Positions 1 through 35,720 of a DNA stretch of 35,720 bases are shown piece by piece. The translations under genes and the position numbers were made by a program. The notes under the pieces are model-generated. The model was given only the letters and a program-made list of their open reading frames with translations. It searched no databases and was not told the DNA's origin. Source of the stretch: Phytoactinopolyspora halophila. GTDB lineage: Bacteria; Actinomycetota; Actinomycetes; Jiangellales; Jiangellaceae. How positions within the stretch are numbered: the stretch's first letter is position 1; the number at the start of each line of letters is the position of its first letter. Location of the stretch: the NCBI RefSeq assembly GCF_003287285.1, contig NZ_QMIG01000045.1:1-35720 (forward strand). The letters run 5' to 3'.

Positions 1-1532
1 CGCACTCAGCGCCTAACACCAAACCGAAGGACACCGCGCTACACCACTACGGGGGACTTGACCAGCACGCTCCATGGCCAAGCGTGCGAAGTAGGCACGA
101 GGGATCATCCCCGCGTGCGCGGGGAGCACCAGAATGCGAGTCGTTTTCCATAGAATGGAGAAGGATCATCCCCGCGTGCGCGGGGAGCACCCCGGAGAGC
201 GCTCAGCTCCAGAACTGTTAGCGGGATCATCCCCGCGTGCGCGGGGAGCACATGTCGACCAAGAATAGCAATTTCTTCAAGCAAGGATCATCCCCGCGTG
301 CGCGGGGAGCACTCTAATTCAGTTCCTGCCCCAACACGTTTACGAGGATCATCCCCGCGTGCGCGGGGAGCACAGGATCAACCCGCACGCCTCCCAGAGC
401 GAGTTCGGATCATCCCCGCGTGCGCGGGGAGCACATCCGGCGGTGGCCCTGATAGACACTGGCGATCGGATCATCCCCGCGTGCGCGGGGAGCACCCGGT
501 CGACGTTGTGGCCGAGCTGATCGAGTTCGGATCATCCCCGCGTGCGCGGGGAGCACGTCGAGCACCTGCGCCACGTGGACGGCATGTGAGGATCATCCCC
601 GCGTGCGCGGGGAGCACGAGCTCGCGAAGTTCGTCCCCACCAGCGCCGAGGGATCATCCCCGCGTGCGCGGGGAGCACCTGCACCGCAATACAGGTCAAG
701 TATCTTCATCAGGATCATCCCCGCGTGCGCGGGGAGCACGCTGTGGTCTGTAACCTCCGGGGGTTGACGTAGGGATCATCCCCGCGTGCGCGGGGAGCAC
801 GCGCCTCAATTGCTACCGATTGAACTTCTTCAAGGATCATCCCCGCGTGCGCGGGGAGCACTGACGAATTGTGGTACGTGATTAACAAATTGGGGGATCA
901 TCCCCGCGTGCGCGGGGAGCACCAATGCCGTATCTATTTTCTCGGCCGTGGCATAGGATCATCCCCGCGTGCGCGGGGAGCACCTTCAGGTGTTGGTGCT
1001 GGCGGTGGCCAGTTTAGGATCATCCCCGCGTGCGCGGGGAGCACACCTTCGGGTGCGTCGCGAGCTGGTCGTCGACCGGATCATCCCCGCGTGCGCGGGG
1101 AGCACTGCAACCGTGACTACCTGCGCTCGCCCGCCGGTGGATCATCCCCGCGTGCGCGGGGAGCACTGATGCGGAAATAGCCCAGCGGCGACCACAAGAG
1201 GATCATCCCCGCGTGCGCGGGGAGCACGGTTACGCGAGTTCGTGAAGAACCTCAAGACGCGGATCATCCCCGCGTGCGCGGGGAGCACTGCAATACGTAA
1301 ATATCTCGCTGGTGAGAAACTGGATCATCCCCGCGTGCGCGGGGAGCACCTGGACCGACACCTGACACGGAGGTGTGATCCAGGATCATCCCCGCGTGCG
1401 CGGGGAGCACGTAGTGGGGCTGCTGCGTTACCGCGATCAGTACGGATCATCCCCGCGTGCGCGGGGAGCACACGCGGAGTCCGAGGCCGACAAGGTGGGC
1501 GGGCGGATCATCCCCGCGTGCGCGGGGAGCAC

Positions 1533-1565
1533 GCTCGCGGGCTGGATCGTCTTGGGAGTGACGAG
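1533..1565. repeat. Duplicated CRISPR spacer, copy 1 (24th spacer from the left)
   Basis: This 33-nt spacer is identical to the one at 2143-2175, ten repeat units away. The spacers on either side of the two copies differ, so this is not a block duplication. Confidence 0.95.
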
Positions 1566-2142
1566 GGATCATCCCCGCGTGCGCGGGGAGCACCCGCGGA
1601 CGCTGCCGTGAAGCTGTACACGACCGGGATCATCCCCGCGTGCGCGGGGAGCACGTCGCTCGACCTGACCTACATCGACAACACGAAGGATCATCCCCGC
1701 GTGCGCGGGGAGCACACGACCGGCACGCTCCCTAGCTTCCGGTACGCCGGATCATCCCCGCGTGCGCGGGGAGCACGCAACCCGCAACCTCTGCTACATC
1801 CGGGCAAGAGGATCATCCCCGCGTGCGCGGGGAGCACGCGCTGAATAGGAGTGCCTCAGGGTGCCGAGCCGGATCATCCCCGCGTGCGCGGGGAGCACAC
1901 AGAACGACGGTGTGTTACAGGCTGTACAGTCGGATCATCCCCGCGTGCGCGGGGAGCACACCTACACCTTGTGGGGTAAGTGGAACCTGTTGGGATCATC
2001 CCCGCGTGCGCGGGGAGCACTCCACTCTCCTGTTTCAAACGATGGCAACATCGGGATCATCCCCGCGTGCGCGGGGAGCACTAGATCCACCCGATCTCGA
2101 CCTCGGCTGGCGCAGGATCATCCCCGCGTGCGCGGGGAGCAC

Positions 2143-2175
2143 GCTCGCGGGCTGGATCGTCTTGGGAGTGACGAG
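2143..2175. repeat. Duplicated CRISPR spacer, copy 2 (34th spacer from the left)
   Basis: Identical over all 33 nt to 1533-1565. If the leader is at the right end, this is the more recently placed copy. Confidence 0.95.
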
Positions 2176-2995
2176 GGATCATCCCCGCGTGCGCGGGGAG
2201 CACAGCGACGAACGCGTGGTCGTCTAGGTTGCCGCCGGGATCATCCCCGCGTGCGCGGGGAGCACCAACTGTCCATGCAGCAAGGCATCCGCGACGTAGG
2301 ATCATCCCCGCGTGCGCGGGGAGCACGCTATCGTGCGCTGTGACCTCGATGGATTCACGGGATCATCCCCGCGTGCGCGGGGAGCACGCGTCCTTGGACT
2401 TGGTCGCACCGTCTGATGACGGATCATCCCCGCGTGCGCGGGGAGCACGTCTTCCAGCTTTCCGAGCCACCAGATGGCATCGGATCATCCCCGCGTGCGC
2501 GGGGAGCACACCACGCGGCGGTCCCGGGCGCGGCCCATGCCCGGATCATCCCCGCGTGCGCGGGGAGCACCCCTCGACGACGTTCCGCACCTCCTCCGGG
2601 AGGGGATCATCCCCGCGTGCGCGGGGAGCACGGGTTCGGCATGGCCGAGGACGCGGCCGCGGATGGATCATCCCCGCGTGCGCGGGGAGCACTTTAGGGA
2701 TACGTCTTCCGCTGTCACCGCCAGCGGATCATCCCCGCGTGCGCGGGGAGCACGCCGCCTCCGATGAATCGGAGAACGACACGGAGGGATCATCCCCGCG
2801 TGCGCGGGGAGCACCGATGATCGATTGGAAAACGACGGCGTCTGGGGATCATCCCCGCGTGCGCGGGGAGCACCGGCTTAGGCGCCGTAATGAGTGGGGC
2901 TCGTCAGGATCATCCCCGCGTGCGCGGGGAGCACCGCTCCGGATCCCCGCCGTAGAAGCGCTGAAGCGGATCATCCCCGCGTGCGCGGGGAGCAC

Positions 2996-3060
2996 CCTTT
3001 TTGACCTGGTGCGTTATGCGCCGATCATGGAATTTTGAGTCAGTCTGTGTTGGGAGGGAC
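2996..3060 (-). promoter_or_regulatory. Probable CRISPR leader of the large array
   Basis: The sequence just right of the last repeat is partly conserved with that right of the small array at 24603. Both have TTGACC about 6 nt after the repeat, and GATCATGG followed by ATTTTG and a GTC(A/G)GTC motif about 27-28 nt after it. Sharing outside the repeats, on one side only, is what a leader would show. Its outer limit is uncertain. Confidence 0.7.
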
Positions 3061-3461
3061 TGACCCGTACAGCTACGGATCATGGCCCGACCTTGGCATG
3101 ATGGTCAACCGTCGGTGACATACCTGAAGGCGTGAAAAGCCTGGGCTGTCGTGCCGGGGTCAGTTGGCGCCCGCCGGAGGGTGTCAGCTCGGCACCGTCG
3201 ACGTTGCCAGATCGACGTTGATCTTCTTCATTTCTCAAGTAGCTGCTCCTGCAGAGTCAGATTAGCAGTGTGAATACCCGTCGTCGTTGATGCAGCCTGC
3301 GGAACATTTTCGCGTCGGCACCCACCTCACCCAGCGAATATGGCGTCCTCCACCGGGGCGTCGACAGCGGCATGCGCTCCTGCTAGCGCGATCGCGGCGG
3401 TCACTCGGCATGCCCATGCGGGCAAATCTCTGGCGCGGTTCGGGTTGCCAATACCAGTGAC
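3061..3461. other. Intergenic stretch, no gene recognised
   Basis: About 400 bp between the CRISPR leader and the first regulator gene. I see no convincing reading frame with a start and ribosome site, and no RNA gene. It presumably holds the promoter of the plus-strand operon, but I could not place a clear -35/-10 pair. Confidence 0.5.
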
Positions 3462-3480
3462 CAAGTGATTAGATCACTTG
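3462..3480. promoter_or_regulatory. Probable GntR-type operator (perfect inverted repeat)
   Basis: CAAGTGATTAGATCACTTG is a perfect 8-bp inverted repeat around a 3-bp centre (CAAGTGAT-TAG-ATCACTTG). It lies 2 bp before the ATG of the GntR-family gene at 3483 and overlaps an alternative GTG start at 3465. Short GTnAT..ATnAC palindromes at the regulator's own start are typical autoregulatory sites of FadR-type GntR proteins; binding is inferred. Confidence 0.7.
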
Positions 3481-3482
3481 CC

Positions 3483-4193
3483 ATGGACGCGCCGGAGACC
3501 AAGAACGAGCCGCTTGCTCGCTTCACGCTCAGTTCGAGCCTCGTGACCGCAGTGGTCGACATGATTCACGAACAAGGTCTCGAAGCGGGCATGAAGATCG
3601 GCCCGCAACGCGAGCTCGCGGCACGCTTCGGCGTGGCCCTGCCCACGATGCGCGAGGCGCTTCGCCACCTGGAGGGCCTGGGCATCCTGTCGTTCCAGCA
3701 CGGCTCGGGGATCTACGTCGGGGAGAACTTCAACCGCAGCGTGATGCCGAATGCCGTGCGGCCCCGCGCCGATCGGGAACGCCTCGTTGAACTCACCCAG
3801 GCCCGTGTGCTCATCGAACCCCCGATCGCGGAGCAGGCTGCCGCCGTGCGCGAGCCGCGCGGGATCGAGCTGCTGGAGCAGACTCTCGACGACGCACGGC
3901 AGTGCCTGGAGAGCGGGGACGAGCGCCTGTGGAAGGTCAACATCGACCTTCACCGGGCCATCGGCGCGACGGCCGGAAACCGGATCATCGAGGAAGTTCT
4001 CGACTCGATTCTCCTGATCCACGCGGATGACCAGCGTCAGATCCTCGCCATCCACGGCGATCCGAATGCCGATCATGCCGAGCACGAGGAGATCGTCCGA
4101 CTCATCAGCGCCGGAAGATCCGAGGAGGTGGGAGAGGTCGTGCGCCGACATCTGGTGGACGTCGTCGGCGCCATCAGCCACCAGGAGACGTAG
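3483..4193 (+). CDS. GntR family (FadR/FCD) transcriptional regulator
   Basis: The 236-residue product has an N-terminal winged helix (about residues 15-80), including the PQRELAARFGV...MREALRHLEGLGIL pattern of GntR DNA-binding domains. A C-terminal all-helical FCD domain (about 98-228) has the expected metal or ligand histidines in LHRAIG, EHEEIV and RRHLVDV. The usual first Asp ligand appears to be Asn. The start is ambiguous: ATG 3483 is preferred because the palindrome 3462-3480 overlaps the in-frame GTG at 3465; neither start has a clear Shine-Dalgarno. It lies 44 bp before the secreted protein gene and heads the sugar operon, so it probably senses a sugar acid or other operon metabolite and represses the operon. 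The ligand is unknown. Confidence 0.9.
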   Translation: MDAPETKNEPLARFTLSSSLVTAVVDMIHEQGLEAGMKIGPQRELAARFGVALPTMREALRHLEGLGILSFQHGSGIYVGENFNRSVMPNAVRPRADRERLVELTQARVLIEPPIAEQAAAVREPRGIELLEQTLDDARQCLESGDERLWKVNIDLHRAIGATAGNRIIEEVLDSILLIHADDQRQILAIHGDPNADHAEHEEIVRLISAGRSEEVGEVVRRHLVDVVGAISHQET

Positions 4194-4237
4194 CTCATCC
4201 CGCCATTCGCCCCACTCGACCACGACGAGGTGACGAC

Positions 4238-5398
4238 ATGAGGCACGCAGCACCCATCGCAGGTTCGATTTCCATAAGTGCAGTCCTGCTGACTGCGGGG
4301 GTCGCCACGGCGACAACCGGCGAGACCCCACGTGAGCGTTCCACGGACACGTGCTCCCTGACCGACGCTGACATCACCGCCACCTCGAACGTGGACCATG
4401 GGCGGACCCAGCTGTTCAACGACTATGCGGATTCGGGCGTGGGCTGGACCGGCGCGGACAGCACCTATTCGGTTCCGTTGAAGGACGGTTCGCTGGCGTG
4501 GATCTTCTCCGACACGTTTCTCGGTCCGGTGAACGATGACGGCACTCGCCCGGAGAGCACGCCGTTCTTGAACAACTCGGTTGTCCTGCAGGACGGATCG
4601 GACCTGACGACCATCACGGGAGGAACCGACGACGACCCGGCGAGTCTCGTCGGGCCGGGCCCGGACAGTGACTGGCGCTGGTTCGGCGCCGGGCTGCGCA
4701 CGGGACCGGGCGATCTGCAGATCGGGTTGTTGGAGTTCCAGAGTTTCGGCGACGGCCCGTGGGATTGGGCGTGGTCGGGGAACGCCTTGGCCACGATCGA
4801 CACGGAAACCTGGGACGTTACCTCGATCGACGCGCTGCCGTCGGAGTCCGGTGTCCAGTGGGCGTCGTGGTACCAGCGTGCCGGAGAGCACGTGTACGTC
4901 TACGGCGTCGAAGACGTGGAAGACGGCAAGTACATGCACGTGGCGAAGGTGCTCGGCGGCGATCTGACGGACCTGGAGCGCTGGCGCTACTGGGACGGCG
5001 AGAGCTGGCAACGCGAGGAAAGCTCGTCCGCACGGGTCATCAACGATGTCGCGAACGAGTACAGCGTGACGCCGTTCCGCGACGGCTACCTGTTGGTGAC
5101 GCAGGACACGTCGGTTCCGTTCAACAGCGAGATTCGCGCGTACGTGAGTTGTTCGCCGACCGGTCCCTTCGTGAATCCGACAACGCTGTACGACATGCCC
5201 GAGACGGGGGCGTCGGGCAGCTACGGGAACGAGAACGTCTACGGCTACAACGCCCACGAGCATCCCGAGCTGCGCGATGGTGACACGGTGCTGGTCACCT
5301 ACAACGTGAACTCCCTGGATCCGGCCGATCTGTACGACGACGTCACGATCTACCGGCCGCGATTCGTCGAGATTGCTCTCGACGTCCAGAAGCACTGA
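4238..5398 (+). CDS. Secreted beta-propeller protein (DUF5005/DUF4185-like), probable glycan-active enzyme
   Basis: The 386-residue protein starts with a Sec signal peptide (hydrophobic stretch ISAVLLTAGVATA, predicted cleavage near residue 26, no lipobox cysteine). The mature part contains the SGVGWTGADSTYSVPL and WIFSDTFLG motifs I associate with DUF5005/DUF4185 proteins, which are predicted five-bladed propellers related to clan GH-F-like glycosidases. Some DUF4185 proteins have been shown to be arabinan-degrading hydrolases (GH183). GAGGTG lies just upstream of the ATG. Its position between the regulator and a sugar-binding lipoprotein suggests it releases or trims an extracellular oligosaccharide for import. 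Substrate and catalytic residues were not assigned. Confidence 0.75.
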   Translation: MRHAAPIAGSISISAVLLTAGVATATTGETPRERSTDTCSLTDADITATSNVDHGRTQLFNDYADSGVGWTGADSTYSVPLKDGSLAWIFSDTFLGPVNDDGTRPESTPFLNNSVVLQDGSDLTTITGGTDDDPASLVGPGPDSDWRWFGAGLRTGPGDLQIGLLEFQSFGDGPWDWAWSGNALATIDTETWDVTSIDALPSESGVQWASWYQRAGEHVYVYGVEDVEDGKYMHVAKVLGGDLTDLERWRYWDGESWQREESSSARVINDVANEYSVTPFRDGYLLVTQDTSVPFNSEIRAYVSCSPTGPFVNPTTLYDMPETGASGSYGNENVYGYNAHEHPELRDGDTVLVTYNVNSLDPADLYDDVTIYRPRFVEIALDVQKH

Positions 5399-5427
5399 TT
5401 CCGGCCGATCACAGTGAGGTGCCAACC

Positions 5428-6702
5428 ATGAAGAGAAATTCCGTGATGGGGATCGGCGCGACCGCGTCGTTGGCCCTGATTCTGGCTGCGTGCTCCGGCA
5501 GCGATGGTGGTGACAGCGGTGGTGGCGATAACGAGGACGTCACTCTCGGTTTCTTCACCGACAAAGCAGCGTGGGAGTCCAGCTTCGACGCCATGAACGA
5601 GGTTTCGGGCGAGCACGGCATGACGCTGGATTTCACCGGCTACTCGGATCAGACCGCCTTCGATTCGTTCGTGAAGCAGTCGTTCCGTACCGATTCGGTT
5701 CCGGACCTGTTCACCTGGCACACCGGCGGCGAGCTCGCCGACCTGGTTGACGAGGGCCTGGTGGCGGAGACCACGGACCTGTGGGCCGAGGCGGAGGAGA
5801 ACGGCCTGGTGCCCGACGGGCTCATCGACAATTACACGTACGACGGCAAGCAGTACTGCGTGCCGCTGAACGTGGCCTACTGGCCCGTGTATTACAACAT
5901 CGAGCTGTTTGAGCAGTATGACCTCGACGTTCCGGAAACGTGGGACGAGCTCATGCAGGTGGCCGACGTCCTGGTGGAGAACGGGGAGGTCCCCTTCCAC
6001 CAGATGAACATGATTTTCGAGTTCGTCTGGTTCCAGGCGATGCTCGCCGGCAATTCCCCCGAGGTCTACGAGGGATTGCAGACCGGCGACGCCAGCTACA
6101 CCGACCCCGAAGTCGTCGAGGTCATGGAGCAGTGGAAACAGATGATCGACGACGGCTACTTCATCGACCCGGGTGTCACCACCGACCCCCAGGCGCTGCT
6201 GGCGAACGGTGACGTGGCCATGGCCTACTTCGGCACGTTCTTCACCGGCCAGCTCACCGACGTCGGAGCCGAAGCTGGTGAGGACTACGGCGTGTTCACC
6301 ATGCCGAACATGAATCCCGAGGTCGAGAACCGCCAGATGATCCTGGAAACCTCCCCGTTGTGCGTTGGGGCCGGCTCCGAGAACGAGGAAGCGGCCCTGG
6401 AGTACAGCGCCTGGTGGATGACCAACGAAGCGCAGAACACGTGGTCCGCTGACCGTGGCGACGTCTCGTTCAACCCCAACGTCGACGTCGCGGATCCGAC
6501 TCTCTCGGCGCTGGTGGACGAGGTCAACAGCGAGGAGTCCGGCTTCACCATCCAGCAGCGATACCTGGAGGCCACACCGGTGCCCATCTACTCCGTGGCC
6601 AGCGAGATCTTCGGGGAGTTCGTCACGAACGCGCCGGATCCGATGCCTGGTCTGGAGCGGCTGCAAGCCGAGGCCGAGGACTACTGGGCCGGTCAGGAGT
6701 AG
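5428..6702 (+). CDS. ABC sugar transporter substrate-binding lipoprotein (family 1)
   Basis: The 424-residue product opens with a lipoprotein signal (MKRNS..., hydrophobic core, lipobox LAAC with the lipidated cysteine at residue 22), followed by a Gly/Asp/Ser-rich linker. The rest has the extracellular solute-binding family 1 layout (PDLFTWHTGGELADL, then PLNVAYWPVYYNIELFEQYDLDVPETWDEL). ATG 5428 is chosen because GAGGTG at 5416-5421 gives a 6-nt spacing; a GTG at 5419 overlaps that site. It is anchored outside the membrane and should deliver an oligosaccharide or uronide to the two permeases downstream. The protein is notably acidic. A strong stem-loop follows the stop codon. Confidence 0.93.
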   Translation: MKRNSVMGIGATASLALILAACSGSDGGDSGGGDNEDVTLGFFTDKAAWESSFDAMNEVSGEHGMTLDFTGYSDQTAFDSFVKQSFRTDSVPDLFTWHTGGELADLVDEGLVAETTDLWAEAEENGLVPDGLIDNYTYDGKQYCVPLNVAYWPVYYNIELFEQYDLDVPETWDELMQVADVLVENGEVPFHQMNMIFEFVWFQAMLAGNSPEVYEGLQTGDASYTDPEVVEVMEQWKQMIDDGYFIDPGVTTDPQALLANGDVAMAYFGTFFTGQLTDVGAEAGEDYGVFTMPNMNPEVENRQMILETSPLCVGAGSENEEAALEYSAWWMTNEAQNTWSADRGDVSFNPNVDVADPTLSALVDEVNSEESGFTIQQRYLEATPVPIYSVASEIFGEFVTNAPDPMPGLERLQAEAEDYWAGQE

Positions 6703-6705
6703 ACG

Positions 6706-6748
6706 ACCGGCGGGTGCGAGAGATCGCCGACGACTCGCACCCGCCGGT
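6706..6748 (+). terminator. Stem-loop after the binding-protein gene (attenuator or mRNA stabiliser)
   Basis: A perfect 15-bp inverted repeat (ACCGGCGGGTGCGAG at 6706-6720 pairing with 6734-6748) with a 13-nt loop begins just after the stop of the binding protein. It is followed by a short T-containing stretch, TTCATTCCC. It lies inside the operon, so it more likely reduces read-through and protects the upstream mRNA than ends transcription fully, as is common after binding-protein genes. Confidence 0.7.
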
Positions 6749-6786
6749 TCATTCCCGGCTCACACACGGAAAGGACAGCCAGCGCC

Positions 6787-7683
6787 ATGACCGCGCCTGC
6801 CGTGCAGAACAATCCTCGCGACACCTACCGGTGGTCGTCTCGCGCCTTCGTCCTCCCAGGCCTGCTCATCGTCGCGGTGATGCTCTATCTGCCGTTCGTC
6901 TGGACGTCGTACCTCAGCTTCACCGAGTACGACGGACTGGGTGACCCCGAACTGGTGGGCCTAGACAAGTACCAGGCGATGTTCACCGACGCCGGCTTCC
7001 TCGTGTCGCTGCGCAACACCTTGTTGTGGGTGCTGGGAACGCTGGTGTTCCCGGTCGGGATCGGTTTGCTTGTCGCCGTCCTCGCGGATGGGATCAAGGG
7101 CTCGTTCTGGTACCGGCTGCCGTTCCTGTTGCCCTACGCCATCTCGGGGGTGGCGGTCGGTGTCATCTGGACCTTCATCCTGCAGACGGGTGGCGCGCTG
7201 GACGAGGCCCTGACGTTCCTCAACGTCCCCGGTGATCGTCCCCGATGGCTGCTGGACGCTCCGCTGAACACGTTCGTGATGATCATCGCATCGACCTGGC
7301 AGGCTGCGGGCGTCAACGCGCTGCTGTTCGGTATCGGTTTGCAGTCGATCCCCAAGGAGCCCATCGAAGCGGCGCGGATGGATGGGGCGTCGGGCTGGAC
7401 CCTGTTCCGGACCATGACGTGGCCGATGCTGGCGCCGTTGACCACTGTCGTCGTCGGATTGTCGATCGTGGGTTCGCTCAAGCAGTTCGACATCATCTGG
7501 GCGATGACCCAAGGCGGGCCGGGCACGTCGTCCGAAACCCTGGCGCTGACGATGTACAAGGAGACGTTCGTCAACAACGACTACGGGCTCGGCGCGGCCG
7601 TGGCGGTCTTCCTGACCGTGGTCACCGTGGCGGCGTCGATCATGTACCTGCGCCGTCAGCTCTCGGACAAGAAGGAGATCTGA
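6787..7683 (+). CDS. ABC sugar transporter permease (MalF/UgpA type)
   Basis: A 298-residue integral membrane protein with about six transmembrane segments. It carries the cytoplasmic EAA loop EAARMDGASGWTLFRTMTWPML, the contact site for the ATPase subunit, and the C-terminal TQGGPGTSSETLALTMYKETF pattern of MalF-type carbohydrate permeases. A GGAAAGGAC ribosome site lies upstream of the ATG. It forms a heterodimer with the next gene product, whose start lies 2 bp after this stop. No ATP-binding subunit is encoded nearby, so a shared MsiK-type ATPase from elsewhere in the genome is the probable partner. Confidence 0.95.
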   Translation: MTAPAVQNNPRDTYRWSSRAFVLPGLLIVAVMLYLPFVWTSYLSFTEYDGLGDPELVGLDKYQAMFTDAGFLVSLRNTLLWVLGTLVFPVGIGLLVAVLADGIKGSFWYRLPFLLPYAISGVAVGVIWTFILQTGGALDEALTFLNVPGDRPRWLLDAPLNTFVMIIASTWQAAGVNALLFGIGLQSIPKEPIEAARMDGASGWTLFRTMTWPMLAPLTTVVVGLSIVGSLKQFDIIWAMTQGGPGTSSETLALTMYKETFVNNDYGLGAAVAVFLTVVTVAASIMYLRRQLSDKKEI

Positions 7684-7685
7684 CC

Positions 7686-8501
7686 GTGGCGGACCGTATT
7701 CGCAAGGCCATCCTGATCGTCCTCGGCCTGCTCTGGCTGATGCCCGTGTATCTGATCATCGCGAACGCCGCGAAGACCGACGACGAGTACGGCTCGACAT
7801 CTGCCTGGAAACCGGCTGGCATTTCGGGTCTGATGGACAACATCGCCAACGCCTGGGACCGTGGCGGGCTCGGCGAGGGTGTGGCATCGACCGGGCTGTA
7901 CAGCATCGTGGCGCCGGTGATCGCCGTGTTGATCGGTGCGGGCGTCGGCTTCGCCATCGTCGCGCTCAAGTTGCGGCGCGGATTCCTCTGGTTCGTGCTC
8001 ATCTTCTCCGCGACCGTCTTTCCCCTGCAGATGATCCTCATGCCGCTGTTCATCGGCTACGTGGAGTTCGGCCTGTACGACTCCCGCGTCGGCATGATCC
8101 TCGTCTACACGGTCATCTCCGTGCCGTTCGCCGCGTTCGTCATGCGTAACTTCTTCACCGGCGTGGCGCACCAGGTCTTCGAGGCGGCCGTCGTGGACGG
8201 GGCCTCCACGTGGCGGATCTTCTGGCGGATCTACCTGCCGATGTCCACCAGCGCGCTGGTCGCGATCTTCATCTTGCAGGCCACCCTCATCTGGAACGAC
8301 CTGCTGCTGGGACTGACCCTCACGCAGTCGTCGGAGACCCGGCCGGTCATGACCGCCCTGGCGGCGTTGCAGAGCACGTACGGCGGATCGACCATGCCGA
8401 CGGTGCTGGCCGGTGGGCTGCTGGTCTCGTTGCCCACGGTGGTCCTGTTCCTGCTCGCGCAACGTGCATTCACCCGTGGCCTGTCACTGGGCCAGTTCTG
8501 A
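7686..8501 (+). CDS. ABC sugar transporter permease (MalG type)
   Basis: A 271-residue membrane protein with about six transmembrane segments and the EAA loop EAAVVDGASTWRIFWRIYLPM, typical of MalG-family carbohydrate permeases. The reading frame is open further upstream, but GTG 7686 is the right start: it follows an AAGGAG site at about 7672-7677 by 8 nt and sits 2 bp after the stop of the partner permease. The short N-terminus before the first membrane helix fits the family. It pairs with the preceding permease to form the channel. Confidence 0.94.
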   Translation: MADRIRKAILIVLGLLWLMPVYLIIANAAKTDDEYGSTSAWKPAGISGLMDNIANAWDRGGLGEGVASTGLYSIVAPVIAVLIGAGVGFAIVALKLRRGFLWFVLIFSATVFPLQMILMPLFIGYVEFGLYDSRVGMILVYTVISVPFAAFVMRNFFTGVAHQVFEAAVVDGASTWRIFWRIYLPMSTSALVAIFILQATLIWNDLLLGLTLTQSSETRPVMTALAALQSTYGGSTMPTVLAGGLLVSLPTVVLFLLAQRAFTRGLSLGQF

Positions 8502-8515
8502 TGGAAGGAGCCTTC

Positions 8516-9325
8516 GTGTCCGACGATCCATGGACGGGCCGGGTCGCCCTGGTCACCGGGGCGGGCGCTGGCATCGGCAGTGGCGTGGCCGAGCTTCTCG
8601 TCGCCCGCGGCGCCACCGTCGTCGGGGTCGACCGCGACGCCGACGCCCTGCGCCGCGTCGCTGACGGGATTGCGGCCGCTCCCGGGACCTTTCAGCCGGC
8701 ACCTGCGGAAGTGACCGACGCCGAGCGGCTCGCGGAGGTGGCGGCGGAGATCGGCACCGATCTTGGTGGTCTCGACGCCCTGGTGTGCGCCGCCGGGGTG
8801 CAGCGTTACGGCACGGTCGACGTGACCGATCCGGCCACGTACGACGAGGTGATGGACGTCAACGTCGGCGGGGCGTTCAACGCGTGCCGCATCGGAGTGC
8901 CGTTGCTGCGCGCCCGCGGCGGGGGTGCCGTCGTGCTCGTCTCGTCGGCCCAGGCCTACGCGACGCAGACGGACGTGGCGGCCTACACCGCCAGCAAGTC
9001 CGCACTTCTCGGCCTCATGCGGGCCCTGGCGGTGGATCACGCTCCGGAGGGTATCCGGGTTAACGCCGTGTGCCCGGGCTCCATCGACACCCCGATGCTG
9101 CGCTGGGCAGCGGACCTGTTCAGCGGGGATCGTCCCGCCGACGACGTCCTCGCGGACTGGGGCCGCTCGCACCCCATAGGCCGGGTGGGCACCACCCGCG
9201 AGGTGGCCGACGCCGTGGAGTTCCTGCTCAGCGAGCGAGCCGCATTCATCACCGGAGCCGATCTGAAGGTCGACGGCGGTCTGACCGCCGGTCTGGCCGC
9301 CGCACTACCGAAAGCAGACGCATGA
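8516..9325 (+). CDS. SDR family NAD-dependent oxidoreductase
   Basis: This 269-residue classical short-chain dehydrogenase has the cofactor motif TGAGAGIG (residues 14-21), an Asp at the end of the second strand (D39, favouring NAD over NADP), N116, and a catalytic S144, Y157 and K161 in YTASK. CAAG replaces the common NNAG. GTG 8516 is preferred because GGAAGGAG lies about 5 nt before it; ATG 8501, overlapping the permease stop, is the alternative. Next to an acid-sugar dehydratase, it plausibly oxidises a free sugar at C1 to its lactone or acid, as sugar dehydrogenases do in non-phosphorylative pathways. The substrate is not determined. Confidence 0.92.
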
Positions 9326-10596
9326 CGATTCCAGGAAGTGGCCTCACCATCGCCGACGTACGCGCCACCTCGGTCACCGTTCCGCTGCAAGCTCCCCTGC
9401 GGCACAGCAACGGCACGCACTGGGGCAGATTCGTGCGCACCATCGTCGAGATCGAGACCACCGATGGGCTCATCGGGTTGGGCGAGATGGGTGGCGGCGG
9501 CGCCAGCGCCGAAAACGCCATCATCGCTCTCAAGCCCTACCTCGTGGGCCACGACCCGGCGCGCACCGAGGCGCTGCGCTTCATGCTCGCCAATCCCACC
9601 GCAAGCCTGTACAACAACCGCACCCAGTTGCTGGCTGCCGTCGAGTTCGCCTGCCTCGACATCCTGGGCCAGCATGCGGGCCTGCCCGTGCACGCGCTGC
9701 TGGGCGGTGCCGTGCGAGAGAAGGTCGAGTTCGCCAGTTACCTGTTCTACCGCTATCCGTCGGCCGACGGGTCCGGGGAGGTGCGCACCCACGAGCAGCT
9801 CGCCGAGCATGCGCGTGCGCTCAAGGCCGAGCACGGCTTTCGCGTGCACAAGCTCAAGGGCGGGGTCTTCCACCCCGATTACGAGCGGGAGAGCTTCCGG
9901 GCGCTGGCCGGCGAGCTCGACGGCGATCGATTCCGCTACGACCCCAACGGGGTTCTCAGTGTGGAGGACGCGATCCGGTTCGCGAACGGTGTCGCGGACC
10001 TGGACAACGACTACATCGAGGACCCGTGCTACGGGCTCAACGGCATGCGACGGGTGCGGGAGAACACCCGCGTCCCCACGGCGACCAACACCGTCGTCGT
10101 GAACTTCGAGCAGCTCGCGGCCAACGTCTTGCAGCCCGCCGTTGATGTGATCTTGCTGGACACCACCTTCTGGGGCGGCATCCGCCCGTGCGTGAAGGCG
10201 GCCGGCGTGTGCGAGACGTTCCAGCTCGGGGTGGCCGTGCACTCGTCGGGCGAGCTGGGCATCCAGCTCGCCACCATGCTGCACCTGGGCGCCGTCGTAC
10301 CGAATCTCTCGTTCGCCGCGGACGCGCACTACCACCACCTGCGCGACGACGTCATCGCCGGCGGGAAGATGCCCTACGACGACGGCGCGATCGCGGTGCC
10401 CGACGCGCCTGGCCTGGGGGTACGTCTCGACCGGGAGAAGGTGGCGGAATACGCCGAGCTGTATCGCGAACTCGGCCCGTACCCGTATGACCGCGACCCG
10501 GGCCGGCCGGGCTGGTACCCGCTGCTGCCCAATCACGACTACGCCGACCCGGCAATCGGTGGCCGCCCGGCAGCGCTGGAGACCGAACCCTACTGA
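9322..10596 (+). CDS. Enolase-superfamily dehydratase, glucarate-dehydratase-like
   Basis: The 424-residue protein has the mandelate racemase/muconate cycloisomerase fold pattern. The catalytic Lys pair is KLK (K177, K179). The metal ligands are D207, E233 and N256; Asn as the third ligand is characteristic of the glucarate dehydratase subgroup. D280 and H307 form the second acid-base dyad. It would remove water from a C6 acid sugar to give a 2-keto-3-deoxy acid. The ATG overlaps the SDR stop (ATGA), so the two are translationally coupled. Glucarate itself is only one option; a uronate- or aldonate-derived diacid fits equally well. Confidence 0.88.
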
Positions 10597-10686
10597 GCAC
10601 CGGCAATCCCCACGTCACGTCGAATACCGGTCACCCGCGGGAGCATCCGAGCCGGGATCCTCGGGCCGGCCGTCAGGAAGGAAACG

Positions 10687-12783
10687 ATGAGCATCCCCAC
10701 CATTCCCACCGTCGAGGACTTCACCAGCGATGTGATCGTCGACCGCTACGACGACATGATCAATCCGCCGGGGCTGACGAACCATCTCGCCACCGCGCAG
10801 GCCGATCACGACGTCGTCGCCGTGCGTTCCCTCAACGTCCCGCCGGTGTCCCAGGGCGACTGCGTGACCGGCCAGCTGTATCTGGGCGGGCGGCTGGCCC
10901 GCTCCTACGGTGAGGCGGTGGAGGTGCAGTGGCGCCCGGACCAGGTGCTGCGGCGCACGCGCATCGACGACTGGCAGGTGCACACCACGACGGTGTGCCC
11001 GCCGGGTGAAGCCGGAATCATCGTGCGCATCGACGTCACCAACGACGGCGCGCAGGACCGCGAGCTGCGGCTCGGGCTGTGGATCGACTCGACGGTCACC
11101 CGCTCCGGCGAACCGTGGCTGGCCGGGCCGCCACCGCAGGCGGCCAACTCGGTCACGGTCGACGGCGCGCGGCGCGTGGGCCGGCCGGACGACGGGTCCG
11201 CCGTTAGCGTGCAGGGCCTGGTGGACGGTTCCGGCCGCGACGTGACGGACGCGAACGGCACGGCCCGCATGATCGAGGCCCGGGTCGACGTCCCCGCCGG
11301 TCAGCGTCGAACGTTCGCGTACCTGCATGTCATCGGTGGCGGCGAGGCCGAGGTCACGGCGGCCTACGAGCGCATCGCGGCCGACGTGCCCGGCGCCGTC
11401 GCGGCCGCTCGCACCACGTGGGACGCGAACCTGGCGGCCATGTTCACCCCGGGCAACACCGAGTTCGGGGGCAACCTCCCGGTGCTGGTCACCGGGAACG
11501 ACGCCCTGCGGCGGCTCTACTGGTGGGGCGCCATGGGGGTGCTGTGGTTCCGGCGGGACAACCCCGCGTCGGTGCTGGGCCGCACGTACGACACGCTCAT
11601 GCCGCGCTACTGGCAGACGACGACGTTCATCTGGGACTACTCGCTGAGCTCGTACGTGCATGCCCTGCTCGACCCCGACGTCATGCGCCGCCAGATCGCG
11701 CACTGGGTGGGGCTGGACATCGACCATCATTACGGGACCGAGTGGCTGACGGGTGGACCCGTGGGCCGCTGGTACTCGGTCAACCACTACGCGATGACCC
11801 GGCTGGTCAACGACTACCTGCGGCTTCACGGGGACGACGGCTTCCTCGACGAGAAGCTGACCTCGTCGAGCGGGCAGACGCGCAGCCTGGCCGACCACGT
11901 GCGCTACTGGGCGACGGCCTGGCAGGGTCTGCGGTCGGCGTCCGGGCTCGCGGACTACGGCAAGATCGACAACCTGCTGGAATGCGTCAGCACTTACGTT
12001 CACGAGGTCGCGAGCCTCAACGCCGCGAACGTGTGGAACATGCGCGCCGCGGCGGAGATCAGCGAGTTCCGGGGGCAGCGGGCCGCGGCGGACGAGCTGC
12101 GGACCCAGGCCGACGAGCTCCTGAACCTGGTCAACGAGCTCTACGTGCCCGGGAAGGGATACTTCCACACCCGCCAGCCCGACGGCTCGCTGGTCGAGTG
12201 CCGGCATTGCTACGACTTCGCCACCGTCGGGACCACCGTCGGCGCTGACCTGCCCGCGCGGCAGCGAGACGAGATGGTGCGCTTCTTCGTCGAGGAGCTG
12301 CGCACGCCCGCGTGGATGCGGGCGCTGTCCCCCTGGGACGAGGATGCCGGCTACTCCGTGCGGGCGGATCACCAGTGGAACGGTGCCTATCCCGCCTGGC
12401 CGCCGGAGGCGGCGCGCGCTGCCATCACGCTCGGCCATCCCGAGGTCGTCCTGGAGTGGCTTCCGGGCCTGGCCGGGACGGCCAACCAGGGCCCTCCCGG
12501 GCAGGCACACTTCGTCGAGGAAGCGATCGAGCCGATCAACGGCGGGGCGCGCAAGACCCCGCCGCAGCTGCCGTACATCATCGACTGGTCGTGTTCCTCG
12601 GCCGGCTCCTGGTGCGAGCTGGTGCTGGCCGGGATCTTCGGACTGGAGGTGGATCTCGATGGCGGCGTGCGTGCCGGTGGATGCATCGCCGACCTCGACC
12701 CGAACGCGCGGCTGGAGGGCCTGGTGGTGCAGGGCCGCCGCTACGACGTCATCGGTGGCGACGTGGTGCCGTCGGAATGGTGA
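10687..12783 (+). CDS. Intracellular six-hairpin glycosidase-like protein
   Basis: A 698-residue protein with no signal peptide. The N-terminal 230 or so residues look like a beta-sandwich. The rest is rich in Trp, Tyr and acidic residues, with WWGAMGVLWFRRD, WQTTTFIWDYSLSSY and the late DHQWNGAYPAWPPEA segment, resembling the (alpha/alpha)6-barrel of six-hairpin glycosidases such as GH63, GH78 or GH95. I cannot place it in one GH family. An AGGAAGGAAA ribosome site precedes the ATG. As the last gene of the sugar operon it probably cleaves the imported oligosaccharide in the cytoplasm. The palindromic repeat at 12784 begins directly after its stop. Confidence 0.75.
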   Translation: MSIPTIPTVEDFTSDVIVDRYDDMINPPGLTNHLATAQADHDVVAVRSLNVPPVSQGDCVTGQLYLGGRLARSYGEAVEVQWRPDQVLRRTRIDDWQVHTTTVCPPGEAGIIVRIDVTNDGAQDRELRLGLWIDSTVTRSGEPWLAGPPPQAANSVTVDGARRVGRPDDGSAVSVQGLVDGSGRDVTDANGTARMIEARVDVPAGQRRTFAYLHVIGGGEAEVTAAYERIAADVPGAVAAARTTWDANLAAMFTPGNTEFGGNLPVLVTGNDALRRLYWWGAMGVLWFRRDNPASVLGRTYDTLMPRYWQTTTFIWDYSLSSYVHALLDPDVMRRQIAHWVGLDIDHHYGTEWLTGGPVGRWYSVNHYAMTRLVNDYLRLHGDDGFLDEKLTSSSGQTRSLADHVRYWATAWQGLRSASGLADYGKIDNLLECVSTYVHEVASLNAANVWNMRAAAEISEFRGQRAAADELRTQADELLNLVNELYVPGKGYFHTRQPDGSLVECRHCYDFATVGTTVGADLPARQRDEMVRFFVEELRTPAWMRALSPWDEDAGYSVRADHQWNGAYPAWPPEAARAAITLGHPEVVLEWLPGLAGTANQGPPGQAHFVEEAIEPINGGARKTPPQLPYIIDWSCSSAGSWCELVLAGIFGLEVDLDGGVRAGGCIADLDPNARLEGLVVQGRRYDVIGGDVVPSEW

Positions 12784-12871
12784 GTGGAGTTTCGGCCGGT
12801 GGTGTGTGGCGCTGAGGTCGTAATAGCGGCCCTTTCTCCGCGCAGAAGGTGCAGAACTCCACATCGATCAT
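12784..12871. repeat. Palindromic intergenic repeat, copy A (also at 24230)
   Basis: Begins directly after the TGA of the glycosidase gene. GTGGAGTT at 12784-12791 pairs with AACTCCAC at 12855-12862. The interior shares GTGTGTGGCG, AGGTCG and ATAGCGGC in the same order with the copy at 24230; I estimate roughly 70% identity. It lies between convergent genes and could form a bidirectional terminator hairpin, but the shared interior indicates a dispersed repeat family rather than a simple terminator. Confidence 0.8.
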
Positions 12872-12895
12872 CCAACGGGCCGTGAGCCCTCGCAG

Positions 12896-13759
12896 CTAGG
12901 CGGGGCGGCCCTGGGTGATCTTGTCCCAGAGGGAGCCGGCGTTGAGGGTCTGGACGTGGTCCATCATGTATTCCTGGCCGATGTCGACGGGGTAGCGCTC
13001 GGCGAAGTTCACCCGGGCCACGGTTTCCTCGCGCGACCAGCCGCGCGCGACGGCGTCGGAGACAGCTCGAACCCAGTCCAGGAGGTTGGCCCGCTGCCGG
13101 GCGAGGTAGGCGAGTGTCACGACGTCGCCGTGGCCGGGTATCACCCAGTCCACGTCGAGCGTGGCGATGCGGTCGAGGGCGGCGAGCCACTGTGTGACGT
13201 TGGAGCCCATCAGCCAGGTCTGGCATTCGGAGAAGATCGTGTCTCCGGTGAACACGACGCGCTCTTCGGGGACGTGCACGGCGATCTGGCCGGGCGTGTG
13301 CCCGGGGGTGTGCAGTAACTCGAACGTGTGGCTGCCGGCGCGCAGGGTCAGATCGCCGGTGAAGATGATGTCGCCGTCGTTGGGGTCGGCGAAGTACGTT
13401 TCCCGGTCGGGGAAGAGTTCCGCACCGTCGGGATCGTCGGTGGGGACCGCCTCGTAGGCGTAGGCGAACGAATCGAGGTTCGGCGTGACTTCCATGAAAT
13501 TGTCGTGGACACCCTGGTGGTGCACGACGGAGCCGGCACCCTTGAAGTAGTAGTTGCCGAAGATGTGGTCCACGTGGTGTTCGGTGTTCACCACGTATCG
13601 AATCGGCCCGTGCGATTCCGCCTCCTGACGCATGGACACGGCCTTCGTCGGCAGCTGCGGCGTGTCGATGACGACGACGCCCTCGCTGGTGACCACCATG
13701 CTGGGGTTGCAGCCGCGAAGGGTGGTGTCGGTCCAGACGTCGCCGGTCACGTTCTTCAT
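12896..13759 (-). CDS. MBL-fold metallohydrolase
   Basis: The 287-residue protein has the metallo-beta-lactamase fold signatures: NTEHHVDH (residues 58-65), HTPGHTPGQ, FTGDTIF and IPGHGD. In the HxHxDH motif the first His is replaced by Glu (E60, then H62, D64, H65), which may change metal-site 1. The start at 13759 is supported by a GAGGAGGCG ribosome site, and the ATG overlaps the stop of the upstream phosphatase gene. It is the last gene of the minus-strand operon and ends facing the sugar operon. It probably hydrolyses an ester, lactone or thioester formed in the pathway, but the substrate cannot be read from sequence. Confidence 0.9.
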   Translation of the reverse strand: MKNVTGDVWTDTTLRGCNPSMVVTSEGVVVIDTPQLPTKAVSMRQEAESHGPIRYVVNTEHHVDHIFGNYYFKGAGSVVHHQGVHDNFMEVTPNLDSFAYAYEAVPTDDPDGAELFPDRETYFADPNDGDIIFTGDLTLRAGSHTFELLHTPGHTPGQIAVHVPEERVVFTGDTIFSECQTWLMGSNVTQWLAALDRIATLDVDWVIPGHGDVVTLAYLARQRANLLDWVRAVSDAVARGWSREETVARVNFAERYPVDIGQEYMMDHVQTLNAGSLWDKITQGRPA

Positions 13760-14439
13760 GTCGCCTCCTCGTCACCCGCTGGGTCGTACTGGTGGATCGT
13801 CATGGAGCCGTCCCGACGCACCACGAGCTCCGCTCCGGTGACGTAGGCCGGTTCGCCGGGGTCGTGCCCGCTGCTGCGACGCAGGATCGAGCGGATCACG
13901 GGGGAGTGGGTCACGCCGACGACGAGGCTGCCGCGCAGCGGCCCGGGATCGGCGGTGCTGCGTGCGAACGCCGCGACCCGGTCGGCGACGGCATCGGCGT
14001 TCTCGCCGGGTGGATCGGGAAGCGACAGCCACCAGCCGATCCGGTCAGGTGCGGGGATGAACTCGGCGAAGAACGGATGGGCGCCCGCGTCGTGCTCGTC
14101 CAGGCCCGGCACCTGCGCGGCGAGTGCCGCCGCAGAGCTGACCATGTCCACCCGCACGCCGCAGACGTACACGTCGGGGTTGCGCAGCGCGAAGGCGTTC
14201 GCCGGTCCGGACACCCGGCCCGGATCGCCGACGCCCTCCACGATCTGCTCGGCGGTCTCCCGGGTGCGCCGGGTGCCGCCGTATAGCACCGTGATCGGGC
14301 CGGTCCGTCCGGCACCGATGGACTTGCCCGCGTGACGGGCGGCGTTCAGCCCGCGCTGCGTCACGGGGACGTCACCCTTGTGCGAGGTGACCTCCCCGTG
14401 CCGGAGCAGGATGACGCGGGCGGAGGAGGTGTCAGACAT
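13756..14439 (-). CDS. Histidine phosphatase family protein
   Basis: A 227-residue phosphoglycerate-mutase-like phosphatase. The catalytic motif LLRHGEV puts the nucleophilic His at residue 14, with a second active-site His in GVTHSPVIRS near the C-terminal third and Arg in TRRTRETAEQI. It would remove a phosphate through a phosphohistidine intermediate. It overlaps its neighbours on both sides (8 bp with the ABM gene, 4 bp with the MBL gene). A phosphatase in the same operon as a dikinase suggests that a phosphorylated intermediate made early in the pathway is dephosphorylated late. GENADAVADRV, with its Glu, is also typical of the family. Confidence 0.9.
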   Translation of the reverse strand: MSDTSSARVILLRHGEVTSHKGDVPVTQRGLNAARHAGKSIGAGRTGPITVLYGGTRRTRETAEQIVEGVGDPGRVSGPANAFALRNPDVYVCGVRVDMVSSAAALAAQVPGLDEHDAGAHPFFAEFIPAPDRIGWWLSLPDPPGENADAVADRVAAFARSTADPGPLRGSLVVGVTHSPVIRSILRRSSGHDPGEPAYVTGAELVVRRDGSMTIHQYDPAGDEEAT

Positions 14440-14725
14440 CGATCGTCTCGTACGTCGCGACCTCGCGGTGTTCCAGATAGTTGATGATGTAGCCGAACAC
14501 GTGCTCCTGGAAGTGCGGGCTCGCCTTGTGTTCCTCGTATCCCGCTTGGTCCACGTACTGCTCGTAGAGGAAGAACGTCCGGGGATCGTCGGGGGAGACG
14601 TGGGCCTGGTAGTAGAGGTTCTTCTCTTCGGCCCGCGACAGCGGCGTCATCGTGCGGATGACGTCCTCCACCCGCTTCTCCTCGCCGGGCTTGGCCTTCC
14701 AGATGGCGGCGACCACGAATGGCAT
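14432..14725 (-). CDS. Small ABM-domain protein (putative quinol monooxygenase-like)
   Basis: A 97-residue protein (MPFVVAAIWKAKPGEEKRVED...) with the dimeric alpha/beta-barrel pattern of the antibiotic biosynthesis monooxygenase (ABM/YgiN) family: a central FFLYEQYVDQAGYEEHKASPHFQE segment with the conserved His and Tyr. The frame is open upstream, but ATG 14725 is chosen for its GGGGCGAAAG site and because the family starts there. Members act as cofactor-free oxygenases on quinols or polyphenols, or simply as small-ligand binders, so activity is not certain. Presence here points to an aromatic or quinoid intermediate. Confidence 0.85.
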   Translation of the reverse strand: MPFVVAAIWKAKPGEEKRVEDVIRTMTPLSRAEEKNLYYQAHVSPDDPRTFFLYEQYVDQAGYEEHKASPHFQEHVFGYIINYLEHREVATYETIDV

Positions 14726-14799
14726 GTCTTTCGCCCCTTCATTTCGACGACTTTCGGTCAGGGCTGGAGCTGTCCGGATCCCGGCTCGTTTCGGCCATG

Positions 14800-15675
14800 T
14801 CAGGGACCCGGGCCGACACGGTTGCGCAGGACACCGATCCCGTCGGCCTCCATCTCGACGAGGTCGCCGGGCTGCAGCCACCGGCCGAGTTCGAGACCCG
14901 AACCACCGGCGATGGTGCCCGAGCCCAGGACTTCACCGGCACGCACGGTGAGGTCCCGGGACGCGTAGGCGATCATGTCGGCGAACGTGTGGTGCATGTT
15001 CGTGCTGGTGTCCTCGCCCCACACCTCGCCGTTCACCCGGACCCGCAGCACGATCCCGGCAGCGCCGAACTCGTCGGGAGTGGCGATGCAGGGGCCAAGG
15101 ACGTTCGAGCCGTCCCAGTCCTTGGCCTTGCACGGGCCCATCCCGACGGGAAGCTCGCGCGTTTGCACGTCGCGGGCGGACATGTCGTTCCAGATCGTGT
15201 AGCCGAACACGTGGTCCATCGCCCGGGCACGGGGTATGTCCTTGCCGGCGCGTCCGATGACGGCGGCCAGCTCCAGCTCGTGGTCGAGCTTCTCCGTGTA
15301 CGACGGCCACGGGATCTCCTCGTCCGGGCCGATGACCGTCTCCGGCAATCCCTTGTAGTAGGCGGGTACGGCATACCACTCGTCCGGTATCTGCTTGCCC
15401 AGCCCGGCGAAGGCGTTCTTCAGGTGGCCCTCGAACGCCATGAAGTCGCGCAGCGTGCGCGGCCGCAGCGGGGCACGCAGCACGGCGTCGGAGACGGGCC
15501 GGGTCTGGCCGAGCGGGGCACCGGCCTCGATGAAGGCGACCATGTCCCCGTCGAACCCGGCGTCGATCACGACGTCACCGCCGTCCCCACCGTCGCCACC
15601 GTCGCGGTCCCCAGTGTCGCTGTCGAGGTACCCGACGCGTTGCCGTCCCCGGGATTCGTACGTCACGTATCTCAC
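14800..15675 (-). CDS. Fumarylacetoacetate hydrolase family protein
   Basis: The 291-residue protein has the FAH domain, with the metal ligands in DHELELAAVIG (E133, E135) and WNDMSARDVQ (D164), and the PAYYKG and late GSGTIAGGSGLE motifs. Members hydrolyse C-C bonds or decarboxylate and isomerise ring-cleavage products of aromatic pathways. GTG 15675 overlaps the stop of the iron-sulfur subunit gene (GTGA) and has a GAGGAGG site. Residues 19-34 form an unusual Gly/Asp run (DRDGGDGGDGGDVV), perhaps a repeat expansion. A 74-bp gap separates it from the next gene in the operon. Confidence 0.92.
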   Translation of the reverse strand: MRYVTYESRGRQRVGYLDSDTGDRDGGDGGDGGDVVIDAGFDGDMVAFIEAGAPLGQTRPVSDAVLRAPLRPRTLRDFMAFEGHLKNAFAGLGKQIPDEWYAVPAYYKGLPETVIGPDEEIPWPSYTEKLDHELELAAVIGRAGKDIPRARAMDHVFGYTIWNDMSARDVQTRELPVGMGPCKAKDWDGSNVLGPCIATPDEFGAAGIVLRVRVNGEVWGEDTSTNMHHTFADMIAYASRDLTVRAGEVLGSGTIAGGSGLELGRWLQPGDLVEMEADGIGVLRNRVGPGP

Positions 15676-16115
15676 CGCGCCGCCTCCTCGATCGCGTCGA
15701 CGATCTTGACGTAACAGCCGCACCGGCACAGGTTCCCGCCGAGACCCTCGCGGATCTCCTCCGGCGTGTTCGCCCGGCCGGTGTCGATCATGTCCCTGGC
15801 CGTGAGCACCATGCCCGGGATGCAGAAGCCGCACTGGAACGCGTGGCGTTCGGAGAAGCAGCGCACCACCGCGTCGTCGTCGGGAAGTCCCTCGACGGTG
15901 GTGATCCGCTTTCCGATGGCCAGGGGTGCCATCAGCAGGCACGACGAGACGGGCCGGCCATCGAGCAGCACGGTGCACGTACCGCACAGCCCGACGCCGC
16001 AGGTGGCGCGAGCGCTGGTGATGCCGAGCTCGTCGCGCAGGACGTCGACCAGCATGGTGCTCGGCGCGACGTCGACGTCGACGCTGCGGTCGTTGACGCT
16101 CAGCGTGATTTTCAT
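15672..16115 (-). CDS. Molybdenum hydroxylase, [2Fe-2S] small subunit (CoxS/XdhC-like)
   Basis: The 147-residue subunit has the plant-ferredoxin-like cluster ligands C39, C44, C47 and C59 (CGVGLCGTC...C) and the second helical-domain cluster ligands C95, C98, C130 and C132 (CGFC...CRC). It passes electrons from the molybdenum centre to FAD. ATG 16115 is chosen because GGCAGGAGG lies just upstream and overlaps the stop of the large-subunit gene (ATGA); the open frame further upstream is not needed. Length matches the family. Confidence 0.96.
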   Translation of the reverse strand: MKITLSVNDRSVDVDVAPSTMLVDVLRDELGITSARATCGVGLCGTCTVLLDGRPVSSCLLMAPLAIGKRITTVEGLPDDDAVVRCFSERHAFQCGFCIPGMVLTARDMIDTGRANTPEEIREGLGGNLCRCGCYVKIVDAIEEAAR

Positions 16116-18277
16116 GGTGCCTCCTGCCGCGGGTGCACGCGGGAGGCGAGGACACGCTCCGGTGTCATGGGCAGCCTGCACGGGTGGTAGCCCAGGCTGG
16201 CCACGGCGTTGCCGAGCGCCGGAGGTACCGGCGGCACCGCGGTCTCGCCCAGCCCGTGGACCTCGGCACCGGGAGTCTCCAGCAGCCGGTGGTGGATCGT
16301 CGCGCCATCCAGGGCCGAGGCGATGTTGTACTCCGACAGGTTCGGGTTCACCAGCTGGCCGTCGACGTAGGTGAGTTCCTCGAACAGTGCCGTACCCAGC
16401 GACATGATCATCGATCCTTCGTTCTGCAGTTCCGCCGCGGCCCGGTGCACGACGCGCCCGGCGTACGACGTCGCGTAGAGCGAGCGCACGTCGATGATCC
16501 CCGTCTCGTCGTCGACGTCCACGTGCGCCGCCGCGGCGCCCTGGTGCCAGTGCGACGACGCCACACCCGTGCCGGTGTCCGGGTCCAGCCCGCCGTCGTT
16601 GACGATCCGGCCATGCCCGACCGTGCCGTTCGCCCGCAGGTCGTCGGCCGCGGCGGCGAGCGCACGGCTCATCATGTGGGTAGAGCGGCTGGACGTCGTC
16701 CGGGTGTCATACGGGGCAAGATCGGTGTCCGGTGGTGGCACGACGATGTGCTCGGGCGGCACGCCCAGTACGTCGGCGGCCATGCGGGTGAGCGCCTCGG
16801 GCGCGCCCTGGCCCATGTCGGCGGTCGCGCTGCGGACCTCGAACCGGCCGTCGGGAAGCGCGTGGATCGCGACCTCGGCGCGGCTGGGTGTCTGCATGCC
16901 CTTGAGTATGATCGCCACACCCTTGCCGTCGCGCCCGTCGTTCCAGGCCACAGCCTTGGCAGCGTCGTCGAGGAGCTCCTCGAAGTGCGTGTCGTGCATG
17001 ATCTCGCCGGTGCAGAACGCGTCGCCGTCCCGCAGGAGGTTCATCCGGCGCAGCTCCACCGGATCGATGTGCAGCTCGCCGGCGAGCATGTCCACCAGGC
17101 GTTCGGATGCCCACGCCGACTGCATCGCGCCGTAGCCACGGAACGCCCCGGCAGGCGGGAGGTTGGTGTAGGTGCAGTAGGAGTCGACCGCCACGTGGTC
17201 GAACCGGTACGGCCCGACACCCGCGTAGCCCAGCTTCTGCGCCACGCCCGGCCCGCAGTCGGCGTAGGCGCCGGTGTTGACGTAGGCGACCATCTGTTTG
17301 GCGACGAACCGGCCCTCGCGGGTGGCGCCCATGCGCATCCACACCGTGCTGGCATGCCGGGTGACCTCGGAGAAGACCTCGTCGCGGTCGAGCACGCAGC
17401 GCACCGGCTTGCCGGTGAACGCGGCGGCGACCGCGGTGATCGCCTCGGTGCGCATGAACGTCTTGGCGCCGAACGAGCCACCCATGGCCGGGGCGACGAC
17501 GCGGACGTCGGCGGGATCGAGCCCGAAGAGGGCCGCGAGGTCCTGGCGCAGGTTGAACGGCGTCTGCGTCCCGGTGATCACCTCCAGGCGGCCGTCGACC
17601 CATTGGGCCGTGGTGGCGTGCGGTTCCATGGGCACGTGGGCGGCCGCTGGCGTGCGGAACGTCTCCTCAACGACGATGTCGGATCCGGCGAAGGCGTCGG
17701 ACATCGTGGCGTCGTCCAGCGGCGGCAGCTCCCGGATCAGTTCGGGCTCGTCGTACCCGCGCAGTTCGGGGGTGCGGATGCGGAAGCGGTGGCACACGTT
17801 GGTGCCGTCGAGCGGGCGCATGGCGAAGTAGGCGGCGTCGCCCGATGCGCTCGCGTGCGAGGTGTGCACGAGCGGCGCCGACGCGGTTGCCGCCTCGAAC
17901 TCGTTGAAGACGCCGTGGGCCTCGTCGTAGTCGAGCTGGATGCTCGCCGCGGCCTCCCGGGCTGCCTCCGGCGTCGGCGCGACGACGGCGACAACGGGGT
18001 CGCCGGCGAACTTGGGTTCGGCAGCGAGCACGCGCTGGTCGGCGATCTGGCAGCCGAACGTGCCGTACGCGGCGACATCGGCGGGGGTGATGATGGTGAC
18101 GTCGCTCTCGACCCCCGTCGTGTCGATGTCGACCACCCGGCCGGCAGCCACGTCGGAGCGCACGAGGCGCAGGTGCCACGCACCCGGCACGTGGTGATCG
18201 ATCGAGTAGTCGAGGCCGCCGACGACGCGGGGATCTGCCGGAGACGGCCCGGGGGAGCGGCGCATGTCGGCGGTCAT
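16112..18277 (-). CDS. Molybdenum hydroxylase, molybdopterin-binding large subunit (xanthine dehydrogenase family)
   Basis: A 721-residue catalytic subunit. It has GGSFGAK (about residue 265) and GAFRGYGAMQSA (about 376) around the molybdopterin, and GLGETAVPP (about 676), whose Glu is the base that activates water. It lacks the VAYRCSFR loop of CO dehydrogenase, so it should hydroxylate an organic substrate (an aromatic N-heterocycle, aldehyde or aryl compound) rather than CO. The substrate-facing residues do not tell me which. ATG 18277 overlaps the FAD subunit stop; ATG 18265 is an alternative. The subunit order M-L-S is like the cox/xdh-type operons. Confidence 0.95.
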   Translation of the reverse strand: MTADMRRSPGPSPADPRVVGGLDYSIDHHVPGAWHLRLVRSDVAAGRVVDIDTTGVESDVTIITPADVAAYGTFGCQIADQRVLAAEPKFAGDPVVAVVAPTPEAAREAAASIQLDYDEAHGVFNEFEAATASAPLVHTSHASASGDAAYFAMRPLDGTNVCHRFRIRTPELRGYDEPELIRELPPLDDATMSDAFAGSDIVVEETFRTPAAAHVPMEPHATTAQWVDGRLEVITGTQTPFNLRQDLAALFGLDPADVRVVAPAMGGSFGAKTFMRTEAITAVAAAFTGKPVRCVLDRDEVFSEVTRHASTVWMRMGATREGRFVAKQMVAYVNTGAYADCGPGVAQKLGYAGVGPYRFDHVAVDSYCTYTNLPPAGAFRGYGAMQSAWASERLVDMLAGELHIDPVELRRMNLLRDGDAFCTGEIMHDTHFEELLDDAAKAVAWNDGRDGKGVAIILKGMQTPSRAEVAIHALPDGRFEVRSATADMGQGAPEALTRMAADVLGVPPEHIVVPPPDTDLAPYDTRTTSSRSTHMMSRALAAAADDLRANGTVGHGRIVNDGGLDPDTGTGVASSHWHQGAAAAHVDVDDETGIIDVRSLYATSYAGRVVHRAAAELQNEGSMIMSLGTALFEELTYVDGQLVNPNLSEYNIASALDGATIHHRLLETPGAEVHGLGETAVPPVPPALGNAVASLGYHPCRLPMTPERVLASRVHPRQEAP

Positions 18278-19083
18278 CGGCTCACCTGCATCAATGCGCG
18301 GCGGACCTCGACGCTCACCACCTGGCGCCGGTACTCGGCGGAACCCCGGCCGTCGTCGAGACACGGGATCCGGTCGGCGTAGGCGGCGGCGACCTCCCGC
18401 GTGCTCTGTTCGTCACCGGGCCGCCACTCGGCGCAGATGTCCGGGTAGTGTCGGGGCCGGTCGCTGACCGCCCCGACGACGACGCGGACGCCGCCGGTCT
18501 CGCGGACCGCGGCGACCGACACGGCGGGACGATCCTCCCGCGATCTGGTCCGCAGCTTGCGGTACGCGGCGCTGCCCGTGGGACGGGGGACGAGGACCCG
18601 GGTGATGATCTCGTCGTCGTCCAGTTCGGTCTCGTAGTGACCGACGATGAGCTCCTCGATTGGCACCCGGCGCATGCCGCGGACGCTCGCCACCTCGGCG
18701 ACCGCGCGGGAAGCGACGAGCATGGCCGGGGGATCGGACGCATAGTCGGCGTCGGCGAGCACGCCACCGATAGTGGCGACGTTGCGGACCCGCGGGCTGG
18801 CGACGACACCGAATGCCTCGGCCACGCCGGGCCAGTCCCGCCGCACCGCCGGCTCCGTTTCGATCCGGCGATGGGTGACCATGGCGCCGGCCGAGAGATC
18901 TCCGGCAGTGCCGAAGGCGCGGAGCTCGTCGACGTTCTGCAGCGAGATCCACTCGTCGCTGTCCAGCAAGCCCTGCCGGATCACCAGGCCCAGGAACGTC
19001 CCACCGGCGACGACGGTGGCGTCGGGCTTGCTCGCCTTCAGCCGCAACACCTCGTCGACGGTCGTGGGCATGTGCCAGGACAT
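18274..19083 (-). CDS. Molybdenum hydroxylase, FAD-binding medium subunit (CoxM-like)
   Basis: The 269-residue subunit has the two FAD pyrophosphate motifs: VVAGGTFLG (residues 24-32) and NVATIGGVLADADYASDPPA (about 97-116). The C-terminal CO-dehydrogenase flavoprotein domain follows. ATG 19083 is preferred because GGAAGGAG lies 5-6 nt upstream; ATG 19110, overlapping the stop of the preceding gene, is in frame and possible. It accepts electrons from the iron-sulfur subunit and passes them to NAD, a quinone or another acceptor. Confidence 0.94.
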   Translation of the reverse strand: MSWHMPTTVDEVLRLKASKPDATVVAGGTFLGLVIRQGLLDSDEWISLQNVDELRAFGTAGDLSAGAMVTHRRIETEPAVRRDWPGVAEAFGVVASPRVRNVATIGGVLADADYASDPPAMLVASRAVAEVASVRGMRRVPIEELIVGHYETELDDDEIITRVLVPRPTGSAAYRKLRTRSREDRPAVSVAAVRETGGVRVVVGAVSDRPRHYPDICAEWRPGDEQSTREVAAAYADRIPCLDDGRGSAEYRRQVVSVEVRRALMQVSR

Positions 19084-19106
19084 CGGCGCTCCTTCCGGGC
19101 TCGCGC

Positions 19107-19931
19107 TCATACCGTCGTCACCGGGCGCGACTGCAACATGTACAACCCAGTGTCGTCGTAGGCCCACTCGATGTCTTGCGGACACCCGTTCAGCTCCGCG
19201 AGTTTCAGCCCGAGCAGGGTCAGCTCGGCGAGCTCGTCGTCGCTCATGACCCGCTCTCCGGCGATCCGGCGCCGCTTCACGGTGCCCCGGTGATCGATCG
19301 TGTAGTGATCGGGGGTGACCTGGCCGGAGACCACCTGCTCGCCGATGCCCCGGGCCGCTTCGACGACGACGCGGTCGCGCCGCCGGGTGACGGGATCGAC
19401 GGTGAAGAGCACGCCGGACTTGGTGGCGTCGACCATGCGCTGCACCACCACGGCCATGGCGACGTCGTCGAGGCTGCCCTTGTGCTGCCGGTAGAACACG
19501 GCCCGCTCGCTGAAGAAGGACAGCCAGCAGCCCACGATCGCCCGCAGCACGTCGTCGAGATCCCGGACGAACAGGAAGGTCTCCTGCTGCCCGGCATACG
19601 ACGCGGCGTCCCCGTCCTCGGCGCATGCTGACGAGCGGACGGCGACCGGCCCGGCCGGAAGGCGATCGTATGCCTGCTTCACCAGATCCCGTGGCGGCTG
19701 GGCGCTGGCCACGAGCTCTCGGGCCATGTCCAGATCGCCGGCTTGCAGGGCCGAGAGCAGTGCCGTGCCGTCGACCGCCTGGACGAAAGCCGGTGCCGTG
19801 ACGACGAATCCCGGCGGCACCCGGATGCCGTTGCGGATCATGTTGGCCAGGCTCGCGCCCTTGCCTCCGGCACGGCGGACGTCGCAGGTGCGCGGGTCGT
19901 CGAGATCCAGCACGAGTAGTGCGTCGCTCAT
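19107..19931 (-). CDS. PEP/pyruvate-binding (ATP-grasp) subunit of a split dikinase, CreI/PpsB-like
   Basis: The 274-residue protein matches only the N-terminal nucleotide-binding domain of PEP synthase: AGGKGASLANM (residues 21-31), VAVRSSACAEDGDAASYAGQQETFL (about 96-120), QRMVDATKSGVLFTVDPV, and the closing DIEWAYDDTGLYMLQSRPVT. It ends there naturally, with no swivelling phosphohistidine domain; that domain is on the protein encoded at 20566-22296. Split pairs of this type include phenylphosphate synthase of Thauera and the CreH/CreI 4-cresol kinase of Corynebacterium. It should use ATP to phosphorylate the partner's histidine. The ATG overlaps the regulator's stop. Confidence 0.9.
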   Translation of the reverse strand: MSDALLVLDLDDPRTCDVRRAGGKGASLANMIRNGIRVPPGFVVTAPAFVQAVDGTALLSALQAGDLDMARELVASAQPPRDLVKQAYDRLPAGPVAVRSSACAEDGDAASYAGQQETFLFVRDLDDVLRAIVGCWLSFFSERAVFYRQHKGSLDDVAMAVVVQRMVDATKSGVLFTVDPVTRRRDRVVVEAARGIGEQVVSGQVTPDHYTIDHRGTVKRRRIAGERVMSDDELAELTLLGLKLAELNGCPQDIEWAYDDTGLYMLQSRPVTTV

Positions 19932-20569
19932 GTGTCCGCTCCCGTCACCAGCGCGCCGAACGATTCGATGTGCGTGCGCAGCTCCTTGCCGACCAGGGTG
20001 GGATCGCCTTCGCGCAGGGCATCGAGAATCGGCAGGTGAGAATCGGGGATGGCGACCAGATCGAGATGCGCCTTGACCATGCTGACCAGGGTGAAGACCT
20101 CGATGCGCAGGCCGCTCCAGGCCTCGAGGAGCACGGAGTTCTCCGCCGCTTCCACGATCAGCTCGTGGAAGCGGGCGTCGTGAACGAGCAGCTCGTGCTG
20201 GTCCTGCGCCCGCGCGGCGGTCCGCATGCCATCGATCTCGGACTCCAGCTTGGCGATGAGGTTCTCGTCCACCTTGACGGCCGCGAGCTGGCCAGCGAGC
20301 TCTTCGAGCGCGGCACGCACGGGATACGTCTCGCCCAGCTCTTCGGCCGTCACGGCCCGGACGCGGGCCCCGCGGTAGGGCTGGGATTCGATGAACCGCA
20401 TCGCCTCAAGATCCCGCAGGGCCTCGCGGACCGGCGCCTGGCTGACGTTGAGCTCGTTGACGAGCTGCAACTCGACGACCCGTTCCCCCGGCTTGTACGT
20501 GCCGTCGAGAATGCGCTCGATGACCAGCTCCTTGATGCGCTCGCGCATCACCGTGCGTTCCAGTGTCAT
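19928..20569 (-). CDS. GntR family (FCD) transcriptional regulator of the dikinase operon
   Basis: A 213-residue regulator with a GntR winged helix at residues 1-75 (LQLVNELNVSQAPVREALRDLEAMRFI) and an FCD domain (about 80-205). The FCD metal or ligand residues are in HDARFHELI, PDSHLPILDAL and RTHIESFG. ATG 20569 overlaps the stop of the large dikinase subunit, and its own stop overlaps the small subunit start, so it is translationally sandwiched between the two halves of one enzyme. The perfect palindrome GATTATCGATAATC on the operon promoter is its likely operator, giving an autoregulated substrate-inducible operon. Confidence 0.93.
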   Translation of the reverse strand: MTLERTVMRERIKELVIERILDGTYKPGERVVELQLVNELNVSQAPVREALRDLEAMRFIESQPYRGARVRAVTAEELGETYPVRAALEELAGQLAAVKVDENLIAKLESEIDGMRTAARAQDQHELLVHDARFHELIVEAAENSVLLEAWSGLRIEVFTLVSMVKAHLDLVAIPDSHLPILDALREGDPTLVGKELRTHIESFGALVTGADT

Positions 20570-22296
20570 GACAGAACCTGCACCAACCCCGTCGTCCCGT
20601 TGACGCGTACGCGATCGCCCGTCGCGATCCGCCGGGTGGCGTCCGATGTGCCGACGACGGCGGGGAGCCCGAACTCGCGGGACACGACCGCCGGATGCGA
20701 GGCCATCCCGCCGGCGTCTGTGACCAGGCCGCCGATCCTGGTGAAGAGCACGACCCAGGCCGGGCTCGTCATCCGGCAGACGACGATCTCGTCGCGTTCC
20801 ACGTCGTCGAACTCCTCCTGCGAGAGCACCACGCGTGCGGTGCCCTCGATAACCCCCGCCGATGCCGCCAGGCCCCGGACCTCGTCCTCGGTCGTGGCCT
20901 GGGGCCGGTACAGCTTCTCCGGGAATCCCCACAGCGACAGGTACGGGAACGCCAGGTGTTCCTCGGTGGCGGTACCCACCCAGTCCCGTGGGCGGATCTC
21001 GTACGCCGCCTCGCGCTCGTCGCGCCGGTTCCCGACGAGCTCGCGCTGGTCGAACGAGTTGCTGCCGGCCATGAGCGTGCGCAGCTCGTTGTATTTCAGA
21101 TACATCACGTCTTCGGGATCGTCGAGCTTGCCCGCCTCGGTCAGCTTCTTTCCGATGGCGATCAACACGAGGCGGACCCGCGCGTTGGTGCCCTGATCGA
21201 TGTAGAAGTGATGATCCGGAGTGAGGGGGTTCATGCGCAGGCTCAAGTCGAGCGCGTGTGCGAGGCGGTCGCGATCCTCGCCCTCCGGCACACCCTCCAT
21301 GACCTCGGCCTTGGCCGCTTCGAGATCCTTGGCCACGGCAGCGATCTCGTCGGGGAAGCTGTAGCCGGTCTCGATGTAGCCGCGGATGGCTTCGATGATC
21401 GGAGAGGGGTCTTCGCGCCACGTCTTGAACGCGAACTCGTGCGCGTACATCGACTTGTAGCCGAAGACCTGCTGGTACTGTTCGATGTCCGTGTCCAGGA
21501 ACTGGCGGCCCTCGTCGGCGTGGCGAAGTTCCGCGAGCACGTCGCCTGCCGACTGTTGCTCGAACGCCCGGGCGACCGGGCTGTTCGGGCTGCTGACGAT
21601 CTTCTCCTTGATCTTCCAGAGCTCTTCGATCGAATCCCAGTTGCGATTCGTCGTCGAGCTTTGCAGCCGTCCCATGAGCGCGCTGTGATCTCCCTCGCCC
21701 TTGACCTCGGCGATGAGCGCGTTCAGGTTCGTGGTGGCCGAGAACTGGGCGAAGTTGAGGACCCAGTGGATCTGCCAGTGCCGGTCGTGCATGTCGATGG
21801 CGTCTTCGAGCAAGATCGCCAACTCGACGAGACTGGCGTTCTCGTAGTCGTAGGTGTCGAACCGCTCGAAGTTGCGCGTGATCTCGGGCACGAGGCGGCC
21901 GTGCCACCAGTCGAGGAAGTTCTCCGCGTAGTAGGGGAGTGTCCAGCCGAGGTAGCCGCCGATCTCTGCGGCGTAGTTGTCATCCAGGGGCGTGCGGGGC
22001 GTGTAGCGGGCGCCGTATTCGAATGCCTCGGCGCTCAAACCCTTGGTGGCCGGGACCGCGGCGGTGTAGACGTAACCGTTGATGATCTTGACGATCCAGT
22101 CCGACGCGAACGGCGTTCCGAAGCGGCGGAACATGTAGTCGCACTTGAGCCACCAGCCGCCGATGTCGGCGTACATGGGGGAGACGGGGTTGGGGATGTG
22201 CAGGTCGTCATGCACCCACAGGAGCTGTTGCTGCCCTTCTTCCCACGTGATGGGGAACTCGTCGTCGCCGAAGAACGTGGCGATCGGTTGAGTCAT
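20566..22296 (-). CDS. PEP-utilising swivelling-domain subunit of a split dikinase, CreH/PpsA-like
   Basis: The C-terminal 90 or so residues are the PEP-utilising mobile domain, with DAGGMASHPAVVSREFGLPAVVGT placing the phosphorylated His at residue 534. The first 480 residues are a substrate-binding region with many aromatics (WWLKCDYMFRRFGTPFASDW, WTLPYYAENFLDWWHGRL) and do not resemble the PEP-binding barrel of PEP synthase. No ATP-grasp domain is present; it is encoded at 19107-19931. The enzyme would carry phosphate from its His to a small-molecule hydroxyl, as in phenylphosphate synthase, CreHI or rifampin phosphotransferase. The gene is first in the operon, has a GGAGG site and lies 33 bp from the operator. 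Confidence 0.88.
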   Translation of the reverse strand: MTQPIATFFGDDEFPITWEEGQQQLLWVHDDLHIPNPVSPMYADIGGWWLKCDYMFRRFGTPFASDWIVKIINGYVYTAAVPATKGLSAEAFEYGARYTPRTPLDDNYAAEIGGYLGWTLPYYAENFLDWWHGRLVPEITRNFERFDTYDYENASLVELAILLEDAIDMHDRHWQIHWVLNFAQFSATTNLNALIAEVKGEGDHSALMGRLQSSTTNRNWDSIEELWKIKEKIVSSPNSPVARAFEQQSAGDVLAELRHADEGRQFLDTDIEQYQQVFGYKSMYAHEFAFKTWREDPSPIIEAIRGYIETGYSFPDEIAAVAKDLEAAKAEVMEGVPEGEDRDRLAHALDLSLRMNPLTPDHHFYIDQGTNARVRLVLIAIGKKLTEAGKLDDPEDVMYLKYNELRTLMAGSNSFDQRELVGNRRDEREAAYEIRPRDWVGTATEEHLAFPYLSLWGFPEKLYRPQATTEDEVRGLAASAGVIEGTARVVLSQEEFDDVERDEIVVCRMTSPAWVVLFTRIGGLVTDAGGMASHPAVVSREFGLPAVVGTSDATRRIATGDRVRVNGTTGLVQVLS

Positions 22297-22328
22297 GAGA
22301 GCCTCCAGGCGATGCTGCCCGTTCTATT

Positions 22329-22342
22329 GATTATCGATAATC
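22329..22342. promoter_or_regulatory. Perfect 14-bp palindrome, probable GntR operator
   Basis: GATTATCGATAATC equals its own reverse complement. It lies 33 bp before the start of the minus-strand operon and covers the proposed -10. Its AT-rich TATCGATA core is typical of FCD-type GntR sites; the cognate regulator is probably the one encoded at 19928-20569. Confidence 0.75.
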
Positions 22343-22365
22343 GAGTGTGATCTGGGTCATGTCAA
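22337..22365 (-). promoter_or_regulatory. Probable promoter of the dikinase/molybdenum hydroxylase operon
   Basis: On the minus strand, TTGACA (22365-22360) is a consensus -35. After 17 bp comes GATTAT (22342-22337) as a -10, which lies wholly inside the palindromic operator, so regulator binding would block RNA polymerase. Confidence 0.65.
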
Positions 22366-22487
22366 GGGTTCACCGCGAAGAGGCGTAAATCGCGTGGTTG
22401 GCGTCGAGTTGCGGAGTACGCCCGCCCGCCATATGGTTGTATCGACCAACTTTCTAGGAGAGCCGGACTCGATTCCGTGATGTGTCC

Positions 22488-24230
22488 ATGACAACGGCCA
22501 CAAATGGAGATGCGGCGATATCACATCGCCAGGTGTTGCAGGCGCTGTCGGGGCTGTTCCTCGCGATGTTCGTGGCGATGCTCTCGGGCACCATCGTCGC
22601 CAACGCGCTTCCCCCGATCCTGGCCGATCTCGGCGGTACCCAGGAGCAATACACCTGGGTGGTGACGTCGACGCTCCTCGCAGCCACGGCGGTGACGCCG
22701 ATCTGGGGCAAACTCTCCGACCGGATGAACAAGAAGCTCCTGGTCCAGCTGGCGATCACCATCTTCGTGCTCGGATCGATCCTCGCCGGATTCGCGCAGA
22801 GCACGTCGATGCTCATCGGTTTCCGGGTGCTGCAAGGCGTCGGCATGGGAGGCCTCCAGGCGCTCGTGCAGATCGTCCTGGGATCGCTGGTCAGCCCGCG
22901 CGAACGCGGCCGGTACATGGGCTACTTCGGTGCGGTCATGGCGGTGGCCACCGTCGGCGGCCCCGTGCTGGGCGGGTTCATCGTCGACGCCGGGTTCTTG
23001 GGATGGCGCTGGTGCTTCTGGGTCGGTGCGCCGGTAGCGGTGGTCTCGCTCGTCCTCCTGCAGCGGACCTTGCACCTGCCGGTGCTCAAGATCACGACAC
23101 CGATCGACTGGCGTGGAGCGCTGCTCATCCCGGGAGGCATCAGCATCCTCCTCGTGTGGGTGACGTTCGCGGGTGAGAGCTTCGCGTGGGTGTCGTGGAC
23201 CAGCCTGGCCTGCATCGGTGCGGGAATGCTGGTCATCGTTGCTGCGGTGCTGGCCGAGCGGCGGGCCGTCGATCCCGTGGTGCCACCGCGGTTGATGCGG
23301 CAACGCACCATGACCCTGGCCATCGTCGCCAGCGTGGCCGTGGGGATCTCGATGTTCGGTGCGCCGGTCTTCTTCGCCCAGTACTTCCAGGTCGCGCGCG
23401 GCTTCGCGCCGATGGAGTCCGGCCTGCTGACCATTCCCATGGTCGTCGGGCTCATGCTCGCCACGACCATCACCGGCCAGCTGGTCTCGCGTACGGGCCG
23501 GTGGAAGAGGTTCTTGGTGGGCGGCACCAGCCTGATCATCGTCGGGCTCGCGTTGCTGTCCACCATTGACCACACGACACCGGTGTGGCACGTCAACATC
23601 TACATGGGCGTGATGGGGATCGGTGTCGGCTCGACGATGCAGAACCTGGTCTTGGCCGCGCAGAACCGGTTGGACTACCGCGATCTCGGCGCGGGAACGT
23701 CCACGGTCACGTTCTTCCGCACCCTGGGCGGAGCGACCGGGGTGTCGGTGCTCGGAGCGATCCTCGCCACGCGGGTGACCAGCTCGATTGCTGAAGGGCT
23801 GCGAGGCCTCCAGGGTGATGCCGGCGGTGCCGACGCGGCGCAGCTCGGCGGCTCGACGTCGCTCGACGTGTCCGAGCTACCATCTCCCGTGCGCACGGTG
23901 GTCGAGCAGGCTTACGCTGACGCCACGGCGCTCGTCTTCGGGGTGTCGGTATTCGCGGCCGTGATCGCCTTCGTGGCGGTGCTCTTCCTGCGTGAGGACA
24001 CGCTTCGCACGACGATCCGCAGCGCAGGCGAGTACGGCGACGAGTACAGCGCAGCCGAGCACGGCAACGCATCCGGTGCCGGCGCGCACATTGGTGACGG
24101 TGCGTACAGCGATGATGGCGAGTACGGCGACGGCGGTGTGCACGGCGGCGGTGTGTACGGGGACGACGGCGGGCCTGTCGAGCGCCCTGCCAGTTACCGG
24201 AACGGAGTGACCTGCCGGCACCGGTTCTGA
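22488..24230 (+). CDS. MFS transporter, DHA2 (EmrB/QacA) family
   Basis: A 580-residue membrane protein with about 14 predicted transmembrane helices. It has the DHA2 motifs LSGTIVANALPPILADLGG and TPIWGKLSDRMNKK (motif A), plus a GPVLGGFIVD motif C typical of drug/H+ antiporters. The C-terminal 60 or so residues are an unusual hydrophilic tail rich in Gly, Asp, Tyr and His, with repeated (E/V)YGD units. ATG 22488 is chosen over GTG 22482; the only clear AGGAG (about 22455) is too far upstream, so translation initiation is uncertain. Divergent from the dikinase operon, it may export or import the pathway substrate or a toxic intermediate. Confidence 0.9.
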   Translation: MTTATNGDAAISHRQVLQALSGLFLAMFVAMLSGTIVANALPPILADLGGTQEQYTWVVTSTLLAATAVTPIWGKLSDRMNKKLLVQLAITIFVLGSILAGFAQSTSMLIGFRVLQGVGMGGLQALVQIVLGSLVSPRERGRYMGYFGAVMAVATVGGPVLGGFIVDAGFLGWRWCFWVGAPVAVVSLVLLQRTLHLPVLKITTPIDWRGALLIPGGISILLVWVTFAGESFAWVSWTSLACIGAGMLVIVAAVLAERRAVDPVVPPRLMRQRTMTLAIVASVAVGISMFGAPVFFAQYFQVARGFAPMESGLLTIPMVVGLMLATTITGQLVSRTGRWKRFLVGGTSLIIVGLALLSTIDHTTPVWHVNIYMGVMGIGVGSTMQNLVLAAQNRLDYRDLGAGTSTVTFFRTLGGATGVSVLGAILATRVTSSIAEGLRGLQGDAGGADAAQLGGSTSLDVSELPSPVRTVVEQAYADATALVFGVSVFAAVIAFVAVLFLREDTLRTTIRSAGEYGDEYSAAEHGNASGAGAHIGDGAYSDDGEYGDGGVHGGGVYGDDGGPVERPASYRNGVTCRHRF

Positions 24231-24329
24231 TGATCGGGTGTGGAGTTTCGATTGCCCGTGTGTGGCGTTCAGGTCGCTATAGCGGCTGATTTTCCGCACA
24301 CATGGCGCGGAAACTCCACACCCGATCAT
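24230..24329. repeat. Palindromic intergenic repeat, copy B
   Basis: A perfect 20-bp terminal inverted repeat, ATGATCGGGTGTGGAGTTTC at 24230-24249, pairs with 24310-24329. It starts on the last base of the MFS stop codon. The interior GTGTGTGGCG...AGGTCG...ATAGCGGC is shared, in the same orientation, with the copy at 12784. It encodes nothing. It may serve as a terminator, and its arms look like those of a small non-autonomous mobile element, though I see no flanking target duplication. Confidence 0.85.
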
Positions 24330-24390
24330 GGCCCGCATGCGAGGTGACGTCCCTCGCGATCGATACGCTCGATGCCTGCGTGATCGTTGA

Positions 24391-24602
24391 CGATCATCCC
24401 CGCGTGCGCGGGGAGCACGCTGGCCTGGCGCATGTAGTCGTGAGTGACTCGGGGTCATTCCCGCATGCGCGGGGAGCAGGGCCGAGACCCCGGTGCCCGC
24501 ACTGACGCCTACGGATCATCCCCGCGTGCGCGGGGAGCACGGTCGCGCCGGCGCCGAGACCGGTCCCGGCGTCCGGATCATCCCCGCGTGCGCGGGGAGC
24601 AC
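24391..24602 (-). CRISPR. Small CRISPR array, 4 repeats / 3 spacers, partly decayed
   Basis: It has the same 28-bp repeat as the large array, at 24391, 24452, 24513 and 24575. The two right-hand copies are perfect. The leftmost has one changed end base and the second has four mismatches (GGGTCATTCCCGCATG...GAGCAG). Spacers are 33, 33 and 34 nt. Decay at the left and a conserved leader-like flank at the right give the same orientation as the large array. Confidence 0.95.
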
Positions 24603-24660
24603 CCCTAATTGACCAGCGAGGTTGTCGGCTGATCATGGGATTTTGGGTCGGTCGATGTCA
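24603..24660 (-). promoter_or_regulatory. Probable CRISPR leader of the small array
   Basis: Aligns with the right flank of the large array: TTGACC a few nt after the repeat, then GATCATGG, ATTTTG and GTCGGTC at nearly the same distances. The remaining bases up to 24702 hold nothing I recognise. Confidence 0.65.
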
Positions 24661-24702
24661 GGCTGCAAGGTTACAGCGTGACTGCCGAGTTGCGCCATTG
24701 TG

Positions 24703-25650
24703 CTAGGCAGCGGTACCGACGGCGGCGATGCGTTCTGCGATCAGTGTTGTGGCGGCATCAGCGTTCACGTCGACTGCTACACGGTGCCGACCGGCTGGAT
24801 GGCGCGTGGTCACGGTGCAGCCGCGTGCTGGCCCGAAGCCAGTTTCGATGGTGACGTCGGCCGTGTCGAAGTGGAGTGTTCCTGGAGCGATGAGTTCCGC
24901 GAGTACGACCGCGTCGTGCACGGTGGCGCGGTCGCGACCCTGCGCGTGAGCCCAGTCGAAGTAGTGCTGCATGACATTCATGGCCGTCTGGGCGGCCGGG
25001 CCCCGGTCGCGCAAGCTATCCATCCAGGCGCGATCAACCAGTGCCTTGTGGGTCACGTCCAGGCCGACCATCCAGACGGGAACATCGTCAGAAAAGACTC
25101 GCTGTGTGGCCTCTGGGTCACTGGCAACGTTGAATTCAGCCACCGGCGTGATGTTGCCACCAGCGATGGCGCCACCCATCATGATGATCCGGTCCAGCTG
25201 CCGGGCGAGATCCGGATAGCGAGCGAGGAACAGGGCCGCGTTGGTGGACGGGCCGAGAGCGGCGAGGGTCACCGGCGTGCTGGAGCTGCGAACCACGTCG
25301 GCGATGGCGTCGATGGCACGCGGGGGAGCGGGCTCGGCTCTGGAGTTCGCGGAGGGCCGGTCGTCGAGATGATGACCCATACCGCCCAGGCCGTCATCGC
25401 CGTGAACGTCCGACGTGCGTGACACGTACGGGTGAACGAGCGGGCGATCGGCACCGGCGACGAGGGGAACGTCCGGCCGTCCGGCGAGCCGCATGATGCG
25501 GTGCGCGTTCCGGGTGGTGGTAGGGAGATCGACGTTGCCGTACGTGGTGGTCACGGCCCGTAGATCTATCTCTGGGCTGCCCGTGGCGACGAGCAGCGCC
25601 AGCATGTCGTCAACGCCGGGATCCGTGTCGATGACCAGCGGGATAGGCAC
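24703..25650 (-). CDS. Nucleoside hydrolase (inosine-uridine preferring family)
   Basis: The 315-residue protein has the family's calcium and ribose site DTDPGVDD (residues 8-15), the MMGG segment and the EFNVASDPEA motif, plus a THKALVD stretch with an active-site-side His. It cleaves the N-glycosidic bond of ribonucleosides for base salvage. The GTG start at 25650 has no ribosome site but lies 6 nt after a TAGAAT hexamer, consistent with a leaderless transcript. The base specificity (RihA, RihB or RihC type) is not clear. Confidence 0.93.
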   Translation of the reverse strand: MPIPLVIDTDPGVDDMLALLVATGSPEIDLRAVTTTYGNVDLPTTTRNAHRIMRLAGRPDVPLVAGADRPLVHPYVSRTSDVHGDDGLGGMGHHLDDRPSANSRAEPAPPRAIDAIADVVRSSSTPVTLAALGPSTNAALFLARYPDLARQLDRIIMMGGAIAGGNITPVAEFNVASDPEATQRVFSDDVPVWMVGLDVTHKALVDRAWMDSLRDRGPAAQTAMNVMQHYFDWAHAQGRDRATVHDAVVLAELIAPGTLHFDTADVTIETGFGPARGCTVTTRHPAGRHRVAVDVNADAATTLIAERIAAVGTAA

Positions 25651-25656
25651 CGGATC

Positions 25657-25662
25657 ATTCTA
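25657..25662 (-). promoter_or_regulatory. -10 hexamer TAGAAT for a leaderless nucleoside hydrolase mRNA
   Basis: On the minus strand TAGAAT sits 6 nt before the GTG start, the spacing expected if transcription begins at or next to the start codon. Confidence 0.55.
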
Positions 25663-25665
25663 GAA

Positions 25666-25699
25666 TCGGCCGGGGCTGCCCCCTGACAGCCCCGGCCGA
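25666..25699 (-). terminator. Rho-independent-type terminator after glnA
   Basis: A perfect 13-bp GC-rich stem (TCGGCCGGGGCTG, 25666-25678, with 25687-25699) and an 8-nt loop lie about 70 bp downstream of the glutamine synthetase stop. A short T-containing run (TTCT) follows on the minus strand. It separates glnA from the nucleoside hydrolase. Confidence 0.8.
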
Positions 25700-25767
25700 C
25701 CCGTTCTCGGGATCGTTCCCGACGGTCGAGGCGGCCGGTAGCACTGCCAACCGTCGGACGTCTGTAT

Positions 25768-27192
25768 CTACAGGTCGTAGTACAGCTCGAACTCGTGCGG
25801 GTGCGGGCGTTGCCGGATCGGGTCGATCTCGTTGGTGCGCTTGAAGTCGATCCAGGTCTCGATGAGGTCCTCGGTGAAGACGTCGCCCTCAAGAAGGTAA
25901 CTGTGGTCTTCGGCCAGGGCGTCCAGCGCCTCGGGAAGCGACGCGGGCACCGTGGCGATGTCGCCGTGTTCCTCGGGCGGAAGCTCGTACAGATCCTTGT
26001 CGACCGGCTCCGGCGGCTCGACCTTGTTCCGGATGCCATCTAGCCCGGCCATCATGAGTGCAGAGAAGGCGAGATAGGGGTTGCTGGAGGGGTCGGGCGC
26101 GCGGAACTCGATCCGCTTGGCCTTCGGCGAAGAGCCGGTGATCGGGATCCGGATGGCAGCGGAGCGGTTGCGCTGCGAGTAGACCAGGTTCACCGGCGCC
26201 TCGAAGCCTGGCACGAGGCGGTGGTAGGAGTTGACCGTCGGGTTGGTCAGAGCCAGCAGCGAGTTCGCGTGCTTGATCAGGCCACCGATGTACCAGCGCG
26301 CCGTATCGGACAGGCCGGCGTAGCCGAGCTCGTCGTAGAACAGCGGCGAGCCGTCCTTCCACAGCGACTGGTGAACGTGCATGCCGGAGCCGTTGTCACC
26401 GTAGACGGGCTTGGGCATGAAGGTGGCCGACTTTCCGGCCTCCCAGGCGACGTTCTTGATGATGTACTTGTACAGCATCAGCCGGTCGCCAGCGTGAAGG
26501 AGCGTGTCGAACTTGTAATTGATCTCTGCCTGGCCGGCGCTGCCGACCTCGTGGTGCGAGCGCTCGACGGGAATGTTGGAGGCGATCAGCGTCTTGACGA
26601 TGGTGTCGCGCAGGTCGGCGTACTGATCCGTCGGCGGGACGGGGAAGTATCCGCCCTTGTACCGGGTCTTGTATCCCCGGTTGCCGCCCTCTTCCTCACG
26701 GCCGGTGTTCCAGGCAGCCTCGACGGAATCGATGTAGTAGTACCCGGCGTTGGGCCGCGTCTCGAACCGCACATCGTCGAAGATGTAGAACTCGGCCTCG
26801 GGCCCGAAGAACGCCGTGTCGGCGATTCCGGAACTGGCCAGGTATGCCTCGGCCTTCATGGCGATGTTGCGGGGGTCGCGGCTGTAGGGCTCGTCGGTGA
26901 AGGGGTCGACGATGGAGAAGTTCATCGCCAGCGTCTTGGCCTTGCGGAACGGGTCGACGAATGCGGTCGCCGGGTCGGCGATCAGCTTCATGTCCGACTC
27001 GTGAATGGCCTGAAAACCGCGGATCGACGAGCCGTCGAACATCACACCGTTCGCGACAGCGTCGGCGTCGAATACCTCGGCCGGGATATTCAGGTGCTGC
27101 ATGATCCCTGGGAGGTCGCAGAAGCGGACGTCGATGAACTCGACGCCCTCGTCCTTGACGAACTTCAAGAGCTCGTCGGCGTTGGTGAACAT
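25768..27192 (-). CDS. glnA: Glutamine synthetase type I (class I-beta)
   Basis: The 474-residue enzyme makes glutamine from glutamate, ammonia and ATP. It shows [11 protein letters not shown], the latch and metal region [21 protein letters not shown], and [16 protein letters not shown]. The [10 protein letters not shown] segment contains the tyrosine that is adenylylated in class I-beta enzymes, so activity is probably controlled by GlnE-type adenylylation. ATG 27192 is chosen for its GAAGGAG site and the standard [12 protein letters not shown]-terminus. A four-half-site GlnR box lies about 100 bp upstream, predicting transcriptional control by nitrogen status. Length is normal for GlnA1. 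Confidence 0.98.
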
Positions 27193-27290
27193 GTGGATTC
27201 TCCTTCGCGCCTGGCGAGGTTTGGCCGTGGGCATCGACGGTCTGCGCTGACCGACTCGCAATTGCTAACCATGGACGGTAGGGCGAATGC

Positions 27291-27328
27291 ATTTCCCGTT
27301 CGTATCTCAAGTATTTCACGGGTGTTAC
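27291..27328 (-). promoter_or_regulatory. GlnR binding box upstream of glnA
   Basis: On the minus strand the sequence reads GTAAC-n6-GAAAT-n6-GATAC-n6-GAAAT with exact 6-bp spacers. This is the a1-b1-a2-b2 layout of actinobacterial GlnR boxes (gTnAC-n6-GaAAc repeats). It ends 98 bp before the glnA start. It may also affect the divergent RDD gene. Confidence 0.85.
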
Positions 27329-27406
27329 AGGGTTGTTCGGGCCGGAGCTGAACCGGAGCCGAAACCGAATCATGGCGCCCGCGCACGAATGCCGGCCACA
27401 CATCGG

Positions 27407-27412
27407 TAGAGT
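27407..27412 (+). promoter_or_regulatory. -10 hexamer TAGAGT for a leaderless RDD-protein mRNA
   Basis: TAGAGT lies 7 nt before GTG 27420 and there is no ribosome site, the pattern of leaderless actinobacterial genes. It supports the choice of that start. Confidence 0.6.
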
Positions 27413-27419
27413 CGCGAAT

Positions 27420-27842
27420 GTGAGCACCAACGAACCGTCGACGACTCGCTCCGGTCTCCCTGCGAGCGGGCCGGGTTCTCCCGCGAGCTGGTCGCGGCGC
27501 ATTGCAGCATTGCTCGCCGACTGGGTGCTGGCGAACATCGCTGCCGTCATCCTGGCCGGACCCCAGGTCTGGGATGTCGAGTCGGGGCTGACCTGGCTGC
27601 CGCTGGCCTGCTTCTTCGGACTCGTGTGGCTGGCCACCGCGGCGACGGGAGCGAGTCTCGGTCAGTGGATGGTTCGGGTGCGCATCATCCGGCTCAGTGG
27701 CGATCGGGTGGGCCTGGTCAACGCCGCCGTGCGCACCATTTTGATCGTACTGGTGATCCCGCCGCTGGTGTTCGACAGCGACCGGCGCGGTCTGCACGAT
27801 CTGGCGACGAACACGGCGGCGGTCAACGGCCCCGGCGGGTGA
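27420..27842 (+). CDS. RDD family membrane protein
   Basis: The 140-residue protein (VSTNEPSTTRS...) has a Pro/Ser-rich N-terminus followed by the RDD domain: SRRIAALLADW with the Arg-Asp pair, a GASLGQWMVRVRI segment, and FDSDRRGLHDLATNTAAV at the end. Three hydrophobic helices are visible. The function of the family is poorly defined; some members are proposed ion or Na+/H+ transporters. GTG 27420 is preferred over ATG 27372 because of the leaderless -10. It is divergent from glnA, a common actinobacterial neighbourhood. Confidence 0.9.
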   Translation: MSTNEPSTTRSGLPASGPGSPASWSRRIAALLADWVLANIAAVILAGPQVWDVESGLTWLPLACFFGLVWLATAATGASLGQWMVRVRIIRLSGDRVGLVNAAVRTILIVLVIPPLVFDSDRRGLHDLATNTAAVNGPGG

Positions 27843-27930
27843 TGAGAAGAGGGTGATGAGCAGGGCACGAGCTGCGCACCGTGCCTGCAGGGCGAACGCT
27901 GGGCTCCGGGTAGGTAACCGTTGCCGTCGC

Positions 27931-28419
27931 TCACCATTGCGTCGTGCGGCCGCCTCCCGTGCCGCGCTCGGCGGCGGAGCTGACCACGCCGGAAAGCAGG
28001 CTGAGGATAGCGATACCGATCACCGCGTTGATGGCTGCCGTGGCCAACATGCTGTCCATGTCGGAGTCCGTCGCGAATGGAGCCACCGCCGCGACGATTG
28101 TCGCGAGACCCACGATCCACCCGAAGAACGACAATGCCCGTGGCGTGCTGATCAGCAATAGGTGCACCAGGCCAGTGGCAACCAGCGCCGCGACGGCCGC
28201 CGCCAACATCAGCTGCACCGTCGACGCGTCACCCCACGTGCCCTCGTCTTCCGGGGCCAGAACGTGGATGCCGAAGACACCTCGAAAGACCACGATGCCG
28301 ACCAGAGCGACCAACGCCGCCACCAGCGCCGTAGCCAATCCACCTGCCCACAGCTTGCTGGCATTCAGATCCGTCGTCCGGCGTGGGTCATCCTGCGGAG
28401 ATTGCGAAGAGTCACCCAC
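27931..28419 (-). CDS. Four-helix membrane protein, DUF6069-like
   Basis: The 162-residue product has a hydrophilic N-terminus (about 22 residues) and then four hydrophobic segments: GGLATALVAALVALVGIVVF, VQLMLAAAVAALVATGLVHLLL, FFGWIVGLATIVAAVAPFA and AAINAVIGIAILSLLSGVV. The spacing and the LLISTPRA turn resemble DUF6069 proteins of Actinomycetota; I recognise this by pattern and am not certain. The start is GTG with no strong ribosome site. No function is known. Confidence 0.75.
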   Translation of the reverse strand: MGDSSQSPQDDPRRTTDLNASKLWAGGLATALVAALVALVGIVVFRGVFGIHVLAPEDEGTWGDASTVQLMLAAAVAALVATGLVHLLLISTPRALSFFGWIVGLATIVAAVAPFATDSDMDSMLATAAINAVIGIAILSLLSGVVSSAAERGTGGGRTTQW

Positions 28420-28602
28420 GTCAAATCCACCACCGTTCGTCGCCGACGTCTCCGTAACGCCAGCCTAACCGGACTCGCGGACTCGCGTCCTCATTTCACG
28501 CAGGTGAAACGTTCACGGTGCCGCTCAACGTGTCGAGCATCTCGACGAACCCGGGAGATTGATATCGACGCCCGGATGTGGATCGCGAGCAGCGCCGGGC
28601 AA

Positions 28603-29355
28603 TCACGAGCGGCGCCGGCCGCCCTTCTGCCGCCCGGCGTGGGCACGATCGTCTTGTTGCGCTGGTGGGGCCCCGGCACTCGGCGCCTTCATGCCCTTGG
28701 GCAGCGGCCCCTTGGGCATGCCGACGGGCTGGAAGCTCAGCGCGTTCAACCGGTGACGCAGCTCGGTCACCTCGGCGGGGCGGAGATTCTTCGGCAGCTT
28801 GCGCATGCGCTTGGTGAGCTGCGGGAGCGGCACGAGGTTCTCGCCGTGACCGATGATGAACTCGTAGACGGGAGTTTCCGGGGCCACCCGGCTGTGCCGC
28901 TTCTTCTCCTGGGCCAGGAGGTTGGAGACACGTCCGGGGGAATCCCCTTCGCCGATCAGCACGATGCCGGGCCTGCCCACTGCGCGGTGGACGACATCCT
29001 GATGGCGGTTGGCGCCGACGCCAGGCGTGTTGTCCCAGCCCCGGCGCAGCGTGCCCAACGCCGCCGCGGCGGCACCGGGCTGCCCCTCGATCTGGGCGTA
29101 CGCCGCCCGCTCGGCACGGCGGCCGAACACGACGGCGCCAGCCAGCAGGGCCGTGGGAAGCCCCACGATCAGCCACATCCACAGCGGGCCCAGCAGGAAC
29201 CCGATGAGGGCGACGATGGCGAGCGCGCCGAGCATGTAGGCGAGCGTGATCCACCCCACCCAGCGGTCGACCCGCCGGGCCATCCGGTAGGTTTGCTTGA
29301 TCTGCGCGATCCGGCCCTTCTTCTCGCCGGAATCCTGCTCGTCCTTGCGCGCCAT
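28603..29355 (-). CDS. DUF4191 family membrane protein
   Basis: The 250-residue protein (MARKDEQDSGEKKGRIAQIKQTY...) has a basic N-terminus, two adjacent transmembrane helices (about residues 35-82), the conserved GQPGAAAAALGTLRRGW and GRPGIVLIGEG segments, and a basic Pro/Gly-rich tail. This is the DUF4191 pattern, a family found next to lipA and lipB in Actinomycetota. ATG 29355 is supported by TAGGAT 7 nt upstream. Its function is not known; position and conservation suggest a link with lipoate or with the cell envelope. Confidence 0.9.
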   Translation of the reverse strand: MARKDEQDSGEKKGRIAQIKQTYRMARRVDRWVGWITLAYMLGALAIVALIGFLLGPLWMWLIVGLPTALLAGAVVFGRRAERAAYAQIEGQPGAAAAALGTLRRGWDNTPGVGANRHQDVVHRAVGRPGIVLIGEGDSPGRVSNLLAQEKKRHSRVAPETPVYEFIIGHGENLVPLPQLTKRMRKLPKNLRPAEVTELRHRLNALSFQPVGMPKGPLPKGMKAPSAGAPPAQQDDRAHAGRQKGGRRRS

Positions 29356-29362
29356 ATACCGA

Positions 29363-29368
29363 ATCCTA
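29363..29368 (-). promoter_or_regulatory. -10 hexamer TAGGAT for a leaderless DUF4191 mRNA
   Basis: On the minus strand TAGGAT lies 7 nt before the ATG at 29355, with no ribosome site between them. Confidence 0.6.
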
Positions 29369-29447
29369 GTCAAGCGGACAGCGTGCCGACTCAGCGGGCG
29401 GCACAGAGGTGCAGGCGAAGTGCCCCGCGCGTGCCTGTGCTCGTGCC

Positions 29448-30389
29448 TTACGACACCGGGGTCTGGGTGTAGCGGGCCTCGACGGCCTGCCGGTACAGGC
29501 GTCCGGCACGGTAGGAGGAACGAACGAGGGGGCCGGACATGACGCCGGTGAACCCGAGTTCAGTTGCCTCGGCACCGAGCTCCTCGAACTCTTCGGGAGT
29601 GACCCAGCGCTCCACGGGATGATGGCGGGGAGAGGGCCGCAGGTACTGCGTGATGGTGATCAGATCACACCCGGCGGACTGCAGGTCGGCGAGTGCGCCC
29701 GAGATCTCCTCCCGGGTCTCGCCCATCCCGAGGATCAGGTTGGACTTGGTGACCAGGCCAGCTGCCCGCGACATCGACAGCACCTCGAGCGAGCGCTCGT
29801 AGGAGAACGCCGGGCGGATGCGCCGGAAGATGCGCGGCACGGTTTCCACGTTGTGTGCGAACACCTGCGGTTCGGCGTCGAACACCTGCTGCAGCAACTC
29901 GGCCTTGCCAGAGAAGTCCGGAGTGAGGATCTCGACCCCCGTGTTGGGGTTGAGCTGGTGGATCTGCCGAACCGTCTCCGCGTACAGCCAGGCACCTTCG
30001 TCGTCGAGGTCATCCCTGGTCACGCCCGTGACCGTGGCGTATCGCAGGCCCATGGCCTGGACCGACTCGGCCACTCGCCGTGGCTCCTCGACGTCGAGTT
30101 CGTCCGGCTTTCCGGTGTCGATCAGACAGAAATCACACCGGCGGGTGCAGTGATCGCCGCCGATGAGGAAGGTGGCTTCCCGGTCTTCCCAGCACTCGAA
30201 GATGTTGGGACAGCCAGCCTCTTGGCAGACCGTGTGCAGTCCTTCTCGCTCCACCAGGGCCCGCAGCTCCCGATACTCGGGACCCATCGTGGCCTTGGTC
30301 TTGATCCACGGCGGTTTCTTTTCGATCGGCGTCTCGCTGTTGCGGACTTCCAGCCGCAACATGCGGCGTCCTTCCGGTGCGACACTCAC
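29448..30389 (-). CDS. lipA: Lipoyl synthase
   Basis: A 313-residue radical-SAM enzyme that inserts two sulfurs into octanoyl groups on E2 and GcvH proteins. It has the auxiliary cluster cysteines [12 protein letters not shown], the radical-SAM CTRRCDFC motif (CX3CX2C) and the C-terminal RSSYRAG serine region that ligates the auxiliary cluster. The start is GTG 30389, only 4 bp after the lipB stop, so the two are probably co-transcribed. A TAGGGT 6 nt upstream could also give a separate leaderless transcript. Octanoyltransferase, lipoyl synthase and an E2 gene all lie within 6 kb. Confidence 0.98.
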
Positions 30390-30393
30390 ATTT

Positions 30394-31050
30394 TCACCCT
30401 ACGCCCACCGGATTATCTGCTCGAAGGGTGTCGAGACGCTTCTGTGCAGTCGGGAGGACGTCCGCGACGCTGACGGTGTGGCCGAGCTCACTCGACAAGG
30501 ACGTGACTGTCGCATCGGAGATGCCGCACGGGACGATGCGGTCGTACCATGACAGGTCGCACGAACAGTTCAGGGCGAAACCGTGCATGGTCACGCGTTG
30601 CGCCACCCGGATACCGACGGCACCGATCTTGCGAGCCGGACCGCGGGCGTCGTCGGGCACCCAGACCCCGCTGCGTCCCTTGATGCGGGTCGTCTCGAGG
30701 CCGAAATCCGCGCAGATGTCGATCATCAATTGCTCGACGCGGCGGACGTAGGCGACGACGTCGACCGGGTCGGTCAGCTTCACGATCGGGTATCCAACAA
30801 GCTGGCCCGGACCGTGCCAGGTGATCTTGCCGCCGCGATCGACGTCGATGATCGGCGCGCCGGCGTCGAGCAGCGGACGCTCGTGCGGTTGGGTACGTTT
30901 GCCGGCTGTGTACACCGGTTCGTGTTCCAGGAGTATGACGGTGTCGCCAGTGTCGTCGGCGACCCGGGCAGCATGCAGCCTGCGCTGCTCATCCCACGCA
31001 CGTTCGTATGGCACGAGTGCTTCGTGCTGGATCACCTGCAGCTCGCTCAT
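30394..31050 (-). CDS. lipB: Lipoyl(octanoyl) transferase
   Basis: The 218-residue protein moves octanoate from acyl carrier protein to lipoyl domains. Family motifs are TAGKRTQ, the [13 protein letters not shown] loop, the catalytic Lys in [11 protein letters not shown] and the catalytic Cys in [20 protein letters not shown]. The frame is open upstream to 31173, but ATG 31050 ([15 protein letters not shown]) is the family N-terminus and follows TAGGCT by 7 nt. Lies directly upstream of lipA. Confidence 0.97.
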
Positions 31051-31057
31051 GGGACCG

Positions 31058-31063
31058 AGCCTA
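31058..31063 (-). promoter_or_regulatory. -10 hexamer TAGGCT for a leaderless lipB(-lipA) mRNA
   Basis: On the minus strand TAGGCT ends 7 nt before the lipB ATG; no ribosome site is present. Confidence 0.55.
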
Positions 31064-31376
31064 CGCCCTCGCCGCGGATTTCGGTCCATGGCTTGACGTA
31101 CGCCCCACGATGCGAGACATATATCGATCGAAAGAAGATCGAAAGTGACGGATCGGGGCACGGCGGCGCGCATGGAACGTGCGCCCGTAGGTCACACGTT
31201 GACGCTCAGAGGTCACACGTTGGCGCTGCGGTGCGAAATGCGTCAGAGTAGGCAGCCGTGCCTCGAACGCCGGTGCCGATCCGGACACCAGGGGATATCA
31301 GGGACGCCAGGACAAGGAACGAGCGGGTGCAAAAGCTGATCTCAGGCGGCGGCTACCGCCAAGATTTGGAACCATA
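31064..31376. other. Intergenic region between divergent lipB and pseudokinase gene
   Basis: No convincing gene. It holds a short direct repeat, GATCGAAAG at 31126-31134 and 31137-31145, the 21-bp tandem repeat at 31189-31230, and CCATAG-tgg-CTATGG (31372-31386), a small inverted repeat over the first candidate start of the next gene. Confidence 0.6.
31189..31230. repeat. Tandem pair of a 21-bp unit
   Basis: Two adjacent 21-bp units, 31189-31209 and 31210-31230, both begin AGGTCACACGTTG and differ at three or four positions near their ends. Could be a regulator site for the divergent genes or an interspersed repeat; nothing decides between these. Confidence 0.75.
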
Positions 31377-33353
31377 GTGGCTATGGAGGGGCCTGTGCGC
31401 ATACCTGGGTTCACTGTCGGCAGACAGCTGGGTTCGGCGCACTCGTACACATGGCTCGGTATCGACGACACCACTGGTGAGCCCGTCACCCTCCGGCTCG
31501 TACGTGGAGATCTCGAGACGATCCGCGCGGGCTTGAGTACCGCGTCACTGGTCATGCGGGCGTTGCAGCACCCGCACGTCATCGCCTTCCACAGCGTGGT
31601 CGACAGCTCGTCCGGGCCGGTTCTCGTGCTCGGCCCGGCCGAAGGAGGCAGTCTCGCGGAGATCCTCGCGGTGCGTCGCGTCCTCCCTCCCGGGGAGATG
31701 GTGACGGCGTGCGCACCGATCGCCGAAGCCTTGGCGGAGATCCATCAGCACGGCATCGTGCACGGCGCCATCGGCCCCGAGGACATCCTGTTCGCACGAG
31801 ACGGCCGGCCCATGCTCGCCGGCGTCGGCCTGGCGTCGATCGGGGCGCGGCTCAACCTGCATGGCCCGACCATCGCCCCCGAGGTCGCATCCGAGGGATC
31901 CGTCGGCCCCTCCGCCGACGTATATAGCGTTGCCGCTGTCGGGCTCATGGCATTGACCGGTCCGGTGTCGGCCAGCCAGCTCTTCGCCGCGTCGGCGGAG
32001 CATCTCCTGGCCACCGGCATGGCACCGGGGGCGCAGGCGGTCATCACGCGGGCGGTGGGCCGCAATGTGGGACGCCGCCCCGACGCGGAAACTCTGGTCA
32101 ACGCGCTCTACCAGGTGGCGGATCCGGAGCCGGTCGAGCTCGTCGTCCCCGACGAGGACGAGCCACCGCAGGCTGGGCAGGCACCCCCCGTGCCTCCCGG
32201 ACAGGCACCCCCGGGGCAGGCATCACCCGTGCCGCCGGGCCAGGTGCCTACCGGGCAGGCCCCGCCGGTGCCCCCTGGGCAGGCACCCCCAGGCGTTCCT
32301 GGTTCGGAGCACACGGCCGCTTTTGGCGGGGAACCCGGTCCGGGTTCGGAGTTCGGCGCCGGAGCCGAAGAGCAGGGCGAGGCCGACGACGTCGCCGCGT
32401 ACATGCGTCGCGGCACCGGCCGACGCGCACGCCGTGCGGGTCGTTCGGGTGAGCCGAGCCCCGGGGAGGAGCCACCGGCGGGTGAACCCGGAGGAGCGGC
32501 AGCGTCGGCGTTCACATCACCGATCGAGACACAGCCGGGGACCGGACCGGCCACGGGCGGCTTCGGGGCCGCCGCCGAGCGCCTAGGCGGGAGCGAGGAT
32601 CAGGGCTCGCCGCCCGGAGGCGGGGCGCAGAACCGGCGTCGCCCGTCGGATTTGAGCTCGGCCACTACGAGCGCGCGCCGCGGGCGAGGAGCCGCCGACG
32701 AAGCGCCACCGGGCGCTGAGGCGACCGGCACGACGAAGCGAGGCAATCGCCGAGGGCGAAAGCCGAGCAAGGGGGAGATGACCCGGGTCGTGAGCGTTCT
32801 CGTCGTTCTCTTGCTGCTTGCCGGGGGCGCCGTACTCGTGATGCAACTCGTTGAGGACGACGACGAACTCCCGGAGGCTGGCCTCGGCACGCCCGACGAG
32901 GTCGGCGAGGGCCAGCAGGCTGATCTCTGTGGGGGTCCGAAACCAGCGTCAGACGAGGCGCCTCCCGAGGTGAGCGACTGGACGGAGGAGGTCCAGCGGC
33001 TGTACGAGTTGCGTGCCCGGGCGTTCGCCGAGATCGACGCGGAACTCCTGTGCCAGGTCTACGAACCCACGAGCGAAGGGCTGGTCCGCGACGTCGAGCT
33101 GCTCCAGGAGTATGCGGACAACGACGTGCGCACCGAGGATTTGTCGTTCGAGGTCGTCGACGTCGAACTCGTCGAGGAAGAGGGCGGGACCGTCGTGCTG
33201 GAAGTGTCCGACCGGCTCCCGCCATACCGCCTGGTCGACAGCGACGGAGAAGTGGTCGAGGAGAAGGGCGGTATGGAGCACGACACCTGGCTGGCCGAGC
33301 TGGTGCCCGTCGCGGATGAAGCCGACGAAACCCCGACCTGGCGGTTCGGCTAG
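31377..33353 (+). CDS. Membrane pseudokinase (Ser/Thr-kinase-like, catalytically dead) with extracellular domain
   Basis: The 658-residue protein has an N-terminal protein-kinase fold (about residues 10-260) without the catalytic residues. The VAIK lysine is Arg (VTLR, residue 40), the HRD/DLKPEN loop reads HGAIGPEDIL (about 128-137), and DFG reads GVG. A Pro/Gly-rich linker with PPGQAPPG repeats, a basic stretch, one transmembrane helix (about 471-493) and an acidic extracellular domain of about 165 residues follow. It may act as a scaffold or sensor, as known actinobacterial pseudokinases do. GTG 31377 is given; GTG 31395, preceded by GGAGG, is a good alternative. Confidence 0.88.
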   Translation: MAMEGPVRIPGFTVGRQLGSAHSYTWLGIDDTTGEPVTLRLVRGDLETIRAGLSTASLVMRALQHPHVIAFHSVVDSSSGPVLVLGPAEGGSLAEILAVRRVLPPGEMVTACAPIAEALAEIHQHGIVHGAIGPEDILFARDGRPMLAGVGLASIGARLNLHGPTIAPEVASEGSVGPSADVYSVAAVGLMALTGPVSASQLFAASAEHLLATGMAPGAQAVITRAVGRNVGRRPDAETLVNALYQVADPEPVELVVPDEDEPPQAGQAPPVPPGQAPPGQASPVPPGQVPTGQAPPVPPGQAPPGVPGSEHTAAFGGEPGPGSEFGAGAEEQGEADDVAAYMRRGTGRRARRAGRSGEPSPGEEPPAGEPGGAAASAFTSPIETQPGTGPATGGFGAAAERLGGSEDQGSPPGGGAQNRRRPSDLSSATTSARRGRGAADEAPPGAEATGTTKRGNRRGRKPSKGEMTRVVSVLVVLLLLAGGAVLVMQLVEDDDELPEAGLGTPDEVGEGQQADLCGGPKPASDEAPPEVSDWTEEVQRLYELRARAFAEIDAELLCQVYEPTSEGLVRDVELLQEYADNDVRTEDLSFEVVDVELVEEEGGTVVLEVSDRLPPYRLVDSDGEVVEEKGGMEHDTWLAELVPVADEADETPTWRFG

Positions 33354-33492
33354 CTACCCCGACGCTAGCGACCCTGACCTGGCGGTCCGGTCAGCAATCG
33401 GCCCGGCCAGCCACCTGGACCTGGCCGCGACCCGGGCCGGGCCACCGCCCGGGCCTGGTCGCCACGCGGGTGTGGGCACCACCCGGGCCTGG
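33354..33492. other. GC-rich gap between convergent genes
   Basis: Contains GCTAGC palindromes and three direct copies of CCCGGGCC within about 80 bp. Fold-back is likely and could end transcription from both sides, but I could not define a single clean terminator stem. Confidence 0.4.
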
Positions 33493-34389
33493 CTAGCTCG
33501 ACAACGCGTGCGCGATGGCCGAGCGGGCGGTGGGATGCTGGTGCGTGAATCCCGACTCGGTGAGGCGCGTCGGCACGACCCGCAAGCTGCCGGCGATCTC
33601 GTGTGCGAACTCGCCGAGTGCAATGCGCAGGGCCAGCCACGGTGCGGGCAGCAGGGCGGGCCGACTGAGGAGGTATGCCAGCACCCGCGTGAATTCGGCG
33701 TTGGTGACCGGCTCGGGTGCCGTCATGTTGTACGCGCCGGCACATCCTTCCTTTTCGATGAGAAACCGCAGGGCATTCACGGTGTCGGCCAGCGAGATGA
33801 AGCTCCAGTACTGCCGGCCACCAGCCAGCGGCCCGCCCAAACCCCAGCGGAACAGCGGCAGCATCCTCGACATCGCGCCCTGGTGGCGATCGAGGACGAT
33901 GCCGAAGCGCGTCTGGCACACGGCGATACCGGCGGCGCTGGCCGCCTGCGCGGCTTCTTCCCAGTCCCGGCACAGCCCGGCGAGGAATCCACCATCGGGT
34001 TCCGAGTTCTCGTCGAGCACCTCGTTGCCACGGTCGGTTCCGTAATAGTTGATGCCCGAGGCGGAGACGAACACCCGCGGTGGGTCGTCGAGCCCGGCCA
34101 GGGTGTTGGCAAGAAACGCCGTGGTGTGGATACGGCTGCTGCGCAGGAGCTGCTTGTACGCCTTCGACCAGCGCCGCTCACCGACTCCCGCGCCGGCCAG
34201 GTTGACGGCGGCGTCGATACCTTCGAGCGGATTCGGATCGACGTCGCCGATGGCGGGATCCCAGTGGAGCTCGCTGGAGTCCGTCGCCGGCCGCCGCACG
34301 AGCCGTAAGACGTCGTGCCCGTCGGCGGTCAGCGAGGCACACAGCGCCGTCCCGACCAGTCCACTGGAACCGGCTACCGCTATGCGCAT
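33493..34389 (-). CDS. TIGR01777 family epimerase/oxidoreductase (SDR39U1-like)
   Basis: The 298-residue protein has an N-terminal NADP-binding motif GSSGLVG (residues 8-14), the family segments VNLAGAGVGERRWS and YYGTDRGNEVLDE, and a C-terminal DUF1731 region (TNAEFTRVLAYLLSRPALLPAPWLALRIALGE). The start at 34389 (MRIAVAGSSG) matches family members. Members are extended SDR proteins of unclear substrate; nothing in the sequence resolves it. It lies 50 bp downstream of the E2 gene on the same strand and may be co-transcribed with it. Confidence 0.93.
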   Translation of the reverse strand: MRIAVAGSSGLVGTALCASLTADGHDVLRLVRRPATDSSELHWDPAIGDVDPNPLEGIDAAVNLAGAGVGERRWSKAYKQLLRSSRIHTTAFLANTLAGLDDPPRVFVSASGINYYGTDRGNEVLDENSEPDGGFLAGLCRDWEEAAQAASAAGIAVCQTRFGIVLDRHQGAMSRMLPLFRWGLGGPLAGGRQYWSFISLADTVNALRFLIEKEGCAGAYNMTAPEPVTNAEFTRVLAYLLSRPALLPAPWLALRIALGEFAHEIAGSLRVVPTRLTESGFTHQHPTARSAIAHALSS

Positions 34390-34439
34390 ATCGGCGACCC
34401 TCTGGGTGAGCTAGGCACGTCCCTCCTGCACGCTGGCCG

Positions 34440-35720
34440 TCACAGCCCGAGTTCAGCTTCGAACTTGCCGGCCTCGAGCCGCTTCTTCACCGCATTGAGG
34501 TAGCGGGCCGCGTCGGCGCCGTCGACGATCCGGTGATCGTAGGTGAGCGCGAGGTACACCATCGAGCGGATGGCGATGCTGTCGGCCCCGGTGTCGTCGG
34601 TGACGATGACGGGCCGCTTCACGACGGCGCCGGTGCCGAGCATGCCGACTTGAGGCTGGTTGAGGATCGGCGTGTCGAACAGCGCCCCGCGGCTGCCGGT
34701 GTTGGTCAGGGTGAAGGTGCCACCCGTGATGTCGTCCGGCTTGAGGTTGTTGGTCCGTGTGCGTTCCGCGAGGTCGGCGATCTGGCGAGCGAGGCCTCCG
34801 AGGTTGAGATCGCCAGCGTTCTTGAGCACGGGAACCATGAGGCCACGTTCGGTGTCGACGGCGATCCCCAGGTTCTCGGTCTCGTGATAGACGATCTCTT
34901 CGCCCTCGACGCTGGCGTTGACGACCGGGTAAACCTTCAGCGCCTCGACGGCAGCTTTGGCGAAGAACGGCATGAACGAGAGCTTCACGCCTTCGCGAGC
35001 CTCGAAGTCGGCCTTCGCGCGCTCCCGTAGCCGGGCAATGCGGGTGACGTCGGCCTCGATGACGGTGGTCAGCTGGGCGGACGTGGCCAGCGATTCGACC
35101 ATGTGCGTGGCGATCGCCTTGCGGATACGGCTCATCTTCTGGCGCGTGCCGCGCAACGGCGACGGCTCGCCAGGCAGGCCGGCGTCCTCCGCGGACGGCG
35201 CCGGGGCCGGCTCGGGCTGTGCTGTGGCGGCCTTGGCCGCCTCGGCTGCGGCGAGCACGTCCTGCTTGCGGATCCGGCCGCCGACCCCGCTGCCCTGGAC
35301 GGTCGAGAGGTCGACGCCGTGCTCGGTGGCGAGCTTGCGGACCAGCGGGGTCACGTACGGGGTGCCGTCGCCGGAGGCGCGGGACGGAGCGGTCTGCTCG
35401 GCTGCGGCGGGCTGCGCCGATGCCGCCGTGCTTTCACCCGCCTGCGACCGGGCTGGCTCCTGTGGCTGTGCCTGGGGCGCCGGCTGGCCGCTCGGCTGCG
35501 GTGCGGGCTGCTGTGGTGCGGGTTGTGCGGCTGGCTGTTGCGGCGCCGGCTCCTGGGCCGGCTCCTGCGCCGGTTCGGGTTCGGCAGGTGCGCTCGTCTC
35601 CGGCTGCGCGCCGGCCTCCGGCTGGGAGGGCGCTGCCGCCGCGCCACCACCGATGACGGCGAGTTCGGCGCCGACTTCGACGGTTTCGTCTTCGGCGACT
35701 TTGATTTCTTGGAGGGTGCC
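34440..35720 (-). CDS. sucB: 2-oxoacid dehydrogenase E2 (dihydrolipoamide acyltransferase), N-terminus outside window
   Basis: The visible 426 residues begin inside a lipoyl domain ([24 protein letters not shown] at the window edge). A long Pro/Ala/Gln linker and the peripheral-subunit-binding domain ([33 protein letters not shown]) follow. The C-terminal catalytic domain has the DHRIVDG active-site His. The frame is open to the last base of the window, so the gene continues beyond it. The transferase passes the acyl group from lipoyl-lysine to CoA in the pyruvate or 2-oxoglutarate dehydrogenase complex. The sucB assignment rests on the usual actinobacterial sucB-lipB-lipA arrangement and is less sure than the E2 call. 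Confidence 0.95.

Follow-up and report, generated by a model that had tools for sequence, protein, structure and literature searches.

A gene pair for a putative two-component dikinase and the three genes of a molybdenum (Mo) hydroxylase lie in one ten-gene operon of the actinomycete Phytoactinopolyspora halophila. This linkage is conserved in relatives, and an absence of such conservation is excluded. The operon is a real, probably co-regulated pathway module crossing phyla, and it looks like an uncharacterised degradation pathway recurring in distant bacteria. The chances appear about even that it is a catabolic operon under GntR control serving one small hydroxylated compound, on which the dikinase would act first, with Mo-dependent oxidation, dephosphorylation, and degradation to follow.

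Operon layout and the putative two-component dikinase

In the window (the whole analysed stretch of 35,720 nucleotides), ten coupled genes run along the minus strand from 22296 to 12896 (Table 1). Eight of the nine junctions are overlapping, seven by 4 nt and one by 8 nt, the remaining one being a 74-nt gap, and all domain calls were confirmed with Pfam; the gene set of the preliminary description was thus borne out. A divergent MFS transporter gene possibly shares a promoter region with the operon; no counterpart of it was matched in the four closest loci (L034–L037).

Table 1. Features of the operon and its upstream region (window coordinates)
Feature	Position	Strand	Basis
Swivel + substrate-binding subunit of putative two-component dikinase, 576 aa	20566..22296	-	Pfam PEP-utilizers mobile domain; AlphaFold model; RPH fold
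GntR/FCD transcriptional regulator, intra-operon	19928..20569	-	Pfam GntR, FCD
ATP-grasp subunit of putative dikinase, 274 aa	19107..19931	-	Pfam PPDK_N; RPH and PEP-synthase chain matches; motifs
FAD (medium) subunit of Mo hydroxylase; start 19110 or 19083	18274..19110	-	Pfam FAD_binding_5, CO_deh_flav_C
Molybdopterin (large) subunit of Mo hydroxylase, lineage MoA	16112..18277	-	Pfam Ald_Xan_dh_C, MoCoBD_1, MoCoBD_2
Iron-sulfur (small) subunit of Mo hydroxylase	15672..16115	-	Pfam Fer2, Fer2_2
Fumarylacetoacetate-hydrolase (FAH)-family enzyme, GTG start	14800..15675	-	Pfam FAA_hydrolase
ABM-fold protein (antibiotic biosynthesis monooxygenase/LsrG superfamily)	14432..14725	-	Pfam ABM
Histidine-phosphatase-family protein, branch 1	13756..14439	-	Pfam His_Phos_1; RHG and second His motif retained
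Metallo-beta-lactamase (MBL)-fold hydrolase, EHHVDH metal motif	12896..13759	-	Pfam Lactamase_B
Divergent MFS transporter; candidate operon member only	22482..24230	+	Pfam MFS_1
Palindrome GATTATCGATAATC, proposed operator	22329..22342	.	Exact core ATTATCGATAAT once in genome
Sigma-70-like promoter TTGACA-17-GATTAT, -10 inside palindrome	22337..22365	-	Promoter scan and aligned upstream regions

Homology, motifs, and a modelled fold support the assignment of the pair to the split dikinases of the CreHI/HpeHI/PpsAB (rifampin-phosphotransferase, RPH) type, in agreement with the CreHI/phenylphosphate-synthase kinship proposed for it earlier. As is typical of these enzymes, the ATP-grasp part is a separate protein with PPDK_N only (motifs GGKGAS, AVRSS, DIEW, and LQSRP), the second protein is RPH-like across its substrate-binding and swivel domains, and the catalytic His stands in a T/SxxGGxxxH motif without Thr at H-2. 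In the window, the motif reads TDAGGMASH, with His534 as the expected phosphohistidine and Ala at H-2. This His is invariant across 46 sequences; in the wider swivel family the pattern is present in 79 of 81 proteins, 34 of which have Thr at H-2.

The AlphaFold model of the swivel subunit (mean pLDDT 89.8) was aligned over residues 11-576 with RPH 314-867 (485 residues, rmsd 3.6 Å, Z 27.3), while only about 100–111 residues, essentially the swivel region, were aligned with the folds of PPDK, PEP-PTS enzyme I, and pyruvate kinase; PEP-synthase chains were absent from the fold-match lists of this model. Its sequence matches RPH over 236-575 and PEP synthase only over approximately 471-572. The PDB-chain matches of the ATP-grasp subunit are RPH and PEP synthase, and the prodigiosin ligases PigC/RedH, also matched by the swivel subunit, score about as high as RPH. 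Neither subunit possesses a C-terminal PEP/pyruvate-binding domain recognisable by Pfam. An ordinary PEP synthase, named earlier among the outcomes that would refute the reading, is very unlikely in view of this missing domain, the confinement of the sequence match to the swivel region, and the RPH fold, and the findings also speak against calling these genes PEP synthase. For a rifampin phosphotransferase proper a single chain is expected, whereas the window has two genes with the GntR gene between them. Likely, a substrate is phosphorylated by the predicted dikinase.

Molybdenum hydroxylase, linkage in relatives, and the upstream palindrome

The oxidising enzyme has the Mo, FAD, and iron-sulfur subunits and the active-site motifs of the XDH family (GGSFGAK, FRGYG, DMGQG, and GLGE in the large subunit, along with the small-subunit cysteines), including the base Glu, which we take to belong to one of these large-subunit motifs. 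The solved chains closest to the large subunit are 4-hydroxybenzoyl-CoA reductase and nicotinate dehydrogenase; 6-hydroxypseudooxynicotine dehydrogenase and quinoline 2-oxidoreductase are also near. Family scores favour XdhA and 4-hydroxybenzoyl-CoA reductase for this subunit, with the NCBIfam cut-offs missed by a wide margin, and glyceraldehyde dehydrogenase for the medium and small subunits, again below the cut-offs.

Among the accessory enzymes, the FAH-family protein has HpaG-like and diketo-deoxyrhamnonate-hydrolase-like scores, all under the family cut-offs, and the ABM protein has weak PDB matches including LsrG (E ~0.002). The phosphatase displays the motifs LLRHGE and VTHS; by pattern, the second TH motif is missing in five Thermogemmatispora phosphatases among the 20 proteins listed. 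The EHHVDH metal motif was found in 26 of 27 MBL family members, the window protein included. The metallohydrolase is of the MBL type in the window operon and of the cyclase family in other lineages.

Conservation was assessed in 50 loci of at least 14 kb drawn from 80 loci, with stretches of up to 10 kb fetched on each side. Mo-hydroxylase genes were present in 42 of the 50, so the check on linkage proposed in the preliminary description came out in its favour; none were seen in the stretches available for L043 (cut short at 14,210 bases) and L061, both of at least 14 kb, and 14 of 82 tree rows were without a Mo or ALDH label, several of them on short contigs. By comparison, the window's genome harbours six large-subunit genes in 5.04 Mb, and the computed chance that one of them falls no more than 10 kb from a given gene is about 2.4%. 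All ten genes occur in order in two further actinomycete loci and nine in seven more, Thermogemmatispora included.

The Mo hydroxylase in relatives' loci comes from one of two distant lineages, MoA or MoB, which do not co-occur in any genome checked: a MoB query found no match above 38% in 10 MoA genomes (E up to 1e-80), and a MoA query none above 39% in the 10 nearest genomes whose locus lacks MoA. Of the 13 loci labelled MoA, 11 were compared, the short contigs L053 and L056 being left out. Every one of the 11 contains the dikinase pair, GntR, and the full set of three Mo subunits, while FAH, ABM, and the phosphatase each occur in 10. From actinomycetes to Thermogemmatispora, the order SWV-GntR-(Cyc)-ATPg-FAD-Mo-2Fe2S-FAH-ABM-(Cyc)-HP was kept, for the genes present, in ten of these loci, and the Mo genes directly follow the ATP-grasp gene in one operon in 10/11. 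Departures were also documented. In Thermomicrobium roseum, eight of the ten families occur in a rearranged order, with no annotated phosphatase and with a DUF4202-like protein instead (33.2 bits, cut-off 35.1); L052 yielded no phosphatase, the Paracoccaceae locus L059 lacks both FAH and ABM, and no FAH at 50% identity or more was found in 49 group II loci (one 40% match). The conserved linkage of dikinase, Mo hydroxylase, FAH, ABM, and phosphatase suggests that they very probably serve one pathway. Because Mo hydroxylases accompany this kinase family in Actinomycetota, Chloroflexota, and Rhodobacteraceae, the coupling probably has a function and an old origin.

The promoter scan alone provides no evidence, because one site was found against 0.8 expected by chance; an alignment of five upstream regions shows no variation in TTGAC or in the palindrome. 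When up to one mismatch is allowed, the palindrome core ATTATCGATAAT is found in the 300 bp preceding the dikinase gene in 27 of 81 loci, near-identical Thermogemmatispora loci included, and is missing from this interval in the other 54; each of 40 shuffles and the reversed pattern gave zero. A looser pattern gave 33 sites in 24 kb upstream vs. 39 in 1,229 kb elsewhere, and none of 48 sites lay inside a (script-called) gene.

Candidate pathway and its alternatives

In the proposed scheme, the ATP-grasp and swivel/substrate-binding subunits would form the two-component dikinase, converting ATP to AMP and phosphate and, by analogy with the family mechanism, passing one phosphate via His534 onto a substrate hydroxyl. 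The Mo enzyme would oxidise the phosphorylated compound or its direct product, the histidine phosphatase would remove the phosphate, and the FAH-family and ABM proteins together with the metallohydrolase (MBL or cyclase-family) would complete the degradation, with the GntR protein presumably bound to the palindrome. The order phosphorylation, oxidation, dephosphorylation is a plausible candidate scheme, and an unphosphorylated intermediate could be the substrate of the Mo enzyme.

The latter possibility can be extended to a pathway of uncoupled steps, with the dikinase trapping or activating one compound and the Mo enzyme oxidising another, unphosphorylated intermediate. RPH-like ligases such as PigC/RedH may act so; the scores of the dikinase subunits to these ligases are in its favour, and the phosphatase is not universal (L052, T. 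roseum); the position of the Mo genes directly after the ATP-grasp gene in MoA-type loci speaks against it, and we regard it as rather unlikely. An antibiotic-inactivating phosphotransferase with chance neighbours would explain the RPH fold of the swivel subunit but hardly a pair of genes embedded in an operon of nine to ten genes that has persisted across phyla together with a common palindrome, since RPH is one chain; this explanation is extremely improbable.

As to the substrate, certain neighbours in relatives point to a sugar, cyclitol, or other polyol-like compound: an enol or polyol hydroxyl would be phosphorylated, an aldehyde or carbonyl carbon oxidised by the Mo enzyme, and a beta-diketo acid cleaved by FAH. 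IolC exceeds its cut-off in two loci, L052 and L065 (followed directly by a Cgl0159-type aldolase in L065), methylmalonate-semialdehyde dehydrogenase does so in L092 with relatives at 41–84% identity in 15 other loci, and a transaldolase-family gene occurs in 28 of 80 loci, being divergent from the dikinase gene, with palindromes in between, in L066, L072, and L078. The glyceraldehyde-dehydrogenase scores and a full-length alignment of FAH to diketo-deoxyrhamnonate hydrolase, far below cut-off, agree with this route. It is nevertheless unlikely: the IolC, transaldolase, and semialdehyde dehydrogenase genes are missing from the window operon and belong mostly to MoB-type clusters, the known two-component dikinases act on phenols, and the large-subunit scores favour other families. 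Slightly more doubtful still is an N-heterocycle route of the 3-hydroxypyridine (HpdA) kind, with phosphorylation of a ring hydroxyl, Mo hydroxylation beside the ring nitrogen, and release of the diol by the phosphatase. It draws on the same machine pair as reported for the HpdA cluster, on the solved N-heterocycle dehydrogenases near the large subunit, and on a CoxG protein (Pfam COXG) inside the L036 operon resembling the separate fourth component of HpdA. At the same time, a search of the window with this CoxG protein gave no hit at E 1e-3, the ten proteins include no peptidase-M29-type 2,5-dihydroxypyridine dioxygenase by Pfam, and the transaldolase, IolC, and methylmalonate-semialdehyde dehydrogenase genes of relatives are no obvious fit. 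The cre-like phenol/cresol route of the preliminary description, with the Mo enzyme in place of the P450, did not find support, as there is no P450 or ring-cleaving oxygenase among the ten proteins and most neighbour families seen in relatives do not belong to aromatic pathways; among the families listed (25 of 140) for 124 neighbour proteins, Dioxygenase_C is the sole oxygenase (two members, both in L060). To our knowledge, hydroxylation of the alkyl side chains of phenols is not a usual reaction of Mo hydroxylases. The route is therefore quite improbable, even though the large subunit is nearest 4-hydroxybenzoyl-CoA reductase, FAH is nearest HpaG-type enzymes, and, in the cited accounts, the dikinase class is known for phenol, 4-cresol, and hydroxyacetophenones (PMC12167813, PMC9618137).

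Building on the catabolic reading with which we opened, we tentatively suggest, with less confidence, an undescribed cross-phylum pathway where an RPH-type dikinase would make the true, phosphorylated substrate of the Mo hydroxylase, two distant Mo lineages would be interchangeable, one conserved palindrome would be the operator, and the substrate would not be a simple phenol; in the Chloroflexota branch, a PEPCK/HprK-fold protein may stand in for the ATP-grasp partner. Phosphorylation of a carbon source ahead of its oxidation is rare and unexplained. The palindrome, predictive of the regulon, and the two Mo lineages, open to comparison, are handles on it, and the operon or most of it is carried by Nocardioides pini, Thermogemmatispora species, and Thermomicrobium roseum.

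Comparison with known systems

RPH has the fold of the entire swivel/substrate-binding part seen in the window subunit and, unlike the two genes of the window, is a single-chain resistance enzyme. Within the XDH family, 4-hydroxybenzoyl-CoA reductase and nicotinate dehydrogenase are the nearest solved relatives of the large subunit, yet their NCBIfam assignments fall far short. In the cre pathway, oxidation by a P450 is placed between kinase and phosphatase, and HpeH, CreH, and PpsA share about 45% identity with one another. In Ensifer adhaerens HP1, the Mo hydroxylase HpdA (3-hydroxypyridine dehydrogenase) reportedly depends on a PEP-utilizing protein and a pyruvate-phosphate dikinase, and is said, in work by Wang et al. 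from 2020, to have a fourth, SRPBCC subunit and to feed 2,5-dihydroxypyridine cleavage. By this description, both clusters combine a Mo hydroxylase with a PEP-utilizing protein and a dikinase; the window operon differs in lacking an HpdA-type SRPBCC subunit and a 2,5-dihydroxypyridine dioxygenase (ten proteins; CoxG query against the window). The combination, earlier not recognised as described, is not wholly new because of this reported case.

The two-component phenol-type dikinases CreHI (Corynebacterium, 4-cresol) and PpsAB (Thauera phenylphosphate synthase) resemble the window pair; as described, phenylphosphate is carboxylated in Thauera, and for neither system is a Mo hydroxylase given as the step right after the kinase (PMC12167813). 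Closest in design is HpeHI from the hydroxyphenylethanone pathway of Rhodococcus rhodochrous GD02 (PMC12167813, PMC9618137), the mechanism and His581 requirement of which are covered there (PMC12167813). As far as these accounts go, it resembles the window operon in having its ATP-grasp and swivel/substrate-binding parts on two proteins, the second being RPH-like over the full length, in the T/SxxGGxxxH phosphohistidine motif, and in an actinobacterial catabolic operon with a phosphatase, while the H-2 residue is Met in HpeH vs. Ala in the window (PMC12167813). The next step sets them apart: a biotin-dependent carboxylase in the Hpe pathway as described, and a Mo hydroxylase in the window operon (PMC12167813, PMC9618137).

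The ten-gene operon and its relatives

The operon is a real, conserved pathway module, probably co-regulated, and the mechanism proposed for it in the preliminary description (phosphorylation, oxidation and dephosphorylation of a substrate) is plausible. The window occupies positions 1-35720 of one contig in a 5.04-Mb genome. Pfam/NCBIfam domain calls and gene calls confirmed the operon coordinates and family assignments made earlier from the sequence; seven gene junctions show a 4-nt overlap, one an 8-nt overlap and one a 74-nt gap.

Features of the window and of related loci (window positions unless a locus or contig is named)
Feature	Position	Strand	Remark
Ten-gene operon: swivel subunit, GntR/FCD regulator, ATP-grasp subunit, FAD, Mo and 2Fe-2S subunits, FAH, ABM, histidine phosphatase, MBL	22296 to 12896	minus	
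Swivel (substrate-binding) dikinase subunit	20566-22296	minus	
ATP-grasp dikinase subunit	19107-19931	minus	
Histidine phosphatase	13756-14439	minus	
MBL protein	12896-13759	minus	EHHVDH motif
Palindrome GATTATCGATAATC	22329-22342		overlaps -10 of promoter-like site
Carbohydrate-type cluster	3465-12783	plus	adjoins operon
CRISPR array	102 to about 2900		repeat GGATCATCCCCGCGTGCGCGGGGAGCAC
Second two-component dikinase	L034:4083-9887		swivel 4083-5867, ATP-grasp 8793-9887
CoxG gene	L036:18641-19312		Pfam COXG
Same-strand gene run	L065:263-10696		
Shortened PPDK-like protein	L087:6975-9161		728 aa
Protein of ~295 aa	L092:12497-13384		example of group II protein
Second exact palindrome, L035 genome	C3:807493		

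A contig scan for relatives of the swivel subunit returned 157 stretches, and the best 80 loci were kept. Among these, a Pseudonocardiaceae MAG (L034) and Nocardioides pini (L036) possess the full set of ten genes in unchanged order, the latter with CoxG and aldehyde dehydrogenase genes inserted between those of the phosphatase and the MBL protein. Nine of the ten genes, together with two cyclase-family genes, occur in a Rubrobacteraceae MAG, another actinobacterial genome and five Thermogemmatispora (L046-L051 and L071), where MBL is missing, and eight in L052 with one cyclase gene and without MBL or the phosphatase. The plasmid record of Thermomicrobium roseum harbors eight of the ten families in a rearranged form, with phosphatase and MBL not annotated; this cluster additionally contains a branched-chain-type ABC transporter and Tm-1-like, PEP-hydrolase-family, cyclase and DUF4202-like proteins.

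The 80 loci were split, with a quick tree of the swivel subunit as a guide, into group I (n = 31) and group II (n = 49). The ATP-grasp subunit was found in 27 of the 31 group I loci vs. 3 of the 49 in group II, ABM in 20 vs. 2, the phosphatase in 20 vs. 1, and FAH at no less than 50% identity in 19 vs. none. The conserved linkage of dikinase and molybdenum hydroxylase, named as a check in the preliminary description, was borne out: within the stretch examined, hydroxylase genes were present in 17/24 group I and 25/26 group II loci of at least 14 kb. Three plasmid neighborhoods of distant swivel homologs carried no annotation of this enzyme. The distribution is patchy, with some match in 45 of the 148 genomes around the window's own and, that genome aside, a close one (74%) only in G012.

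Several additional genes were observed in these loci. In 28-29 of the 49 group II loci, mostly without a separate ATP-grasp subunit, a ~295-aa protein without a Pfam/NCBIfam match usually adjoins the swivel gene; its model matches the PEP carboxykinase fold and, more weakly, that of HPr kinase. The PPDK-like protein of L087, combining ATP-grasp and swivel domains and scoring above the cut-off of NCBIfam NF004531, has relatives in 23/49 group II loci; proteins of this type may supply the missing ATP-grasp function in group II. The second dikinase of L034 lies directly upstream of the first, its two genes being separated by inositol-monophosphatase-family and methionine-synthase-like genes.

In the window itself, the cluster adjoining the operon comprises GntR/FCD, DUF4185, an ABC solute-binding protein and permease, an SDR, an enolase-superfamily protein and a protein that matches mannosylglycerate hydrolase weakly, with a score under the cut-off. 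The CRISPR array (61-bp period, 46 overlapping repeat-spacer-repeat copies) has a repeat that resembles those of type I-E. The usual metal motif of MBL proteins is HxHxDH; 26 of 27 members of the window's MBL family, itself included, have EHHVDH.

Dikinase pair and molybdenum hydroxylase

The ATP-grasp subunit retains the ATP-grasp motifs and matches rifampin phosphotransferase (RPH) and PEP-synthase chains in sequence searches, and the swivel subunit bears the motif TDAGGMASH. Residues 236-575 of the latter align with RPH, whereas PEP synthase covers only about 471-572. The AlphaFold model of the swivel subunit (mean pLDDT 89.8, built from 46 sequences) superimposes on RPH from residue 11 to 576 (485 aligned residues, Z 27.3, rmsd 3.6 Å), whereas the alignments with PPDK, PEP-PTS enzyme I and pyruvate kinase are confined to about 100-111 residues that essentially make up the swivel region. 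The list of fold matches contains no PEP-synthase chains, although this does not exclude them. Given the domain content, the sequence coverage and the RPH fold match, an ordinary PEP synthase, one of the alternatives named in the preliminary description, is very unlikely. The other alternative, an antibiotic phosphotransferase, shares the RPH fold but is unlikely, given that two genes encode the window enzyme and that the operon is conserved. The split ATP-grasp and swivel architecture is also that of HpeHI, whose homologs include CreHI and PpsAB (PMC12167813 and PMC9618137). Sharing this architecture, the window pair should act like a small-molecule dikinase, and, on the basis of homology, a mode of operation like that of HpeHI/CreHI appears well supported.

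The three subunits of the molybdenum enzyme are complete, active-site motifs included. Among solved structures, the large subunit is most closely related to 4-hydroxybenzoyl-CoA reductase and nicotinate dehydrogenase; the nearest NCBIfam models, all matched far under their cut-offs, are glyceraldehyde dehydrogenase for the small and medium subunits and XdhA for the large one. Two lineages of about 31% identity can be distinguished: the window type (MoA) and a distant one (MoB). Among the 12 nearest genomes, MoA is limited to those of L034 (75%) and L036 (68%), the other ten showing 39% or less. MoB resides within loci L038, L044 and L045; for L035, L037 and L039-L042, it was found beyond the first flanks when wider regions were fetched, about 14-25 kb from the swivel gene (nearest edges, contig coordinates) in five cases, whereas in L042 it is on a different contig. 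An aldehyde dehydrogenase replacing the hydroxylase in these six genomes was refuted by the presence of MoB in all of them. Their MoB clusters encode an alcohol dehydrogenase and a UPF0261-like protein (6/6), a cyclase (5/6), and a phosphatase, MBL and SDR (5/6). The MoB query gave no match above 38% in ten MoA genomes; the alcohol dehydrogenase reached at most 36% in nine MoA genomes but is also missing from the MoB genome of L045.

Palindrome upstream of the operon

The canonical GntR site TNGTNNNACNA is absent from the upstream region of the window and occurs in 5/80 regions vs. 2.3 in shuffles; the palindrome ATTATCGATAAT was found in its place. The promoter-like site overlapping it is the only one revealed by a consensus scan of 12700-22600, where 0.8 would be expected by chance; hence, the weight falls on conservation. 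Within 300 bp upstream of the swivel gene, 27 of 81 regions (window included) carry the palindrome with at most one mismatch, 12 of them exactly, vs. none in 40 shuffles, although these 27 regions are not independent since near-identical loci are among them. The looser pattern ATnATCGATnAT yielded 33 sites in 24 kb of upstream sequence vs. 39 in 1,229 kb elsewhere, and none of 48 palindrome sites in the sampled loci fell inside script-called genes. TTGAC and the palindrome are invariant across the five closest upstream regions. The window's genome holds one exact core site and one with a single mismatch, the latter being no more than the reversed-pattern control gives. Further sites precede GntR, transaldolase, SDR/MBL, UPF0261 and one ALDH gene, and the second exact copy in the L035 genome is located about 210 bp in front of the MoB-cluster gene for alcohol dehydrogenase. 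The obvious candidate for binding the palindrome would be the GntR protein.

Possible substrates and known systems

The preliminary description had compared the operon with the cre pathway for 4-cresol. Genes neighboring the operon in relatives encode, among others, transaldolase-family, UPF0261, PEP-hydrolase-like, SDR and alcohol dehydrogenase proteins, and the only oxygenase among the 25 commonest of 140 Pfam families (124 neighbor proteins) is Dioxygenase_C, with two members, both in L060. A sugar- or cyclitol-like substrate is suggested by IolC above the cut-off in L052 and L065, a Cgl0159-type aldolase in L065 and methylmalonate-semialdehyde dehydrogenase above the cut-off in L092; none of the relatives' extra genes is found in the window's operon. 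Therefore, a phenol is not favored, a hydroxypyridine-like compound is possible, and a sugar- or cyclitol-like one is at least as likely. Vitamin-B6-like (MBL/SDR resemblance) and AI-2-like (ABM/LsrG resemblance) pathways were dropped, the scores being far under the family cut-offs. The same-strand run of L065 (dikinase, MoB, SDR, MBL, phosphatase, IolC and Cgl0159-type aldolase) offers the best clue to the lower pathway.

Membership of the cre pathway, with its characteristic P450, fails because the operon has no P450. No description of this gene set was found in the literature covered (titles and abstract beginnings, with few subscription papers in scope), and the consulted part of PMC6525221, on a 3-hydroxypyridine degrader, does not name such genes. 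PMC11962113 cites the HpdA work, with a remark on a CoxG homolog. The CoxG gene of L036, located between the phosphatase and the aldehyde dehydrogenase, has no match in the window, and its only other match among the loci searched is a weak one in L059. A search aimed at the HpdA cluster in 385 alphaproteobacterial genomes, with up to three candidates scored in each, returned only the center genome plus two weak matches. Overall, the nearest described combination to the window operon is HpdA of Ensifer adhaerens HP1, which reportedly requires both a PEP-utilizing protein and a pyruvate-phosphate dikinase.
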